From contig NZ_BMSK01000012.1 of the NCBI RefSeq assembly GCF_014649115.1, positions 1 through 64,000 of the forward strand: a stretch of 64,000 bases of DNA, in the 5' to 3' direction. Shown piece after piece: positions 1 to 64,000 of the stretch. Origin of the DNA: Streptomyces eurythermus (lineage in GTDB: Bacteria; Actinomycetota; Actinomycetes; Streptomycetales; Streptomycetaceae). The translations under genes and the position numbers were made by a program. Below the pieces are notes generated by a model. That model searched no databases and was not told the origin of the DNA. It saw only the letters and a list, made by a program, of their open reading frames with translations. How positions within the stretch are numbered: the first letter of the stretch is position 1; every line of letters begins with the position of its first letter.

Positions 1-161
1 AACTTCATCCGCGCACCACGGCCATAGCCGAGCCGCCGCCGCGCCAGGTGGTCCGCCACCATCTCCGTGGTGATCGGCACGCCGGCGGGAAGACCCTCCA
101 GCGTCGCGACAAGTGCGGGACCGTGGGACTCCCCCGCGGTCAGCCAACGCAGCCTGCTCAA
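1..161 (-). CDS. aroC: Chorismate synthase, N-terminal part (cut by window edge)
   Basis: Only the first 53 codons are inside the window; the gene continues past the left edge. The reading starts at a TTG codon preceded by GAGGAG at good spacing and gives [20 protein letters not shown] followed by the [16 protein letters not shown]-type stretch. The GESHG motif and the RR(x)GYGRG(x)RM segment are hallmarks of chorismate synthase, which makes chorismate from EPSP in the last shared aromatic step. No ATG or GTG start is available nearby, so TTG is the likely start. It lies downstream of aroE on the same strand. Confidence 0.9.
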
Positions 162-323
162 CGGTGCTCCTCAGTGCTCGCGCCCGGTACTGCCCGGCGT
201 GCGCGTCGTGGCGCACGGCGACGGCGTCACCGGGTGCGCGACCCCGGCACGCCACCTCCGATCCTCCCACGTCCCGGGGCGCCGGACAGCCTCCGGTCCA
301 GCACGCGGACGCCCGCGGAAGCG
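162..323. other. Short gap between aroE and aroC
   Basis: This gap of about 160 bases lies between two aromatic-pathway genes on the minus strand. I see only the aroC ribosome binding site (GAGGAG) at its left end, with no convincing promoter, terminator or small gene. Confidence 0.4.
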
Positions 324-1163
324 TCAGCGGCCGGCGAGCGCCTTCTCCCCGGCCTGCCGCATGGCGTCCAGCGGGCCCGGGACCTGCCCGGTCATCTGCT
401 CGAACTGGAGCACGGCCTGGTGGACCAGCAGGTCGAGGCCGCCGACCACGGCGCCGCCGAACATGGACCAGCGGGCCGCCAGTTCGGTGGGCCAGGGGTC
501 GTAGAGCACGTCGAAGAGGGTGGCCGGGCGTTCGGGTACGGCGGCGGCGAGCGCGTCGGTCGTCCCGGCGGGCGTGGTGGCGATCACCAGCGGGGCGCTC
601 AGCGCCTCGGCGGCGTCGGCCCAGTCCGCGGTGCGCACCTCCACGCCGAGCCGCTCCCCCCACTGCCGCATCTCGGCGGCGCGGGCCTCGCTGCGGACGT
701 AGGCGACGACCTCCCCGGTGCAGATCCGGGCCAGCGCGGCGAGCGCGGAGGAGGCGGTGGCACCGGCGCCCAGGACGGCGGCGGAGCCGACCTCCTCGAT
801 GCCGTGCTCGCGCAGGGCGGCCACCATGCCCGGGATGTCGGTGTTGTCGCCGCGCCGGCGTCCGTCCTCGGTGAGGATCAGCGTGTTGACCGCGTCGACC
901 GCGGCCGCGGTGTCGCTGACCTCGTCCAGCAGCGGGATGACGGCCCGCTTCAGCGGCATGGTCAGCGACAGCCCGGCCCACTCGGGCCCGAGCCGGTCCA
1001 GGAAGCCGGGCAGCGCGGCCTCGTCGACGTCGAAGCTGTCGTACGACCAGCCGGTGAGCCCGGCCGCCTCGTACGCCGCCCGGTGCAGCACCGGGGAGAG
1101 GGAGTGGGCGATCGGAGAGCCGAGCACGGCGGCACGACGGCCGTCAGTTGCCCGTGTTGGCAT
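324..1163 (-). CDS. aroE: Shikimate dehydrogenase (NADP+)
   Basis: 279 residues, the normal size for AroE. It reduces 3-dehydroshikimate to shikimate with NADPH in the cytoplasm. Visible hallmarks are GSPIAHSLSP near residue 16 (shikimate-binding S-x-S), LSLTMPLK near residue 65 (the N-x-T/M-P-x-K catalytic lysine strand), the GDNTDIPG segment and a VLGAGATASSALAAL nucleotide-binding loop. The ATG has an AAGGA ribosome site inside the end of mltG; the two genes overlap by about 20 bases and are probably translated from one message. aroC follows downstream. Confidence 0.95.
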   Translation of the reverse strand: MPTRATDGRRAAVLGSPIAHSLSPVLHRAAYEAAGLTGWSYDSFDVDEAALPGFLDRLGPEWAGLSLTMPLKRAVIPLLDEVSDTAAAVDAVNTLILTEDGRRRGDNTDIPGMVAALREHGIEEVGSAAVLGAGATASSALAALARICTGEVVAYVRSEARAAEMRQWGERLGVEVRTADWADAAEALSAPLVIATTPAGTTDALAAAVPERPATLFDVLYDPWPTELAARWSMFGGAVVGGLDLLVHQAVLQFEQMTGQVPGPLDAMRQAGEKALAGR

Positions 1164-2796
1164 TGAACTTGTCCTTGAGCTCGAGGAATTCCGCGTACGT
1201 CTTGGCGAACTCGGTGTTGCTCATACCGTCGGTCGCCACGAAGTAGACCCAGCCGTCGTGCGTCGGGTTCAGCATCGCCTTCAGCGCGTCCTCGCCGGGG
1301 TTGCCGATCGGGCCGGGCGGAAGCCCCGGGTGCTTGTACGTGTTGTACGGGCTCGGGTTGCTGTTGATCTCCTCCTCGGAGATGTGGATGTTGCTCTTGC
1401 CGAGGAGGTAGTTGTAGGTCGAGTCGAACTGGAGCTTGCGGTTGGTCTCGGTGTTGTCGGGCTTGAGGCGGTTGTAGACCACCTCGGCCATCTTGCGGAA
1501 GTCGTCGTGGGTCTTGCCCTCGGCCTGGACCAGGCTCGCGACCGTGACGAGCTGGTAGGCGCTGTCGAGGTCGAATTCCCTGGCCTTCTCGTTCAGGCCG
1601 TAGGCGGCGTACTTCTGCTTGGCCTGGCTGACCATCTGCTGGAGGATGACCTCCGGCTTCATGCCCTTGGCGGCCGGATAGGTGCCCGGGAAGAGGAAGC
1701 CCTCCAGCGGGTCCTTGAGATCGGCGTGGTTCTGCGCCCACGCCGGCAGTCCGAAGTCCTTGTACTTCTGCTCGGCGGCCTTCTTCGTCGTGCCCGAGGA
1801 CAGTTCCAGCTTCTTGTCGATGGCCGCGTAGACGCCCGAGTTGCGCTCGCCGGGGGTGACGATGACGTTGTTCTGGCTGCGCGGGTCCAGCATCAGCTTG
1901 ACGGCGCTGCCGGCGGACATCTCCTTCTTCAGGAGGTAGGCGCCGGCCTGGATGCCGTCGGCGCCCGGGGTGTTGGTCTGGGCGTGGACGAACGCCTCGG
2001 CGCTCTTGACCACCCCGGCCTCCTTCAGGCGGCGGCCGATCTCCCAGCCGCCCGCGCCCTTGGGGATCTCGACGGTGACCGTCTCGCCGGTGCCGTCGCC
2101 CGCGTAGTCCGGGGCCGTGCCGAAACGATTTTGGTAGAACTGGTACCCGAAATACCCGACTCCGCCGAGGCCGCCGCCGAACACGAGGACGACGACCATG
2201 CAGGCGCAGCCGGTACGCCGCTTCTTGCTCTTGACCGGCTTGCGGCCCTTGCCGCGCCGCTCCCGCCGGGTCGCGAGTTCATGCCCCCCGTCGTCGCCCG
2301 CGCCGCCGCCGGCCACCGCCGGGGCCTGCTCCTCGTCCTCGGCCGGCTCCGCCTCCGGGCCGGGCTCGGGCCGCCTGCGGCCGGGCGGCTCCGGCGGCGG
2401 GTAGGCGTCCTCGGTGCCGTAGAGGTCGGGCTGCTCCCCGCCGTACGCGACGGGCTGCTGGCCGTAGGGATCACCGGGGTCGGCGGCGTAGGGCGCCTGG
2501 CCGAGGGTGCCGGTCGCGTCCCAGCCGCCCTGGTGGAACTGGTGCTGGGTGTGCCCGGCGAGCTGCTGGTCGTACGGCCGGCCGTCGTGGTGCGGGTGCT
2601 GCTGCCCCTCGTATCCGGGCTGCTGTCCCTGGCTCCAGTCGCCGTACCCCGACGCCTGCGGATAGTGCTGCGGCCGGCCGCCGTACGGGGACTGCGAGCC
2701 CTGCTGGGCCTGCTGTCCGCCCCATCCGCCGTCCCCGGACAACGGGTCCTCCGGATTCCACGGTTCGGAGCCTTGGCCCCGGCCATACTCAGTCAT
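1144..2796 (-). CDS. mltG: Endolytic murein transglycosylase MltG (YceG family)
   Basis: 550 residues. The first 190 or so are cytoplasmic and rich in Gln, Gly, Tyr and Pro, typical of actinobacterial MltG. A Lys/Arg-rich stop-transfer patch and one membrane segment (about residues 200-217) follow, then an extracytoplasmic LysM-like and YceG domain. The catalytic glutamate is Glu426 in ASLVQAEGK. The enzyme cleaves nascent glycan strands and is thought to set their length. The start is an ATG with AGGGGAT just upstream. It sits between ruvX and aroE, a conserved order in actinobacteria. The long disordered N-terminus is the main family oddity. Confidence 0.93.
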   Translation of the reverse strand: MTEYGRGQGSEPWNPEDPLSGDGGWGGQQAQQGSQSPYGGRPQHYPQASGYGDWSQGQQPGYEGQQHPHHDGRPYDQQLAGHTQHQFHQGGWDATGTLGQAPYAADPGDPYGQQPVAYGGEQPDLYGTEDAYPPPEPPGRRRPEPGPEAEPAEDEEQAPAVAGGGAGDDGGHELATRRERRGKGRKPVKSKKRRTGCACMVVVLVFGGGLGGVGYFGYQFYQNRFGTAPDYAGDGTGETVTVEIPKGAGGWEIGRRLKEAGVVKSAEAFVHAQTNTPGADGIQAGAYLLKKEMSAGSAVKLMLDPRSQNNVIVTPGERNSGVYAAIDKKLELSSGTTKKAAEQKYKDFGLPAWAQNHADLKDPLEGFLFPGTYPAAKGMKPEVILQQMVSQAKQKYAAYGLNEKAREFDLDSAYQLVTVASLVQAEGKTHDDFRKMAEVVYNRLKPDNTETNRKLQFDSTYNYLLGKSNIHISEEEINSNPSPYNTYKHPGLPPGPIGNPGEDALKAMLNPTHDGWVYFVATDGMSNTEFAKTYAEFLELKDKFNANTGN

Positions 2797-2918
2797 CGAT
2801 CCCCTAGAGCCGCGAGGCCTACGGTCCCGCGGCCCGTCGGCCGGATCCCGTTCCGCCTCTTGCTGTGCCCCGGCTGTTCGAACACCGGCGCATCGCGCGG
2901 AACGTTACCGTATCGCGA

Positions 2919-3383
2919 TCAGATGACCACTTCGACGCCCTCACCGGGTGGTTTGCCTGACACCCGTTCGGATTCCAGGGCCTGCTGCAGGATGATCACG
3001 GCCGCCGCCTGGTCGATGACCGAACGGCCCTTCTTGGACTTCACGCCGGAGGCGCGCAGTCCCTGACTGGCCGTCACGGTCGTCATCCGCTCGTCCACCA
3101 GGCGCACCGGCACCGGCCGGACCCCCCTGGCCAGTTCCTGCGCGAAGGCGCGGACCTTGACGGCGGCCGGGCCCTCGCCCCCCTTGAGGGAGCGAGGGAG
3201 GCCGACGACGACCTCGATCGGGTCGTACTCCTCCACCAGTTGACACAGGCGGCGGTGGGCGGCGGGGATGTCCCGGCCGGGGACGGTCTCCACCGGGGTG
3301 GCGAGGATCCCGTCGGGGTCGCACGAGGCGACCCCGATCCGGGCGTCCCCGACGTCGATCGCGAGCCGACGTCCTCTGCGCAT
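2919..3383 (-). CDS. ruvX: YqgF/RuvX RNase H-fold nuclease (putative Holliday junction resolvase or pre-16S rRNA processing enzyme)
   Basis: 154 residues, full length for the family. RLAIDVGDARIGVA is the first RNase H-like strand with the catalytic Asp; VVGLPRSLKGG and LVDERMTT supply the second and third acidic/loop motifs, and SVIDQAAAVIILQ the last Asp. E. coli YqgF acts in 16S rRNA 5' maturation, and the family was first proposed to resolve Holliday junctions. It starts only 15 bases after alaS ends, so it is likely cotranscribed with alaS, as in many bacteria. Confidence 0.92.
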   Translation of the reverse strand: MRRGRRLAIDVGDARIGVASCDPDGILATPVETVPGRDIPAAHRRLCQLVEEYDPIEVVVGLPRSLKGGEGPAAVKVRAFAQELARGVRPVPVRLVDERMTTVTASQGLRASGVKSKKGRSVIDQAAAVIILQQALESERVSGKPPGEGVEVVI

Positions 3384-3398
3384 CTGTTCGAGCCGTCC

Positions 3399-6071
3399 CT
3401 ACTTGGCGGTCTCGGCGACGAGCCGCTCGACGGCCTCGACGGCCTCGCCGACGGCGGCCGGGTTCTGGCCGCCGCCCTGGGCCACGTCCGGCTTGCCGCC
3501 ACCGCCGCCGCCGAGGGTCTTGGCGGCGGTACGGACCAGGTCACCGGCCTTGAGGCCGCGGTCGCGGGCGGCGTCGTTGGTGGCGATGACCGTCAGCGGC
3601 TTGCCGTTGTTGACGGTGAACAGTGCCACCACGGCGGCCCGGCCGCCCTGGATCCGGCCGCGCACGTCCAGGACCAGCTTGCGCAGGTCGTCGGGCGTCG
3701 TGCCGTCCGGCACCTGACCGGTGACCACGGCGACACCGCGGACGTCCTTGGCGGACTCGGCGAGGCCGGCGGCGGCCTGGAGGACCTTCTCGGCGCGGAA
3801 CCGCTCGATCTCCTTCTCGGCGTCCTTCAGCTTGCCGAGCATGGCGGAGACCTTCTCGGGCAGCTCCTCCGGGCGGCCCTTGAGCAGCTCGGTCAGCTGG
3901 TTGACCACCGTGTGCTCACGGGCGAGGAAGTTGTAGGCGTCCACGCCGACCAGGGCCTCGATACGACGCACACCGGAGCCGATGGAGGACTCGCCGAGCA
4001 GCTTCACCAGACCCAGCTGGGCGGTGTTGTGCACGTGCGTGCCGCCGCACAGCTCCTTGGAGAAGTCGCCGATCGTCACGACGCGCACCCGCTCGCCGTA
4101 CTTCTCGCCGAACTCGGCGATGGCGCCCTGCTTCTTGGCCTCGTCGATGCCCATGACCTCGGCGTGCACGTCCAGGTCGCGGGCGAGCACCTCGTTGATC
4201 TTCTGCTCGACGTCGGTCATCACGGCCGTCGGAACGGCGGACGGGGAGCCGAAGTCGAAGCGGAACCGGCCGGGCTGGTTCTCCGAACCGGCCTGGGCGG
4301 CCGTCGGGCCGAGGGCGTCGCGCAGGGCCTGGTGGGTGAGGTGGGTGGCCGAGTGGGCGCGGGCGATGGCCGTGCGGCGACGGGCGTCGATCGAGGCGTG
4401 GGCCTTGGCGCCGACGGTCACCTCGCCGACCTGGACGACGCCCTTGTGGACGTACACGCCCGGGACCGGCTTCTGGCAGTCGCGGACCTCGATGACGGCA
4501 CCGGTGTCCACCTTGATGCGGCCGGTGTCGCCGATCTGGCCGCCGCCCTCGGCGTAGAACGGGGTGCGGTCCAGGACGATCTCGACCTCGTCGCCCTCGG
4601 TGGCGGCCGGGGAGGAGGCGCCGTCGACCAGGATGCCGACGATGGTGGACTCGCCCTCGGTGTCGGTGTAGCCGATGAAGTCGGTCTCGCCGGCGCTGTC
4701 GGCGATCTCGCGGTAGGCGCCCAGGTCGGCGTGGCCGGTCTTCTTGGCCTGGGCGTCGGCCTTGGCGCGCTCCCGCTGCTCCTTCATCAGGCGGCGGAAG
4801 CCCTCCTCGTCCACGGACAGGCCCTGCTCGGCGGCCATCTCGAGGGTGAGGTCGATCGGGAAGCCCCAGGTGTCGTGGAGCAGGAACGCCTTGTCGCCGG
4901 AGAGGACGGTGCCGCCGGAGGCCTTGGTCTCGGAGACGGCGGTGTCCAGGATGTTGGTGCCGGCCTTCAGCGTCTTGAGGAAGGCGTTCTCCTCGGCGAG
5001 GGCGACCTTCTCGATGCGCTCGCGGTCGGTGATCAGCTCGGGGTACTGCTGCCCCATCATGCCGATCACGGTGTCGATCAGTTCCTTGACGACCGGACCG
5101 GTGGCGCCGAGCAGCCGCATGTTGCGGATGGCGCGGCGCATGATGCGGCGCAGGACGTAGCCGCGGCCCTCGTTGCCGGGGGTGACGCCGTCGCCGATGA
5201 GCATGGTGGCGGTGCGCATGTGGTCGGTGACCACGCGCAGGGACACGTCCGAGTCGTGGGCGTCGCCGTAGCGCACGCCGGTCAGCTCGGTGGCCTTGTC
5301 GATGACGGCCATGGAGGTGTCGATCTCGTACATGTTCCGCACGCCCTGCAGAATCATGGCGAGCCGCTCCAGGCCGAGGCCCGTGTCGATGTTCTTGCTC
5401 GGCAGGTCCCCGAGGATCTCGAAGTTGTCCTTGCCGATGCCCTCGCCCCGCTCGTACTGCATGAAGACGAGGTTCCAGATCTCGACGTACCGCTCGTCGT
5501 TGACGGCGGGGCCGCCCTCGGCGCCGAACTCGGGGCCGCGGTCGTAGTTGATCTCGGAGCAGGGGCCGCACGGGCCGGGCACGCCCATGGACCAGTAGTT
5601 GTCCTTCATGCCCAGGCGCTGGATGCGCTCCTTCGGCACGCCGACGACCTCGTGCCAGATCCGCTCCGCCTCGTCGTCGTCCTTGTAGACGGTGATCCAC
5701 AGGCGCTCGGGGTCGAGGCCGTAACCGCCCTTGTCCTGGGGCGAGGTGAGCAGCTCCCAGGCGAGCTTGATGGCGCCTTCCTTGAAGTAGTCGCCGAAGG
5801 AGAAGTTGCCGCACATCTGGAAGAACGTGCCGTGCCGCGTGGTCTTGCCGACCTCTTCGATGTCGGGCGTGCGCACGCACTTCTGCACGCTGGTGGCGCG
5901 CGGGAACGGCGGCTTGACCTCACCCAGGAAGTAGGGCTTGAAGGGCACCATGCCGGCGGGGACGAGGAGCAGAGTCGGGTCGTCCGCGATGAGCGACGCC
6001 GAAGGGACGACGGTGTGCCCGCGCTCCTCGAAGAAGCTCAGCCAGCGGCGGCGAATCTCGGCCGACTCCAT
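3399..6071 (-). CDS. alaS: Alanine--tRNA ligase
   Basis: 890 residues, normal length. It has a class II catalytic domain at the N-terminus ([36 protein letters not shown]), a central tRNA-recognition region, an editing domain with the zinc motif H573SATH577 and C675GGTH679, and a C-terminal DHHA1/C-Ala part. It charges tRNA-Ala and clears mischarged Ser and Gly. The start codon overlaps the stop of the preceding small gene by one base (TGATG), indicating coupling. The antisense strand carries a very long open frame that is only a high-GC shadow. Confidence 0.97.
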
Positions 6072-6430
6072 CAGTGGTCCTCATTCCGGTTGTACGAGTA
6101 CATCGGGGCTTCGATGTACTTCGGTGTGCTGCGGTTGTCGCTGTGGTGGTTCTCGATGGCGGTGTACCGCCGGGGCGCGGGGAGCTCGGGGTCCTCGTGG
6201 ATGCCGAGGGCCTCCTCCAGCTCGGCCTCCCGCCGGGCCATGTTGTCGCGGACGTCGAACGCGAAGCCGACCGCGCGGTCCTTCAGGCGCTGACCGGTCT
6301 CCAGGGCCTTGTTCGCCGCGGTGGCGGCCAGGCTCTCCGGGGTCAGCTGCCTGATCTTGCGGTTGACCTTGGTGGTGGCCCACACACCGGCGGCGACACC
6401 GGTGGAGAACCAGAACGTACGGCGGAACAT
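6071..6430 (-). CDS. Small predicted membrane-associated protein upstream of alaS (DUF6167-like)
   Basis: 119 residues. The first 20 form a hydrophobic segment ([20 protein letters not shown]), followed by a charged helical part ([20 protein letters not shown]) and a Tyr/Asn-rich tail. The layout matches the short uncharacterised protein found next to alaS across Streptomyces. Function is unknown; a membrane-anchored helix is all the sequence shows. It is translationally coupled to alaS and follows the DUF948 gene by 15 bases. Confidence 0.8.
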
Positions 6431-6445
6431 CGCTCGGTCTCGTCC

Positions 6446-6874
6446 TTACTTCCGCTTGCGTCGTGCGGCGGGGACCGTCCGGCCCACGATCACGGTACGC
6501 CGGGCCGACTTGGCGGGCACGTCCTCCCCCTTGCGGCCGCCGAGCGCCCGGCGGACGCCGTAGCCGAAGGCCGCGACCTTGACCAGCGGGCCGCCGAAGG
6601 TGGAGGCGACGGTGGTCGACAGCGCGGAGGCGTTGGAGGCGACCTCCTGGACGTCGGAGGCGATCGCGTCGACCCGGTCGATCTGGGTCTGCGCGGAGCG
6701 CACCGCCTGGGAGGCGTCGGCGAGCAGCGGGACGGCCTGGTCGGTCACGTCCGCGACGAGCTTGGTGGTCGCCTTGAGCGTCTGGGCCAGCCTCGCCAGC
6801 GCGACCGCGAGGAAGGAGACCAGGATCGCCCAGAAGACGGCCACCAGGATCCCGGCCACCTCTGTACCGGACAC
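6446..6874 (-). CDS. DUF948 membrane protein
   Basis: 142 residues. One N-terminal membrane helix (GTEVAGILVAVFWAILVSFL) is followed by a long amphipathic helix with heptad-like spacing (RLAQTLKATTKLVADVTDQA, DASQAVRSAQTQIDRVDAI) and a very basic tail ending RKRK. This is the DUF948 arrangement, thought to be an envelope or stress-related coiled coil. The start is a GTG with AGGGAG about 10 bases upstream; an in-frame GTG two codons earlier is possible. It is first of the alaS-ruvX-mltG-aroE gene string. Confidence 0.82.
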   Translation of the reverse strand: MSGTEVAGILVAVFWAILVSFLAVALARLAQTLKATTKLVADVTDQAVPLLADASQAVRSAQTQIDRVDAIASDVQEVASNASALSTTVASTFGGPLVKVAAFGYGVRRALGGRKGEDVPAKSARRTVIVGRTVPAARRKRK

Positions 6875-6997
6875 TGTGCGCACCCGCTCCCTGAAACGTG
6901 CCTGAGCATCGGAAAAGTCGTGTCCCGAGCCTATCGCGCCGGGGCCCCGGGTCCGTACCGGATTCCCCGCCGCCGCGGGCGCGCTCGCGCCGGGTGA

Positions 6998-7027
6998 TTG
7001 TACGCAGTGAACACGGTTCAGTACGCT
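6998..7027 (+). promoter_or_regulatory. Probable promoter of a leaderless mRNA for the STAND ATPase gene
   Basis: TTGTAC, an 18-base spacer and TACGCT read like a sigma-70-type (HrdB) promoter. The -10 box ends nine bases before the ATG of the downstream gene, so transcription would start at or within a few bases of the start codon. No Shine-Dalgarno sequence lies before that ATG, which fits leaderless translation, common in Streptomyces. Confidence 0.5.
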
Positions 7028-7036
7028 CCGTGTCCC

Positions 7037-9208
7037 ATGCGAGATCCTCACGCTCCCGGCCCCTGGACGGGCGGCGCCCCGCCCCTGGAACTGACCGCTT
7101 TCGTCGGGCGCTCGGCGGAGCTGGCCGAGCTGACGGCGGCCCTCGGCCGGGCCCGGCTGGTGACCGTCACCGGGGCGGGCGGGGTGGGCAAGTCCCGGCT
7201 GGCGGTGCGGGCGGCGGCGCGGTGGGCGGCCGGTGAGCCGGGCGGTGCGGGCTGGGGCCGGGTGGAACTGGCCGAGGTGCGCGATCCGCAGTTCGTGGAG
7301 TACGCGGTCGTGGAGGCGCTGGGGCTGACCGACCACACCACCCGGCTGCCCCGCGAGACGCTGCTGGCGCAGTTGGCGGACCGGCGGATGCTGCTGGTGC
7401 TGGACGGGTTCGAGCATCTGGCGGAGGCGTGTGCCCGGCTGGTGGCCCGGCTGCTGCGCGGGCTGCCCGGGCTGCGGGTGCTGGCCGTGGGCCGGCGCCC
7501 GCTGGGCCTGGCGGGCGAGCGGCTGTTCCCGCTGGCGCCGCTCGGCCCCGAGGAGGCGGTGGAGCTGTTCACCGACCGGGCCCGGGCGCACGGGGTGCCG
7601 GTGGCCGACGGCCCCGAGGTCCGGGAGCTGTGCCGGCGGCTGGAGGGGATCCCGCTGGCGCTGGAGCTGGCGGCCGGACGGCTGCGCGCGCTGTCCCCGG
7701 CGCAGCTGCTGCACCGCCTCGGCGACCGGTTCCGGCTGCTGACCGGCGGCGCCCGGGACGCGCTGCCCCGGCACCGGACGCTGCGCACCGCGATCGGCTG
7801 GAGCCACGAGCTGTGCACCCCGGCCGAACGGCTGCTGTGGGCGCGGCTGTCGGTGTTCGCGGGCTCCTTCGACCTGGAGGCGGCCGAGTACGTGTGCGGC
7901 GGGGCGGGGCTGCCCGCAGAGGACGTGCTGGACGTGCTGTCGGAGCTGCTGGCCCAGTCGGTCGTCGCCCGTGAGGAGACCCCGGCGGGCCCGCGCTACC
8001 GGATGCTGGACACGGTCCGGGAGTACGGCGCCGAGTGGCTGGCGGCGGCCGGGGACGCGGACCGGCTGCGCAGACGGCACCGGGACTGGTACCTGGGCCT
8101 GGCGGCCTGGTGCGAGCTGGAGTGGTTCACGCCCCGGCAGCGGGAGGTGGCCGCGCGCGTGGACGTGGAGCTGCCGAATCTGCGGGCCGCGCTGGAGTGC
8201 TGCCTGGCCGAGCCGGACGAGGCGCACCTCGGCCAGCACCTGGCGGGCTCCCTGTGGTTCTGCTGGGTGGGCTGCGGGCGGCTGTCGGAGGGACGGCGCT
8301 GGCTGGAGCGCACCCTGGAGCCGGAGTCGGGGCACGAGCGGGCCCGGCTGAAGGCGCTGTGGGTGCTGGGCTACGTGGCGGTCCTCCAGGGCGACACCGG
8401 GCCGGCGCTGCGCGCGCTGCGGACCTGCCGCGAGCGGGCGGAGCGGGCGGGCGACGCGGCGGCGGTGGCGTACGCCGAGCACCGCACCGGCTGTCTGGCC
8501 CTGGTCACGGACGACATGGCCGGTGCGGAAACGCTGCTGCGCTCGGCGCTGGAGCGCTACCGGGCGATCGGCGAGCTGAACAGCAACGTCCTGATGGGCC
8601 GGGTGGAGCTGGCGATGGCCCGGGCGTTCCAGGGCGACCTGCCGGGCGCGGTGCGCATGTGCGAGGAGGTGCGCCGGGTCTGCGAGGACCGCGGGGAGCG
8701 CTGGGCGCGTTCGTACGCGCTGTACGTGCTGGCGTACGCGGCCTGGTGCGACGGGGACCCGGCCGGCGCGCGGGAGCTGCTCGCGCACGCGCTGGCCGAC
8801 GCGCACGCGTTCCGGGATCTGCTGGGCTCGGTGCTCGTCCTCGAGCTGCTGGCGCTGGTGACGGTGGCGCAGGGCGATCCGGTGGAGGCGGCGGTGCTCC
8901 AGGGCGCCGCCGGGCGGCTGTGGCCCTCGGTGGGGCTGCCGCTGTTCGGTTCGGCGTACTACAACGCGCCGCACGAGCGGTGCGAGGCCGCCGCGCGGCG
9001 GGCGCTCGGCGACGCGCGGTACGCCGAGTGCGTGCGGGCGGGGGCCGGGCTGGACCGGGAGGCGGCGGTGGCCCGGGCGCTGCGGCAGCGGAGGCCGGGG
9101 GCGTTGGGCGCCCTGCCGGCGCCGCGCGGCCCGGTCACGGACACCGGCCCCGGACAGCGCGAACCCGCCGCCTCGCCCACCCGGAAGGGCGGGGAGACGG
9201 CGGGCTGA
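7037..9208 (+). CDS. AfsR/LuxR-type STAND ATPase with TPR-like repeats, no DNA-binding domain
   Basis: 723 residues. FVGRSAELAEL opens the ATPase, Walker A is GAGGVGKS (Lys52), Walker B is MLLVLDGFEH near residue 120, and GIPLALELAAGRL is the winged-helix/GxP motif of STAND proteins. From about residue 350 the protein is a run of TPR-like helical pairs. Relatives carry an N-terminal SARP or C-terminal LuxR helix-turn-helix. Here the LuxR domain would follow the final ALGDARYAECVRAGAGLDRE element but is replaced by a disordered Pro/Gly tail. It may be a signalling ATPase acting through a partner. It is the only plus-strand gene in the first 14 kb. Confidence 0.8.
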   Translation: MRDPHAPGPWTGGAPPLELTAFVGRSAELAELTAALGRARLVTVTGAGGVGKSRLAVRAAARWAAGEPGGAGWGRVELAEVRDPQFVEYAVVEALGLTDHTTRLPRETLLAQLADRRMLLVLDGFEHLAEACARLVARLLRGLPGLRVLAVGRRPLGLAGERLFPLAPLGPEEAVELFTDRARAHGVPVADGPEVRELCRRLEGIPLALELAAGRLRALSPAQLLHRLGDRFRLLTGGARDALPRHRTLRTAIGWSHELCTPAERLLWARLSVFAGSFDLEAAEYVCGGAGLPAEDVLDVLSELLAQSVVAREETPAGPRYRMLDTVREYGAEWLAAAGDADRLRRRHRDWYLGLAAWCELEWFTPRQREVAARVDVELPNLRAALECCLAEPDEAHLGQHLAGSLWFCWVGCGRLSEGRRWLERTLEPESGHERARLKALWVLGYVAVLQGDTGPALRALRTCRERAERAGDAAAVAYAEHRTGCLALVTDDMAGAETLLRSALERYRAIGELNSNVLMGRVELAMARAFQGDLPGAVRMCEEVRRVCEDRGERWARSYALYVLAYAAWCDGDPAGARELLAHALADAHAFRDLLGSVLVLELLALVTVAQGDPVEAAVLQGAAGRLWPSVGLPLFGSAYYNAPHERCEAAARRALGDARYAECVRAGAGLDREAAVARALRQRRPGALGALPAPRGPVTDTGPGQREPAASPTRKGGETAG

Positions 9209-9228
9209 GGCGTACGCCGTGACCTGGG

Positions 9229-9843
9229 TCAGCGGGCGTAGTACTCGACGACGAGCTGCTCGTCGCAGATCACCGGGATCTCCTTGCGGTTCGGCTCGCG
9301 GTCCAGGCGGAACGCCAGGGCCTTGAGGTTCACCTGGAGGTAGCGCGGGGTCTCGCCGTCGGGGGCGAAGCCACCCTCACGGGCGATCTGGAACAGCGTC
9401 TTGTCCTTGGAGCGGTCGCGGACCTGCACGACGTCGTCCGGGCGGACACGGAAGGACGGCTTGTCGACCTTCTGGCCGTTGACCTGGATGTGGCCGTGGA
9501 CGACCATCTGGCGGGCCTGGTAGATCGTGCGGGCGATGCCCGAACGCAGGACCAGCGCGTCGAGGCGGCGCTCCAGCTCCACGATCAGGGCCTCACCGGT
9601 CTTGCCCTGGACCTTGGAGGCACGCTCGTAGGCGCGCACCAGCTGGCGCTCGGAGATGTCGTACTGAGCGCGCAGGCGCTGCTTCTCCAGCAGACGGACC
9701 TTGTAGTCCGAGTTCTGCTTGCGGCCGCGGCCGTGCTCGCCCGGCGGGTAGGGGCGGGCCTCGAAGTACTTGACGGCCTTCGGGGTCAGCGCGATGCCGA
9801 GGGCACGCGACTTCTTGACCTTGGGGCGGGACTGGTTCGCCAC
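9229..9843 (-). CDS. rpsD: 30S ribosomal protein S4
   Basis: 204 residues, full length. It has an N-terminal S4 region ([20 protein letters not shown]), a [17 protein letters not shown] motif and the S4 RNA-binding fold ([20 protein letters not shown] and [14 protein letters not shown]). S4 binds 16S rRNA early in 30S assembly. The start is GTG with GGAAATGAG upstream. As in other Streptomyces the gene stands alone rather than in the rpsK-rpoA operon. There is no cysteine zinc knuckle in the N-terminus, so it is the C-minus paralogue type. Confidence 0.96.
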
Positions 9844-10147
9844 AGTTATCTCATTTCCTAGATTCCGGCTCGTCAGGGTTTAGGGAGGTCGCATCCGCAG
9901 CCGGGAAAACCCGTCGGGTCCGCGCGGGACCTGCCGGGCAGCCGCTTCCCTGGTCTGGGCACATACGTGCAGCACGCGAGTGGCCCACCGACCGTCCCGG
10001 GATCTCACGGGGGGTGGTGGGCTGCCCGCGACACCGTTCGACGGTGCGCGACGCTCCTGGAGCCGGTCCGCGGGGAACCGGGTCTCCGGCCGGTTGTCCC
10101 GCTCTGACAGCACGGAACTCGGCACTTCGCAGCAGTCTACAGGCTGC
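9844..10147. other. Region upstream of rpsD
   Basis: About 300 bases without a gene between rarA and rpsD, both on the minus strand, so it must hold the rpsD promoter and leader. A 6-bp hairpin with arms CACCGT and ACGGTG around TCG occurs near 10032-10046. I could not identify a clear -35/-10 pair or a recognisable S4-binding autoregulatory leader. Confidence 0.35.
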
Positions 10148-11503
10148 TCAGGACCGCTTGCGACCGAGGTGTCTGCGGGTCCACTCGACGGCGTCCGCGT
10201 ACCTGGCCTCGGCGCCGTGCCGACCGGGGGTGTAGTACTCGCGGTCCTTCAGGGCGTCCGGGGCGTACTGCTGTTCGGCGATGCCCTCCGGCAGGTCGTG
10301 CGGGTACACGTACCCCTGGGCGTGGCCGAGCTTGGCGGCGCCCTTGTAGTGCCCGTCGCGCAGATGCGGGGGGACCGGGCCGGCCAGGCCCTTGCGCACG
10401 TCGTCCAGGGCGGCGGCGATCGCGGTGGTCGCGGAGTTGGACTTGGGTGCGAGGGCAAGGGCGATGGTGGCGTGGCTGAGGGTGAGGGCGGCCTCCGGGA
10501 AGCCGATCATGGCGACGGCCTGGGCGGCGGCGACCGCGATCGGCAGCGCGGTGGGGTCGGCGAGGCCGATGTCCTCGCTGGCGGAGATCATCAGCCGGCG
10601 GGCGATGAACCGGGGGTCCTCGCCGGCCTCGATCATGCGGGCCAGGTAGTGCAGGGCCGCGTCGACGTCGGAGCCGCGGATGGACTTGATGAGGGCGCTG
10701 GCGACGTCGTAGTGCTGGTCGCCGTCGCGGTCGTACTTCACGGCGGCGCGGTCGACGGTCTGCTCCAGCGTCCGCAGGCCGATCTCGCTCTCGCCCTGGT
10801 CGAGGGCGGCTCCGGCGGCGGCCTCCAGGGCGGTCAGGGCACGCCGGGCGTCGCCGCCGGCGATCCGCAGCAGGTGCTCCTCGGTCTCCTCGGGGAGCGT
10901 GACGGCGTTCTTCAGGCCGCGTTCGTCGGCGAGGGCGCGCCGCAGCAGGCCGCGGATGTCGTCGTCGGTGAGGGGTTCGAGGGTGAGCAGCAGGGAGCGG
11001 GAGAGCAGCGGGGAGATCACCGAGAAGTAGGGGTTCTCCGTGGTGGCCGCGATCAGGGTCACCCAGCGGTTCTCCACGGCCGGCAGCAGGGAGTCCTGCT
11101 GGGCCTTGCTGAAGCGGTGGATCTCGTCCAGGAAGAGGACGGTCTCCTTGCCGTAGCCGCCGGTGGCGCGGCGGGCGCCGTCGATGACCGCGCGGACCTC
11201 CTTGACGCCCGCGGTGATCGCGGACAGCTCCACGAACCGCTTGTCGGTCGCCTTGGACACCACGTACGCCAGGGTGGTCTTGCCGGTGCCGGGCGGGCCC
11301 CAGAGGATCACCGAGGACGGACCGGCGGGCCCGCCGGAGCCCTCGCCGACCAGGCGGCGCAGGGGGGAGCCGGGCGCCAGCAGGTGCTGCTGGCCCACGA
11401 CCTCGTCGAGCGAGCGCGGGCGCATGCGCACCGCCAGGGGGCTGCCCGCCGGGTCCTTCTCCTGGCGTTCTTCTGCTGCGGCGGTGAACAGGTCGGGTTC
11501 CAC
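10148..11503 (-). CDS. rarA: Replication-associated recombination protein A (RarA/MgsA AAA+ ATPase)
   Basis: 451 residues. The early [15 protein letters not shown] box, Walker [10 protein letters not shown], Walker [11 protein letters not shown], sensor [17 protein letters not shown] and the C-terminal MgsA tetramerisation region ([18 protein letters not shown]) all match RarA. It acts at stalled forks and SSB-coated gaps. The N-terminus carries a short clamp-interaction-like segment EPDLFTAAA. The start is GTG. It lies next to several other recombination genes of this window (ruvX, ruvABC). Confidence 0.93.
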
Positions 11504-11546
11504 GCTGAAACCCTAGAGCACCGCACTGACAATCCGGTCGGGGCCG

Positions 11547-12203
11547 TCAGCTGGTCCAGAACTCCCACCAGCGGGTCAGCACCAGCATGCCGATGATGCC
11601 GATGTGCGCGACCGGCACGACCCAGGTGAACTCGCCGAAGAAGGACCGCAGCCAGCGCGGGGCCGGGAGGAAGGCGTTGCGGACGTTGAACGAGGTGACG
11701 TACCAGAACATGGTGATCGTGGCGACCCAGGCCAGCGAGCACCACAGGCACAGGGCGTTGATCCGGTACAGGGACTGGAACTGCAGCCAGGTGCAGAAGC
11801 CCACGCCGAACAGGGTGCCGAAGTTGAACGTGAGCCAGTACCAGCGCGGGAACCGGGCGCGGGCCAGCAGGCTCATGCCGACGCAGATGACGATGCCGTA
11901 GGCGACCAGCCCGAGCATCGGGTTGGGGAAGCCGAAGGCGGCGGCCTGCTTGCTCTCCATGACGCTGCCGCAGGAGACCACCGGGTTGAGGCTGCACCCG
12001 GGGGTGAAGGTCTTGCCCGCGACCTTGGCCTCGAGGAGCTTGAACTTGTCGATCGTGATGACCCACGCGGCCAGCAGTCCGGCCGCGCCGGTGATCACCA
12101 GCAGGATGGCGAGGGCACGGCTGCCGCCGGCCGCGCGCGGGGTGTCGGCGGCGCGCTCCGGACCGGGCTCCGCGGAGACGTCGTTCACTGTCGTCTTGCT
12201 CAT
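11547..12203 (-). CDS. Vitamin K epoxide reductase (VKOR) family thiol oxidoreductase
   Basis: 218 residues with about five membrane helices. The loop cysteines lie in GCSLNPVVSCGSVM and the active-site pair is CLWC (LCLWCSLAW). Bacterial VKOR takes electrons from a DsbA-like partner and passes them to quinone, so secreted proteins form disulfides. Actinobacteria use VKOR in place of DsbB. The ATG chosen begins SKTTVNDVS; an open frame continues 30 codons upstream but looks like leader sequence. A DsbA-like gene occurs 42 kb away in this window. Confidence 0.9.
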   Translation of the reverse strand: MSKTTVNDVSAEPGPERAADTPRAAGGSRALAILLVITGAAGLLAAWVITIDKFKLLEAKVAGKTFTPGCSLNPVVSCGSVMESKQAAAFGFPNPMLGLVAYGIVICVGMSLLARARFPRWYWLTFNFGTLFGVGFCTWLQFQSLYRINALCLWCSLAWVATITMFWYVTSFNVRNAFLPAPRWLRSFFGEFTWVVPVAHIGIIGMLVLTRWWEFWTS

Positions 12204-12357
12204 CACGCCGATTCCGTCACTCGAGGGTCGGACCATCTTCGGGCACGGGTCATTGTGCCGCACGCGCCTGTGTGCGCACCGTTCGTTGCGCATAAGGATC
12301 TACGTACGACCGCTGCCCCCGCCGGGTTCCGGACAGCGGCCGGCCCACCCACGACAA

Positions 12358-12393
12358 GGGCGCCGGACGCCCCCTCGGGGGTGTCCGGCGCCC
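12358..12393 (-). terminator. Rho-independent-type hairpin after hisS
   Basis: A 17-bp GC-rich inverted repeat with one G-U pair and a tiny loop lies just past the hisS stop codon on the minus strand. There is no long U tract, as is usual for Streptomyces terminators. Confidence 0.7.
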
Positions 12394-12407
12394 ACGCGCG
12401 CGTGCGG

Positions 12408-13670
12408 CTAGCCGAGCCGGGACTCCAGTTCCGCCACGATCTCGTTGACGCCGATCGCGGTCTGCTCGCCGGACTCCATGTCCTTGAGCTGGACGACGCC
12501 CTCGGCCAGGTCGCGCTCGCCGGCGACGATCGCGTAGCGGGCGCCGGAGCGGTTGGCGTTCTTCATCGCGCCCTTCAGCCCCTTGCCGCCGTAGGCGAAG
12601 TCGGCCGCGATGCCCACCTTGCGCAACTCGGTGACCTTGGCGAACAGCACCCGGCGGGCCTCCTCGCCGAGCGGGACGGCGTACACGGACGTCGAGGCCG
12701 GCAGGTCCAGCCGCACGCCCTCGGCCTGGAGCGCGAGGACCGTGCGGTCGACGCCCAGGGCCCAGCCGACGGACGGCAGCGCGGGGCCGCCGATCATCTC
12801 GGACAGGCCGTCGTACCGGCCGCCGCCGCCCACCGCGGACTGCGCGCCCAGACCGTCGTGCACGAACTCGAAGGTGGTGCGGGTGTAGTAGTCCAGGCCG
12901 CGCACCAGCCTGGGGTCGTCCTCGAAGGAGACGCCCGCGGCGGTGATCAGCTCGCGGACCTCCTCGTGGTACGCCTTGCACGCGTCGCACAGGTAGTCGC
13001 GCAGCAGCGGGGCGCCGGCGAGCTGCTTCTGGACCGACTCGCGCTTGTCGTCCAGGACCCGCAGCGGGTTGATGTCGATGCGCCGGCGGGTTTCCTCGTC
13101 GAGGTCCAGGCCGCGCAGGAAGTCCTGCAGCGCGGCCCGGTACACCGGACGGCACTCCTTGTCGCCCAGGCTGTTCAGCAGGATGCGGAAGTTCCTCAGG
13201 CCCAGCGAGCGGTACGCCTGGTCGGCCAGGATGATCAGCTCGGCGTCCAGCGCCGGGTCCTCCGCGCCGATCGCCTCCGCGCCCACCTGGGAGAAGTGGC
13301 GGTAGCGGCCCTTCTGGGGGCGCTCGTAGCGGTAGTAGGAGCCGGAGTACCAGAGCTTGACCGGGAGGTTGCCCGTCTTGTGCAGGTTGGCCTCCAGGGC
13401 CGCCCGCAGCACGGACGCGGTGCCCTCGGGGCGCAGGGCGAGCTTGTCGCCGCCCTTGGTCTCGAAGGCGTACATCTCCTTGGTCACGATGTCGGTGGAC
13501 TCGCCGACACCGCGCGCGAACAGTTCGACGTTCTCGAAGCCGGGGGTCTCGATGTAGCCGTAGCCGGAGTCGCGCAGCGGGGCGGCGATGGCCTCGCGGA
13601 CCGCCAGGTAGGCGGCCGAGTCCGGCGGGATCAGGTCGTAGGTTCCCTTGGGGGCCTGAAAAGTGCTCAA
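12408..13670 (-). CDS. hisS: Histidine--tRNA ligase
   Basis: 420 residues. Motif 2 region [16 protein letters not shown], the HisRS signature [16 protein letters not shown] and the GGGGRYDGL loop identify class II HisRS; the C-terminal anticodon-binding domain starts near residue 325. The start codon is TTG with a GAGAG stretch upstream, and the protein begins [15 protein letters not shown], as expected. It follows the metallo-hydrolase gene by 13 bases and is probably cotranscribed with it. Confidence 0.96.
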
Positions 13671-13683
13671 CGTAGGTCTCTCG

Positions 13684-14391
13684 TCACATTCCTCGTCGGG
13701 GAGCGTCCGCGCTTCCCGGGCCGGCGGCCACCTGCCGCAGATAGGGGTTGGTGGCGCGCTCCTGGCCGATGGTCGTCTGGGGGCCGTGGCCGGACAGCAC
13801 CACGGTGGAGTCGTCGAGCGGCAGGCACACGCGGGCCAGCGACTCGAGCATGTCCTCCATGGATCCGCCCGGCAGATCGGTGCGTCCGATGGAGCCGGCG
13901 AACAGCAGATCCCCGGAGAAGAACACCGACGGGACGTCGGCGCTCTCGGGCATCCGGAAGGTCACCGACCCCTTGGTATGGCCCGGCGCGTGCGCGACGG
14001 AGAACGTGAGTCCGGCCAGTTCCAGGGCCGTGCCGTCCGTCAGCTCCCGGACGTCGTCCGGCTCCCCCACGGTCAGCTCGCCCATGAGCGGCATGCCGAT
14101 GGAACGGCCCAGCGCCTTCTCCGGGTCGCTCATCATGTACCGGTCCTCGGGGTGGATCCAGGCCGGTACCTCGTGCGCGCCGCAGACGGGGACGACCGAG
14201 GCGACGTGGTCGATGTGGCCGTGGGTGAGGACGACGGCGACGGGCTTGAGCCGATGCTTCCTCAGCGTTTCCTCGACGCCTTCGGCGGCCTGGTGGCCGG
14301 GGTCGATGATCACGCACTCCTCACCGGCGGCGGGGGCGACGAGATAACAGTTCGTCCCCCAGGCCCCGGCGGGGAACCCGGCAATGAGCAC
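13684..14391 (-). CDS. MBL-fold metallo-hydrolase (glyoxalase II-like)
   Basis: 235 residues. The metal-binding signature THGHIDH, the following HAPGHTKGS histidine, FFSGDLLF aspartate and LSGHGPQT histidine form the usual two-metal site of glyoxalase II-type hydrolases. The substrate cannot be told from sequence; a glutathione enzyme is unlikely because actinobacteria use mycothiol, so a thioester of another carrier is more plausible. It is the first gene of a pair with hisS and diverges from the cyclophilin gene. Confidence 0.88.
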
Positions 14392-14561
14392 GATCGTCCT
14401 TCGTTTGTGTCGGTTGCAGGCGGCTTCAGCTGCTCCCAGAGCCTACCGGCGCTGCCGTTTCCTCAGCGAACCCATATACGGTACGGGGCTACACGCAGCG
14501 GTCGGAGCACGAGGACGCACGCGTGCCGCCCGACACACGACACGCATGAGGAGAGAACCCG

Positions 14562-15386
14562 GTGGTCAGCCAGGAGCAGCGGCGGCGTCAGCTCGCCCGG
14601 GAGAAGTTCTTGCGGCAGCAGCAGCGGCGCACCGAGGCGCGGCGCAAGGCCCGCCTGCGCAACTCCGTGATCGCGTCGGTCCTGGGCGTGGTCGTGATCG
14701 GCAGTGTCGCCCTGTACACGACGGGCGTCCTCAAGGACGACGACAAGAAGACGACGAGCGCGAGCGGCGATGCCACGCCGAGCGCCGCGCCGACCAGCAA
14801 GGCACCGGACCCCTGCGAGAAGCCGGCGGCCGGCTCGGTCAAGAAGCTGAGCTGGAAGAAGGAGCCGGCGATGACGATCGACACGTCGGCGAAGTACACG
14901 CTGAAGCTCGCGACGACGTGCGGGGACATCGGCGTCGCGCTGAAGACGTCGGCGGCGCCGCACACGGTGAACTCGTTCGACTTCCTCGCCGGCAAGGGCT
15001 ACTTCGACCACACCAAGTGCCACCGGCTCACCACCCAGGGCATCTACGTCCTGCAGTGCGGTGACCCGCAGGGCACCGGCGCGGGCGGTCCCGGCTACAC
15101 GCTCCCGGACGAGAACCTCAAGGACAAGAGCCTGAAGAACAGCACCTACCCGGCGGGCACGGTGGCGATGGCGAACACCGGGCAGGCGCACACCGGCGGC
15201 AGCCAGTTCTTCCTCGTCTACAAGGACAGCCAGCTGCCGCCCAGCTACACGCCGTTCGGCACGGTCGACGCGGCGGGCATGAAGGTGCTGGAGAAGATCG
15301 CGGCGGCCGGTGAGAACACGGGCGCCGGCGACGGCGCGCCGAACGCGACGGTCGTGATCGACAAGGCGACGGTCGCCAAGTCCTGA
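14562..15386 (+). CDS. Membrane-anchored cyclophilin-type peptidyl-prolyl isomerase
   Basis: 274 residues. The first 33 are extremely Lys/Arg/Gln rich and cytoplasmic; one membrane helix (NSVIASVLGVVVIGSVALYT) follows, then a Ser/Thr-rich linker. The cyclophilin domain covers about residues 100-270 with HTVNSFDFLAGKGYFDHTKC, GTVAMANTG and GSQFFLVYK. It should catalyse proline isomerisation outside the membrane, where secreted proteins fold. The GTG start has GAGGAGAG upstream. Confidence 0.92.
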   Translation: MVSQEQRRRQLAREKFLRQQQRRTEARRKARLRNSVIASVLGVVVIGSVALYTTGVLKDDDKKTTSASGDATPSAAPTSKAPDPCEKPAAGSVKKLSWKKEPAMTIDTSAKYTLKLATTCGDIGVALKTSAAPHTVNSFDFLAGKGYFDHTKCHRLTTQGIYVLQCGDPQGTGAGGPGYTLPDENLKDKSLKNSTYPAGTVAMANTGQAHTGGSQFFLVYKDSQLPPSYTPFGTVDAAGMKVLEKIAAAGENTGAGDGAPNATVVIDKATVAKS

Positions 15387-15525
15387 CCCCCGTGCCCGGA
15401 CCCCGCCGGCCCCGGCCGGCACCCGGAACCGAAGGTCAACGGGGCGGGCGGCGGAATTTCGGTCGCGCTGGATGCGGACAGGCCGCCCGCCGGTCGCCTA
15501 TGTTGGCCGTGACGAAACTGTGGAC

Positions 15526-15560
15526 GATGCCCGGGGGTGCTGCGGCCCCCCGCAGGCATC
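15526..15560 (+). other. Leader hairpin just before the DUF349 gene ribosome site
   Basis: An outer stem GATGCC/GGCATC encloses an inner C-G6/C6-G type stem. It sits in the 5' leader directly ahead of the GGAGGAGG ribosome site, so it would form in the mRNA. No known riboswitch pattern is evident. Confidence 0.4.
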
Positions 15561-15576
15561 ATGTGGAGGAGGCGCT

Positions 15577-16806
15577 GTGAGCAGCGACCCGTGGGGCCGC
15601 GTCGACGAGACGGGGACCGTGTACGTGCGTACGGCCGACGGCGAGAAGGTCGTCGGTTCCTGGCAGGCTGGCTCCCCCGAGGAGGCGCTGGCCTACTTCG
15701 AGCGCAAGTACGAGGGCCTGGTTGTCGAGATCGGCCTCCTCGAGAAGCGCGTGCGGACCACCGACCTGTCGGCGAAGGACGCCCAGGCCGCCATCGGCCA
15801 TCTGCGCGAGCAGGTGGACGCGCACCACGCGGTCGGTGATCTGGACGCGCTGCGCGAGCGGCTGGACAAGCTGGTCGCGACCGTCGAGGCGCGCCGCGAG
15901 GAGCGCAAGGCGCAGCGGGCCAAACAGTCCGACGAGGCCCGCAAGGCCAAGGAGGACCTGGTCGCCGAGGCGGAGCGGCTGGCGCAGTCCGACCAGTGGC
16001 GGGCCGCCGGTGAGCGGCTGCGGGCGCTGGTGGACACCTGGAAGGGGCTGCCGCGGCTGGACCGCAAGTCCGACGACGAGCTGTGGCACCGCTTCTCGCA
16101 CGCCCGGTCGGCGTTCTCCAAGCGGCGCAAGGCGCACTTCGCGCAGCTGGACGCACAGCGCGAGGAGGCCCGGCGGGTCAAGGAGCGGCTGGTCGCCGAG
16201 GCCGAGGCGCTGTCCGGGTCGACGGACTGGGGTCCGACGGCCGCCCGGTACCGCGAGCTGATGGCGGAGTGGAAGGCCGCGGGCCGCGCCCAGCGCGAGC
16301 ACGAGGACGACCTGTGGAACCGCTTCCGCGGCGCCCAGGACGTGTTCTTCGCCGCCCGCAGCTCGGTGTTCGCCGAGCGGGACGCCGAGCAGTCGGAGAA
16401 CCTGAAGCTGAAGGAGGAGCTGGCCGAGGAGGCCGAGAAGCTCCTGCCGGTCACCGACCTGAAGGCCGCGCGGGCCGCCTTCCGCTCGATCAACGAGCGC
16501 TGGGAGGCCATCGGTCACGTCCCGCGGGACGCCCGGCCGAAGGTCGAGGGCCGGATGCACGCGGTGGAGCGGGCGATCCAGGAGGCCGAGGAGGCCGAGT
16601 GGCGCCGGACCAACCCGGAGGCACGCGCGCGTGCCGAGGGTCTGACCGGTCAGCTCCAGGCCGCCGTGGACAAGCTGCGGGCGCAGATCGACCAGGCGCG
16701 GGCCCAGGGCAACAACGCCAAGGCCGACAAGCTGCAGAAGGAGCTGGAGGGACGTCAGGCGCTCCTGGACCAGGCCCTGAAGGGCCTGCAGGAGTTCGGC
16801 GGCTGA
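15577..16806 (+). CDS. DUF349 domain protein
   Basis: 409 residues, mostly charged helix. At least three DUF349-type repeats show as W-P/R..LV..WK...R....DDELW.RF motifs (VDTWKGLPRLDRKSDDELWHRF, MAEWKAAGRAQREHEDDLWNRF, INERWEAIGHVPRD). Function is not established; coiled-coil behaviour is likely. The GTG start is preceded by a very strong GGAGGAGG. The open frame extends 35 codons upstream, but that part encodes the leader hairpin and looks non-coding. It converges on relA across a shared terminator. Confidence 0.88.
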   Translation: MSSDPWGRVDETGTVYVRTADGEKVVGSWQAGSPEEALAYFERKYEGLVVEIGLLEKRVRTTDLSAKDAQAAIGHLREQVDAHHAVGDLDALRERLDKLVATVEARREERKAQRAKQSDEARKAKEDLVAEAERLAQSDQWRAAGERLRALVDTWKGLPRLDRKSDDELWHRFSHARSAFSKRRKAHFAQLDAQREEARRVKERLVAEAEALSGSTDWGPTAARYRELMAEWKAAGRAQREHEDDLWNRFRGAQDVFFAARSSVFAERDAEQSENLKLKEELAEEAEKLLPVTDLKAARAAFRSINERWEAIGHVPRDARPKVEGRMHAVERAIQEAEEAEWRRTNPEARARAEGLTGQLQAAVDKLRAQIDQARAQGNNAKADKLQKELEGRQALLDQALKGLQEFGG

Positions 16807-16824
16807 ACCCCTCACCGCAGGACT

Positions 16825-16858
16825 GAAAGGGCCCCGTACGCGCGTACGGGGCCCTTTC
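16825..16858. terminator. Bidirectional terminator between the DUF349 gene and relA
   Basis: A perfect 16-bp inverted repeat (arm GAAAGGGCCCCGTACG) with a two-base gap, flanked by A and T runs on either side, between two convergent genes. It can serve both strands. Confidence 0.85.
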
Positions 16859-16892
16859 GCGTCCCGGAGGGTCCGCCCGGGGCCCTGGGGCA

Positions 16893-19430
<2,538 letters not shown>

Positions 19431-19690
19431 GAGGACTCCTCGTGCGCGATCCGGGTCCCCCGGTCAGGCTCCGGAGACCCCATGGTAGCGATCCTGCGCC
19501 CGGTCATCGCCTTCAGGCGGCTGTGAGGACCGTCTACCCCTGCAACGCGAAAGGCTGCCACGGGATTCCGGACGGCCGGTCGCGAAGCACCCGCACCGAC
19601 CTCCGCGACGGGCGGTCGACCCCGCCCGGACCTGCGAAAACGCCGATTCGGACGCACAGAACACCGGCTACGGACCCGGCGGCACGCAAA
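19431..19690. other. relA promoter/leader region
   Basis: About 260 bases upstream of relA after the apt terminator. On the minus strand TACCAT near 19482-19487 could be a -10 box, but no good -35 partner sits at the right distance. No small gene or stable hairpin seen. Confidence 0.35.
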
Positions 19691-19724
19691 CGGCCGCCCC
19701 GGCACACACATGCCGGGGCGGCCG
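19691..19724 (-). terminator. Terminator of the yajC-secDF-apt gene string
   Basis: A perfect 14-bp inverted repeat (arm CGGCCGCCCCGGCA) with a six-base loop immediately after the apt stop codon. Confidence 0.8.
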
Positions 19725-19740
19725 TCGCGCGGCTACGGGG

Positions 19741-20280
19741 TCAGACCTGGAGCAGCGCCTGGAGCGGGGCGCCGTCCAGCGCGGCCTCCAGCCGGGTGCG
19801 GCCGCCCAGGAAGCCCAGCTCCATCAGCACCGCGAGACCGGACACCTCGGCGCCGGCGCGCTGGATCAGATGGATCGCCGCCTCGGCCGTACCGCCCGTG
19901 GCCAGGACGTCGTCCACGATCAGCACGCGGTCGCCGGCGGTCAGGTCCTCGGCGTGCACCTCGATCTCCGCCGAGCCGTACTCCAGGTCGTAGGCCTGGC
20001 GCAGGGTGGCCCCGGGCAGCTTGCCCGCCTTGCGGACCGGGATGAAGCCCAGGCCGGCGCGGACGGCGACCGGGGCGCCGAGGATGAAGCCCCGGGCCTC
20101 CAGGCCGACGACCTTGGTCGCGCCGGTGTCGGCGGCGATCTGCGCCAGCGCGTCGGTGAGCGCGGTGAAGGCCGCCGGGTCGGCCAGGAGCGGGGTGATG
20201 TCCTTGAACATCACGCCCGGCTCCGGGTAGTCGGCCACATCGCGGATGCGGCTCAGCAGGAGTTCCTGGATGTCGGTCAT
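19741..20280 (-). CDS. apt: Adenine phosphoribosyltransferase
   Basis: 179 residues, standard size. The PRPP-binding motif VLIVDDVLATGGT, GLEARGFILGAPVA and the flexible loop GKLPGATLRQAYDLEYG match Apt. It salvages adenine to AMP. The ATG overlaps the secF stop by four bases (ATGA). The link between protein-export genes and apt-relA is conserved in actinobacteria and many firmicutes. Confidence 0.95.
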   Translation of the reverse strand: MTDIQELLLSRIRDVADYPEPGVMFKDITPLLADPAAFTALTDALAQIAADTGATKVVGLEARGFILGAPVAVRAGLGFIPVRKAGKLPGATLRQAYDLEYGSAEIEVHAEDLTAGDRVLIVDDVLATGGTAEAAIHLIQRAGAEVSGLAVLMELGFLGGRTRLEAALDGAPLQALLQV

Positions 20281-21386
20281 CGGCGCTTTCCGGAGGTACG
20301 GCCGCGGCCTCGGCCGCGTGCGGGCTGGTTGCGCGGGCCCACGACGGCGGGGGCGCCGTCGTCGCCGTCGTCACCGGCGGTGGCGCGGACCTCGGCGAGG
20401 TCCTCCCCCGCGGCGGCGGCCTGGGCGCGCTTGGCCAGGACCCGCTTGGTGAGGCTCTTCATCGCCGGCTCGCGCTCCTTGAGGTCGGCGACGAGCGGGG
20501 TGGCGATGAAGATCGAGGAGTAGGCACCGGCCGCGAGGCCCACGAACAGCGACAGCGAGATGTCGTTGAGCGTGCCCGCGCCGAGGAAGCCGCCGCCGAT
20601 GAAGAGCAGACCGGCGACCGGCAGCAGCGCGACGACCGTGGTGTTGATGGAGCGGACCAGGGTGCCGTTGATCGAGCGGTTGGCGATCTCGCTGTAGGTG
20701 AACCGGGTCTGCTTGGTCAGGTCCTTCGTCTGCTCCTTGAGGCTGTCGAAGACGACGACCGTGTCGTAGAGCGAGTAACCGAGGATGGTCAGCAGACCGA
20801 TGACCGTGCCGGGCGTCACCTCGAAGCCGACCAGGGCGTAGATACCGGTCGTGATGGTGATGTCGTGGATCAGGGCGACCAGCGCCGCGATGGCCATGCG
20901 CCACTCGAAGGCGATCGCCAGGTAGATCACCACGAGGACCATGAAGATCGCCAGGCCCTGCCAGGCCTTGTTGGCGATCTGCTCGCCCCAGCTCGGGCCG
21001 ACCAGGTCGGCGGCCAGCTTCTCGGGGTCGAGCTTCAGGTCCTTGGCCAGCTCCTGCTTGATCCGGTCGGACTGGCCGGTGTCGATGCCGGCGATCTGGA
21101 TGCGCAGGCTGCCGTTGCCCAGCTTCTGCACGATGGCCTGGTGGCCGGAGGCCTTGTTGGCGTACTCCTCCGCCTGGGCCACCGAGGCGCTCATCTTCGT
21201 GGGCGTCGTGAAGACGGCGCCGCCCTCGAACTCGATGCCCATGTTCAGGCCGCGCACCGCCAGGCCGACGATGGCCGTGATGGTGATCAGGATCGAGATG
21301 CCGTACCAGATCTTCCGCTTGCCGACGAAGTCGTACGCGATCTCGCCGCGGTGCAGCCGGGCGCCGATGGTGCCGAGTTTCGACAT
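20277..21386 (-). CDS. secF: Protein translocase subunit SecF
   Basis: 369 residues. Six membrane segments, with the periplasmic-side P1 loop after the first (GLNMGIEFEGGAVFTTPTKM) and the conserved LGYSLYDTVVVFDSLKEQ motif in the fourth to fifth segment region, identify SecF. With SecD and YajC it helps SecYEG complete export using the proton gradient. The C-terminal tail of about 70 residues is long, basic and Gly/Arg rich (ending SGKRR), typical of actinobacteria. It begins three bases after secD ends. Confidence 0.95.
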   Translation of the reverse strand: MSKLGTIGARLHRGEIAYDFVGKRKIWYGISILITITAIVGLAVRGLNMGIEFEGGAVFTTPTKMSASVAQAEEYANKASGHQAIVQKLGNGSLRIQIAGIDTGQSDRIKQELAKDLKLDPEKLAADLVGPSWGEQIANKAWQGLAIFMVLVVIYLAIAFEWRMAIAALVALIHDITITTGIYALVGFEVTPGTVIGLLTILGYSLYDTVVVFDSLKEQTKDLTKQTRFTYSEIANRSINGTLVRSINTTVVALLPVAGLLFIGGGFLGAGTLNDISLSLFVGLAAGAYSSIFIATPLVADLKEREPAMKSLTKRVLAKRAQAAAAGEDLAEVRATAGDDGDDGAPAVVGPRNQPARGRGRGRTSGKRR

Positions 21387-21389
21387 GGC

Positions 21390-23198
21390 TCACGCCTCCT
21401 TCGGGTCGACGGGGCCGGCTGCGGGACCGGCGGGACGGCGGGTGCGGCGCAGCGGGGGCTTGGCGCCCAGGCCCTTGGGGTCGAGACCGGACCACTTGTG
21501 GCCGTCCGCGAAGAACTTGCGGCGGGCGAGGAGCGTCATCAGCGGCTTGGTGAAGAAGAAGACCACGACCACGTCGAGCAGGGTGGTCAGGCCCAGCGTG
21601 AAGGCGAAGCCCTGCACCTTGCCGACGGTGACGACGAACAGCACGGCGGCGGCGAGGAACGACACGAAGTCGGAGACCAGGATGGTGCGCCGGGCACGCG
21701 GCCAGGCCCGCTCCACCGCGGGGCGCAGCGTGCGGCCCTCACGGATCTCGTCCCTTATGCGCTCGAAGTACACGATGAACGAGTCCGCGGTGATGCCGAT
21801 GGCGACGATGGCACCGCACACGGCCGGCAGGTTCAGCGCGAAGTTGATGGCCGGGCCGAGCAGCGACATGATCACGTAGGTGAGGATCGCGGAGACCAGC
21901 AGCGAGGCCATGGCCACGAGCGACAGGCCGCGGTAGTAGACCACCAGGTAGATCACGACCAGCGCCAGGCCGATCGCGCCCGCGAGCAGACCGGCGTGCA
22001 GCTGCTCGCCGCCGAGCGCGGCGGTGACGGTGGTGACGGACTGCTCCTGGAAGGACAGCGGCAGGGCGCCGTACGACAGCATGTTGGCGAGACCCTGCGC
22101 CTCGTCCTGCTGGAAGCTGCCGGAGATCTCCGCCTGGCCGCCGGTGATGGACTGCCGCACGTACGGGCTGGAGACGACCTCGCCGTCCAGGACGATGCCG
22201 AACTCGTTCTGCGGCTGCGGCTTGCTGGCCAGCTCGCCAGTGATGTCGGCGAACTTCTTGGCGCCCTTGGAGGTGAAGTTCATCTGGACCTGCCAGCCGG
22301 CGGCGCCCTGGGTGTCGAAGACGGCCTGCGCCTTCTTCACCTCGGTGCCGTCCACGGCGGCCGGTCCGAGCAGGTACTTGTACCAGGCGTCGTCGATCTT
22401 GCCGCACGCCACGATGGGCTGGCCCGGCTTGGCGTTCTTGCCGGCGTTCGCCCGGTCGGTGGGCTTGGTGCAGTCCAGGGCCGCGTACTGCGCCTGGAGC
22501 TTGGCGTCCGCGCCGGAGCCGTCGCCGGCCGGGGCCGAGGGCGTGGCCGAGGGCTTGGCGCTGCCGGAGGCGGAGCCGCTCGGCGAGGGGGTGGCGTCGG
22601 CCTTCAGGGCGTCGGTGACCGCGCGGCCCTGGGACGTGGCCGAGGCCGAGGGAGACGCGGAACCGGACGCCGTCTCCTTGCCGGAACCGGTCGCCTTCTC
22701 CGTGGCCGAGGCGGACGCCGACGGGCTGCTGCCCGGCTTCGGCGACGATCCGCCCTTGGAGGACGCGCTCGGCGACGGGCTCTTCGTGGCGGGGCCGCTG
22801 GGCTCGCTCGCCAGGACCGGCCGGAAGTACAGCTTGGCGGTGGTGCCTACCTGCTCCTGGGCCTCCTTGGAGTTGGTGCCCTTGGGGATGTTGACGATGA
22901 TGTTGTCGTTCCCCTGGGTCTGCACCTCCGCCTCGGAGACACCCAGGCCGTTGACACGGCGGTTCATGATGTCGACCGCGGTGTCCATGTTGGCCTTGTT
23001 GATCGCGGACCCCTGATCGGCCTTCGCCTTGAGCGTGATGCTCGTACCACCGGCGAGGTCGATGCCGAGACGCGGAGTGGTGTGCCCGGAGGCGAACATC
23101 CCTCCGGCGAGCGCCACGATGGCGATCAGGATGAGGGCCAGCGAGCGCCCTGGCTTGCTCGGGGCGCTCGCGCTTCGGCCCCTCTTAGGTGCTGCCAC
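21390..23198 (-). CDS. secD: Protein translocase subunit SecD
   Basis: 602 residues. N-terminal membrane helix, RLGIDLAGGTSITLKAK (SecD D1 motif), the P1 domain, then five more helices with VAIGITADSFIVYFERIRDE. Between about residues 135 and 230 lies a long Ser/Pro/Ala/Gly-rich insertion (SPSPSASSKGGSSPKPGSSP and similar) predicted to be a disordered extracellular loop. Streptomyces SecD proteins carry such inserts, but their function is unknown. The GTG start has GGGAG at somewhat long spacing. Confidence 0.95.
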   Translation of the reverse strand: MAAPKRGRSASAPSKPGRSLALILIAIVALAGGMFASGHTTPRLGIDLAGGTSITLKAKADQGSAINKANMDTAVDIMNRRVNGLGVSEAEVQTQGNDNIIVNIPKGTNSKEAQEQVGTTAKLYFRPVLASEPSGPATKSPSPSASSKGGSSPKPGSSPSASASATEKATGSGKETASGSASPSASATSQGRAVTDALKADATPSPSGSASGSAKPSATPSAPAGDGSGADAKLQAQYAALDCTKPTDRANAGKNAKPGQPIVACGKIDDAWYKYLLGPAAVDGTEVKKAQAVFDTQGAAGWQVQMNFTSKGAKKFADITGELASKPQPQNEFGIVLDGEVVSSPYVRQSITGGQAEISGSFQQDEAQGLANMLSYGALPLSFQEQSVTTVTAALGGEQLHAGLLAGAIGLALVVIYLVVYYRGLSLVAMASLLVSAILTYVIMSLLGPAINFALNLPAVCGAIVAIGITADSFIVYFERIRDEIREGRTLRPAVERAWPRARRTILVSDFVSFLAAAVLFVVTVGKVQGFAFTLGLTTLLDVVVVFFFTKPLMTLLARRKFFADGHKWSGLDPKGLGAKPPLRRTRRPAGPAAGPVDPKEA

Positions 23199-23342
23199 CT
23201 TCTCGTACTCCCTCTCGGGCCGCCCCGCGCCCGGTCGGCGCGGTCGGCCATGACATGGTGTCGGGCTCCCGTGCGGGAAACAGACGCGCCCGGGACACGC
23301 GGGGCGCCCGTCATGCGGCCGCCGCGTGATCCCGGGGAGTGA

Positions 23343-23819
23343 CTACTTCGCGTCGGAGTCGCCGTCGGTCTTCTTCGGCTGGTCGTCCGCGCCGGCCTCG
23401 GCGGCGTCCTTCTTACCGAGGTCGATCTTGTCGTCCGAGGCGGCGGCAGCGTCGGCGGATCCGTCGGTCTCGTCGGTCTCGGTGAGGGAGGAGGCGTCGT
23501 CCGGGACGATGCCGGTGTCGGACTTCAGGTCGTGCTCGATGCCGTGGACGATGCGGTTGTACTCGTCGTCGGTGAGGACGGCGCCGATCGAGTTCTTGGC
23601 GAAGAGGAGGTCGACGCCCGGCCCGGCGTCGAGGAGGACCGTGTCCTCGTTGACCTCCTTGACCGTCGCGTACATCCCCCCGATCGTGCGGACTCCGGAT
23701 CCGGGCTGCATCTGGTTCCGCATGTCGGCGGCCTGCTGCTGCTTCTTCTTGGCCGAACGCGTCATCAGGAACATGGCCGCGATGAGCACGATGAACGGGA
23801 GAAGGGTATAGGCATTCAC
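23343..23819 (-). CDS. yajC: Preprotein translocase accessory subunit YajC
   Basis: 158 residues. One N-terminal helix (NAYTLLPFIVLIAAMFLMTR), a basic AKKKQQQAADM stretch, and the YajC core (GSGVRTIGGMYATVKEVNED) are followed by an acidic, Ala/Asp-rich tail of about 55 residues. The GTG start gives the expected N-terminus; the open frame continues 28 codons upstream as non-coding sequence. It is first of the secD-secF string. Confidence 0.9.
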   Translation of the reverse strand: MNAYTLLPFIVLIAAMFLMTRSAKKKQQQAADMRNQMQPGSGVRTIGGMYATVKEVNEDTVLLDAGPGVDLLFAKNSIGAVLTDDEYNRIVHGIEHDLKSDTGIVPDDASSLTETDETDGSADAAAASDDKIDLGKKDAAEAGADDQPKKTDGDSDAK

Positions 23820-23996
23820 GGGACGGAATTTCCTTCGCGCGACCGCGCGGGTGAGCGGCCTGTTGGATGGGGGTGTGGTCGGCGCCGCCCGCAAGGGCGG
23901 CATCGGCGGAGTCTAAGCGAGTCCGCTCTCATGGAACAACGCTCAGCATGGCACCTGGGTTCCGGCCGGGCCATCGCCCTCGCCGCTCGGCCGCCC

Positions 23997-25067
23997 TCAC
24001 GCCCCGAACAAGTCCTGTTGTCCGTTTCCCGCCGCCGGCGCCTGCGGTGGGGTCAGGCCCAGGTGCGCCCAGGCGGCGGGGGTGGCGACCCGGCCGCGCG
24101 GGGTGCGCGCGAGCAGTCCCTCGCGGACCAGGAACGGCTCGGCGACCTCCTCCACGGTCTCCCGCTCCTCCCCCACCGCGACGGCGAGGGTGGACAGGCC
24201 CACCGGCCCACCGCCGAACAGCTTCAGCAGGGCCTGAAGAACGGCGCGGTCCAGCCGGTCCAGGCCGCGCGCGTCGACCTCGTAGACGGCGAGCGCGGCG
24301 GCGGCGATCTCCCGGGTGATCACCCCGTCGGCCTTGACCTGCGCGTAGTCGCGGACGCGGCGCAGCAGGCGGTTGGCGATACGGGGCGTGCCCCGGGACC
24401 GGCCGGCGATCTCGGCGGCGCCGTCCGGCTCGATCACGACGTCCAGCAGGCTCGCCGAGCGGTGCACCACGCGCTCCAGCTCGTGCGGGGAGTAGAACTC
24501 CATGTGCGCGGTGAAGCCGAAGCGGTCGCGCAGCGGCGGCGGCAGCAGGCCCGCCCGCGTGGTCGCGCCGACCAGGGTGAACGGCGGCAGCTCCAGCGGG
24601 ATCGCGGTGGCGCCGGGGCCCTTGCCCACGATGACGTCGACGCGGAAGTCCTCCATCGCCATGTACAGCATCTCCTCGGCGGGCCGGGACATGCGGTGGA
24701 TCTCGTCCAGGAAGAGCACCTCGCCCTCCTGGAGCGAGGACAGGATCGAGGCGAGGTCGCCGGCGTGCTGGATGGCGGGGCCGGAGGTGATGCGGATGGG
24801 GGCGCCCATCTCGGCCGCGATGATCATCGACAGGGTGGTCTTGCCGAGGCCGGGCGCCCCGGAGAGCAGCACGTGGTCGGCGGTGGCGCCCCGCGCGCGT
24901 GCGGCGCGCAGCACCAGGTCGAGCTGTTCGCGGACCTTCTCCTGGCCGATGAACTCGCCGAGGTCCTTGGGGCGCAGGGCGGCCTCGACGGCCTGGTCCT
25001 CCCGGTCGGCGGACGCACCGACGAGCCGCTCCTCGGCGGGGGTGGGGGTGGTGTCGTCCCGGTTCAC
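23997..25067 (-). CDS. ruvB: Holliday junction branch migration helicase RuvB
   Basis: 356 residues. The Walker A box GAPGLGKTT, Walker B LFLDEIHR, the RuvB signature [18 protein letters not shown], sensor [19 protein letters not shown] and the arginine-finger/winged-helix end ([32 protein letters not shown]) are all present. The GTG start is preceded by AGGAGAAC. It drives branch migration with RuvA, whose gene lies directly upstream. Confidence 0.97.
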
Positions 25068-25094
25068 GAAGTTCTCCTAGCGGGGTGACGCGGG

Positions 25095-25700
25095 TCAGCG
25101 GGCGCGGTTCAGGGTCTGCAAGGCGGCCTTCAGCAGCGGGCCCACCTGCGGGGTGCCGGCCGTCGCCTCGGCCTGGGGCGCCACGGCGGCCACCGCCTCG
25201 TCGGCCTCGCGGGTGGCATAGCCGAGACCGATCAGGGCCGCGTGCAGCTGGTCGCGCCAGCCCTGGGTGACGGGCGCGCCGACGGCCGGGGCGCCGACGG
25301 GCGCGCCGAGCCGGTCCTTCAGCTCCAGCAGCAGCTTCTGCGCGCCCTTCTTGCCGATGCCGGGCACGGCGGTGAGGGCCTTCTCGTCACCGGTGGCGAC
25401 CGCGCGGCGCAGGGCGTCCGGGGTGTGCACGGCCAGCATGGCCTGGGCCAGGCGCGGGCCGACGCCGCTCGCGGTCTGCAGCAGTTCGAAGACCTGGCGT
25501 TCGTCGTCGTCCGCGAAGCCGTACAGGGTGAGCGAGTCCTCGCGGACGACGAGGGAGGTGTGCAGCCGGGCGGGCTTGCCGACGCGCAGGGCCGACAGGG
25601 TGTTCGGCGTGCACTGGACGGCCATGCCGACGCCCCCGACCTCGACGACGGCGGCGTCCGGGGCGAGCGCGGCGACCGTGCCGCTGACGAAGGCGATCAT
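25095..25700 (-). CDS. ruvA: Holliday junction DNA-binding protein RuvA
   Basis: 201 residues. N-terminal OB fold ([20 protein letters not shown]), tandem helix-hairpin-helix motifs ([39 protein letters not shown]) and a C-terminal RuvB-contacting domain after a Pro/Ala/Gly linker. It forms the tetramer that holds the four-way junction. The ATG overlaps the ruvC stop by four bases (ATGA). Confidence 0.96.
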
Positions 25701-26236
25701 GCCGTGGGGCCTTTCGTTGCGTGGGCTGTGTGCCGGGCCACTGCCTGCTGGAGCCGGTTCTGGGCGGGGGCCCGCCAGATGTGGCAGATGGCGAGCGCGA
25801 GGGCGTCGGCGGCGTCGGCGGGCTTGGGGGGCGCGGCCAGCCGCAGCAGGCGGGTGACCATGGCGCCCACCTGGGCCTTCTCGGCGCGTCCGGAGCCGGT
25901 GACGGCGGCCTTGACCTCGCTGGGGGTGTGCAGGGCGACCGGGATGCCGCGCCGGGCGGCGCACAGCATGGCCACGGCGCTGGCCTGGGCGGTGCCCATG
26001 ACCGTGCGCACGTTGTGCTGGCTGAAGACGCGCTCCACGGCGACGAACTCGGGCCGGTGCTCGTCCAGCCACTCCTCGATGCCCCGCTCGACGGCGAGCA
26101 GCCGGTGGCTGAGGTCGGCGTCGGCCGGGGTGCGGACGACACCGACGCCGAGCATGGTCAGCGGGCGGCCCGCGACGCCCTCGACCACGCCGATCCCGCA
26201 CCGGGTCAGGCCGGGGTCCACCCCCAGAACACGCAC
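25697..26236 (-). CDS. ruvC: Crossover junction endodeoxyribonuclease RuvC
   Basis: 179 residues. [19 protein letters not shown] holds the first catalytic Asp, [20 protein letters not shown] the Glu and [20 protein letters not shown] plus [13 protein letters not shown] the last acidic residues. It resolves Holliday junctions. I use the GTG that gives MRVLGVDPG because GGGAG is then eight bases away; a GTG two codons upstream is too close to that site. It heads a tightly packed ruvC-ruvA-ruvB operon. No SOS (LexA-type) box is visible upstream. Confidence 0.95.
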
Positions 26237-26315
26237 GCGCACCGCTCCCTTCGGTCACCCGATCGCATATTTGTGCAGGCTATCGGGTGCCACTGACAAC
26301 GCCGTACAACGCGAC

Positions 26316-26343
26316 GGGCCGACGGGGGGTGTCCCGTCGGCCC
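26316..26343 (-). terminator. Terminator after yebC
   Basis: An 11-bp perfect GC-rich stem (GGGCCGACGGG with CCCGTCGGCCC) and six-base loop, just beyond the yebC stop codon. Confidence 0.7.
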
Positions 26344-26361
26344 GGTCGTCAGCCGTACGCG

Positions 26362-27114
26362 TTACGCGTCGACCTTCTCCATGACCTCGTCGCTCACGTC
26401 GAAGTTCGCGAAGACGTTCTGCACGTCGTCGCTGTCCTCCAGCGCGTCGATGAGCTTGAAGATCTTCCTGGCGCCGTCCTCGTCCAGCTCGACCTGCATG
26501 GTCGGGACGAAGTTGGCCTCGGCCGACTCGTAGTCGATGCCGGCCTCCTGCAGGGCGGTGCGGACCGCGACGAGGTCGGTCGGCTCGCTGATGACCTCGA
26601 AGTTCTCGCCGAGGTCGTTGACCTCCTCGGCGCCCGCGTCCAGCACCGCGCCGAGCACGTCGTCCTCGGTCAGCTCGCCCTTGGGGACGATGACGACGCC
26701 CTTGCGGTTGAACAGGTACGACACCGAGCCCGGGTCGGCCATGGAGCCGCCGTTGCGGGTCATGGCGACGCGGACCTCGGAGGCGGCGCGGTTGCGGTTG
26801 TCGGTGAGGCACTCGATGAGCACCGCGACGCCGTTCGGGCCGTAGCCCTCGTACATGATCGTCTCGTAGTCGGCGCCACCGGCTTCGAGACCGCCGCCCC
26901 GCTTGATCGCGGAGTCGATGTTCTTGTTCGGGACCGACGACTTCTTCGCCTTCTGGACGGCGTCGTACAGCGTCGGGTTGCCGTCGAGGTCGACACCGCC
27001 CATGCGCGCCGCGACCTCGATGTTCTTGATCAGCTTCGCGAAGAGCTTGCCGCGCTTGGCATCGATCACGGCCTTCTTGTGCTTCGTCGTGGCCCATTTA
27101 GAGTGGCCGGACAT
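26362..27114 (-). CDS. yebC: YebC/PmpR family protein (translation or transcription factor)
   Basis: 250 residues. The N-terminus [20 protein letters not shown], the [15 protein letters not shown] centre and the final domain fit the full-length family. Members were first described as DNA-binding regulators, and recent work ties YebC-type proteins to translation of difficult motifs. It lies between pdxT and ruvC, the usual actinobacterial order (pdxS-pdxT-yebC-ruvCAB). Confidence 0.95.
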
Positions 27115-27168
27115 CTGCCTGTCTCCTTCGCGTAACCCATCCTGTACGAACGCCCCTCGGTCGAAAGG

Positions 27169-27184
27169 CCGGGGGGACCCCCGG
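27169..27184 (-). terminator. Possible weak terminator after pdxT
   Basis: CCGGGGG pairs with CCCCCGG around a two-base gap, five bases beyond the pdxT stop. The stem is short and there is no U run, so read-through into yebC is likely. Confidence 0.4.
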
Positions 27185-27189
27185 AGATC

Positions 27190-27795
27190 CTACAAGGACT
27201 CCGCCGCCCGGTTGGCGCGCACCATGTCGACGAACAGCGCGTGCACGCGGTGGTCGCCGGTCAGCTCCGGGTGGAAGGAGGTGGCGAGCGCGTTGCCCTG
27301 GCGGACGGCGACGATGTGGCCGTCGTGCTCGGCGAGCACCTCGGCCCCGGCGCCGACGGACTCCACCCAGGGGGCGCGGATGAAGACGCCCTCCACGGGG
27401 TCGCCCGTGACGCCCTTGACGTCGACCGACGCCTCGAAGGACTCGTTCTGCCGGCCGAAGGCGTTGCGGCGCACGATCATGTCGATGCCGCCGACGGTCT
27501 CCTGGCCCGAGCGCGGGTCGAGGATCTTGTCGGCGAGCATGATCAGGCCCGCGCAGGTGCCGTAGACGGGCATGCCCGCGCGCACGCGCGCGCGGAGGGG
27601 CTCCATCACGCCGAAGAGGACGGCCAGCTTGGAGATGGTGGTCGACTCGCCGCCGGGCAGGACGAGACCGTCCACCTCGGCGAGTTCCTCGGGGCGCCGC
27701 ACCGGCCTGGCCACGGCGTCGGCCGCGGCCAGGGCGATGAGGTGCTCCCGTACGTCGCCCTGGAGGGCCAGGACGCCTATGACAGGAGTGTTCAT
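27190..27795 (-). CDS. pdxT: Pyridoxal 5'-phosphate synthase glutaminase subunit PdxT
   Basis: 201 residues. [13 protein letters not shown] begins the class I glutaminase fold; [11 protein letters not shown], the nucleophile Cys in [10 protein letters not shown] and the [13 protein letters not shown] His-x-Glu complete the catalytic triad. It feeds ammonia to PdxS for ribose-5-phosphate-dependent vitamin B6 synthesis. It starts 23 bases after pdxS ends. Confidence 0.96.
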
Positions 27796-27818
27796 GGGGG
27801 TGCCGTTACCTGTGTGGT

Positions 27819-28724
27819 CTACCAGCCGCGGTTGGCGTAGCGCTCGGTCTCGGGGAGGGTGTCGCAGTTGATGCCGACCATGGCCTCGCCGAGGTTGCGG
27901 GACGCGTCCGCGATGATCTTCGGGTCGTCGTAGAAGGTGGTGGCCTTCACGATGGCGGCGGCGCGCTTGGCCGGGTCGCCGGACTTGAAGATGCCGGAGC
28001 CGACGAACACGCCCTCGGCACCGAGCTGGCGCATCAGGGCCGCGTCGGCCGGGGTGGCCACACCGCCGGCGGAGAACAGCACCACCGGGAGCTTGCCCAG
28101 CTCGGCGACCTCCTTGACCAGCTCGTACGGGGCGCGCAGCTCCTTGGCGGCGGCGTACAGCTCGTGGTTGTCCAGGCCGCGCAGGCGGGCGATGTCGCCC
28201 TTGATCTGGCGCAGGTGACGGACGGCCTCGACCACGTTGCCGGTGCCGGCCTCGCCCTTGGAGCGGATCATCGCGGCGCCCTCGGCGATGCGGCGCAGGG
28301 CCTCGCCCAGGTTGGTGGCACCGCACACGAACGGGGTGGTGAAGGACCACTTGTCGGAGTGGTTGACCTCGTCGGCCGGGGTGAGCACCTCGGACTCGTC
28401 GATGTAGTCCACGCCGAGGGACTGCAGCACCTGGGCCTCGACGAAGTGGCCGATGCGGGACTTGGCCATCACCGGGATGGAGACCGCGTCGATGATGCCC
28501 TCGATCATGTCCGGGTCGGACATCCGGGCCACGCCGCCGTCCTTGCGGATGTCGGCCGGGACTCGCTCCAGGGCCATGACGGCGACGGCGCCCGCGTCCT
28601 CGGCGATCTTCGCCTGCTCCGGCGTGACGACGTCCATGATCACGCCGCCCTTGAGCTGCTCGGCCATGCCGCGCTTCACACGGGCGGTGCCGGTCTCGGG
28701 AGCCTGGTTCTCGGTGGTGGACAC
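27819..28724 (-). CDS. pdxS: Pyridoxal 5'-phosphate synthase subunit PdxS
   Basis: 301 residues. [35 protein letters not shown] (catalytic Lys), [16 protein letters not shown] and [20 protein letters not shown] are PdxS signatures. It builds PLP from ribose 5-phosphate, glyceraldehyde 3-phosphate and ammonia. The start is GTG with GAGG eight bases before it, giving the usual N-terminus [11 protein letters not shown]; the open frame upstream is not conserved-looking. Confidence 0.96.
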
Positions 28725-28838
28725 GGATGACCTCACTGATGGGAAAAGAGGGTTGGTGCACCCATGAGGAAACGCGAACCGACCAGGCCACAGCAAGGGC
28801 CAATGACAAGCCGGTGGATCCTTTTGTTCACCCGGACT

Positions 28839-29381
28839 TCATGAGACGCGTTCGACCAGGGCCGCGGGCGGCTCGTCGTCCATCTCGAAGGCCAGCGGGA
28901 AGGGGGCGTGGCCGGCCAGCCGGAACCAGCGGACCTTGCGGTGTCCGCGGAGTCTGCGGGCGGCCCCCACGGCGTCGTTGTGGAACCGGCGGGCCATCGG
29001 CACCCGGCGGACGGCCTCGGCCAGCTCATGGGCCGCCGCGTCGCCGCCGGGGGCCTCGCGCACCGCCTCCACCTGGGCCGCGTCCTCGAAGACGGCCCGC
29101 AGCGCCTGGCTCAGCTCGCTCTCGGCGACCTCCCGCTGCTCCTCCTCGGCCTGCCGGGCCGCGTGCGCGGCCTCGTAGAGCACGATCGAGGCGGCCGGGT
29201 CCAGCACGCCGGAGGTCGCCAGCTCCTGGGCCACCGAGGCGCGCCGCAGCAGCTGGGCGTCGAGCGCGGCCCGGGCGGCGTCCATCCGCACGTGCAGCCG
29301 GTCCAGCCGCCCGGCCGTCCAGCTGAGGTACACGCCGACGGCGACGAGCGCGACGAGGATCCAGATGAGGGTTGCGGTCAC
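28839..29381 (-). CDS. LemA-like membrane protein
   Basis: 180 residues. An N-terminal membrane helix (TATLIWILVALVAVGVYLSW) is followed by a long charged helix (RLDRLHVRMDAARAALDAQL) and an end resembling the LemA motif, here ARRFHNDAVGAARRLRG and FRLAGHAPFPLAFEMDDEPP. The N-terminal helix and four-helix pattern fit the family, but the FHND..V segment is divergent from the usual YN..V..YN. Function is unknown. Confidence 0.65.
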   Translation of the reverse strand: MTATLIWILVALVAVGVYLSWTAGRLDRLHVRMDAARAALDAQLLRRASVAQELATSGVLDPAASIVLYEAAHAARQAEEEQREVAESELSQALRAVFEDAAQVEAVREAPGGDAAAHELAEAVRRVPMARRFHNDAVGAARRLRGHRKVRWFRLAGHAPFPLAFEMDDEPPAALVERVS

Positions 29382-30189
29382 GCCCGAAGGCTATCGGCCG
29401 CCGGGAAGCCCCCTCCAAGCCACCGGGTCCGGTGCCGCCAGGCCGTCCGGTTCCGGCCGGGGCCGGCCGGCACGGGACCGGCTCGAGATCCGTGGGGTTC
29501 GTACCGGTCCGCTTGTCGCGTGGGCCGGGCGTCCGGCTTCCGGCGCCGAGGTTCCGGCCGTGCGGGGCGGCTCGTCCCGCTCCCCGGGTACCCGGCGGCA
29601 CACGGGCCGGGGCGGCACCTTCCCTCCCACGCCGCCTACCCCACGCGCGGGCCTCGCCGCGACTACGGACGGCCGGAACCCAGTCCGCCTCGAGACCAGC
29701 GGGGTTCATACCGGCCTACTCGTCGCCTCGACCGAACATCCAGCCCCCGGCACCGAGGCGCCGACCGTCCAGGGCCGCTCGACCCACACCCCGGACACCC
29801 GGCGGCCCACGGACCCGCCGCCTGCCCCACGCGCGGGCTTCGCCGCGACTGCGGACGGCCGGATCCCGGTCGCGCGTCGCCGGGCTCGCGTATCCCTGCC
29901 CGTCCGGGGGCCGCGGACCGGCGTACGGCACACCCGCCGGGACCGACACGCCAGTGACATCAAACGACCCGCCGGGGTCCATAGGGCCGCCGCGGAATCG
30001 GCACGGTGGCGGACTCGGCGGGCGTCGGCCGTCCCGGTCCCGTACGGCCGCAAGGCGGGCCCGGCGCGCGCCACTCCGGACGGGCTCCGGTCAGTCACCC
30101 CGGCTCATACGTCTCCGGGGCCGGGCCGCGTCCGCCGCCGGACGCCCCGCGACCGGCGCGGGGCCCGCCCGGTGCCGGGCCCGCCCGGG
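29382..30189. other. 800-bp gene-free region between the LemA-like gene and pimA
   Basis: No convincing gene on either strand. The right part has Pro/Arg/Gly-type low-complexity frames on both strands and a direct repeat GGGCCCGCCCGG twice just before the pimA stop. The left half holds the tandem duplication described separately. It may be a decayed gene. Confidence 0.5.
29482..29865. repeat. Imperfect tandem duplication in a gene-free stretch
   Basis: Two units of about 200 and 177 bases both begin with CTCGAGA (29482 and 29689), then G-GGGTTC-TACCGG, and both end in a 44-base block (29634 and 29820) with only three differences: A/G, C/T and A/G. Offsets are 207 bases at the left end and 186 at the right, both multiples of three, and the three mismatches all fall in one codon phase. 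That hints at present or past coding, but neither strand shows the strong third-position GC bias of Streptomyces genes. Confidence 0.7.
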
Positions 30190-31353
30190 TCAGTCCCGGG
30201 CCAGTCCGAAGCGGGCCCGCAGGCCCGTCGTGCGTTCGTCCGTGGCGACCGCCGCCGCGCCCGCCGTCACCGTCTCGTAGACGGACAGGATGTCCGCGCC
30301 GACCGTCGACCAGTCGAAGCGCCGTACGTGGGCGCTGCCCCGCGCGCGCAGCTCGGCCAGGCGGGCCGGGTCGCCGAGCAGGCGTACGGCGGCCTCGGCC
30401 AGCGCGTCGGCGTCCTCGTTGGCGAACACCTCGCCGGCCTCGCCCTGGTCGAGGACCTGCACGAACGCGTCAAGGTCGGAGGCGAGCACGGGCGCGCCCG
30501 CCGACATCGCCTCGACCAGGATGATGCCGAAGCTCTCCCCGCCGGTGTTGGGCGCCACGTACAGGTCGACGCTGCGCAGCAGACGCGCCTTGTCCTGGTC
30601 GCTGATCATGCCGAGGAACTCCACGCGCGGGCGCAGTTCCTCGGGCAGGTCGGCGACGGCCGCCTCCTCGTCGCCCCGGCCGGCCACCAGCAGCCGGGTC
30701 TCCGGGCGGGCCGCCAGGATCCTCGGCAGCGCCCGCATCAGGACGGGCAGCCCCTTGCGCGGCTCGTCGATCCGGCCGATGAACCCGATGGTGCCGCCCT
30801 GCCACTCGGGCCGGGGCTCGGCCTCGGCGAAGAAGTCCACGTCGACGCCGTTGGGGATGACCACCGCGTCCCCGCCGAGGTGCTCGACCAGCGTGCGCCG
30901 GGCGTACTCGCTCACCGCGATCCGCGCGCTGATCTTCTCCAGCGCGGCCTGGAGGATCGCGTAGGCGGCGATCATCGCGCGCGAGCGCGGGTTGGAGGTG
31001 TGGAAGGTGGCCACGATCGGGCCGGACGCCGCCCAGCAGGTCAGCAGGCCCAGCGAGGGCGAGGTCGGCTCGTGGATGTGCACCACGTCGAAGGCTCCCT
31101 CGTGCAGCCAGCGCCGTACCCGCGCGGCCGACAGGAAGCCGAAGTTCAGCCGGGCCACCGAGCCGTTGTACGGCACCGGGACCGCGCGGCCGGCGGAGAC
31201 GACGTACGGCGGCAGCGGGGTGTCGTCGTCGGCCGGCGCGAGCACGGAGACATGGTGGCCGAGGCGGAGGAAGTACTCGGCGAGGTCACGGATGTGGAAC
31301 TGGACGCCACCGGGCACGTCCCAGGAGTACGGGCAGACGATCCCGATTCTCAC
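30190..31353 (-). CDS. pimA: GT4 glycosyltransferase, probable phosphatidylinositol mannosyltransferase PimA
   Basis: 387 residues. RIGIVCPYSWDVPGGVQFHI and FDVVHIHEPTSPSLGL match PimA N-terminal acceptor-site motifs; GRIDEPRKGLPVL and NTGGESFGIILVEAMSAGAP (E-x7-E donor motif) give the GT-B C-terminal domain. PimA transfers mannose from GDP-mannose to phosphatidylinositol on the inner membrane face. GTG start with GAAGGGA upstream; it overlaps the acyltransferase stop by four bases (GTGA). It is the last gene of a three-gene PIM operon. Confidence 0.92.
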   Translation of the reverse strand: MRIGIVCPYSWDVPGGVQFHIRDLAEYFLRLGHHVSVLAPADDDTPLPPYVVSAGRAVPVPYNGSVARLNFGFLSAARVRRWLHEGAFDVVHIHEPTSPSLGLLTCWAASGPIVATFHTSNPRSRAMIAAYAILQAALEKISARIAVSEYARRTLVEHLGGDAVVIPNGVDVDFFAEAEPRPEWQGGTIGFIGRIDEPRKGLPVLMRALPRILAARPETRLLVAGRGDEEAAVADLPEELRPRVEFLGMISDQDKARLLRSVDLYVAPNTGGESFGIILVEAMSAGAPVLASDLDAFVQVLDQGEAGEVFANEDADALAEAAVRLLGDPARLAELRARGSAHVRRFDWSTVGADILSVYETVTAGAAAVATDERTTGLRARFGLARD

Positions 31354-32258
31354 GAGGGTCCCTTCGCGGGGTCGAGGTCGGCGAGCCACAGGCGCTGGAG
31401 CATGTGCCAGTCCTCCGGGTGCTCGGCGATCCCGGTGGCGAAGGCGTCGGCCAGTGCCTGTGTCATGACAGACGTCTTCTCCGCGCGCGTACCTGACGCC
31501 GGCACCTCGATCGGGGGGTGGACCTGGCCCCGCATGACGGGCGAGTCGTCGTACCAGAGGGTCACGGGCAGCAGCAGCGCGCCCGTGTGCTGGGCCAGCA
31601 GGGCCGGACCGGCCGGCATGCGGGCCCGTTCGCCGAAGAAGTCGACCTCGACGCCGGAGGCGGACAGGTCGCGGTCGGCGACCAGGCAGACCAGGCCGCC
31701 GTCGCGCAGCCGCCGGGCCAGGGTGCCGAAGGCCGCGCCGCCGCTGTGCGGCAGCACCTCCATGCCCAGGCCCTCGCGGTAGGCCACGAAACGGTCGTAG
31801 AGCGACTCCGGCTTCAGCCGCTCGGCGACCGTCGTGAACGGCGTCTCCAGCGCGGTGGTGACCCACGCCCCGGCCAGGTCCCAGTTGGCCAGGTGCGGCA
31901 GGGCGAGGACCACGCCCCGGCCGGAGGCCAGCCCCTCGGTCAGATGGTGCAGGTCCTTGGGGACGAAGCCCGTCCTCACCCGCTCGGCGCTCCAGGCCGG
32001 CAGCCGGAAGGACTCCATCCAGTACCGCAGGTACGAGCGCATGCCCGCGCGGGACAGCTCCGCGAGGCGCTCCGGGGACGCCCCGGGCACCACGCGCGCG
32101 TAGTTCGCCTCCAGGCGCCGTACGCCCTTGCCGCGCCGCTTCCAGGCGGCGTCGGCGATGGTCCGGCCGAGGCGCACCGCGACCGGCTCGGGGAGCTTCT
32201 TGACGGTGCTCCAGCCGAGGCCGTACAGCGCGTCGGCGAACCGGTCGGCGGCGCTCAC
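31350..32258 (-). CDS. Phosphatidylinositol mannoside acyltransferase (PatA-like, LpxL/HtrB family)
   Basis: 302 residues. The LpxL/HtrB-family core contains ALPHLANWDLAG (H-x4-D/E-type acyltransferase motif), LVCLVADRDLSASGVEVDFFGERA and LLPVTLWYDD. In mycobacteria the neighbour of pimA, PatA, moves palmitate onto the PIM mannose; the same order here supports that role. GTG start overlapping the pgsA stop (GTGA). Confidence 0.9.
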   Translation of the reverse strand: MSAADRFADALYGLGWSTVKKLPEPVAVRLGRTIADAAWKRRGKGVRRLEANYARVVPGASPERLAELSRAGMRSYLRYWMESFRLPAWSAERVRTGFVPKDLHHLTEGLASGRGVVLALPHLANWDLAGAWVTTALETPFTTVAERLKPESLYDRFVAYREGLGMEVLPHSGGAAFGTLARRLRDGGLVCLVADRDLSASGVEVDFFGERARMPAGPALLAQHTGALLLPVTLWYDDSPVMRGQVHPPIEVPASGTRAEKTSVMTQALADAFATGIAEHPEDWHMLQRLWLADLDPAKGPS

Positions 32259-32920
32259 CGCGCGGCCCCGCCGGCCTGTTGAGCGGCCGCCGCCTCGGCC
32301 TCCGCGGACTCGCGGCGGACGGTGACCACCCGCTGCACCAGCGTGACCAGGCTGCCCGCCGCGACGATCCACAGCGCGATCGGCAGCAGCCACTGGATGC
32401 CCGGCACACCGAACTTGTGCAGGCCCGCGAAACCGGCCGCGACCAGCGAGATCACCAGTCGCTCGGCGCGTTCGACGAGGCCGTTGACGGCGACCGGCAG
32501 CCCGATCGACTCGCCGCGCGCCTTGGTGTACGACACCACCTGGCCGCTGGCCAGGCAGAAGATCGACACCGCGCACAGCACGTTGTCGTCGCCGCGGCCC
32601 GCGTACCACAGCGCGAACCCGCCGAAGATCGCCCCGTCGGCGACCCGGTCCAGGGTGGAGTCCAGGAACGCGCCCCAGCGGCTGGAGCGGCCCAGCTGGC
32701 GGGCCATGTTGCCGTCGACCAGGTCCGAGAAGACGAACAGGGTGATCACGACCGTGCCCCAGAAGAACTCCCCCCTGGGGTAGAAGACCAGCGCCCCCGC
32801 GACCACACCGGCCGTGCCGATGAGCGTCACCGTGTCAGGGCTCACCCCCCGCCGGATGAGAAACGCGGCGAACGGTGTGAGGACACGCGTGAAGAATGCA
32901 CGCGCGTACTTGTTCAGCAT
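32255..32920 (-). CDS. pgsA: CDP-alcohol phosphotransferase, probable phosphatidylinositol phosphate synthase
   Basis: 221 residues with about six membrane helices. The signature D-G-x2-A-R-x8-G-x3-D-x3-D reads as VDGNMARQLGRSSRWGAFLD then STLDRVAD. Genomic context (PatA and PimA directly downstream, coupled by four-base overlaps) points to phosphatidylinositol phosphate synthesis from CDP-diacylglycerol and inositol 1-phosphate rather than phosphatidylglycerol phosphate. The ATG gives LNKYARAFFTRVLTP; longer frames upstream run through repetitive CG-rich DNA. Confidence 0.92.
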   Translation of the reverse strand: MLNKYARAFFTRVLTPFAAFLIRRGVSPDTVTLIGTAGVVAGALVFYPRGEFFWGTVVITLFVFSDLVDGNMARQLGRSSRWGAFLDSTLDRVADGAIFGGFALWYAGRGDDNVLCAVSIFCLASGQVVSYTKARGESIGLPVAVNGLVERAERLVISLVAAGFAGLHKFGVPGIQWLLPIALWIVAAGSLVTLVQRVVTVRRESAEAEAAAAQQAGGAAR

Positions 32921-33228
32921 GGCCTTCCCGACGGTCGGTGACGCCGCGGCCCCTGCTGGCCGCCGGCTGGCCCATCGTAGCCACGCGCGCGCGTGGCCGA
33001 CGGGCGGGCACCCGCGGCCGGGTGCCCACGCGCGCCGCGCACGGCGCCCCACGAGGCGCGCGTGACGGAAACGGACATCTGCGCGCACTCTTCGTAGTCC
33101 TTCGTATGGACGCAACGTGACGGGAGTGGAAAGCTCGAATAACCGCGGGCGTCGCCGGAGCCGCCAGAGCACGCGGATCCCGCGTGTCCGCGCCCACAGT
33201 GACCTCACCGTGCACGGGAGGCAGGATC
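32921..33228. other. Divergent promoter region of the PIM operon and the EF-G2 gene
   Basis: About 310 bases with no gene. It contains the perfect palindrome GCCACGCGCGCGCGTGGC at 32980-32997, an alternating purine-pyrimidine run. The EF-G2 ribosome site GGGAGGC is at the right end. No promoter pair stood out clearly. Confidence 0.4.
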
Positions 33229-35430
33229 ATGGGCGACAAGGGACAGACACACCACCCCGGAGCCGCCGGCAGGGCTCTCACGGCCGACCGGCCCACCTCC
33301 GTACGGAACGTGGTGCTGGTCGGCCACACCGGCTCGGGAAAGACAACCCTGGTGGAGGCCCTCGCGCTGACCGCGGGGGCGGTGAACCGGGCGGGCCGCG
33401 TGGAGGACGGCGGCACCGTCTCCGACTACGACGACATCGAGCACCGCCAGCAGCGCTCGGTCCAGCTCTCCCTGGTACCGGTCGAATGGGACGGCATCAA
33501 GGTCAACCTGCTCGACACCCCCGGGTACGCCGACTTCGTCGGGGAACTGCGGGCCGGGTTGCGCGCCGCGGACGCCGCCCTCTTCGTCGTCTCGGCCTCG
33601 GACGGGGTCGACGGCTCCACCCGGATGGTGTGGGAGGAGTGCGCGGCCGTCGGCATGCCCCGCGCGATCGTGATCACCCACCTGGAGGCCGCCCGCGCGG
33701 ACTTCGAGGAGATGACGCGGATCTGCGCGGAGGCCTTCGGCGGCGACGACCCCGACGCCGTGCTGCCGCTGTATCTGCCGCTGCGCGGCCCCGAGGGACC
33801 CGACGGGCACGCGCCGGTCACCGGGCTGGTCGGCCTGCTGTCGCGAAAACTGTTCGACTACTCGACCGGGGAGCGCAAGGAGTCCGAGCCCGGCGCGGAC
33901 GAGCTGCCCGGCATCGAGGAGGCCCGCGACCGGCTCATCGAGGGCATCATCGCCGAGAGCGAGGACGAGACCCTCATGGACCGCTACCTGGGCGGCGAGC
34001 AGGTCGACGTCAAGACCCTGGTCCAGGACCTGGAGCGGGCCGTGGCCCGCGGGTCCTTCCACCCCGTGCTGGCCGCCGCGCCCGCCGCCGAGGGTGCCCG
34101 GCAGGGACTCGGCACCGTGGAGCTGCTGGAACTGATCACCGGCGGCTTCCCCACCCCCTTCGAACACCCCATGCCCGAGGTCACCACGATCGACGGCAGG
34201 CCGCGCGAGCTGAAACCCTGCGACACCGACGGCCCGCTGGTCGCCGAGGTCGTCAAGACCTCCTCCGACCCCTACGTGGGCCGCCTCTCCCTCGTCCGCG
34301 TCTTCTCCGGCACCCTCCGCCCGGACCAGCCGGTGCACGTCTCCGGGCACGGCCTCGCCGACCGCGGCCACGAGGACCACGACGTGGACGAGAAGGTCGG
34401 CGCCCTGTCCATGCCCTTCGGCAAGCAGCAGCGCCCGGTCACCCACGCCGTCGCCGGCGACCTGGTGTGCGTGGCCAAGCTGGGCCGCGCCGAGACCGGC
34501 GACACCCTCTCCGCCAAGGACGACCCGCTCCTGATGGAGCCCTGGCAGATGCCCGACCCGCTGCTGCCGGTCGCCATCCACGCGCACAGCAAGGCCGACG
34601 AGGACAAACTCTCCCAGGGCCTGGCCCGGCTGGTCGCCGAGGACCCGACGATGCGCCTGGAACAGAACCAGGACACCCACCAGGTCGTCCTGTGGTGCCT
34701 GGGCGAGGCGCACGCCGACGTCGCCCTGGAACGGCTGCGCGGCCGCTACGGCGTCCAGGTCGACGTCGTCCCGCACAAGGTCTCCCTGCGGGAGACGTTC
34801 GCCGGCAAGGCCACCGGGCGGGGCCGGCACGTCAAGCAGTCCGGCGGGCACGGCCAGTACGCCATCTGCGAGATCGAGGTGGAGCCGCTGCCGGGCGGCT
34901 CGGGCATCGAGTTCGTGGACAAGGTGGTCGGCGGCGCGGTGCCCCGGCAGTTCATCCCGTCCGTCGAGAAGGGCGTCCGCGCCCAGGCCGCCAAGGGCGT
35001 CGCCGCCGGATACCCCCTGGTCGACGTCCGGGTCACGCTGCTGGACGGCAAGGCCCACTCGGTGGACTCCTCCGACGCCGCCTTCCAGACGGCGGGCGCG
35101 CTCGCCCTGCGCGAGGCCGCCGCGGACACGCGGATCCATCTGCTGGAACCGGTCGCCGAGGTGACCGTGCTCGTCGGCGACGCCTACGTGGGCGCCGTGA
35201 TGAGCGACCTCTCCAGCCGCCGCGGCCGGCTGCTCGGCACCGAGCAGACCGGCTCCGGACGCACGTTGATCCGCGCCGAGGTGCCCGAGTTCGAGATCGG
35301 CCGGTACGCCGTCGACCTGCGCTCGCTCTCGCACGGCACCGCCCGCTTCGACCGCGCCTATGCCCGGCACGAGCCGATGCCGCCGCAGATCGCCGAGCGC
35401 ATTCGCGAACAGGCCGGGGACGAGGGGTAG
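33229..35430 (+). CDS. Elongation factor G-like protein EF-G2
   Basis: 733 residues. G1 is GHTGSGKTT, G3 is DTPGYADF, followed by domains II-V with the EF-G end (LLGTEQTGSGRTLIRAEVPE). The G4 guanine-specificity motif NKxD of canonical EF-G is replaced by THLE (VITHLEAARADFEEMTRI). Such EF-G2 paralogues are widespread in actinobacteria, where the mycobacterial one binds GTP but appears unable to support normal translocation. Probably a ribosome-associated regulator. ATG with GGGAGGC upstream. Confidence 0.88.
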   Translation: MGDKGQTHHPGAAGRALTADRPTSVRNVVLVGHTGSGKTTLVEALALTAGAVNRAGRVEDGGTVSDYDDIEHRQQRSVQLSLVPVEWDGIKVNLLDTPGYADFVGELRAGLRAADAALFVVSASDGVDGSTRMVWEECAAVGMPRAIVITHLEAARADFEEMTRICAEAFGGDDPDAVLPLYLPLRGPEGPDGHAPVTGLVGLLSRKLFDYSTGERKESEPGADELPGIEEARDRLIEGIIAESEDETLMDRYLGGEQVDVKTLVQDLERAVARGSFHPVLAAAPAAEGARQGLGTVELLELITGGFPTPFEHPMPEVTTIDGRPRELKPCDTDGPLVAEVVKTSSDPYVGRLSLVRVFSGTLRPDQPVHVSGHGLADRGHEDHDVDEKVGALSMPFGKQQRPVTHAVAGDLVCVAKLGRAETGDTLSAKDDPLLMEPWQMPDPLLPVAIHAHSKADEDKLSQGLARLVAEDPTMRLEQNQDTHQVVLWCLGEAHADVALERLRGRYGVQVDVVPHKVSLRETFAGKATGRGRHVKQSGGHGQYAICEIEVEPLPGGSGIEFVDKVVGGAVPRQFIPSVEKGVRAQAAKGVAAGYPLVDVRVTLLDGKAHSVDSSDAAFQTAGALALREAAADTRIHLLEPVAEVTVLVGDAYVGAVMSDLSSRRGRLLGTEQTGSGRTLIRAEVPEFEIGRYAVDLRSLSHGTARFDRAYARHEPMPPQIAERIREQAGDEG

Positions 35431-35630
35431 CACGGAAGCACCGGACCGGCGCACGGGCGGGCGGCTTCGGCCGTCCGCCCACGGCCGTCGGTGCCGGCCT
35501 ATACGCTGATCACCTGATGACGTCGTGCCGCCGCCGTCCCGGCAGCGGCCCGGCGACCGGTCCAACAGGTGTGCGGAGCAAGGAAGTCGGGAAGGCCGCA
35601 GGCACGGCACCGGCGGCGATAGGGGCGGGA

Positions 35631-37277
35631 ATGTCGATAGGAACGGAGTGGGACGGGCCCCAGGTACCCGTCTCGGTCGGCGAGGGGCAGGCGGCGACCG
35701 CCGCGCTGGCCTCCGCGGCATACCGGGACAGCCCGATCGAGGAGATCAAGAAGGCCGACAACGAGTGGCACGAGTCGACCGTCAAGGCCGGCCGGATCAA
35801 GATGTTCCGGCCCAATCTGGGCGAGGCGTTCTCCCGGGCCCTCGTGGACCGGATGCTGGCCCCCGGCCGCAAACCGCTCATCCAGTCCTTCGGCACCGAA
35901 CCGCAGTTCGTGGTCGAGCACGCCCTGGCCGCCAACAACATCCGCCGGGAGCGGGACAACCGCCTGACGGTCATCACCGTCGTCTGCGGCCTGCTCTTCC
36001 TGCCCGGCATGATCGGCTGGCTGCTCGTCTTCCTGCTGCGCTCCTTCGTCGCCCGCCGCGAGGACAAGCGGGCCGGGACGCTGGCCACCACGCTCCTGCT
36101 GGGCTTCGGCCTGCTCGCCGTGCTGTTCCTGGTCAAGATGCCGTTCTCCGGCTTCTGGGCGTGGTACGCCCGCGCGGCCGTCGTCGCCCCCGTGGTCGGC
36201 TGGTACCTGGCCAAGCAGCTGTGCGAACGCACCGCCAAGGACCTGCGCGCCCGCTGGGACGGCCTGCTCTCCGGGACCAGCGTCGGCGCCAAGATCCCCG
36301 AGGCCGTGCCCCGCGGCCCCGACCAGACCGCCGCCGAGAAGCTGCGCCAGTCCCTGGCCCGGCTGACGGCCGAGCAGCAGTCCAACTCGGTCTTCTACGC
36401 CGGCCCCAAGGGCATACTCGGCATGGGCACCCGCTGGGGTGCCTGGCAGCTCGCCGAGGACCTGGTGCCCGCCGACCCCGGCCGGGAGATCCACCCCTTC
36501 CGCAGCTGGGACGTGATACGCGCGATCCACGACAAGCTGTCCCTGCTGGAACGCGGCCCGCTGCACACCGGCGGCTTCCCCAAGCCCTCCGTACGGCACT
36601 GGATCGTCACACCGATCGGTGAGAAGGCCACGGCGGTGTCCCGCCCCGAGGGCGCCGATGTCGAGGCGTTCCAGGTCAAGCCGCACGCCATACAGGAGAT
36701 CTGCAACAAGCAGCAGTTCGGCAGCGGCGACCGGCACTACCTGGGCGTGCAGTGGACCCTGTGGGACGGACAGCTGGTGATCACCATGCTGATCACCGTC
36801 ACCGTGCTGCACCAGACCCTGCGCATCGAGGTCACCGGGCACGCGCTGGGACCGGTGAATTCGCTGTTCACCAGCAAGCCGGAGGCACCGACCAAGGAAG
36901 TCGCCAAATCCCTCAAGCCCTGGGAGAACCGCACGATCAAGCTGCCGCTGGTCACCACCGACGAGGTCGTACGGCTCGCCGTCCGCGCCCCGCTCACCTG
37001 GTACCCGCCGCTGCTGAACTGGCTCGGCGGCTCCCTCGGCCTGCCCGAACCGTTCGGTCTGCGGCACGCCTGGGCCGACCAGCCGTGGCGCCATCGTTTC
37101 ATGGCCGACGACGCGCTGCGCGCGGCCACGCCGGTGCTGCGCGTGGTGCACTCGGCGGCGATCAAGGTGCTGGAGGAGAACGGAGTGGACACCGAGAAGT
37201 TCGGCGCCCGCTCGTCGTTCCTCAGCGGCAACGTCCAGGACCCGACGCCGAGGAAGGCCGATCTCTACGACGCGTGA
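35631..37277 (+). CDS. Uncharacterised large membrane protein
   Basis: 548 residues. Two or three membrane helices lie near residues 110-190 (RLTVITVVCGLLFLPGMIGW, TTLLLGFGLLAVLFLVKMPF, ARAAVVAPVVGWYLAKQLCE), with long cytoplasmic parts on both sides and another hydrophobic stretch near residue 380 (GQLVITMLITVTVLHQTLRI). I recognise no enzymatic motif. An alternative ATG 38 codons upstream (35517) lies 11 bases after a TATACG -10-like box, which would make a nearly leaderless mRNA. It follows the EF-G2 gene on the same strand after 200 bases. Confidence 0.75.
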   Translation: MSIGTEWDGPQVPVSVGEGQAATAALASAAYRDSPIEEIKKADNEWHESTVKAGRIKMFRPNLGEAFSRALVDRMLAPGRKPLIQSFGTEPQFVVEHALAANNIRRERDNRLTVITVVCGLLFLPGMIGWLLVFLLRSFVARREDKRAGTLATTLLLGFGLLAVLFLVKMPFSGFWAWYARAAVVAPVVGWYLAKQLCERTAKDLRARWDGLLSGTSVGAKIPEAVPRGPDQTAAEKLRQSLARLTAEQQSNSVFYAGPKGILGMGTRWGAWQLAEDLVPADPGREIHPFRSWDVIRAIHDKLSLLERGPLHTGGFPKPSVRHWIVTPIGEKATAVSRPEGADVEAFQVKPHAIQEICNKQQFGSGDRHYLGVQWTLWDGQLVITMLITVTVLHQTLRIEVTGHALGPVNSLFTSKPEAPTKEVAKSLKPWENRTIKLPLVTTDEVVRLAVRAPLTWYPPLLNWLGGSLGLPEPFGLRHAWADQPWRHRFMADDALRAATPVLRVVHSAAIKVLEENGVDTEKFGARSSFLSGNVQDPTPRKADLYDA

Positions 37278-37279
37278 CC

Positions 37280-37303
37280 GGGTGCCCTCCACGGAGGGCA
37301 CCC
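37280..37303. terminator. Bidirectional terminator between the membrane protein gene and the HIT gene
   Basis: A perfect 10-bp stem (GGGTGCCCTC/GAGGGCACCC) with a four-base loop sits between two convergent stop codons. Confidence 0.75.
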
Positions 37304-37313
37304 CGCCATCCGG

Positions 37314-37862
37314 CTAGGCGGCCGGCCAGGCCTCCGCGAGCATCTTCCGGGTGTCGGCCAGCAGCTGCGGCAGGATCTTCGTGTGCCCCACCACCGGCAT
37401 GAAGTTCGTGTCCCCGCCCCAGCGCGGCACGATGTGCTGGTGCAGATGCGCGGCGATGCCGGCGCCCGCGACCGAGCCCTGGTTCATGCCGATGTTGAAC
37501 CCGTGCGCGCCGGACGCGGTGCGCAGGGCCGTCATCGCCTGCTTGGTCAGCTCCGCCAGCTCGGCGGTCTCCGGCCCGGTCAGCTCGGTGTAGTCGGCCA
37601 CGTGCCGGTAGGGCACGGTCATCAGGTGGCCGCCGTTGTACGGGTACAGGTTGAGCACGGCGTAGACCTGCTCACCGCGCCGCACGATCAGCCCGTCCTC
37701 GTCCGACTTGGCCGGGATCGAGCAGAAGGGGCAGCCGTCGCCGGCCCCCGGACCGGTCGGCTTGTTCTCGCCCTGGATGTAGGCCATCCGGTGGGGCGTC
37801 CACAGGCGCTGGAACGCGTCCTGCGTCCCCACTCCGATCTGCTGCTCCGGCTCACTCGTCAT
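37314..37862 (-). CDS. HIT domain protein (Ap4A phosphorylase/hydrolase-like)
   Basis: 182 residues. The histidine triad is HLHQHIVP (HxHxHxx). CPFCSIPAKSDEDGLIV may bind zinc, and YPYNGGHLMTVPYRH is the typical HIT strand. Actinobacterial members act on dinucleoside polyphosphates or AMP conjugates. The ATG chosen gives TSEPEQQIG; a TATGCT -10-like box sits seven bases before it, so the transcript may be leaderless. An ATG four codons earlier would lie inside that box. Confidence 0.88.
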   Translation of the reverse strand: MTSEPEQQIGVGTQDAFQRLWTPHRMAYIQGENKPTGPGAGDGCPFCSIPAKSDEDGLIVRRGEQVYAVLNLYPYNGGHLMTVPYRHVADYTELTGPETAELAELTKQAMTALRTASGAHGFNIGMNQGSVAGAGIAAHLHQHIVPRWGGDTNFMPVVGHTKILPQLLADTRKMLAEAWPAA

Positions 37863-37933
37863 GCTAGGCAGCATATGGCGTCACCCCGGCCCGCCGTGCG
37901 GCCGGGGCGGACTCGGGGCGCTGCCACGCGGGA

Positions 37934-37965
37934 GCGGCCCCCGGGACGGTGGTCCCGGGGGCCGC
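37934..37965 (-). terminator. Terminator after thrS
   Basis: A perfect 14-bp GC stem (arm GCGGCCCCCGGGAC) with loop GGTG just downstream of the thrS stop codon. Confidence 0.8.
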
Positions 37966-37979
37966 GGAGCCGGTACGGA

Positions 37980-39956
37980 TCAGATCTGGGTCCGCTCCGC
38001 CACGATCTGCTCGATCTTCGCGATGGCCTCGTCGAACGGGATGCCGTTCTCCTGCGAGCCGTCGCGGTAGCGGAAGGACACCGAGCCGTTGGACATGTCC
38101 TCGTCGCCGGCGATGACCATGAACGGCACCTTCTGCTTCTGCGCGTTCCTGATCTTCTTCTGCATGCGGTCCGAGGAGGAGTCCACCTCGACCCGCAGAC
38201 CCTTCTTCCTGGCCGCGGTCGCGAACTTCTGGAGGTACTCCACGTGCGCGTCGCCGATCGGGATGCCGATCGCCTGGACCGGGGCCAGCCACGCCGGGAA
38301 GGCGCCCGCGTAGTGCTCCAGCAGGACGGCGAAGAACCGCTCGATGGAGCCGAACAGCGCGCGGTGGATCATGACGGGGCGCTGCTTGGAGCCGTCCGGG
38401 CCGGTGTACTCCAGGTTGAACCGCTCGGGCAGGTTGAAGTCGAGCTGGATGGTCGACATCTGCCAGGTCCGGCCGATGGCGTCCTTCGCCTGGACGGAGA
38501 TCTTCGGACCGTAGAAGGCGGCGCCGCCCGGGTCGGGCACGAGGGGCAGGCCCTGCTTCTCGGCGACCTCGCGCAGGGTCTCGGTCGCCTCCTCCCAGAC
38601 CTCGTCGGAGCCGACGAACTTCTCCGGGTCCTTGGTCGACAGCTCCAGGTAGAAGTCGGTCAGGCCGTAGTCCCGCAGCAGGCCGAGGACGAAGGTGAGC
38701 GTCTTGTCCAGCTCCTCGGACATCTGCTCACGGGTGCAGTAGATGTGCGCGTCGTCCTGCGTGAAGCCCCGCGCACGGGTCAGGCCGTGCACGACGCCCG
38801 ACTTCTCGTACCGGTACACGGTCCCGAACTCGAACAGACGCAGCGGCAGCTCGCGGTACGACCGGCCGCGCGCGTCGAAGATCAGGTTGTGCATCGGGCA
38901 GTTCATGGGCTTGAGGTAGTAGTCCACGCCCTCGTCGAGCTGCATGGGCGGGTACATGCCCTCGGCGTACCAGTCCAGGTGCCCGGACGTCTCGAAGAGC
39001 TTCCCCTTCGTGGCGTGCGGGGTGTAGACGAACTCGTAGCCCTCTTCCTCGTGGCGGCGGCGCGAGTAGTCCTCCATCACGCGGCGGACGATGCCGCCCT
39101 TGGGGTGGAAGACGGCCAGGCCGGAGCCGATCTGCTCGGGGATCGAGAAGAGGTCCAGCTCGGTGCCGAGCTTGCGGTGGTCGCGCTTCTCGGCCTCGGC
39201 GAGGAAGTCGAGGTACGCCTTCAGCTCGTCCTTGGACGGCCAGGCGGTGCCGTAGATGCGCTGGAGCATCGGGTTCTTCTCGCTGCCGCGCCAGTAGGCG
39301 GCGGCGTTGCGCATCAGCTTGAACGCCGGGATGAGCCGGGTCGAGGGCAGGTGCGGACCGCGGCACAGGTCCTTCCAGCACAGCTCGCCGGTCTTGGCGT
39401 CCAGGTTGTCGTAGATCGTCAGCTCGCCGGCGCCGACCTCGACGTCCGCGCCGTCGTCGTGCGAGGCCGAGCCCTTGAGGCCGATCAGCTCCAGCTTGTA
39501 CGGCTCGTCCGCCAGCTCCTCGCGGGCCGCCTCGTCGGTGACGACACGACGGGCGAACCTCTGCCCGCGCTTCTGGATCTCCTGCATCTTCTTCTCGATG
39601 GCCTTGAGATCCTCGGGCGTGAACGGCTTGTCCACGTCGAAGTCGTAGTAGAAGCCGTCCTTGACGGGCGGGCCGATGCCCAGCTTGGCCTCGGGGAACA
39701 GCTCCTGCACGGCCTGCGCCATGACGTGCGCGGTGGAGTGGCGCAGGATGTTCAGGCCGTCCTCGGACGAGATCTCGACACCCTCGACCTCGTCGCCGTC
39801 GGACAGTGCATACGTGAGGTCCTTCAGCTCGCCGCCCACGCGTGCGGCGATGATCGAGCGCTCGCCCGCGAAGAGGTCGGCGGCCGTAGTGCCCGTCGTC
39901 ACCACGCGTTCTTCCCGCTCGGAATCGCGTTGGATGATCACACGGACGTCTGACAC
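37980..39956 (-). CDS. thrS: Threonine--tRNA ligase
   Basis: 658 residues. N-terminal TGS and editing domains, then the class II core: [20 protein letters not shown] (zinc-ligand Cys), [20 protein letters not shown] (motif 2) and [14 protein letters not shown] (motif 3 and zinc His). The GTG start is preceded by AGGAGAG and gives [13 protein letters not shown]. It diverges from the exonuclease gene. No T-box leader was recognised in the 380-base gap. Confidence 0.97.
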
Positions 39957-40337
39957 CGGTCTCTCCTGACTGAAGGTGGGTGCGGCGCCATACCAGGAGC
40001 GCGCGCACAGGCGATCGTACCGACCCGACGGCACCGACCGCGAAACGGTCACCCTCCGTCCACGCCCGGCTACGCGCCCCCGCCGGTCTCCTCCGGGGGG
40101 CCGGGGGTCCTCCTGGAGGGGCCTCGGCAGCCGGTCGACGGCCTCGCGGGGGGCGAGCGCGGCGGGGCCAGGGGCGCGGCACCGGCATGACGACCGGGGT
40201 CTTGGCGGCCGTGGGCCGCTGAACTGCGCGGACCCGTACTCCTGTTCCCTCCTGGCGGCGTACGGCGCAAACGGCCCGGGTATCACCAAACGGCAGAAGA
40301 CGGGACGTCAGCTGCCGTGGGTGAGCGAGGTGTTGGG
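39957..40337. other. Divergent region between thrS and the exonuclease gene
   Basis: No gene seen. On the minus strand TACGAT (near 40013-40018) could be a thrS -10 box without a good -35. The rest is GC-rich with several short G/C inverted repeats; nothing resembles a T-box (no specifier hairpin or T-box consensus). Confidence 0.35.
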
Positions 40338-41063
40338 ATGACGACCTGGTACGAGGGGCCGCTGGCCGCCTTCGACACGGAGACGACGGGCGTCGACGTC
40401 GAGACCGACCGGATCGTGTCGGCCGCCGTCGTCGTCCAGGACGCGCCGGGGACCCGGCCCCGGGTGTCGCGCTGGCTGGTGAATCCGGGGGTGCCGGTGC
40501 CGGCGGAGGCGACGGCGGTGCACGGGCTGACGGAGGAGCACCTCCAGCACAACGGGCGCTGGCCGGCGCCGGTGATGTACGAGATAGCCGAGCAGCTGGC
40601 GGAGCACGCGACGCTGGGCCGCCCGCTGGTGGTGATGAACGCGCCGTTCGATCTGACGCTGCTGGACCGGGAGTTGCGCCGGCACCGGGCGTCGTCGCTG
40701 GCGCGCTGGTTCGACTCGGTGCCGCTGAAGGTGCTGGATCCGCGGGTGCTCGACCGGCAGCTGGACCGGTACCGCAAGGGCCGCCGCACGCTGAGCGATC
40801 TGTGCGCGCACTACGGCGTGACATCGCAGGGCGCGCATGACGCGGCGGCGGACGCGCTGGCCGCGCTGGATGTCGTACGGGCGCTGGGGCGGCGTTTCGC
40901 GACCCGGCTGGAGCGGCTGTCCCCGGCCGAGTTGCACGCGCTCCAGGTGGAGTGGCACGCGGCGCAGGCGCGCGGGTTGCAGGCGTGGTTCGCGCGCAGT
41001 GGTTCGGAGGAGACGGTGTGCACTCAGTGGCCGCTGCGGCCGGAGCTGCCGGCGGCGGCGTGA
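40338..41063 (+). CDS. DEDDh-type 3'-5' exonuclease (DnaQ family)
   Basis: 241 residues. The acidic residues are visible as FDTETTGVD (Exo I), MNAPFDLTLLDRE (Exo II) and HDAAADALAALDV (Exo IIIe with the His). It is a stand-alone epsilon-like exonuclease and could act in proofreading, repair or RNA trimming. The ATG has GAGG seven to ten bases upstream. Transcription ends at a shared hairpin facing a tRNA gene. Confidence 0.92.
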   Translation: MTTWYEGPLAAFDTETTGVDVETDRIVSAAVVVQDAPGTRPRVSRWLVNPGVPVPAEATAVHGLTEEHLQHNGRWPAPVMYEIAEQLAEHATLGRPLVVMNAPFDLTLLDRELRRHRASSLARWFDSVPLKVLDPRVLDRQLDRYRKGRRTLSDLCAHYGVTSQGAHDAAADALAALDVVRALGRRFATRLERLSPAELHALQVEWHAAQARGLQAWFARSGSEETVCTQWPLRPELPAAA

Positions 41064-41105
41064 CCTGGGTGCCGGCGTGGAAGCGGACATGAAGACGGCA
41101 TGAAG

Positions 41106-41135
41106 AAGGCCGGTCCGCTGTGGCGGACCGGCCTT
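41106..41135. terminator. Bidirectional terminator between the exonuclease gene and tRNA-Val
   Basis: A perfect 13-bp stem (arm AAGGCCGGTCCGC) with a four-base loop, followed by TT on the plus side and AA-rich sequence on the other. It serves the plus-strand exonuclease and the minus-strand tRNA. Confidence 0.85.
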
Positions 41136-41142
41136 TTCCCGG

Positions 41143-41214
41143 TGGGCGATACTGGGATCGAACCAGTGACCTCTTCGGTGTGAACGAAGCGCTCTCCCGC
41201 TGAGCTAATCGCCC
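41143..41214 (-). tRNA. tRNA-Val (anticodon CAC), copy 1
   Basis: 72 bases with a complete cloverleaf: acceptor GGGCGAT/ATCGCCC, D arm GCTCAGCGGGAGAGC, anticodon loop TTCACAC and T loop GGTTCGATCC. The discriminator is A and CCA is not encoded. It differs from the second copy at only two positions. Confidence 0.95.
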
Positions 41215-41227
41215 GGGAACGCACTGA

Positions 41228-41257
41228 ACAATACAGGTCCGGGCGCCCTTCGTTCAA
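41228..41257 (-). promoter_or_regulatory. Promoter of tRNA-Val copy 1
   Basis: TTGAAC, 18 bases, TATTGT on the minus strand, ending 13 bases before the tRNA 5' end. The -35 box overlaps the stop codon of the SRPBCC gene, so the tRNA promoter is embedded in the end of that gene. Confidence 0.7.
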
Positions 41258-41700
41258 ACCGCCTCCAGACGGCGCAGCAGTCCGCGCCGTCCGGCCCGCA
41301 TCATCAGGCGGTGATTGAGGCGGAACAGGGGCCGTCCGGGCAGGGCGAGCCGCCTGAGCAGGGGCCGGCCCACGAAGACGTCCTGTTCGTAGCGGGCGAG
41401 GGTGCCGGGGCCGCCGGCGGTGATCGTCCAGCGGGCCCAGCCGTGGAGGTCTCCGGAGAGGGCGGCCTCCAGGACGCCGGCGGCCGGGTCGCGGCGGGTC
41501 TGCCGCAGGGTGGCGGTGAGGGCGAGGGGCAGCGCGGAGCGGATGACGATCAGGCCGGTGTGTTCGTCCAGGCGGGTCGCCGACCGCACCTGGGGCCACC
41601 ACCGGGGGTAGTCGTCGGCCCGCTCCAGCACCGCGTAGACGGCGGCGGGCGGGGCGGGCAGGGGCCATGTGCTGTGGAAGCGGTAGTGGTGGGGGTCCAT
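41254..41700 (-). CDS. SRPBCC (START-like) family protein, polyketide cyclase/dehydrase type
   Basis: 148 residues. It starts HYRFHSTWPLPAPPAAVYAV (the typical first strand of the SRPBCC fold), then ADDYPRWWPQV and an RWTITAGGPGTLARYEQDVF stretch. This fold forms a hydrophobic ligand pocket; the substrate cannot be inferred. The ATG lies 32 bases from an 18-bp palindrome that could be its operator. Its stop codon overlaps the tRNA-Val promoter. Confidence 0.82.
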   Translation of the reverse strand: MDPHHYRFHSTWPLPAPPAAVYAVLERADDYPRWWPQVRSATRLDEHTGLIVIRSALPLALTATLRQTRRDPAAGVLEAALSGDLHGWARWTITAGGPGTLARYEQDVFVGRPLLRRLALPGRPLFRLNHRLMMRAGRRGLLRRLEAV

Positions 41701-41731
41701 GGGGCGAGTGTGACGGGGTGGGCGGATAAAT

Positions 41732-41749
41732 CTGAGTACGCGTACTCAG
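41732..41749. promoter_or_regulatory. Perfect 18-bp palindrome upstream of the SRPBCC gene
   Basis: CTGAGTACGCGTACTCAG is fully self-complementary and sits 32 bases before the SRPBCC start, next to an AT-rich ATAAAT stretch, unusual here, that could be part of a -10. The position fits a repressor operator. The lyase gene reads towards it from the other side and ends just beyond, so only the SRPBCC gene would be controlled. Confidence 0.6.
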
Positions 41750-41823
41750 GTGCCCTGCCGTGGGCCGGGTCACACTGGGAGGGTGAGCGCCGCCGCCCGT
41801 GCTGCGGCGCTCCCCCAGCCGCC

Positions 41824-44568
41824 TCATGGCTGGACCGGCATCCTGTCGCCGAGCAGGGCGAGGTTCTCGATGGCGGCGAGGCCGTAGAGGGCGGTGTCGT
41901 TGGTGGACACCCAGGCCGCCTCGCGGCCCTCCACCAGGCCGGCCGGTCCGGTCAGCTTCTCGGTCTTCCAGGGCGCGGACTCGGTGTAGCCGTCGGAGTT
42001 GTAGAACTTGGCCCAGGCGCGCTTGGCGAGGGCCGGGTCGCCGGTCTGTACGGCGGCGTAGGCGTCGAGGCGCGAGTGGCCCTGGAACAGCAGCAGGGTG
42101 CCGAAGTTGGTGCCGTAGCGGGCGGCCTGTTCGGCCTTGGTGGCGTTGAAGTAGCGGCAGTAGTCCAGGTACGCCTCCTTGAACTTCGGCATGTCGACGA
42201 GGTGGATGAGTTCGGCGCACAGTTCGTTGAGTCCGAAGACGGCCGAGAGGTGGGAGACGGAGACGGCCGGCTTGCCGGCGACGGCGAACTCGCCGGTGTC
42301 GAGGTCGTAGAGCCCGCTGCCCTGGACGAAGCCGTTGGGCTGGGCGGCGATGCCCGCCATCGTGGACAGCACGCGTGCCTTGGCCTTCTCCCACTTGGGG
42401 CCCTTGCGTTCCCACTCGGTGAGCCAGGCCGACACCAGGCCGCTCCAGTCGGTGCCGAAGCCGATGGACAGGGCGTGCCGGTCGGGGGTGTAGGGGTCGG
42501 TGCGGACCTTGCGCTGGGGGTCGAGGACGAGGAAGGTCTCGTCGGAGTCGACGTTGGCGTGCATGAGGTCGCCGACGCGTTCGTCGGCGGTGAGGAAGTA
42601 GTAGAAGCGCCGGTAGGTGGTGTTGGCGATGCGCTGCTGTTTGGCGCTGTCGGCGAAGTGCTGGACGCCGTGCCGGGTGCCGAGGCCGGCCCAGGTGCCG
42701 AGGTGGTAGACGTCGACCTCGCCGGTGTGCCGGGTCATGGCCTCGGCGAAGCGGAAGATGTCGGACCGGCCGCTTCTGAGGTACGCGTACCAGAGCCACA
42801 GGTCGGGTGAGAGTTCGGAGTTGTCCCAGGCGTAGCCGCCGATGTCGTAGCGCCATACGTGCCGGGCGGAGTCGTAGGTGTGCATGATGTCGCCGTAGTC
42901 CCAGAAGCCGTACCAGCGGCGCGTCTCCACCTGGTCCTTGTAGTAGGTGAAGAGGAAGTCGAGGTGGTCCTCGATCCTGGCCTTGGCGGGGGTGGAGCGG
43001 TCGGGCTCGGAGTACAGGCCGGGGCCGAAGACCTTGGCCTTGATGAGCTGCTTGGGCGGGGCGGCGAGCTGCGGCAGGACGCGTACGGCTTCGGCCTGCC
43101 GGGCGAGGGTGTCGGCGGTGGGGGTGGAGTCGTTGGCCCAGAAGAGGAGTTCGGAGGTACGGGCGATGCCGTAGGGGGTGCCGAAGCCGGGCTCGTAGTC
43201 CTCGTAGGTGATGTTGAGGCCCTCGAGCTGTTCGGCGTAGGTGTCCTGGCCCATGCCGTCGTGGTAGAAGCGCAGGTCCATGGGCTGGGCCTCGGGTGAC
43301 CAGAGCCAGAGGGTGACGGTGGCCTGGTCGGTGTGGGCGTCGCGGATGTCGAGCTGGGCGGGGAACTTCTCCCAGAAGTCGCGCAGGCCGAAGGAGAGGC
43401 CGCCGCTCGCGCCGCCGACGTAGCCGAAGCCGGAGGCGCGCCGGCCGCCGCCGGCGGTGATCCAGCCGTGGCCCTTCTTGGTGCGCTTGCGGACGGTGAA
43501 GCCGTCGGCGGAGAGCTGGGCGAGGGTGTAGTCGCCCCAGTGCGGGATGTACCCCAGCCGGGTGGTGACCCGCTGGTCCCAGGTAGCGGGGTCGGGCAGC
43601 TTCCTCCCCTCGTACTGGGCGGCCTGGACGGCGGCGCCGGGGTCGCGGCGCAGTCCGGTGATGCCCTGGACGGCCTCGCGCAGCAGTCCGGTGCCCTCGC
43701 CGCCGATGCGGATGTGCCGGTCGTAGGCCGCGTCGCGCATCGGCACGGTGAAGCGGACTCCGAGGCCGCGGATGAAGTCGCCGCTCGCCTTGCCGGGCTC
43801 CTGCTTCCCGTCGTAGGTGATGGTGTGCACCATGCGGAAGGAGTCGGAGCCGGCGTAGAAGTACAGGCGGAGGGAGAACGGCAGCCACTCCCGGTCGCCC
43901 TTGCGGTGCTTGCCGTCGACGCGGACGACGGCCCGGACCGGTCCGTCCTGTTCGACGGTGACGGCGGAGACGGCGCCGTCGAAGCGTTCGGTCCTGACCG
44001 CGCCCTGGTCCTCGTCCTCGATCTCGGGCTGGCGGAGCAGGACGAGCCGGCCGTTGCGGGCGATCTCGGTGGAGCCGCGGGTGACGGACTTGATGAGCGT
44101 GGAGCCGTTCTTGCCGATCTTCGCGGTGATGACGCCGGTGGAGACGTCGATGGTGCCGCCGCCGCTGTCGACGGTGACCTTCCGCGCGGGCTCGGCGGGG
44201 GTGCCCGTGGTGAGCGTGAGCTTGCCGGTGCCGGTGGCGACGGCGTGGGCGGTCCATTTGAGGGAGCCGTCGGGCCAGTAGGCGAGCGGCCAGGTCTGCA
44301 CGGGGACGTGCCCGCCGTCGGCGTCGGTGACCGCGAAGGACTGGTCCGCCTGGTGGGCGCCCATCGGCCAGGGCACGCCGACGGTGGCGCCGGGCGCGGC
44401 GCCGAGGCCGCCGTCCTCCAGCCAGTCCAGGGTCACCGGGTCGGCGCCGTCGGCGGCGGCAGCGGGCGCGGCCTCGGCGTCCCGGGCGCCCAGGGCCCAG
44501 CTGAGCTGGGCGGCCGCTCCGGCGACGGCGGCGGCCTTGAGAAGGGACCTGCGGGGGATGGGGGACAT
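41824..44568 (-). CDS. Tat-exported exo-rhamnogalacturonan-lyase-like protein (PL26-type)
   Basis: 914 residues. The twin-arginine signal SPIPRRSLLKAAAVAGAAAQ ends in an Ala-rich cleavage region (ARDAEAAPA). The mature protein opens with VTLDWLEDGGLGAAPGATVG and WPLAYWPDGSLKWTAHAV, typical of the exo-rhamnogalacturonan lyase-like family (fungal PcRGLX), then a long beta-rich and helical body with many aromatic residues (YKDQVETRRWYGFWDYGDIM, LAGLGTRHGVQHF-type segments). It probably degrades pectin side or backbone material outside the cell. The ATG has GGAAAGG upstream. It lies downstream of an ABC sugar importer and a YesL-like gene on the same strand. Confidence 0.72.
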   Translation of the reverse strand: MSPIPRRSLLKAAAVAGAAAQLSWALGARDAEAAPAAAADGADPVTLDWLEDGGLGAAPGATVGVPWPMGAHQADQSFAVTDADGGHVPVQTWPLAYWPDGSLKWTAHAVATGTGKLTLTTGTPAEPARKVTVDSGGGTIDVSTGVITAKIGKNGSTLIKSVTRGSTEIARNGRLVLLRQPEIEDEDQGAVRTERFDGAVSAVTVEQDGPVRAVVRVDGKHRKGDREWLPFSLRLYFYAGSDSFRMVHTITYDGKQEPGKASGDFIRGLGVRFTVPMRDAAYDRHIRIGGEGTGLLREAVQGITGLRRDPGAAVQAAQYEGRKLPDPATWDQRVTTRLGYIPHWGDYTLAQLSADGFTVRKRTKKGHGWITAGGGRRASGFGYVGGASGGLSFGLRDFWEKFPAQLDIRDAHTDQATVTLWLWSPEAQPMDLRFYHDGMGQDTYAEQLEGLNITYEDYEPGFGTPYGIARTSELLFWANDSTPTADTLARQAEAVRVLPQLAAPPKQLIKAKVFGPGLYSEPDRSTPAKARIEDHLDFLFTYYKDQVETRRWYGFWDYGDIMHTYDSARHVWRYDIGGYAWDNSELSPDLWLWYAYLRSGRSDIFRFAEAMTRHTGEVDVYHLGTWAGLGTRHGVQHFADSAKQQRIANTTYRRFYYFLTADERVGDLMHANVDSDETFLVLDPQRKVRTDPYTPDRHALSIGFGTDWSGLVSAWLTEWERKGPKWEKAKARVLSTMAGIAAQPNGFVQGSGLYDLDTGEFAVAGKPAVSVSHLSAVFGLNELCAELIHLVDMPKFKEAYLDYCRYFNATKAEQAARYGTNFGTLLLFQGHSRLDAYAAVQTGDPALAKRAWAKFYNSDGYTESAPWKTEKLTGPAGLVEGREAAWVSTNDTALYGLAAIENLALLGDRMPVQP

Positions 44569-44943
44569 GACCTTTCCTTCCATGGGCGGGGTGGTGGGTG
44601 CGGTCAGGGGCATGACAGGGGTGGCTACGGCGCTCAGGGCGCGGGGTCCGAGAAAAGGGGTGTGGATGTGGCGGTTGCCCGGCTCCCCTGGGCCGGGTCG
44701 TTCAGTGCCGCCCGGGTCCGGAAGCAGCCCGTTCAGCGGCGCGCGGGTCCGGGAACCGCCCGTTCGGCGAAGCCGGAGTCCGGGCCGCGGGCTTTCCCGG
44801 GCGTCTGACTTCGGTAGCCGCGGGCTCCAGCGCGTCGGTTTCCGGCGGCCGCTGGTTCCGGCGGCCCCGGAGTGCGGGGCGTTGCCGGCCTTTCCCGTGC
44901 CGCGCGCTCCGCGGGCCACCGCTGAGACCGGCGGGGCCGGGGG
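44569..44943. other. Gap between the YesL-like gene and the lyase gene
   Basis: 375 bases, no gene. It holds the short direct repeats and GC-rich low-complexity sequence. I see no LacI-type operator here like the one before the transporter, and no sure promoter, so the lyase could be read either from the transporter operon or from its own promoter. Confidence 0.4.
44713..44770. repeat. Short direct repeats upstream of the lyase gene
   Basis: A segment GGGTCCGG-A---GCCCGTTC-GCG occurs twice 31 bases apart (from 44714 and 44745). A third degenerate copy may end near 44700. They lie 145-200 bases before the lyase start. Confidence 0.5.
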
Positions 44944-45534
44944 TCACCGGCGGCGGTAACGCTCCTCGACGGCGACGGCCGCCCCTGCCACGACTCCCAG
45001 CACGGGGACCGCCAGCGGGGCGATGAGCAGGGCCGGACAACAGGTGAGGACGGCTCCGCCGACCAGCAGGAAGGAGCCCGCGGGGTCCCGTACGGTGCGC
45101 CGCCCGGCGTCGGCGAGCAGGACCCGCCAGCGCTCGCCGGGCGCCCACACCGCCGCCGCCCGCAGCCCGGCCACCGCGAGCCCGAGCAGCGCGAGCAGTC
45201 CCACGGCCCCGACCAGGGGCCCGCCGGGCAGTCCGGCGCGTACGGCCCGGACGTCCAGCCAGGCGACCGCCGCGGCGGCCCAGCCGACGGCGCCGACGGC
45301 CCATCCCCCGCGCAGCGCGGAGCGGAGGTCGGCGGTGAACTCCCGCCATCCGCCGCCCTGGTGGGCGGTGCGCCGGCGCAGGTGCCGGGCGCCGGCGGCG
45401 AACGCGGCCGGGTAGGTGACCACGCCGAGGCAGGCCACCGCGATCCACACCCCGGTCAGCAGGGACTCGGCGAAGACGCCGTACCGCTCCGCGAACCCGG
45501 ACTCCCGGCGCGGCCGCACCCGTGCTTGGGACAT
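44944..45534 (-). CDS. DUF624/YesL-like membrane protein
   Basis: 196 residues with about five membrane helices. The start GFAERYGVFAESLLTGVWIAVACLGV and the VTYPAAFAAGARHL stretch fit the DUF624 (YesL) family, whose members often sit in sugar ABC transporter operons; the T-x-P-A element matches. Function is unknown. Its ATG is three bases after the permease stop, so it is part of the transporter operon. Confidence 0.72.
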   Translation of the reverse strand: MSQARVRPRRESGFAERYGVFAESLLTGVWIAVACLGVVTYPAAFAAGARHLRRRTAHQGGGWREFTADLRSALRGGWAVGAVGWAAAAVAWLDVRAVRAGLPGGPLVGAVGLLALLGLAVAGLRAAAVWAPGERWRVLLADAGRRTVRDPAGSFLLVGGAVLTCCPALLIAPLAVPVLGVVAGAAVAVEERYRRR

Positions 45535-45537
45535 GGT

Positions 45538-46437
45538 TCAGCCCTTCAGTCCGGAGGTCGCCATGCCGTCGATCAGATAGCGCTGGAAGGCGAGGAAGAA
45601 CAGCAGCACCGGCAGCAGCGCGACCAGTGACATGGCGATCATGCCTCCGTAGTTGGCGGCCACGCCGTCGGAGTCGCGGAACATCATCAGGCCCAGGGAG
45701 ACGGTGTACTTGCCGGGCTCGTTCAGGTAGATCAGCGGGCCCATGAAGTCGTTCCAGGCGTTGATGAAGGTGAAGATCGCGCTGGTGATGAGCGCGGGCC
45801 GGCACAGCGGCAGCACGATCGACCAGTAGGTGCGCAGGTGCCCGCAGCCGTCGAGCCGGGCGGCCTCGTCCAGTTCCCGGGGCAGGTTCCGCATGAACTG
45901 CACCATGAGGAAGACGAAGAATGCCTCGGTGGCGAGGTACTTGCCGATCAGCAGCGGGACGTAGGTGTTGACCAGTTCCAGCTTCTGGAACATCACGTAC
46001 TGCGGGATCAGCAGGACGTGGTACGGCAGCAGGAGCGTGCCGATCATGAGGGAGAACAGCAGGTTGCGGCCGGCGAACTTGATGCGCGCGAAGGCGTAGG
46101 CGGTCAGCGAGCAGGAGACCAGGACACCGACGACCGCGCCGCCCGCGTAGAGCAGGGAGTTCTGGAAGAACGTCCAGATCCTGATGTCCGCTATGCCGTC
46201 GGCGAGGCCCTTGAAGTTGGACAGTATGGGGTGGGACGGGAACAGCGTGAGGCTGTTGATGATGTCCTTGCTGGGTTTGAACGAGGCGCCGATCACCCAG
46301 ACGACCGGGTAGAGGATGACGGCCAGGATCAGCAGGGCGCCGAGGTGCCAGGCGAGGGAGCCGGCCCGCCGGCGGCCGGGGCCCGGGGTCCGGGGGCCGG
46401 CCGCGCGCACCGGGGCGTTGGTGGTGGTGGCGCTCAT
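45538..46437 (-). CDS. Carbohydrate ABC transporter permease (CUT1, MalG type)
   Basis: 299 residues, six membrane helices. The EAA loop reads ELDEAARLDGCGHLRTYWSI-VLPL, which contacts the ATPase. The Pro-rich C-terminal helix and the MATSGLKG end are typical of MalG-like permeases. It overlaps the second permease by four bases (ATGA). No ATPase gene is present in the operon, as is common in Streptomyces where MsiK energises many sugar importers. Confidence 0.93.
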   Translation of the reverse strand: MSATTTNAPVRAAGPRTPGPGRRRAGSLAWHLGALLILAVILYPVVWVIGASFKPSKDIINSLTLFPSHPILSNFKGLADGIADIRIWTFFQNSLLYAGGAVVGVLVSCSLTAYAFARIKFAGRNLLFSLMIGTLLLPYHVLLIPQYVMFQKLELVNTYVPLLIGKYLATEAFFVFLMVQFMRNLPRELDEAARLDGCGHLRTYWSIVLPLCRPALITSAIFTFINAWNDFMGPLIYLNEPGKYTVSLGLMMFRDSDGVAANYGGMIAMSLVALLPVLLFFLAFQRYLIDGMATSGLKG

Positions 46438-47405
46438 CGGGCGTCCTCCTCGTAGTGCACCCACTTCTTCTGGGACCAGAAGAGGACGGCCGTCACCAGG
46501 GCCACGGCGAGCAGCAGCATCCAGGCCATGGCGGAGGCGAAGCCCATCTGGGCGTTCTTGAAGCCCTGCTGGTAGAGGTAGCAGGTGTAGACGAGGGTGG
46601 CGTCGGCCGGTCCGCAGGCGGTGTTGGAGACGACGTAGGCCGAGCCGAAGATCTGGAACGAGTGGATGGTCTCCAGCAGCACGTTGAAGAACAGCACCGG
46701 GGAGATCATCGGCAGGGTGATGTTCCAGAACCTGCGGAAGGGTCCGGCGCCGTCCATCTCGGCCGCTTCGTAGAGTTCCCTGGGCACCTGCTTGAGCCCG
46801 GCCAGGAAGATGACCATGGGCGCCCCGAACTGCCAGACGGTGAGCGCGACCAGGGAGTACATCACCCAGTCGGCGTTGCCGACCCAGCCGCCGACGTGGA
46901 AGCCGAGGAAGGTCTGCGTACGGTCCACGACGGCGCCGTCGGAGAACAGCGAGCGCCAGACGAAGCCGACCGAGACGCTCGCGCCGATGAGCGAGGGGGC
47001 GTAGAAGGCGGCCCGGTAGAAGGCCTGGCCGCGGCGGCTCTGCGCGAGGAGCAGGGCGACGCCGAGGGCGAGCAGCAGTTTGAGGGGGGTGCCGATGACG
47101 ACGTACTTGGCCGTCACCTCCACCGACTTCTGCCAGCGCGGGTCGTCGAACATCTTGGTGAAGTTGTCGAGACCCACCCACTTGGGGCTGGTGAAGAGGT
47201 TGTAGTCGGTGAACGCGAAGTAGAGGGAGGCGATCATCGGGCCCGCGGTCAGCAGCAGGAACCCGGCGATCCACGGGGACATGAACAGATAGCCGGCGAG
47301 GTTCTCCCGCCGCCGGCCCGGCCGCCCCGTCCTCGCGGTGGCGGCCCGGCGCGCGCCGCGGGTCGCGGGCACGGAGTCCTTGACGAGCGTCACGGCGTTT
47401 CCCAT
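46434..47405 (-). CDS. Carbohydrate ABC transporter permease (CUT1, MalF type)
   Basis: 323 residues with six membrane helices. The EAA loop is ELYEAAEMDGAGPFRRFWNI-TLPM. The N-terminus is basic (RRAATARTGRPGRRRENLAG) before the first helix YLFMSPWIAGFLLLTAGPMI. It overlaps the binding-protein stop by one base (TGATG). Confidence 0.93.
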   Translation of the reverse strand: MGNAVTLVKDSVPATRGARRAATARTGRPGRRRENLAGYLFMSPWIAGFLLLTAGPMIASLYFAFTDYNLFTSPKWVGLDNFTKMFDDPRWQKSVEVTAKYVVIGTPLKLLLALGVALLLAQSRRGQAFYRAAFYAPSLIGASVSVGFVWRSLFSDGAVVDRTQTFLGFHVGGWVGNADWVMYSLVALTVWQFGAPMVIFLAGLKQVPRELYEAAEMDGAGPFRRFWNITLPMISPVLFFNVLLETIHSFQIFGSAYVVSNTACGPADATLVYTCYLYQQGFKNAQMGFASAMAWMLLLAVALVTAVLFWSQKKWVHYEEDAR

Positions 47406-48688
47406 CAGGCCTGGAAGGCGGCTTCGGCCTCGGTGAAGAACTGCTTCACCGCGTCGGAGACCTTGGACCTGCCCTGTCCGAGGTCGCCGCCGAGGCGCAG
47501 GAAGGCGGCCTCGATGGTGTCGGCACCGGAAGGGTGCGGGGTGATCGCGCCGAGGACGCCGGTCTTGGCGGTGTCCTCCTCGTACCGCGCGATCTCCTTG
47601 TTGACCGCGTCGGCCGGCTTGTAGGCCGCGAACTGCTCGGTGCTGGTGAGGATGCCGCGGTCGTAGCCCATGATCTTGCCGACCCGGGGGTCGTGGACCA
47701 TGAATTCGATGAACCGCGCGACCTCCTCGGGGTGCGAGGTGCGGGCGGAGGCGCTGAGCATCAGGGAGGCGAGGTACTGGCCGGTGTGCTTGCCGTCCGT
47801 GGTGGGGATGGGCGCGAGGCCGTACTCGCTGTCGCCCTCGGCCGAGTAGCGGACGGTGAAGTTGTCCCAGGTGAACTCCGAGGCGCCGTGGCCGGCGGAG
47901 AGGGAGGACTTGGGCTTGTCCTGCTGGACGACCTTGGGGTCGGTGACGACTCCGGCCCTGACCCGGCCCAGGCCGTCCGTCCACCACTCCGTCAGATCGG
48001 CCTTGTCGAAGCCGAGTCCGTCGTCGGTGAAGAACGCCTTGCCGTTCTGGCGCAGGTAGAGGTCGTACAGGTACATGATGGTGAAGTAGCCGGTGTCCCC
48101 GGGGACCCGCGTCTTGTCGTGGATGGTCTTCAGGGCCTTGAAGTACTCGTCCCAGGTCCAGCCCGGCCGGGGTTCGACGCCCGCCTTCCGGAAGAGCTTC
48201 TTGTCGATGACGAGTGACATGGTGTTGGAGCCGACCGGAATCCCGAGCTGCTTGCCGTCGACCTCGCCGACCTTCGTGACGCCCGCGCGGAAGTGATCCA
48301 GGCTCAGATTTCCGGCCTCCACCTGAGGCTTGAGATCGAGGAGAATTCCGCGCTTGTCGTACTTCCTGAGGAAAGTGACGGCGTTTTGGAAAACGTCCGG
48401 GGGGTTTCCGCCGGCGGCCTGGGTCTGGAACTTCTCCCAGAACGAGTCGTACGTCTGGAAATCGGTTTTGACCTTGATCTTGGGGTATTTCTGCTCGAAG
48501 AGGGCGATGGACTGATTGATCTTCTTGGCCCGCTCCTCGGCACCCCACCAGGAGTAACGGATCGTCACCGTGCCGTTTCCGGAGCCGCTTCCGCCACCGC
48601 AGCCGGTGGTCGCGGCGAGCCCGAGCGTGGCCGCCGACGCCCCGGCCGCCTTCAGGATCGTACGCCTGTCAAGATTCCTGGTTCCCAC
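47405..48688 (-). CDS. Sugar ABC transporter substrate-binding lipoprotein
   Basis: 427 residues. The N-terminus has a twin-arginine motif (DRRTILKAAG, Arg8-Arg9) and a hydrophobic stretch ending in Cys30 (TTGC). The lipobox is weak but the pattern suggests a Tat-exported lipoprotein. The rest is an extracellular solute-binding family 1 protein (TIRYSWWGAEERAKKINQSI, GNPPDVFQNAVTF, WTWDEYFKALKTIHDKT). Ligand is unknown, possibly a rhamnogalacturonan oligosaccharide by context. The GTG start has GGGGAGGG upstream; two LacI-type operator sites precede it. Confidence 0.92.
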   Translation of the reverse strand: MGTRNLDRRTILKAAGASAATLGLAATTGCGGGSGSGNGTVTIRYSWWGAEERAKKINQSIALFEQKYPKIKVKTDFQTYDSFWEKFQTQAAGGNPPDVFQNAVTFLRKYDKRGILLDLKPQVEAGNLSLDHFRAGVTKVGEVDGKQLGIPVGSNTMSLVIDKKLFRKAGVEPRPGWTWDEYFKALKTIHDKTRVPGDTGYFTIMYLYDLYLRQNGKAFFTDDGLGFDKADLTEWWTDGLGRVRAGVVTDPKVVQQDKPKSSLSAGHGASEFTWDNFTVRYSAEGDSEYGLAPIPTTDGKHTGQYLASLMLSASARTSHPEEVARFIEFMVHDPRVGKIMGYDRGILTSTEQFAAYKPADAVNKEIARYEEDTAKTGVLGAITPHPSGADTIEAAFLRLGGDLGQGRSKVSDAVKQFFTEAEAAFQA

Positions 48689-48724
48689 AGTCGGGCCCTC
48701 CCCGCAGCATCTCCGCCACGCGCA

Positions 48725-48747
48725 TGAATCGTTTCAAGTAAGCGCTT
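48725..48747 (-). promoter_or_regulatory. Double LacI-family operator-like site before the sugar importer
   Basis: TGAATCGTTTCA (plus-strand 48725-48736) and the palindrome AAGCGCTT (48740-48747) resemble LacI/GalR-family operators (centre CG, inverted TGAAA/AGCG arms). Centres are 13 bases apart, 40-55 bases upstream of the start codon, where a promoter is expected. No LacI-type gene lies in this window. Confidence 0.7.
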
Positions 48748-48929
48748 GCTGGCACAAGGTACGAAGGGGCCAGGGGTGCGTCAATGACCCGGACAGGATT
48801 TTCTTGCGGGCGCCCGGACCGGCCGACCGGCCCGCTGCCCGCCCCCACCGCCGGAAACGGTCCGGCCCGCCGGCCGTTCCCACTGGTGGGGGAAGCGTGA
48901 CCGACGGGCCGAACGAACCGGACGGGGAA

Positions 48930-49958
48930 TCAGGCGGGCAGGGAGGCCAGCCAGTCGAGCAGGATCCGGTTCGTCTCCTCCGGGCGCTCCTGCTGGACGA
49001 AGTGGCCGCAACCGTCCAGGATGTGCGAACCGAGAAGGCCGGGCAGCGTCTCGGGGAAGGCCTTGACGGCATCGGCCAGCCAGGCGAGGGAGGCGTCCCG
49101 CTCGCCCCCGATGAACAGCGAGGGCCGCGTGATCGGTCGCCCCGCCCAATCGGCCAGGTCGGCCCAGTCCCGGTCCATGTTCCGGTACCGGTTCAGAGCC
49201 CCGGCCATCCCCGTCCGCTCGAACTCGCCGGCGTAGACGTCCAGGTCCCGCTCCCCCAGCCAGGACGGCAGCACGCCGACGGGGAAACGCTCGCGCAGCG
49301 TCCCGCCGGCCCCGGTGAAGTGCGGGTCGGGAGCGCCGGGGGCGGGCATGGTGTCGGCGGACAGCGCCGCGTAGAAGCCCGCGAGCCAGCCGCGCACATC
49401 GGGCTCCATCTCGGCTTCGGCCCGGCCGGGCTGCTGGAAGTAGGAGATGTAGAACTCCTCGGGGCGGGGGTGGGCGCCAGGCGATCCGGCACCGGGCTCG
49501 TCGCCCGAGCCCGCTCCGCCCATGCGGGCGAAGACCTCGCTGGGGCGGGGGCCGCCGGGCGGGGTGTACGGCACGCCGAGCAGCCCCACGGCCCGGAACA
49601 CGTCCGGCCTGGTCAGAGTGGACGTGGCGGCGATCGTCGCGCCCCAGTCGTGCCCGACGACCACGGCGGAACGCTCGCCCAGCGCCTCCACCACGGCGAC
49701 GTTGTCCGCGACCAGGTCGAGCATCCGGTACGCCTCCACGGCCTCCGGCTTGGACGAACGGCCGTACCCCCGCACATCGATCGCCACCGCGCGGTAACCG
49801 GCCGAGGCGAGTGCCGCCAGCTGGTGCCGCCAGGCGTACCAGGACTCCGGGAAGCCGTGCAGAAGCAGCACCAAGGGCCCGCTGCCCTGCTCGACCAGGT
49901 GGATACGGCCGGCCGGGGAGGGGACGAGACGGTGGGTGGGGGTGGCGGTGGGTGGCAC
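48930..49958 (-). CDS. Alpha/beta hydrolase, epoxide-hydrolase-like
   Basis: 342 residues. HGFPESWYAWRHQL is the oxyanion-hole motif; the nucleophile is the Asp in VVGHDWGATIA, as in epoxide hydrolases and haloalkane dehalogenases; GCGHFVQQE carries the catalytic His. Cap-domain tyrosines (EFYISYFQQPG) favour an epoxide hydrolase. GTG start with AGGAGAT upstream. It lies between the sugar importer and a tRNA-Val gene. Confidence 0.88.
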   Translation of the reverse strand: MPPTATPTHRLVPSPAGRIHLVEQGSGPLVLLLHGFPESWYAWRHQLAALASAGYRAVAIDVRGYGRSSKPEAVEAYRMLDLVADNVAVVEALGERSAVVVGHDWGATIAATSTLTRPDVFRAVGLLGVPYTPPGGPRPSEVFARMGGAGSGDEPGAGSPGAHPRPEEFYISYFQQPGRAEAEMEPDVRGWLAGFYAALSADTMPAPGAPDPHFTGAGGTLRERFPVGVLPSWLGERDLDVYAGEFERTGMAGALNRYRNMDRDWADLADWAGRPITRPSLFIGGERDASLAWLADAVKAFPETLPGLLGSHILDGCGHFVQQERPEETNRILLDWLASLPA

Positions 49959-49983
49959 GGGATCTCCTGAGGTAGTGGGAGCT

Positions 49984-50047
49984 GGGACGGGTGGGCGGTT
50001 GGGTCGGGGTGCGGTCCTGAGGGGTGGGGGGTTCCGGGGGGCTGGGG
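49984..50047 (+). other. Two G-quadruplex-type motifs upstream of the hydrolase gene
   Basis: The plus strand has GGG-ac-GGG-t-GGG-(cggtt)-GGG-tc-GGGG (49984-50009) and, after a gap, GGGG-t-G6-ttcc-G6-ct-GGGG (50021-50047). Both satisfy the four-tract quadruplex rule. They lie 25-90 bases upstream of the hydrolase start, on the template strand for that minus-strand gene. Confidence 0.5.
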
Positions 50048-50614
50048 TGCGTACGAGGTGTGGGGTCTGCCGGTCCCGGGAAGGTCCTGGCGTCGCGGGT
50101 GCCCTCCGTCGGCCCTGGGGCAGGCGGCGGGCAGGAGTGCCGGGCAGGGCGGGGCGGGGTGGTTGGACGCGCCGGGAGCGGGCCGAGCGGGTCGGCGCGC
50201 CGAGGGCCGGCCGGTGTCGGGCGCGGCCCGCGAAGGGGCCGGTCGGAACGGGTCCGGGGTGCTGGAGGCGTGGGTACGGACGGGTGGGTGTCGGAGACGG
50301 TGGGTGACTCTTGCCCGGGGCCCTGAACACGATGATCAGGTGGGTGACGGGGCCGGGACGAGGGTTGTTGCCGGTTCGGCAAAACGCGCCCTCGCGGGGT
50401 GAGGTGGAGGCCGAGGGCCCGCCGGCCACGTCCGCGCGTCGAACCAGTCACCGACCGTGAGTCCGACGCCCCGCCACATGCCCGGCGCCCACCGCGGGCC
50501 CGGGACCCGAAACCCCGCAAGCGCCGCCGTACGTACACCAGGGCGCCGCAAGGGCTCGCGAGGACCGCCGGCCGCGCCTGCCCGCCGCCGTACGCCCGCA
50601 CCGGCGCGGATACG

Positions 50615-50651
50615 CCGACGGCCCATCTGCCTGTCGCAGATGGGCCGTCGG
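50615..50651 (-). terminator. Terminator of tRNA-Val copy 2
   Basis: A perfect 16-bp stem (arm CCGACGGCCCATCTGC) with loop CTGTC, starting seven bases beyond the tRNA 3' end. Confidence 0.85.
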
Positions 50652-50657
50652 TCCGGG

Positions 50658-50729
50658 TGGGCGATACTGGGTTCGAACCAGTGACCTCTTCGGTGTGAAC
50701 GAAGCGCTCTCCCACTGAGCTAATCGCCC
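50658..50729 (-). tRNA. tRNA-Val (anticodon CAC), copy 2
   Basis: 72 bases, intact cloverleaf with acceptor GGGCGAT/ATCGCCC and anticodon loop TTCACAC. CCA is not encoded. A TAATGT -10-like box lies 14 bases upstream, but the -35 is poor. It differs from the other CAC copy by two bases, one in the D loop and one in the T loop. Confidence 0.95.
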
Positions 50730-50814
50730 GGGCGCAGGAAGAACATTACCCCATGTCAGGGGGTGCCTCCGACCAGGGGGCCGGGCCGCGGACGCCGCCC
50801 GCCCCCAGCCCGCG

Positions 50815-51279
50815 TCACTGGTCCTTGATCTTCCAGGGCATGACGAAACCGAACTTCCACAGGTAGATCCCGGCGAGCACGCCGATGATCACCAGTCCGA
50901 TCACGGTGAGGGTGATGTTGCGTCGGCGCACCTTGGGGTCGAGGGCCCGCTGGGCCGCCTCGGTGACCTTGCGTTTGGTCCAGCGGAGCACGAGCTGGGC
51001 CCAGACGAACTCGGTCGCCCAGATCGCCATGCCGCCGAAGATCACGACCCAGCCGGGACCGGGCAGCGGCAGCATGATGATGCCGGCGACGACCACCGCG
51101 AGGCCGACCACGAAGACGCCGACCTGCCAGCTCAGATGGAGAAGCCGGCGGGACTTGATGAATTCCGGCGCCCGCGAGCCCAGCCCGCTCCCGGCTCCTT
51201 CGGCGGTCTCCTGCCGGTCTGTCTTGGCCTTGTCCGATGCCACGGCGACCTCGCCCGGTTCGTCACTCCCCGTATTCAT
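50815..51279 (-). CDS. TIGR02611-type small membrane protein
   Basis: 154 residues. An N-terminal charged region, two close membrane helices (LSWQVGVFVVGLAVVVAGII, PLPGPGWVVIFGGMAIWATE) separated by the LPLPGPGW motif, a basic loop and a third helix (NITLTVIGLVIIGVLAGIYL) fit the TIGR02611 actinobacterial family, of unknown function. The ATG begins NTGSDEPG. It diverges from ssgB. Confidence 0.85.
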   Translation of the reverse strand: MNTGSDEPGEVAVASDKAKTDRQETAEGAGSGLGSRAPEFIKSRRLLHLSWQVGVFVVGLAVVVAGIIMLPLPGPGWVVIFGGMAIWATEFVWAQLVLRWTKRKVTEAAQRALDPKVRRRNITLTVIGLVIIGVLAGIYLWKFGFVMPWKIKDQ

Positions 51280-51298
51280 ATAGACAAACCCTACCCGA

Positions 51299-51312
51299 GT
51301 GAAACCAGTCAC
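51299..51312. promoter_or_regulatory. GTGA-N6-TCAC inverted repeat between the TIGR02611 gene and ssgB
   Basis: GTGAAACCAGTCAC is a short inverted repeat 20 bases upstream of one start and about 160 bases upstream of ssgB, in a region where developmental regulators are expected. Its binding protein cannot be told from sequence. Confidence 0.4.
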
Positions 51313-51358
51313 CGGAATGGTGGTAGATCCGGTACGAGTTCTCGGCCGGAAGAGTTAC

Positions 51359-51391
51359 GTAAACACACCCAAAACCCTCAGAGGGGTTTAC
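51359..51391. promoter_or_regulatory. Nested inverted repeat upstream of ssgB
   Basis: GTAAAC and GTTTAC form outer arms; inside them AAACCC and GGGTTT pair around TCAGAG. The element lies 80-110 bases before the ssgB start in unusually A/T-containing DNA, so it is probably part of the ssgB promoter/operator region. Confidence 0.45.
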
Positions 51392-51470
51392 AACGGCACC
51401 GTAGGTGGCATGTCGATTTCGCCGACGTGCGAATCCCCGAGCGCACACTGAGCGAAAGGCCCTGGCGCTT

Positions 51471-51884
51471 ATGAACACCACGGTCAGCTGCGAGCTGCAC
51501 CTGCGCCTCGTTGTGTCGAGCGAGTCCTCCCTGCCTGTCCCCGCAGGCCTGCGGTACGACACGGCCGACCCCTACGCCGTGCACGCCACCTTCCACACCG
51601 GAGCCGAGGAGACCGTCGAGTGGGTGTTCGCCCGCGACCTCCTCGCCGAGGGCCTGCACCGGCCCACCGGCACCGGCGACGTCCGCGTCTGGCCATCCCG
51701 CAGCCATGGTCAGGGCGTCGTGTGCATCGCCCTCAGCTCCCCGGAGGGAGAGGCGCTGCTCGAGGCCCCCGCGCGGGCCCTGGAGTCCTTCCTGAAGCGA
51801 ACCGACGCCGCCGTGCCGCCCGGCACGGAGCACCGGCACTTCGACCTGGATCAGGAGCTCTCGCACATCCTGGCGGAGAACTAG
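51471..51884 (+). CDS. ssgB: Sporulation protein SsgB (SsgA-like protein)
   Basis: 137 residues, matching the very conserved SsgB: NTTVSCELHLRLVVSSESSL, RYDTADPYAVHATFHTGAEE, FARDLLAEGLHRPTGTGDVR and FDLDQELSHILAEN. SsgB positions FtsZ at future septa in aerial hyphae together with SsgA, so it marks a sporulating streptomycete. The start is the ATG after AAAGG. A strong hairpin ends the transcript. Confidence 0.97.
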   Translation: MNTTVSCELHLRLVVSSESSLPVPAGLRYDTADPYAVHATFHTGAEETVEWVFARDLLAEGLHRPTGTGDVRVWPSRSHGQGVVCIALSSPEGEALLEAPARALESFLKRTDAAVPPGTEHRHFDLDQELSHILAEN

Positions 51885-52283
51885 GCCCCGGCCCTTCCGA
51901 GCAGCCCGGCGCCGTCCACTCGGGGAGACGGCTCGGGCCAAGACAACCGCATACGGCAACGGACCGACGCCGCCCTCGTGAGCGCTCACGGGCGGCGTCG
52001 GTCTGCCGTCGCCGGCTGCGGTCCGCGAGCGGGCGACCGCCGTGCGTAGGCGATGCCCGGGCCGGAGGACGGCGGGCGTGCGTAGGCCGTCGCCCGTCGG
52101 TCGTTCGGCCGGGCCGGGCCGTGGGTCTCGCGGGCGGACCGGTGCGGCGGGAACCCCGTGCGGCGCGGGGGCGTTCTCACGGCAATCGGGGTCGGGGAAG
52201 GACGGGTGCGGCCGGCGCGGGAGTCGCTACCATCGGCCAGCATCGGCGGGCGCCCGCCCGACCCCCAGGCCAGGGAGCGAAAC
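51885..52283. other. Gap between ssgB and the CGNR regulator gene
   Basis: Beyond the terminator there is GC-rich sequence with an 11-base direct repeat CGTGCGTAGGC (near 52038 and 52078) and the GGGAG ribosome site of the next gene. No small gene seen. Confidence 0.4.
51963..52002 (+). terminator. Terminator after ssgB
   Basis: A 13-bp outer stem (ACCGACGCCGCCC with GGGCGGCGTCGGT) and an inner 12-base palindrome GTGAGCGCTCAC separated by a two-base bulge, about 80 bases past the ssgB stop codon. Confidence 0.75.
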
Positions 52284-52844
52284 GTGCTGATCACCCACGA
52301 CACCCGGTGCGCCCTTGACACCGTGGTGGATCTGGTGAACTCCGCGCCCGAGGACGATGCGGCGGCGGACGGTCTGCCCGATGTCCAGGCGCTCACCGAT
52401 TTCGTACGAAGTCACAAGATCAGCGACGTCGGCGCGCTGTCGGAGCTGGATCTCTCCGCGGTGCGCAGGCTCCGGGGGCGCTTCGCTGCGATCTTCGCGG
52501 CCTCGGACGCCCGGTCCGCGGCCCTGATGATCAACGAGCTGGTCGCCGCCGCCGGGACCACCCCCCGGCTGACCGACCACGACGGCTACGACTGGCACAT
52601 GCACTACTTCGCGCCGGGCGCCTCCGTGGCCGACCATCTCGCCGCCGACTGCGGGATGGCACTGGCCTTCTTCGTGGTGGCCGGAGAGCAGGAGCGGCTG
52701 CGGCGCTGCGAGGCACCGGACTGCCGGCGTGCCTTCGTGGATCTCTCCCGCAACCGCTCGCGCCGCTACTGCGACAGCCGTACCTGCGGGAACCGGCTGC
52801 ATGTCGCCGCCTACCGGGCCCGGCGGAAGGAAGCGGCGGGCTGA
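52284..52844 (+). CDS. CGNR zinc-finger putative transcriptional regulator
   Basis: 186 residues. The N-terminal part is the ABATE-type stress-response helical domain (DTVVDLVNSAPEDD, LRGRFAAIFAA). The C-terminus has the zinc motif RRCEAPDCRRAFVD with YCDSRTCGNRLH, whose CGNR tetrad names the family. The family is thought to bind DNA. GTG start with GGGAG upstream. It follows ssgB in Streptomyces generally. Confidence 0.92.
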   Translation: MLITHDTRCALDTVVDLVNSAPEDDAAADGLPDVQALTDFVRSHKISDVGALSELDLSAVRRLRGRFAAIFAASDARSAALMINELVAAAGTTPRLTDHDGYDWHMHYFAPGASVADHLAADCGMALAFFVVAGEQERLRRCEAPDCRRAFVDLSRNRSRRYCDSRTCGNRLHVAAYRARRKEAAG

Positions 52845-52940
52845 GCGGGGGCGGACGGGGCCTGCCTGCCACGGGCGGCCCGGACGGTGCCCGATGCGAC
52901 GTCGGTCCCGGCGGGTGGCGCCGGGACGGACGTGTACGGC

Positions 52941-53093
52941 TCACAGCAACAGCAGATCGTGCAGCGCAGCCATGAGCAGCAGACACCCGATCACCGCCAG
53001 GAAGATCATCAGCGGTGGCTGGGAAAGGGCGAAGAGGCACCCGCGAGGCTCGTCCTTGGGCGGCGCGGCCTCGCTCTGTGTAGTGTCCAGCAT
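52941..53093 (-). CDS. Very small membrane protein (50 or 55 residues)
   Basis: The frame reads LDTTQSEAAPPKDEPRGCLF then ALSQPPLMIFLAVIGCLLLM and ends AALHDLLLL: a short acidic, Pro-containing N-terminus and one membrane helix near the C-terminus. An in-frame ATG at 53108 would add MIGGE. GGCGGCGAG before the inner ATG is the only ribosome-site-like sequence. Codon third positions are G/C as in the neighbouring genes, and the hydrophobic pattern is too regular for chance. Function is unknown. Confidence 0.72.
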   Translation of the reverse strand: MLDTTQSEAAPPKDEPRGCLFALSQPPLMIFLAVIGCLLLMAALHDLLLL

Positions 53094-53246
53094 CTCGCCG
53101 CCGATCATGGCGTAACCGGTGCCCGGTCGCGATCAGCGCTGGAGATCTTGCGGGAGTTCGCCGAATACCGTGAGGTCTCGTCCGGCTGGTGAACGATTCC
53201 GGCCGCCCGGGGACTCAGTGTGTCCCTTCGGCCAGTTATGTGACTG

Positions 53247-53702
53247 TCATATGCCGTGCTTCTTGAGGATGGCCTCGATGTCGCTGAAGTCCTCCGACGC
53301 GCCGGCGGACCGGGGGGTGGTCCGAGGTGCGGCAGGGCGTGCCGAGGGGCCGGCCGGCGTCCCGCCGAGGGGCGGCGCCGTGGCCGCGGGGGCCACCGCC
53401 TCCCGCTCCGCCCGTCTCGCCGCCCTGCGCTCGGCGCCGGTCGTCCCGCGCCGGCGCTCCACGGCCCGGGTGCCGGTGAACAGGAGCCAGGCCGCACCGA
53501 GCACTCCGAAGCCCGCCCAGGCGGTGGGACTCAGCGCGGTGTCGGCGAGCCAGCCGACGACCCCGGTCATCACCAGGCCGACCGGGACGAGCGAGCAGGC
53601 CGCGAGGCGGGCCGCCGCCAGGAAGCGTCTGCGGTAGGCCGTGACCACCGCGATACCCAGGCCCGCCGCGGAAACGGCGGAGCAGACTGTCTCGGCGATC
53701 AT
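53247..53702 (-). CDS. Uncharacterised two-to-three-helix membrane protein with conserved C-terminal tail
   Basis: 151 residues. Helices span AETVCSAVSAAGLGIAVVTA, ARLAACSLVPVGLVMTGVVG and TAWAGFGVLGAAWLLFTG. A basic stretch (RAVERRRGTTGAERRAARRA), a Pro/Ala linker and the acidic-to-basic tail EDFSDIEAILKKHGI follow. The tail looks like a short protein-docking helix. No enzymatic motif. The ATG has AGGAGG upstream. It diverges from the DsbA-like gene. Confidence 0.8.
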   Translation of the reverse strand: MIAETVCSAVSAAGLGIAVVTAYRRRFLAAARLAACSLVPVGLVMTGVVGWLADTALSPTAWAGFGVLGAAWLLFTGTRAVERRRGTTGAERRAARRAEREAVAPAATAPPLGGTPAGPSARPAAPRTTPRSAGASEDFSDIEAILKKHGI

Positions 53703-53887
53703 CCGGTCCTCCTGGCGGGCTCGCTCCGTCGCTTCCATCGTGCACCGCCGGATCCCCGCGAGGCCATGCTCCAGCCGGACATCAGGGACATCTCCGGGTT
53801 CTCTCCTACTGGGGTCCCGGTACCCGGCCCGCTCGCGCACCGAGGTCCGGTTGGGCCGCCCGGGCCCGGCCTGGAAGACTGGTGGCC

Positions 53888-54421
53888 ATGAGCGACCCCT
53901 CCCCCGCCCGCACCGATGCCCTCGTCCTCGACGTCTGGTGCGAGTTGCAGTGCCCCGACTGCCGTACGGCCCTGGACGACGTACGCGCCCTGCGTGCCCG
54001 CTACGGCGACCGGCTCGAGCTGCGGCTGCGGCACTTCCCGCTGGAGAAGCACAAGCACTCCTTCGCCGCCGCGCAGGCCGCCGAGGAGGCACTGGAGCAG
54101 GGCAAGGGCTGGCCGTACGTGGAGGCCGTGCTGGAGCGGGTGGCGGAGCTGGACCGTCAGGGGGAACCCTTCCTGGTCGAGGTGGCCCGGGAACTCGGGC
54201 TGGACGCGGAGGAGTTCGACACCGCGTTGATCGACGGCCGGCACATCCTGGTCGTGGACGCCGACCAGGCCGAGGGCAAGGCCATCGGCGTGACCGGCAC
54301 GCCGACGTACGTCATCGGGGGCGAGCGTCTCGACGGCGGCAAGAGCCAGGAGGGCCTGCGCGAACGCATCGAGCGGATCGCGGACCGCCTGCTGGCCGAC
54401 CACGCCCCCGGACAGGGCTGA
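53888..54421 (+). CDS. DsbA-family thioredoxin-like protein (cytoplasmic form)
   Basis: 177 residues. WCELQCPDCRTAL has the active-site CPDC (Cys22, Cys25) plus an extra Cys18; TGTPTYVIGG holds the cis-proline. The helical insert and length fit the DsbA/FrnE group, and there is no signal peptide, so it should be cytoplasmic. Possible roles are protein or small-molecule thiol exchange. It ends about 130 bases before a convergent gene. Confidence 0.87.
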   Translation: MSDPSPARTDALVLDVWCELQCPDCRTALDDVRALRARYGDRLELRLRHFPLEKHKHSFAAAQAAEEALEQGKGWPYVEAVLERVAELDRQGEPFLVEVARELGLDAEEFDTALIDGRHILVVDADQAEGKAIGVTGTPTYVIGGERLDGGKSQEGLRERIERIADRLLADHAPGQG

Positions 54422-54434
54422 GCAACCGCCGGGC

Positions 54435-54462
54435 CACCGGCCGGGCTGAACACCGGCCGGTG
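54435..54462. repeat. Inverted/direct repeats between convergent genes
   Basis: CACCGGCC and GGCCGGTG form an 8-bp stem, and CACCGGCCGGTG (54451-54462) is itself a 12-bp palindrome. CTGAACACCGGCCG is repeated about 30 bases on. The set may act as a terminator for the DsbA-like gene (plus) and the acetyltransferase (minus). Confidence 0.4.
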
Positions 54463-54550
54463 CGTCCGGCGAGCCTGAACACCGGCCGAGCCGCCGGGCG
54501 GGCCTGAGGACCGCGCCGGGAACGGAGGTGTCCGCCCGGTGGCGCGCCGT

Positions 54551-55375
54551 CTACAGCAAGGGCTTGCTCAAGGAGTACGTCACCGTTTCATAGCCGAGCG
54601 ACGCGTACAGGGCCTCGGCGGGGGTGTTGCCCGCGAAGACGTTGAGGCCCAGGACCGGGCGGCCGGAGCCGGTCGCCTGGTGTTCCGCCAGGAGCATCAG
54701 CGTACGGCCGTGTCCCCGGCCCCGGTGGGCCGGATACGTCCGCACGTCGAACACGAACGCCTTGCGCTCCTGGAGTGCCACCCACAGGGTGCCCACCGGG
54801 CTGCCCTCGTGCTCGAGCACGCTGAAGAACGTGCCGTCCGTCGCCAGGCCGTGCGGCAGCAGCCGTGCGTGGTCGTCCCGGGACTTGGCGTAGGCGGCGG
54901 CCTCCGGGACGCCGCGCTCGATCCACATACGCGCGAACTGCTCGCGCTCCGCCTCCAGCCAGGCGTCGAACTCCTCCCCCGTCATGGGTCGCGCACGGCT
55001 GCCCGGGGGCAGGGCGGGCGGGGTGCCGTCCAGGCGCTTCTCCATGCCGCGGTTGCGCACGGTGAAACCGAGGGTGCGGAACAGGCTCAGGGCGGTGTCC
55101 GCCGCGGCGGGCACCATGGCCTCCAGCTGCACGCAGCCCCAGCCGCGGGCCACCTCCTCCGCGGCCAGCGCCGCCACGGTGCCCCGCCCGCGCCGCCGGT
55201 CGGGCTCGGCGATCCGCAGGTCGATGATGCGGGCCACGGAGTCGCCGAGGGACGGCGAGGTACCGAGGTGGATCTCGCCGACGGGACGGCTGTTCACGCA
55301 CACCGCGTAGCGCCGTGAGCGGGTCCCGTCGGGGTTCTGCCGGAGCGGCTCGGCCGGCCGCAGGGTTGTCGTCAT
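54551..55375 (-). CDS. Tandem-GNAT acetyltransferase
   Basis: 274 residues with two GNAT folds. The first has RRRGRGTVAALAAEEVAR and LFRTLGFTVRNRGMEKRL; the second has AHRGRGHGRTLMLLAEHQ, VFAGNTPAEALYASLGYETV. Only the second copy keeps a clear R/Q-x2-G-x-G/A acetyl-CoA loop. Substrate unknown. The ATG has no ribosome site but a -10 box seven bases upstream (separate entry), so it is likely leaderless; a GTG one codon earlier also exists. Confidence 0.88.
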   Translation of the reverse strand: MTTTLRPAEPLRQNPDGTRSRRYAVCVNSRPVGEIHLGTSPSLGDSVARIIDLRIAEPDRRRGRGTVAALAAEEVARGWGCVQLEAMVPAAADTALSLFRTLGFTVRNRGMEKRLDGTPPALPPGSRARPMTGEEFDAWLEAEREQFARMWIERGVPEAAAYAKSRDDHARLLPHGLATDGTFFSVLEHEGSPVGTLWVALQERKAFVFDVRTYPAHRGRGHGRTLMLLAEHQATGSGRPVLGLNVFAGNTPAEALYASLGYETVTYSLSKPLL

Positions 55376-55382
55376 CACAGAG

Positions 55383-55411
55383 GTTCTACCCGTGCCGGCC
55401 GGCCGAGTCAG
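55383..55411 (-). promoter_or_regulatory. Leaderless promoter of the GNAT gene
   Basis: CTGACT, 17 bases, TAGAAC on the minus strand, with the -10 box seven bases from the ATG. Transcription should begin at the start codon. Confidence 0.6.
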
Positions 55412-55496
55412 CCGGTTTTCGGCCCCGGCCCCGACGCCTGCCCCAGACCCCTGGTCCGGTGGGCCTCGGCTCGCCGTCGCCGGTCCGGTCGCCGGC

Positions 55497-56318
55497 TCAG
55501 GGGTCCAGGTCCCTGCCGGACCGCTCGTCGAAGACGCGCATCGCCTCGGCGGTCACCGGGCCCCGGGCGCCGGGCAGTTCACGGCCGTCGACGCGGTGCA
55601 GGGCCTGTACGTCCCGCAGGGACGAGGTGAGGAAGACCTCGTCGGCACGCTGGAGGACGTCCAGCGGCAGATCGGTCTCCCGGGCGCCCGTCCACTCGAT
55701 GACCAGGGCACGGGTGATGCCGGGCAGACAGCCGGAGGTGACCGGCGGGGTGTGGATCTCGCCGTCCAGGACGACGAAGACGTTCGTCGCGGCGCCCTCG
55801 CAGAGCAGTCCGGCCGTGTTGCCGAACAGCGCCTCGGAGGCGCCGAGTCGGCGGGCCCGGTCGAGGGCGACGAGGTTCTCGGCGTACGACGTGCTCTTCA
55901 CGCCGGCGAGGGCGCCGCGCTCGTTGCGGGTCCACGGGACGGTGACCGCCGCGGTGGAATCGGGGCGGCGGGCGGTCCCGGCGACGGCGACCACCAGGGT
56001 CGGGCCGTGCCCGCCGCGGCCGGTGCCGAGCGGGCCTTGGCCGCCGGTGCAGGTGATCCGCAGCCGGCCCAGCGGCATCGGGTTGGCCTCCAGTACGGCC
56101 GTACAGGCGCGGCGGATCTCGTCGTGGTCGGGGTCGGGCAGGCCGAGGACGCGGGCGGAGCGGGTCAGCCGGTCGAGGTGCCGGGTGAGCGCGAAGGGGC
56201 GGCCGTTGACCGTCTTCACGGTCTCGAAGACGCCGTCGCCGACGGTCAGGCCGCGGTCGAGGACGCAGACCCGGGCGGTTTCCGCCTCGCGCAGCCCGCC
56301 GTCCAGCCAGATCCTCAT
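55497..56318 (-). CDS. pabC: Aminodeoxychorismate lyase (class IV aminotransferase fold)
   Basis: 273 residues. RIWLDGGLREAETARVCVLD and GLTVGDGVFETVKTVNGRPF are class IV PLP-enzyme starts; KSTSYAENLVALDRARRLGA carries the PLP lysine and LCEGAATNVFVVLDGEIHTP is the E-G-x-x-x-N-x-F motif. Next to pabB it should release pyruvate from aminodeoxychorismate to make p-aminobenzoate. A branched-chain or D-amino-acid aminotransferase is less likely. Coupled to pabB by a four-base ATGA overlap. Confidence 0.88.
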   Translation of the reverse strand: MRIWLDGGLREAETARVCVLDRGLTVGDGVFETVKTVNGRPFALTRHLDRLTRSARVLGLPDPDHDEIRRACTAVLEANPMPLGRLRITCTGGQGPLGTGRGGHGPTLVVAVAGTARRPDSTAAVTVPWTRNERGALAGVKSTSYAENLVALDRARRLGASEALFGNTAGLLCEGAATNVFVVLDGEIHTPPVTSGCLPGITRALVIEWTGARETDLPLDVLQRADEVFLTSSLRDVQALHRVDGRELPGARGPVTAEAMRVFDERSGRDLDP

Positions 56319-57370
56319 CCGAGGGCCTCCTCGGTCTCCTCGTACGCGCCCGACGCCACCGCGAGCAGCCGGGCCGCCTTCAGCTCGGTCTCCCGCCACT
56401 CCCCTTCCGGGTCCGACCCCCAGGTGATGCCGGCGCCCGCGCCGAAGCGCAGGGAGCCGTCGGCGCGGTCGATCCAGAAGGTGCGTATGCCCACGGCCAG
56501 CTCGCCGGTGCCCCGGTCGGCGTCCACCCAGCCGATGCCGCCGCAGTAGGGGCCGCGCGGCGCCGGCTCCAGTTCCTCGATGATCCTCATGGCGCTCGAC
56601 TTCGGGGCGCCGGTGACCGAGCCGGGCGGGAAGGCCGCGGCCAGCAGCTCGGGCCAGCCGGCGTCGGGGCGCAGTTCGCCGCGCACGGTGGAGACGAGGT
56701 GGACGAGCCCGGGGTGCTTCTCCACCGCGCACAGGTCGGGGACGGTCACGCTGCCGGTCTCGCAGACCCGCCCGATGTCGTTGCGGACCAGGTCCACGAT
56801 CATCACGTTCTCGGCGTAGTCCTTGTCCAGGAGGTCCGCCTCGGTCCGCCCGGTGCCCTTGATCGGGCCCGAATCCACGGTCCGGCCGTCCCGGCGCAGG
56901 AACAGCTCGGGAGAGGCGGTGGCGATCTCCACGCCGTGCTCCGGCAGGCGGATCGTTCCGGCGTACGGCGCCGGGTTGCCGCGGGCCAGTACGGCGGTCA
57001 GGGCGTCCACGTCGGCGCCGGGGGCGACGGGCGCGCTGAGTACGCGGCAGAGGTTGGCCTGGTAGACCTCGCCGGCCGCGATGTGCTCGCGGATGCGCCG
57101 GACGGCCGCCGTGTACGCGGCGCGGTCCAGGGAGGACGTCCACTGCCCGGGCTCCGGGCCCCGCCACCGGCCGGGCCGCGGCGCGGGCACCGGCTCCTCT
57201 CGTACGTCCGCGAAGCGGGCGCAGGTCAGCCGGCCTTCGTAGTCGGCGCAGACGGCCCAGAAGCCGGTGGAGTCCAGAGCGGCCGGGTCGCTGGTGACGT
57301 CGAGCAGGCCCGTGGCGACACGGTCGCCGAAACGGGCCAGAGGAGGGAGTCGGCAGGGGTCGTGGAGCAC
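56315..57370 (-). CDS. pabB: Aminodeoxychorismate synthase component I
   Basis: 351 residues, the chorismate-binding domain with a short N-terminus. VYQANLCRVLSAPV, ASPELFLRRDGRTV, GPIKGTGRTEADLLDKDYAE (PIKG lysine typical of PabB rather than PIAG of TrpE), MIVDLVRNDIGRVC and FPPGSVTGAPKSSAMRIIEE are all present. It aminates chorismate for folate. The GTG start is preceded not by a ribosome site but by TAGACT seven bases away, so the mRNA may be leaderless. No glutaminase domain is fused. Confidence 0.9.
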   Translation of the reverse strand: MLHDPCRLPPLARFGDRVATGLLDVTSDPAALDSTGFWAVCADYEGRLTCARFADVREEPVPAPRPGRWRGPEPGQWTSSLDRAAYTAAVRRIREHIAAGEVYQANLCRVLSAPVAPGADVDALTAVLARGNPAPYAGTIRLPEHGVEIATASPELFLRRDGRTVDSGPIKGTGRTEADLLDKDYAENVMIVDLVRNDIGRVCETGSVTVPDLCAVEKHPGLVHLVSTVRGELRPDAGWPELLAAAFPPGSVTGAPKSSAMRIIEELEPAPRGPYCGGIGWVDADRGTGELAVGIRTFWIDRADGSLRFGAGAGITWGSDPEGEWRETELKAARLLAVASGAYEETEEALG

Positions 57371-57479
57371 GTGGTCGAGTCTAGGTCGGGTGTCCGCCGG
57401 GTGGCCCCGGGATGTCCTGTGGGGGGCGCTGACCACGGGGTATGCGGGGCGCACCGCAGCACGCTGCGCAAACGCGTTT

Positions 57480-57507
57480 TTGTACTGGCCGGGGAATCCG
57501 CTAGAGT
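57480..57507 (+). promoter_or_regulatory. Promoter of the five-tRNA operon
   Basis: TTGTAC, 16 bases, TAGAGT, about 41 bases before the first tRNA. This is the best consensus-like promoter in the window. No other promoter-like pair lies between the tRNAs. Confidence 0.8.
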
Positions 57508-57548
57508 TCAACACGTCGCCGGGACGCGGAAGCGGACCGAAACGACAA

Positions 57549-57621
57549 GCGGACGTAGCTCAGTTGGTAGAGCGCAACCTTGCCAAGGTTGAGGTCGCGA
57601 GTTCGAGCCTCGTCGTCCGCT
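57549..57621 (+). tRNA. tRNA-Gly (anticodon GCC)
   Basis: 73 bases with acceptor GCGGACG/CGTCCGC, D arm GCTCAGTTGGTAGAGC, anticodon loop TTGCCAA and T loop AGTTCGAGCC. CCA is not encoded. First gene of the operon. Confidence 0.96.
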
Positions 57622-57659
57622 CGAAGGAAGAAGGGGTCATCCCGATCCCCTACACTCCT

Positions 57660-57733
57660 GGTGGAGTGGCCGAGAGGCGAGGCAACGGCCTGCAAAGCCG
57701 TCTACACGGGTTCAAATCCCGTCTCCACCTCCA
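57660..57733 (+). tRNA. tRNA-Cys (anticodon GCA)
   Basis: Acceptor GGTGGAG/CTCCACC, anticodon loop CTGCAAA, T loop GGTTCAAATCC. The 3' CCA is encoded, unlike in the other tRNAs of this window. Confidence 0.95.
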
Positions 57734-57734
57734 A

Positions 57735-57806
57735 GGACGATTAGCTCAGCGGGAGAGCGCTTCCCTGACACGGAAGAGGTCACTGGTTCAATCCCAGTAT
57801 CGTCCA
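57735..57806 (+). tRNA. tRNA-Val (anticodon GAC), copy 1
   Basis: 72 bases, acceptor GGACGAT/ATCGTCC, anticodon loop CTGACAC, T loop GGTTCAATCC. CCA is not encoded. It starts one base after the tRNA-Cys CCA. Confidence 0.96.
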
Positions 57807-57844
57807 CTGGATCTTCGGATCCCGGATCTTCTCGAAGGTCCCCC

Positions 57845-57916
57845 GCGCGATTAGCTCAGCGGGAGAGCGCTTCCCTGACACGGAAGAGGTCACTGGTTCA
57901 ATCCCAGTATCGCGCA
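57845..57916 (+). tRNA. tRNA-Val (anticodon GAC), copy 2 with altered acceptor stem
   Basis: Identical to its neighbours except for the acceptor stem, GCGCGAT/ATCGCGC instead of GGACGAT/ATCGTCC. Both altered pairs (2-71 and 3-70) keep Watson-Crick pairing, so the gene looks functional rather than decayed. Confidence 0.95.
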
Positions 57917-57945
57917 CTGTCTGTGACTTGCGGGTCACAGTTCCC

Positions 57946-58017
57946 GGACGATTAGCTCAGCGGGAGAGCGCTTCCCTGACACGGAAGAGGTCACTGGTTC
58001 AATCCCAGTATCGTCCA
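57946..58017 (+). tRNA. tRNA-Val (anticodon GAC), copy 3
   Basis: 72 bases, identical to copy 1, including the acceptor stem. Last gene of the operon; a perfect terminator hairpin follows. Confidence 0.96.
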
Positions 58018-58023
58018 CACAGC

Positions 58024-58062
58024 AAGGAGCCCCCGGCCGTCTCGTACGGCCGGGGGCTCCTT
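58024..58062. terminator. Terminator of the tRNA operon (bidirectional)
   Basis: A perfect 17-bp stem (arm AAGGAGCCCCCGGCCGT) with loop CTCGT, right after the last tRNA and just before the convergent stop codon of the zinc-ribbon gene. Both orientations end in TT. Confidence 0.9.
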
Positions 58063-58069
58063 CGTGTGC

Positions 58070-58369
58070 TCAGCTGGAGAACAGCATGTGGCCGAAGCTC
58101 TTGTGGCGGTGGTGGCCGTAGTGACCGTGGTCGCCGTGGTGACCGCCGTGCGGGGCGCCCCAGGCGGGCGCGGGCGGGGCCGCCTGGGGGTAGGCCTGCG
58201 GGGCGGGCGGCGGGGGCGGGGCCGGCTGGGACCACTGGGCCTCCAGGCGGGTCAGCGCCTCCAACTCGCCGTAGTCGAGGAAGATGCCGCGACAGCCGCT
58301 GCACTGCTCGATCTGGACGCCGTTGCGGTTGTAGGTGTGCATCGGCGCATGGCACTTCGGACACTGCAT
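58070..58369 (-). CDS. TFIIB-type zinc-ribbon protein with His-rich tail
   Basis: 99 residues. The zinc ribbon is CPKCHAPMHTYNRNGVQIEQ followed by CSGCRGIFLDYGELEAL, the zf-TFIIB family with CPxC and CxGC pairs. A Pro/Gln/Ala linker and a C-terminal Gly/His stretch (HGGHHGDHGHYGHHRH) follow, with about eleven His in the last 30 residues, which could bind nickel, zinc or copper. Function unknown. Confidence 0.88.
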   Translation of the reverse strand: MQCPKCHAPMHTYNRNGVQIEQCSGCRGIFLDYGELEALTRLEAQWSQPAPPPPPAPQAYPQAAPPAPAWGAPHGGHHGDHGHYGHHRHKSFGHMLFSS

Positions 58370-58449
58370 GCTCGGCTCAACTCCTCGCCGGTCGGTACTG
58401 CTTCGTGCTTCCCCAGGACAGACTCCGTCCGGCCCCGGGCGGTTGCAGC

Positions 58450-59454
58450 CTAGTCCGGGATTCCGGGTGCCCGGCGGCCAGGGGGCGCGGGGGCGGACGG
58501 CATGCGCGCGCAGGCGTCGGCCAGGGCCTGCTCCACCTCGTCCAGCGGGCGGCCGGCGGCGAGTGCCTTCGTGATCGCCAGGGCGGCGGTCTGCACAGTG
58601 AGCGCGCGGGCCGGTACGTCCAGGGCGGGCCAGGGATCGCCGTCCGCGGGCACGGCCGGGCCGTCGGCGCTCCGGTAGGCGGTCAGGAAGCGGGTCCACT
58701 CGTCGGGCGGGAGGAGTCCGCAGGCGTACCAGGCGGCGGGGCGGGCGAGGTCCCAGGCGGGGACGCCCGCGCCGAGGTCGTCCACGTCGATGAGCCGCCA
58801 CGGGCCGTCCGGCGCGGGGTGCCGGACGAGCTGGCCGAGGTGCAGGTCGCCGTGGCAGAGGGCGGCCGGGCCGGGCATCGGGGCCCTGGCCGTGGCCCAG
58901 GCGGGCAGGGCGGCCCAGGCGGCCAGCACCGGGCGGGCGGCGGGGCGGGCGGGCCCGTGGGGCGTGGCGCGCAGGGCCGCGTGGAGCCGGTCGAGGGCGC
59001 GGGCGGCCTTGGCGGGGCCGCGCATCGGGGGGAGGCCGGCGGGGACGGGCGTGCGGTGCAGCCGGGCCAGGAGGGTGGCCACGGCTTCCCAGGGGGCCGC
59101 GTCGGGGTCGTCCCGGTCCACGGGAGCGCCGTACGGCCAGAGGGTGACCAGAAGGCCGTGCGGGTCCCGCAGGGGGGCCGGGGCGGGGGTGAGGGGTGGC
59201 AGCAGCACGTCGGGGAGACGGGTGGCCGTGGCGACGCGGAGGGCCAGGGCGGCGGGGTCGGTGTCCGGGGCGTGGGCCTTGGCCACGGCGCCGGCATGGC
59301 GGACGACGGTGGCGTCGGGGCGTACGGCGAGGGGCGTGCTGACGCACGGGCAGGTGGCCGGGGTGCCGTGGACCGCCGTCCTGGCCTGGGCGGTCAGGGC
59401 CGATATGAGGGGGTCCGCGGGGGCGTCTGCGCTGGTGGCTGTGTCTGCGGTCAC
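58450..59454 (-). CDS. Aminoglycoside-phosphotransferase-fold (APH family) kinase
   Basis: 334 residues. The Brenner-type catalytic loop is LCHGDLHLGQLV and the metal-binding Asp lies in LIDVDDLGAG; PAWDLARPAAWYACGL follows, as in APH/choline kinase-like enzymes. The N-terminal lobe is short on recognisable ATP-binding motifs (TVVRHAGAVAKAHAPDTDPA). The substrate is unknown, and resistance cannot be inferred. GTG start with GAGGCAAC upstream; longer frames extend upstream without conserved sequence. Confidence 0.8.
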   Translation of the reverse strand: MTADTATSADAPADPLISALTAQARTAVHGTPATCPCVSTPLAVRPDATVVRHAGAVAKAHAPDTDPAALALRVATATRLPDVLLPPLTPAPAPLRDPHGLLVTLWPYGAPVDRDDPDAAPWEAVATLLARLHRTPVPAGLPPMRGPAKAARALDRLHAALRATPHGPARPAARPVLAAWAALPAWATARAPMPGPAALCHGDLHLGQLVRHPAPDGPWRLIDVDDLGAGVPAWDLARPAAWYACGLLPPDEWTRFLTAYRSADGPAVPADGDPWPALDVPARALTVQTAALAITKALAAGRPLDEVEQALADACARMPSAPAPPGRRAPGIPD

Positions 59455-59586
59455 CGTTGCCTCGGGGAAGGGGTGGCTGTCCGGCCGAGGGTACTGGGAC
59501 CGGTCGCGGGGAGGGACGCTCGCCGCGGCCACCAAGGGCCCGCGGGGAAAGCGCGCCCCCTACGGGGAACTGTGGGGAAACGGCTG

Positions 59587-59618
59587 ATGCCGGCGCAGCT
59601 CCCCAGCTGCGCCGGCAT
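59587..59618 (-). terminator. Terminator of the 58-residue membrane protein gene
   Basis: A perfect 14-bp stem (arm ATGCCGGCGCAGCT) with loop CCCC between the small gene and the APH-type kinase gene. Confidence 0.75.
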
Positions 59619-59705
59619 TCTGCCGTCCGCCGTACCCCCGTCCCCACGGGGTTTCATGGATCGATGTCCCCGCCCGGACCGCTCTTCCGGGCCTGGGGTC
59701 GCCGC

Positions 59706-59882
59706 TCAGCGCCCCAGCATCGCACCCACGGACGACGCTTGTGTGGCCACCGTCTCCCAGCCGTCGAAGACGAGCAGGAGCAGGGCCGCGAGGGGAAGGG
59801 CCATGAGTGTCGCCACCAGCGGGTGGCGGCGGCCCGTGCGGCGGGAGGCGAACGCCGGGCGTCGCGGTGCCGTATGGGCCAT
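59706..59882 (-). CDS. Small basic membrane protein (58 residues)
   Basis: A basic N-terminus (AHTAPRRPAFASRRTGRRHP) is followed by one membrane helix (LVATLMALPLAALLLLVFDG) and a short polar end. An AGGAGAG ribosome site precedes the ATG, and a terminator follows, so it is a separate unit. I know no function. Confidence 0.8.
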   Translation of the reverse strand: MAHTAPRRPAFASRRTGRRHPLVATLMALPLAALLLLVFDGWETVATQASSVGAMLGR

Positions 59883-60485
59883 GGTCCCTCTCCTGACTGT
59901 TCGGTTGTCGGCTTGCAGCGGCGGGTGTCCGACCTCGGGGGACGAGTACCGCACCCGCCGCTTGCCCTCAAATCTAGGCGGGCCGCCCGGGGCCGACGTC
60001 ATGCCCTCGTACCGATTGCCGGGCCTCCGGGAGGATGAGCCCCCGGCCGCGAAGTACTCCCCTGGGTGGAGACGCGGGCCCGGGCATCGGGGACTTCCCG
60101 GAGGGGTCGTCCGCTCTGTCCGGTCATTCCGGAAGCGTCCCGCTCACCGGGTGGAGTGACTTCGATCACTCGGACCGGTACCGGAAGGGGTACCGGAGGT
60201 GGATCCCGGTCCGGGGTCCGGCCCCGCCCCCGCACGTTCGGCGGCCGGCGCCCGGCGGGGGTGCCACCCGGGGTGCCTCGGCTCCGCGCGAGCTCAACCT
60301 CCCGGAGCGGCAGGCGGGTTGGCGGCCCGGCCGGCGCGAAGTCGCGCTAACGCCTGGCCTGCTGACCGGGTTTCACCTCCCCCGGACGGCCCGCACAATC
60401 CGTCCCGCCGAGAGGGCGCGGCCTCTGCGCGCGGGCGGCCGTGGAAACGTAAGCTGTGCCACGTCACAGGGACCGGGCAGCGGGG
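59883..60485. other. 600-bp divergent region between the small membrane protein and the kinase gene
   Basis: It contains the inverted repeat GAGTGACTTCGATCACTC (60154-60171) and, three bases on, the palindrome CCGGTACCGG (60175-60184) with a second GGTACC nearby. TAAGCT near 60450 may be a -10 box for the kinase gene. No gene with a ribosome site seen. Confidence 0.45.
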
Positions 60486-61928
60486 ATGAACATGGCGATG
60501 ATGCGCCTGAGGCGCGAGGACCCGCGCGTCGTCGGCTCGTTCAGGCTTCACCGACGGCTCGGCGCGGGCGGAATGGGCGTGGTGTATCTCGGCTCCGACA
60601 AGAAGGGGCAGCGGGTCGCGCTGAAGGTGATCCGGCCGGACCTGGCGGAGGACCAGGAGTTCCGGTCGCGGTTCGCGCGCGAGGTGTCCGCGGCCCGGCG
60701 GATCCGCGGCGGCTGCACGGCCCGGCTGGTCGCCGCCGATCTGGAGGCCGAGCGGCCCTGGTTCGCCACGCAGTACGTGCCCGGCCCCTCCCTGCACGAC
60801 AAGGTCGCCGAGGAGGGGGCGCTCTGCGCGGCGGACACGGCGGCGATCGGCGCGGCCCTGTCCGAGGGTCTGGTCGCCGTGCACGAGGCCGGTGTCGTCC
60901 ACCGGGACCTGAAGCCCTCCAACATCCTGCTGTCCCCCAAGGGGCCGCGGATCATCGACTTCGGCATCGCCTGGGCCACCGGCGCCTCCACGCTCACCCA
61001 CGTGGGCACCGCGGTCGGCTCCCCCGGCTTCCTCGCCCCCGAGCAGGTGCGCGGCGCGGCGGTCACCCCGGCCACCGACGTCTTCTCGCTCGGCGCCACG
61101 CTGGCGTACGCCTCGACCGGTGACTCGCCCTTCGGGCACGGCAGTTCCGAGGTGATGCTGTACCGGGTGGTGCACGAGGAGCCGCAGCTGGCCGGCGTAC
61201 CGGACGCGCTGGCTCCGCTGATCCGGGCCTGTCTGGCGAAGGACCCCGAGGAGCGGCCCAGCACGCTCCAGCTGTCGCTGCGGCTGAAGGAGATCGCGGC
61301 CCGGGAGGCGCAGGGGCTGAACGACGTACGACCGCCGCACCCGCGGGCCGCCGAGGCCGACCGGCCCACCGGGCGGCTCGCCGACACCTATCCCGAGCCG
61401 CAGCGCACCCAGCGGCGGGGCTCCCCCGGCACACCGCCGCGCCCGGGCGTCCCGGCCCGGGGCGGGATGCAGTCCCGGGGAGGCGTCTCCGCGCGCGGCG
61501 ACGCGCCGTCCCGTGAGGGCGCGCCCTCGCGTGGCGCCGGCGGTGGACGCGGCGGGGCCGCGTCCGCCCGGCCGGGTACGGTGCGCCCCACCCCGGCGCC
61601 CCGCGGCGGCGGCCCGCGCTCCGGCGGCGGCCGTCCGGCTCCGCGCGGCACCTCCGGACGGCGCCCGACGGGGACCGGTCTGCGGCCCGCCAATCCGCGG
61701 CTGCTGCGGCAGCGGCTGTTCGTGTTCGTGGTGGTGACGCTGCTGGTGGCGCTCGGCATCGCGGTGGCCCAGGGCTGCCAGGGCCCGGCACGCGGGCTGG
61801 GCGGCGACGACGGGGTCCGGCGCGAGCGGCACGCCCAGCCGGGCGCTCCGGCGGACCAGAGCCTTGCGGTGCGGCTCGGCGAGCCGCTGTCGGGTGACGG
61901 CAGGTTCACGTGGGACCGGCCGGCTTAG
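60486..61928 (+). CDS. Transmembrane Ser/Thr protein kinase (PASTA-less, Hanks type)
   Basis: 480 residues. Glycine loop GAGGMGVVYLG, catalytic Lys47 in VALKVIRPD, HRDLKPSN with Asp141 and DFGIA with Asp158 are all intact, so it should be active. Residues 290-400 form a Pro/Arg/Gly-rich linker with many RGG-like repeats (PARGGMQSRGGVSARGDAPS). One membrane helix (RLFVFVVVTLLVALGIAVAQ, about 408-428) leads to a short outside tail of about 50 residues with no known sensor domain. Several ATGs crowd the start; the first has little spacing to its GGGG. Confidence 0.9.
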   Translation: MNMAMMRLRREDPRVVGSFRLHRRLGAGGMGVVYLGSDKKGQRVALKVIRPDLAEDQEFRSRFAREVSAARRIRGGCTARLVAADLEAERPWFATQYVPGPSLHDKVAEEGALCAADTAAIGAALSEGLVAVHEAGVVHRDLKPSNILLSPKGPRIIDFGIAWATGASTLTHVGTAVGSPGFLAPEQVRGAAVTPATDVFSLGATLAYASTGDSPFGHGSSEVMLYRVVHEEPQLAGVPDALAPLIRACLAKDPEERPSTLQLSLRLKEIAAREAQGLNDVRPPHPRAAEADRPTGRLADTYPEPQRTQRRGSPGTPPRPGVPARGGMQSRGGVSARGDAPSREGAPSRGAGGGRGGAASARPGTVRPTPAPRGGGPRSGGGRPAPRGTSGRRPTGTGLRPANPRLLRQRLFVFVVVTLLVALGIAVAQGCQGPARGLGGDDGVRRERHAQPGAPADQSLAVRLGEPLSGDGRFTWDRPA

Positions 61929-61984
61929 TCGCCGGTTCACGGCACCGGGAGCCTACGGCTCCGGGAACGCGCGGGCGCCGAGCA

Positions 61985-62026
61985 CCGGTACGCCCCCCGG
62001 CGGACGCCCCCCGGGGGGCGTACCGG
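61985..62026. terminator. Bidirectional terminator between the kinase and methyltransferase genes
   Basis: A perfect 16-bp stem (arm CCGGTACGCCCCCCGG) with a ten-base loop between convergent genes. Confidence 0.8.
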
Positions 62027-62085
62027 CGGCCGGCTTCACGCGTCGGGCGCCGAGGAGGGGCGTGGCGTGCCGCCCTCCCTCGAGG

Positions 62086-62904
62086 TCAGGGCTGCGGCCG
62101 GCCCGTCGCCACCGCGTAGAACGCCACCGCCGCCGCCGCGCCCACGTTGAGGGAGTCGACGCCGTGGGCCATCGGGATGCGGACCCATTCGTCGGCGGCG
62201 ACCAGGGCCTGCGTGGACAGGCCGTCGCCCTCCGCGCCGAGCATGAGCGCCACCCGGTCCATGCGGTGCGGCGCGGCCTCGTCGAGGCTGCCGGCCTTCT
62301 CGTCCGGGGTGAGCGCGAGCAGCGTGAAACCGGCCTCGCGGACCGACTCCAGGCCCTTCGGCCAGGTCTCCAGGCGGGCGTACGGCACGGAGAACACCGC
62401 GCCCATGGAGACCTTGACGCTCCGCCGGTACAGCGGGTCGGCGCAGTCGGGCGACAGCAGCACCGCGTCCATGCCGAGGGCCGCCGCCGAGCGGAAGATC
62501 GCGCCGATGTTGGTGTGGTCGTTCACCGACTCCATGATCACCACACGGCGGGCGGTGCGGAGCAGTTCGCCGGCCGTCGGCAACGGCTTGCGCTGCATGG
62601 ACGCGAGGGCGCCGCGGTGCACGTGGTAGCCGGTGACCCGTTCGGCGAGTTCCGGGCTCACGGCGTACACCGGGGCCGGGAGCTCGTCGATGACGTCGCG
62701 CATGACGTCGATCCACTTGGCCGAGAGCAGCATGGACCGCATCTCGTAGCCCGCTTCCTTGGCCCTGCGGATGACCTTCTCGCCCTCGGCGATGAACAGG
62801 CCCTCCGCGGGCTCGCGCCGGCGGCGCAGCTCCACGTCGGTCAGGCCCGTGTAGTCGGTCAGGCGCGGGTCGTCGGGGTCCTCGACGGTGATGAGATCGG
62901 CCAC
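62086..62904 (-). CDS. SpoU/TrmH-family RNA 2'-O-methyltransferase
   Basis: 272 residues. An N-terminal substrate-binding domain (EGLFIAEGEKVIRRAKEAGY) precedes the SPOUT knot: MESVNDHTNIGAIFRSAAAL (motif 1), LMLGAEGDGLS (motif 2) and IPMAHGVDSLNVGAAAAVAF (motif 3). It methylates rRNA or tRNA ribose; the exact site cannot be told. GTG start. Confidence 0.92.
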   Translation of the reverse strand: MADLITVEDPDDPRLTDYTGLTDVELRRRREPAEGLFIAEGEKVIRRAKEAGYEMRSMLLSAKWIDVMRDVIDELPAPVYAVSPELAERVTGYHVHRGALASMQRKPLPTAGELLRTARRVVIMESVNDHTNIGAIFRSAAALGMDAVLLSPDCADPLYRRSVKVSMGAVFSVPYARLETWPKGLESVREAGFTLLALTPDEKAGSLDEAAPHRMDRVALMLGAEGDGLSTQALVAADEWVRIPMAHGVDSLNVGAAAAVAFYAVATGRPQP

Positions 62905-62944
62905 AGGGTGATACTGCCTTGTCCTGGGTGTGCTGCCAACGGCT

Positions 62945-62978
62945 GGGTAAGGGTTGTGTTACCCCGGGTTACCGGGGT
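62945..62978 (-). other. Two mutually exclusive hairpins ahead of the methyltransferase gene
   Basis: GGGTAA/TTACCC with an 8-base loop (62945-62964) and ACCCCGG/CCGGGGT with loop GTTA (62961-62978) share bases 62961-62964, so only one can form fully. They lie between the cysG-type stop codon and the methyltransferase start and may be a terminator or an attenuator-like element. Confidence 0.4.
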
Positions 62979-63026
62979 GACTCGGGGTCGCCCGAGGGTG
63001 TCCCGGTAGGTGCCCCGTGGGTGTGT

Positions 63027-64000
63027 TCAGGCGACGGGCTCGGGGCCGACCCGTACGACCTCGCCCACGACGATGACCGCCGGGGGCTTCACGTCTTCAG
63101 ACCGTACCGTCTCGGCGACCGTGGCCAGCGTGGCGTCCACCCGGCGCTGGGCGGCCGTCGTGCCCTCCTGGACCAGGGCCACCGGCGTCGTCGGCGGCTT
63201 GCCGTGGGCGACGAGCGTCTCGGCGATCTTCCCGATCTTGTCGACGCCCATCAGGATGACCAGGGTGCCGGTGAGCTTGGCCAGCGAGGGCCAGTCGACC
63301 AGGGAACGCTCGTCGTCGGGCGCCACATGGCCGCTGACCACGGTGAACTCATGGGCGACCCCCCGGTGCGTGACCGGGATGCCGGCCGCGCCCGGGACCG
63401 AGATGGAGCTGGAGATGCCGGGGACCACCGTGCACGGGATGCCGGCCTCGGCGAGCGCCTGGACCTCCTCCATGCCCCGGCCGAAGACGAACGGGTCGCC
63501 GCCCTTCAGCCGGACCACCGCCTTGCCCTGCTTGGCGTGCTCGATCAGCGCGTTGTTGATGGCCTCCTGGGCCATGTAGCGGCCGTAGGGGATCTTGGCC
63601 GCGTCGATCACCTCGACGTGCGGCGGCAGCTCGGCGAGCAGATCGCGCGGGCCCAGCCGGTCGGCGATGACGACGTCCGCCTCGGCGAGCAGGCGCCGGC
63701 CGCGGACGGTGATCAGATCGGGGTCGCCGGGCCCGCCTCCGACCAGGGCCACGCCCGCGGTGCGGGTGCGGTGGTGCGGGGCGACGAGGGTGCCGTCGCG
63801 CAGGCCCGCCACGACCGCGTCCCGGATGGCGGCGGTGTGGCGGGGGTCGCGGCCCCGCGCGTGGGTGGTGAGCACGGCCACGGTGACGCCCTCGCTGTGG
63901 CCGGTCGCCGGGGTCCAGGCCGTGGCCTGGTCGGCGTCGTCGGAGCGGACGCACCAGACGCGGTGCCGCTCCGCCTCGGCGGAGGCGCGGGTGTTGGCGT
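63027..64000 (-). CDS. cobA: Uroporphyrinogen-III C-methyltransferase, C-terminal part of a CysG-type fusion (cut by window edge)
   Basis: The frame is open to the right edge without a start; 324 codons are visible. The C-terminal 240 residues form SUMT: ALVGGGPGDPDLITVRGRRL, RLKGGDPFVFGRGMEEVQAL, GISSSISVPGAAGIPVTHRG and VILMGVDKIGKIA. The visible N-terminal part (VWCVRSDDADQATAWTPATG) resembles the precorrin-2 dehydrogenase half of CysG, so this is probably the two- or three-function siroheme/cobalamin enzyme. An internal GTG/ATG start would remove that half and is unlikely. Confidence 0.92.
   Translation of the reverse strand, partial: ANTRASAEAERHRVWCVRSDDADQATAWTPATGHSEGVTVAVLTTHARGRDPRHTAAIRDAVVAGLRDGTLVAPHHRTRTAGVALVGGGPGDPDLITVRGRRLLAEADVVIADRLGPRDLLAELPPHVEVIDAAKIPYGRYMAQEAINNALIEHAKQGKAVVRLKGGDPFVFGRGMEEVQALAEAGIPCTVVPGISSSISVPGAAGIPVTHRGVAHEFTVVSGHVAPDDERSLVDWPSLAKLTGTLVILMGVDKIGKIAETLVAHGKPPTTPVALVQEGTTAAQRRVDATLATVAETVRSEDVKPPAVIVVGEVVRVGPEPVA

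Follow-up and report, generated by a model that had tools for sequence, protein, structure and literature searches.

A variable slot between two conserved tRNA-Val(CAC) genes of Streptomyces, probably shaped by deletion and by interspecies replacement of a sugar importer

The stretch of DNA analysed here (the window) comprises 64,000 nucleotides of Streptomyces eurythermus (contig NZ_BMSK01000012.1) and contains two tRNA-Val(CAC) genes with accessory genes between them. By comparison with related genomes, the region between the two tRNA genes is very probably an integrase-free variable slot, shaped around an old tRNA pair by deletion and by the replacement of importer alleles between species. 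The pair itself is old, is shared across most of the family and is very probably not the scar of a mobile element. The genes it encloses make up a small module predicted to serve the use of a plant sugar (pectin), absent or deleted in many relatives.

Genomes, loci and trees

One genome per species was used. Both tRNA copies share a contig in 127 genus genomes; loci were fetched from 102 of these (67/67 of a first batch and 35/60 of a second one), together with that of genome G201. Among the 25 unfetched genomes the spacing is 2.6-3.5 kb in 23 and 0.8-0.9 kb in 2. Selection in the second batch mostly favoured long or short spacings, and since the fetched loci are a selected subset, the class counts given below are not prevalences. 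Four modules were scored: S (SRPBCC protein), U (SCO7613-type membrane protein, U1), R (lyase and YesO-like importer) and E (epoxide hydrolase). The flank tree was constructed from the 117 loci with enough flank sequence, and column-poor rows were retained in the U1 alignment. Trees were obtained by quick searches with SH-aLRT as the only support. Of the 50 R-positive loci, 44 were used for the importer analysis, after exclusion of L080 (broken module) and of L014, L039, L055, L070 and L085 (little flank). Importer types were defined by single linkage at 0.85 identity.

The slot and its flanks in the window

tRNA-Val(cac) was called by ARAGORN at 41141-41214 and 50656-50729, both on the minus strand. 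The features are as follows.

40317..41063, plus strand: DnaQ-like exonuclease, left flank (family scans)
41143..41214, minus strand: tRNA-Val(CAC), left copy (ARAGORN and sequence pattern)
41254..41700, minus strand: SRPBCC (Polyketide_cyc) protein (Pfam); also in the slot of 7/17 other-genus loci
41733..41748, no strand: perfect 16-base palindrome, operator-like, upstream of the SRPBCC gene (sequence)
41824..44562, minus strand: PcRGLX-type exo-rhamnogalacturonan lyase, possibly with a Tat signal (Pfam; PDB 5xq3, E 2.9e-272)
44944..45534, minus strand: family-less protein, probably a membrane protein (no Pfam match)
45538..46455, minus strand: sugar ABC permease, part of the exchanged importer (BPD_transp_1; UgpE/MalG-like below the cut-off)
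46434..47405, minus strand: sugar ABC permease, part of the exchanged importer (BPD_transp_1; UgpA-like below the cut-off)
47405..48688, minus strand: solute-binding protein, part of the exchanged importer (Pfam; YesO is the best solved relative)
48930..50048, minus strand: alpha/beta hydrolase, epoxide hydrolase-like (family scans); found in 4/103 genus loci
50658..50729, minus strand: tRNA-Val(CAC), right copy (ARAGORN and pattern); absent in 4/5 true single-copy genomes
50815..51312, minus strand: TIGR02611/PGPGW protein, right flank (family scans)
51474..51884, plus strand: SsgA-family sporulation protein, right flank (family scan); 96-100% identity in the genus loci with the gene

The two near-identical tRNA-Val(CAC) genes of the same orientation described in the first-pass annotation were confirmed by ARAGORN and pattern match, and the two mismatches between the 72-base genes lie at gene positions 16 and 58. 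Judged by eye, their likeness extends no more than a few bases beyond the gene, and each copy is followed downstream by a hairpin-like sequence that differs between left and right. Family scans agreed with that annotation in placing SRPBCC, lyase, sugar importer and epoxide hydrolase-like genes inside and core genes outside, and the absence of an integrase was borne out among the slot genes scanned.

All three domains of the PcRGLX architecture (PF19501, PF21345 and PF21346) were found in the lyase by Pfam, and its Tat-signal Pfam score is sub-threshold (19.6 against a cut-off of 22.7). The protein at 44944-45534 gave no family match in the profile scans, and by general impression it may be YesL/DUF624-like. 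The importer consists of a YesO-like binding protein and two permeases; no ATPase gene was found among the slot genes of the window, and the importer is presumed to be served by a shared ATPase. The nearest family types of the hydrolase at 48930-50048 are haloalkane dehalogenase and epoxide hydrolase. The SCO7613-type protein gave 0 Pfam matches and 1 NCBIfam match in the family scans. The 16-base palindrome (exact or with at most 2 mismatches) was present in 30/120 slots. The left outer flank also includes, judging by its ORF translation, a probable ThrS, and the SsgA-family protein of the right flank is probably SsgB. A foreign origin by composition was rejected, with no sign of it in GC (slot 0.710; the two flanks of 10 kb 0.714 and 0.730) or in codon use, where the 7 slot genes lie at a distance of 0.060-0.121 from the flanks and 9 flank genes at 0.060-0.144.

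The tRNA pair across genus and family

By pattern search, exactly two tRNA-Val(CAC) copies were found in 140/150 genus genomes, one in 8 and none in 2. In 127 of the 140 two-copy genomes the copies share contig and strand at a distance of 0.15-14.2 kb, and in the other 13 they lie on separate contigs. A nearby same-strand pair was present in 35/51 genomes of other genera of the family; the exceptions include genus g5 (single copy, 4/4) and genus g2 (no nearby pair, 3/3), and 5/9 genomes of genus g3 gave no tRNA match at 3 mismatches. Two or more copies are kept in module-free slots of 146-359 bp at 8/103 genus loci and 6/17 other-genus loci; two further other-genus loci have none of the four modules, but another ORF in the slot.

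A true single copy was found in 5/150 genus genomes, and the SRPBCC gene is still beside the left copy in 2 of these 5. The single tRNA without genes between the flanks, expected by the first-pass annotation as the target of an insertion, does exist (G047, G050 and G120), but in the two alignable single-copy cases (L089 and L075) it is the right copy that appears to have been lost. A crossover between the two tRNA copies was rejected as the source of single-copy genomes: the gene kept in L089 and L075 carries the upstream sequence of the left copy, so that deletion of the right copy fits better. For the fifth true single-copy case (L072), the missing side is undecided.

The two copies are identical in 89/119 loci, against a mean of 59.6 and a maximum of 71 after shuffling, which disregards relatedness; this is suggestive of gene conversion between them.

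Content of the slot

Nine content states were found between the same conserved neighbours among the 103 genus loci (none 8, S 26, SU 12, U 6, SR 16, UR 3, SUR 28, SRE 3 and SE 1), and the 17 other-genus loci were distributed as none 8, S 6, U 2, SU 1 and R 0. The module order (SRPBCC, SCO7613-type, lyase and importer, epoxide hydrolase) is fixed, with exceptions in order or strand at 0/120 loci. The exchangeable slot suggested in the first-pass annotation thus stands, since the content varies widely among relatives, and the origin by tRNA integration suggested beside it is not supported, since the pair is kept whatever the content. As the pattern that would speak against its reading, that annotation had named retention of both tRNAs and of the same genes in all relatives with flank-like codon use; the tRNAs are kept and the codon use is flank-like, but the genes between them differ.

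Pieces of the R module in the expected strand orientation were found in 13/54 genus loci without the intact module, compared with 2 on the opposite strand and 1 in the reversed-sequence control; the 13 loci are partly dependent (L009 and L049, for example, are sisters). Because such pieces remain, short slots are read as often secondary, having arisen through deletion. Compared with its flank-tree neighbour L034, L066 has a deletion of ~6.2 kb, the ends of which overlap by 7 bases. The state changes on the flank tree, counted before the correction of one row and with gain and loss unseparated, were 14 for S, 14 for U, 11 for R and 3 for E. Fragments and nesting together point to module loss as the probable process, and nesting suggests a loss of U1 in the window's own lineage. 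A U1 fragment was rejected as proof of that loss, the 40-base similarity in the window being a GC-rich hairpin and indecisive.

When 53 genomes with lyase-less slots were searched, a full-length lyase elsewhere was found in 3 (G070, G123 and G129), just a remnant inside the slot in G142, and none at E 1e-30 in 49; the same search recovered 9/9 control genomes with the lyase in the slot. With 49/53 genomes free of any lyase at this threshold, relocation of the lyase instead of its loss was rejected.

Importer types compared with the flank phylogeny

The importers of the 44 loci fall into six discrete types, with amino acid identities of 0.82-0.99 within and 0.61-0.78 between types. The type changes 12 times on the flank tree, where the minimum is 5 and 200 label shuffles gave a mean of 24.4 and a lowest value of 20; a threshold of 0.88 gave eight types and 13 changes. 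R-module distance tracks flank distance (Mantel r 0.75), and this correlation, together with types far less scattered than shuffled labels, indicates that much of the history was vertical.

The conflict between importer and flanks was tested closely in one clade of six, supported by the left flank, the right flank and U1 (4 members with U1) with SH-aLRT values of 96, 97 and 100, respectively; both flanks agree with each other in this one clade. The clade was rejected by the importer data (p-AU 2.9e-5, lnL loss 920) and, with a smaller loss, by the lyase data too (p-AU 3.7e-4, lnL loss 132), so at times the tract exchanged extends beyond the importer. In the tested clade the left switch point lies between the lyase and permease genes; toward the right tRNA, the intergenic sequence shows too little conservation to place a right breakpoint. 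L061 and L098 share 86-95% identity along the lyase, fall to 70-85% along the importer and return to 90-94% from the right tRNA onward, and the importer of L061 matches that of L021, a locus of a different flank clade, at 88-97%. L021 and L095, again of different flank clades, have importer DNA 93-95% identical vs 84-88% in the flank genes dnaQ, PGPGW and CGNR; their slow flank genes thrS and ssgB-like are 94-95% identical. Each of 12/12 genomes has one binding protein more than 60% identical to that of the window, with the next at 36% or less, and the replacing importer therefore came from another genome.

Origin and history of the slot

Near-identical direct tRNA copies enclosing accessory genes could be the relic of an element that integrated at one tRNA-Val(CAC), restored the gene, left two copies and later lost its integrase, and the 3' end of the right-hand tRNA does face the cassette, an orientation (tRNA 3' end toward the element) shared by many attachment sites. 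Against this, the genus keeps two copies regardless of content, the shortest slots included, and the repeats are whole genes with different adjoining sequences. By Pfam, no integrase was found in the slot genes of the window or in 8 extra slot ORFs of other loci, the scan covering ORFs that passed a filter and no stretches lacking one (up to 2.9 kb, in L030); two of the extra ORFs, in L078 and L081, are transposases. In near-identity searches the cassette had no match in a phage collection and matched 3 plasmid records covering at most 14% of it, and the tRNA alone gave 94 phage matches under Synechococcus, Aeromonas and others, with 0 for Streptomyces and 3 phages of unknown host. Given the constancy of the pair, the presence of two tRNAs even in short slots and no integrase found, such a relic is extremely improbable and was rejected.

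A purely vertical slot, with all modules ancestral, losses only, and importer types as ancient lineages that owe their distribution to sorting by loss or to unequal rates, agrees with the fixed gene order, the R-module fragments and the distance correlation of the R module with the flanks. It is nevertheless quite improbable, because the importers of L021 and L095 are closer than the dnaQ, PGPGW and CGNR genes across different flank clades, the importer rejects a clade supported by both flanks, and each genome examined has one such importer. An exchange of the whole cassette would take a double crossover, either in flanking core genes, as modelled by Oliveira et al. (PMC5635113), or in the tRNA genes, and the conserved tRNAs and the ssgB-like gene would offer homology on both sides; in the tested clade, however, flanks and U1 are vertical, the importer is not and the left switch lies within the slot, and this exchange is regarded as improbable.

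In the preferred reading, deletion and importer replacement around the old pair, a local tRNA-Val(CAC) duplicate would have arisen long ago between the core genes thrS/dnaQ-like (left) and PGPGW/ssgB-like (right), and the gap between the copies may have served as a tolerated landing place. The SRPBCC gene was probably an early entrant; the membrane protein of the SCO7613 C-terminal type and the lyase and YesO-like importer module would have been added later in constant order, and the epoxide hydrolase probably gained in one small clade. Internal deletions would then have removed modules again and again, leaving fragments behind, and the importer would have been replaced between species via homologous recombination with breakpoints inside the slot, during which the tRNAs and flanks, and mostly the lyase too, would stay put. 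Extracellular cleavage of rhamnogalacturonan I is predicted for the lyase, and uptake of the released oligosaccharides for the importer.

A further reading, which we hold to be rather doubtful, sees in the importer a polymorphic cassette with six or more discrete allelic types that diversifying selection maintains in circulation between the species of the genus, recombination replacing the importer while the lyase stays; the selection might act through sugar decoration, or through escape from phages or toxins using the surface binding protein.

Near-identical tRNAs around accessory genes are accordingly weak evidence for integration, and where short, seemingly empty slots hold cassette fragments, presence and absence alone would be read backwards. 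Empty, one-module, all-module and decaying slots form a compact natural series, with importer types that were exchanged next to a largely conserved lyase; loss versus gain and selection on importer type can be tested in this series.

Comparison with known systems

No paper linking ssgB, tRNA-Val and Streptomyces was found in the literature search, and the novelty of the slot is claimed no further; none combining rhamnogalacturonan, PL26 and exolytic was found either. PcRGLX is a fungal enzyme and exolytic in action. The window lyase has all three Pfam domains of PcRGLX (PDB 5xq3 and others), with 866 query residues aligned; unlike PcRGLX, it is bacterial with a possible Tat signal, and its exolytic action is predicted from sequence.

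According to Oliveira et al. 2017 (PMC5635113), transfer hotspots occur between core genes without mobile elements, and exchange by housekeeping recombination was proposed. The slot resembles the hotspots so described in its variable content between conserved neighbours, its several states and its lack of an integrase, and differs from them in being bounded by a conserved tRNA pair, in its fixed module order as opposed to unrelated cargo, in its visible deletions and, in the tested clade, in exchange inside the slot instead of in the flanking genes. The Streptomyces ICE/AICE at a tRNA-Thr site (PMC6722414) has direct repeats of 42-43 nt, element genes and an empty site. Accessory DNA adjoining a tRNA gene and direct repeats are common to both, whereas here the repeats are whole duplicate genes, element genes were not found and both copies persist in short slots.

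Like YesOPQ of Bacillus subtilis (PMC5730181), the importer has a binding protein for which YesO is the best solved match (5z6b, E 3.8e-44), two permeases and an adjacent rhamnogalacturonan enzyme. Unlike YesOPQ, it lies beside a different lyase and occurs in exchanged allelic types.

tRNA-Val(CAC) pair of the window

The slot is the interval between the two tRNA-Val(CAC) genes of the window, or its counterpart in relatives.

41143-41214, minus strand: left tRNA-Val(CAC) gene, 72 bases
50658-50729, minus strand: right tRNA-Val(CAC) gene, 72 bases

Between them lie an SRPBCC gene (module S), a PcRGLX-type lyase gene, a gene for a protein without an assigned family, the genes of two permeases and a binding protein (the importer, which forms module R with the lyase) and an epoxide-hydrolase-like gene (module E). 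The left outer neighbours were ThrS (named by translation) and a DnaQ-like exonuclease; to the right came a PGPGW protein and an SsgA-family gene. The SsgA-family neighbour is in keeping with the Streptomyces origin assumed in the first-pass annotation. The layout observed in the first-pass annotation, a near-identical tRNA-Val(CAC) pair around accessory genes, was confirmed in its coordinates, gene content and number of mismatched positions between the two copies (2). A tandem trio of tRNA-Val(GAC) genes was located at 57735-58018 beside tRNA-Gly and tRNA-Cys genes, with the right tRNA-Val(CAC) gene 7 kb away; relatives (e.g. G013) had comparable tRNA genes at a distance of about 7 kb from their pair.

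Distribution of the pair

tRNA-Val(CAC) was present in two copies in 140 of the 150 genus genomes, in one copy in 8 and in none in 2. The earlier suggestion that such a pair can arise when an element integrates at a tRNA was not supported for this pair, which does not owe its existence to the window's cassette. As tallied from coordinates, 127 of the 140 genomes had the two copies on one contig and the same strand, the other 13 having them on separate contigs; the inter-tRNA gap in the genus loci ranged from 146 to 14,183 bases. The family sample comprised 61 genomes, 51 of them from other genera, and a match was obtained in 56, the 5 genomes without one all belonging to genus g3. Among the 51 other-genus genomes (tallied likewise), 35 carried a same-strand pair on one contig at most 5.3 kb apart, 5 carried two copies far apart or on separate contigs (including 3/3 of genus g2), 4 carried a single copy (all genus g5), 1 carried three copies, 1 (G152) an oppositely oriented pair and 5 no copy. 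In G152 (locus L120), the SsgA-family gene was inverted between the two tRNA genes, as if the segment had flipped.

Positions 25 and 43 of the tRNA gene, which we take to be canonical 26 and 44, were read in 238 genes of 119 loci (window included), and were G/A in 221, A/G in 17 and mixed in none, a pattern expected of a tertiary pair. The A/G form occurred in 10 loci, with both copies A/G in 7.

For the 8 single-copy genus genomes, the copy was near a contig edge in 3 (G046, G073, G112), and both flanks were on the contig in 5 (G037, G047, G050, G120 and G121, G050 being 82% complete). A one-tRNA empty site in relatives had been suggested as a check for insertion. When two of these loci (L089, L075) were aligned with the two-copy locus L107, the remaining copy had the upstream sequence of the left copy and the stretch with the right copy was missing. 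L090 and L091 still had the SRPBCC gene along with the left copy, and ARAGORN found no second copy in them. From these four loci, with the fifth (L072) ambiguous, genomes with a single tRNA do not resemble target sites that were never occupied.

Slot content and loss of the R module

Loci were retrieved for 102 of the 127 genus same-strand loci together with G201, plus 20 other-genus loci, and content classes were assigned by tblastn to loci with at least two same-strand tRNA copies; a single copy (L118, L119) or an inverted pair (L120) placed 3 of the 20 outside the classification. Module U, a SCO7613 C-terminal membrane protein, was identified by NF047321. The 103 genus slots were classed as none (8), S (26), SU (12), U (6), SR (16), UR (3), SUR (28), SRE (3) and SE (1), and the 17 other-genus slots as none of the four modules (8), S (6), U (2), SU (1) and R (0). 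Module order and strands were constant, with 0/120 loci deviating. Other cargo included a DDE transposase alongside a two-component system (L078), an IS605-type transposase (L081), and SpoIIE, isochorismatase and RibD_C genes (L123, L126, L137). In L078 (G068, locus 5913-10032), genes for a DDE_3 transposase, a histidine kinase, a response regulator and a peptidoglycan-binding-domain protein lay between the U and R modules.

Loss of the R module is visible in the slot. Of the 54 genus loci that lacked an intact R module, 13 had pieces of its genes inside the slot in the expected orientation, and these are not 13 independent events; the opposite-strand control gave 2 loci (both within the 13), the reversed sequence 1, and the other-genus loci 0/17. 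The fragments ranged from 43 bases to an almost complete gene. L066, a compact S slot, aligned with L034 through the SRPBCC gene; the alignment then skipped about 6.2 kb and resumed within the binding-protein gene, the two ends overlapping by 7 bases. In L114, the epoxide hydrolase remained along with parts of the lyase and binding-protein genes, and L026, placed with the window by the flank tree (built on flank sequence), kept a 271-base binding-protein fragment. A short slot can therefore be a deleted slot. The other 41 of the 54 loci gave no fragment sign, and both old loss and never having had the module fit them. In the 53 genomes without an intact slot lyase, no lyase was found anywhere in 49 (E 1e-30), a lyase was located elsewhere in 3 and a mere remnant in 1. 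L082 (G070) had slot importer genes without an intact lyase and a full-length lyase near the end of another contig, reflecting either relocation or an assembly break.

Importer types and their probable exchange

The importers of 44 loci fell into six groups, with identities of 0.82-0.99 within and 0.61-0.78 between groups, a gap sharpened by the choice of single linkage at 0.85. Importer type changed 12 times on the flank tree, between the minimum (5) and 200 shuffles (mean 24.4, lowest 20), which indicates vertical signal plus conflict. A six-locus clade, picked from the flank tree and not the importer tree, was recovered separately by the left flank (96), the right flank (97) and U1, the module U gene (100, 4 members having it), and was rejected by the importer (p-AU 2.9e-5), the lyase (3.7e-4) and both combined (2.9e-30). 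Between two loci, L061 and L098, identity was 86-95% in the lyase, 70-85% in the importer and 90-94% from the right tRNA onward, whereas the L061 importer was 88-97% identical to that of L021, a locus with its flank in another clade. Distance correlations with the flanks were 0.75, 0.69 and 0.57 for R, S and U, respectively. Judging from these sequences, the importer has a history of its own within the slot. Since each of the 12 genomes tested had one binding protein more than 60% identical to that of the window (next at most 36%), a different genome was probably the donor. Specialists may find the replacement of the importer the part to follow up.

Predicted function and putative operator

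The window lyase matched solved PcRGLX structures over 866 residues and has all three PcRGLX domains. No ATPase gene was found among the slot genes of the window; a shared ATPase is presumed to serve the importer. The best solved relative of the binding protein was YesO, part of a Bacillus importer that has been linked to rhamnogalacturonan I use, its deletion having a small effect (PMC5730181). The simplest reading of these predicted functions would be extracellular release of rhamnogalacturonan oligosaccharides and their uptake.

41733-41748, upstream of the SRPBCC gene: perfect palindrome (TGAGTACGCGTACTCA)

This palindrome, with at most 2 mismatches, had 9 sites genome-wide. Similar sites were present in 30/120 slots, with a median distance to the SRPBCC match of 51 bases (range 28-199), and two control palindromes in 1/120 and 0/120 loci. 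It is probably an operator.

Relation to known systems

The slot fits a class of loci that vary in content, are bounded by core genes and have no mobile elements; homologous recombination has been put forward as their route of exchange (PMC5635113). It differs from the tRNA-targeted ICE/AICE site described in Streptomyces (PMC6722414).
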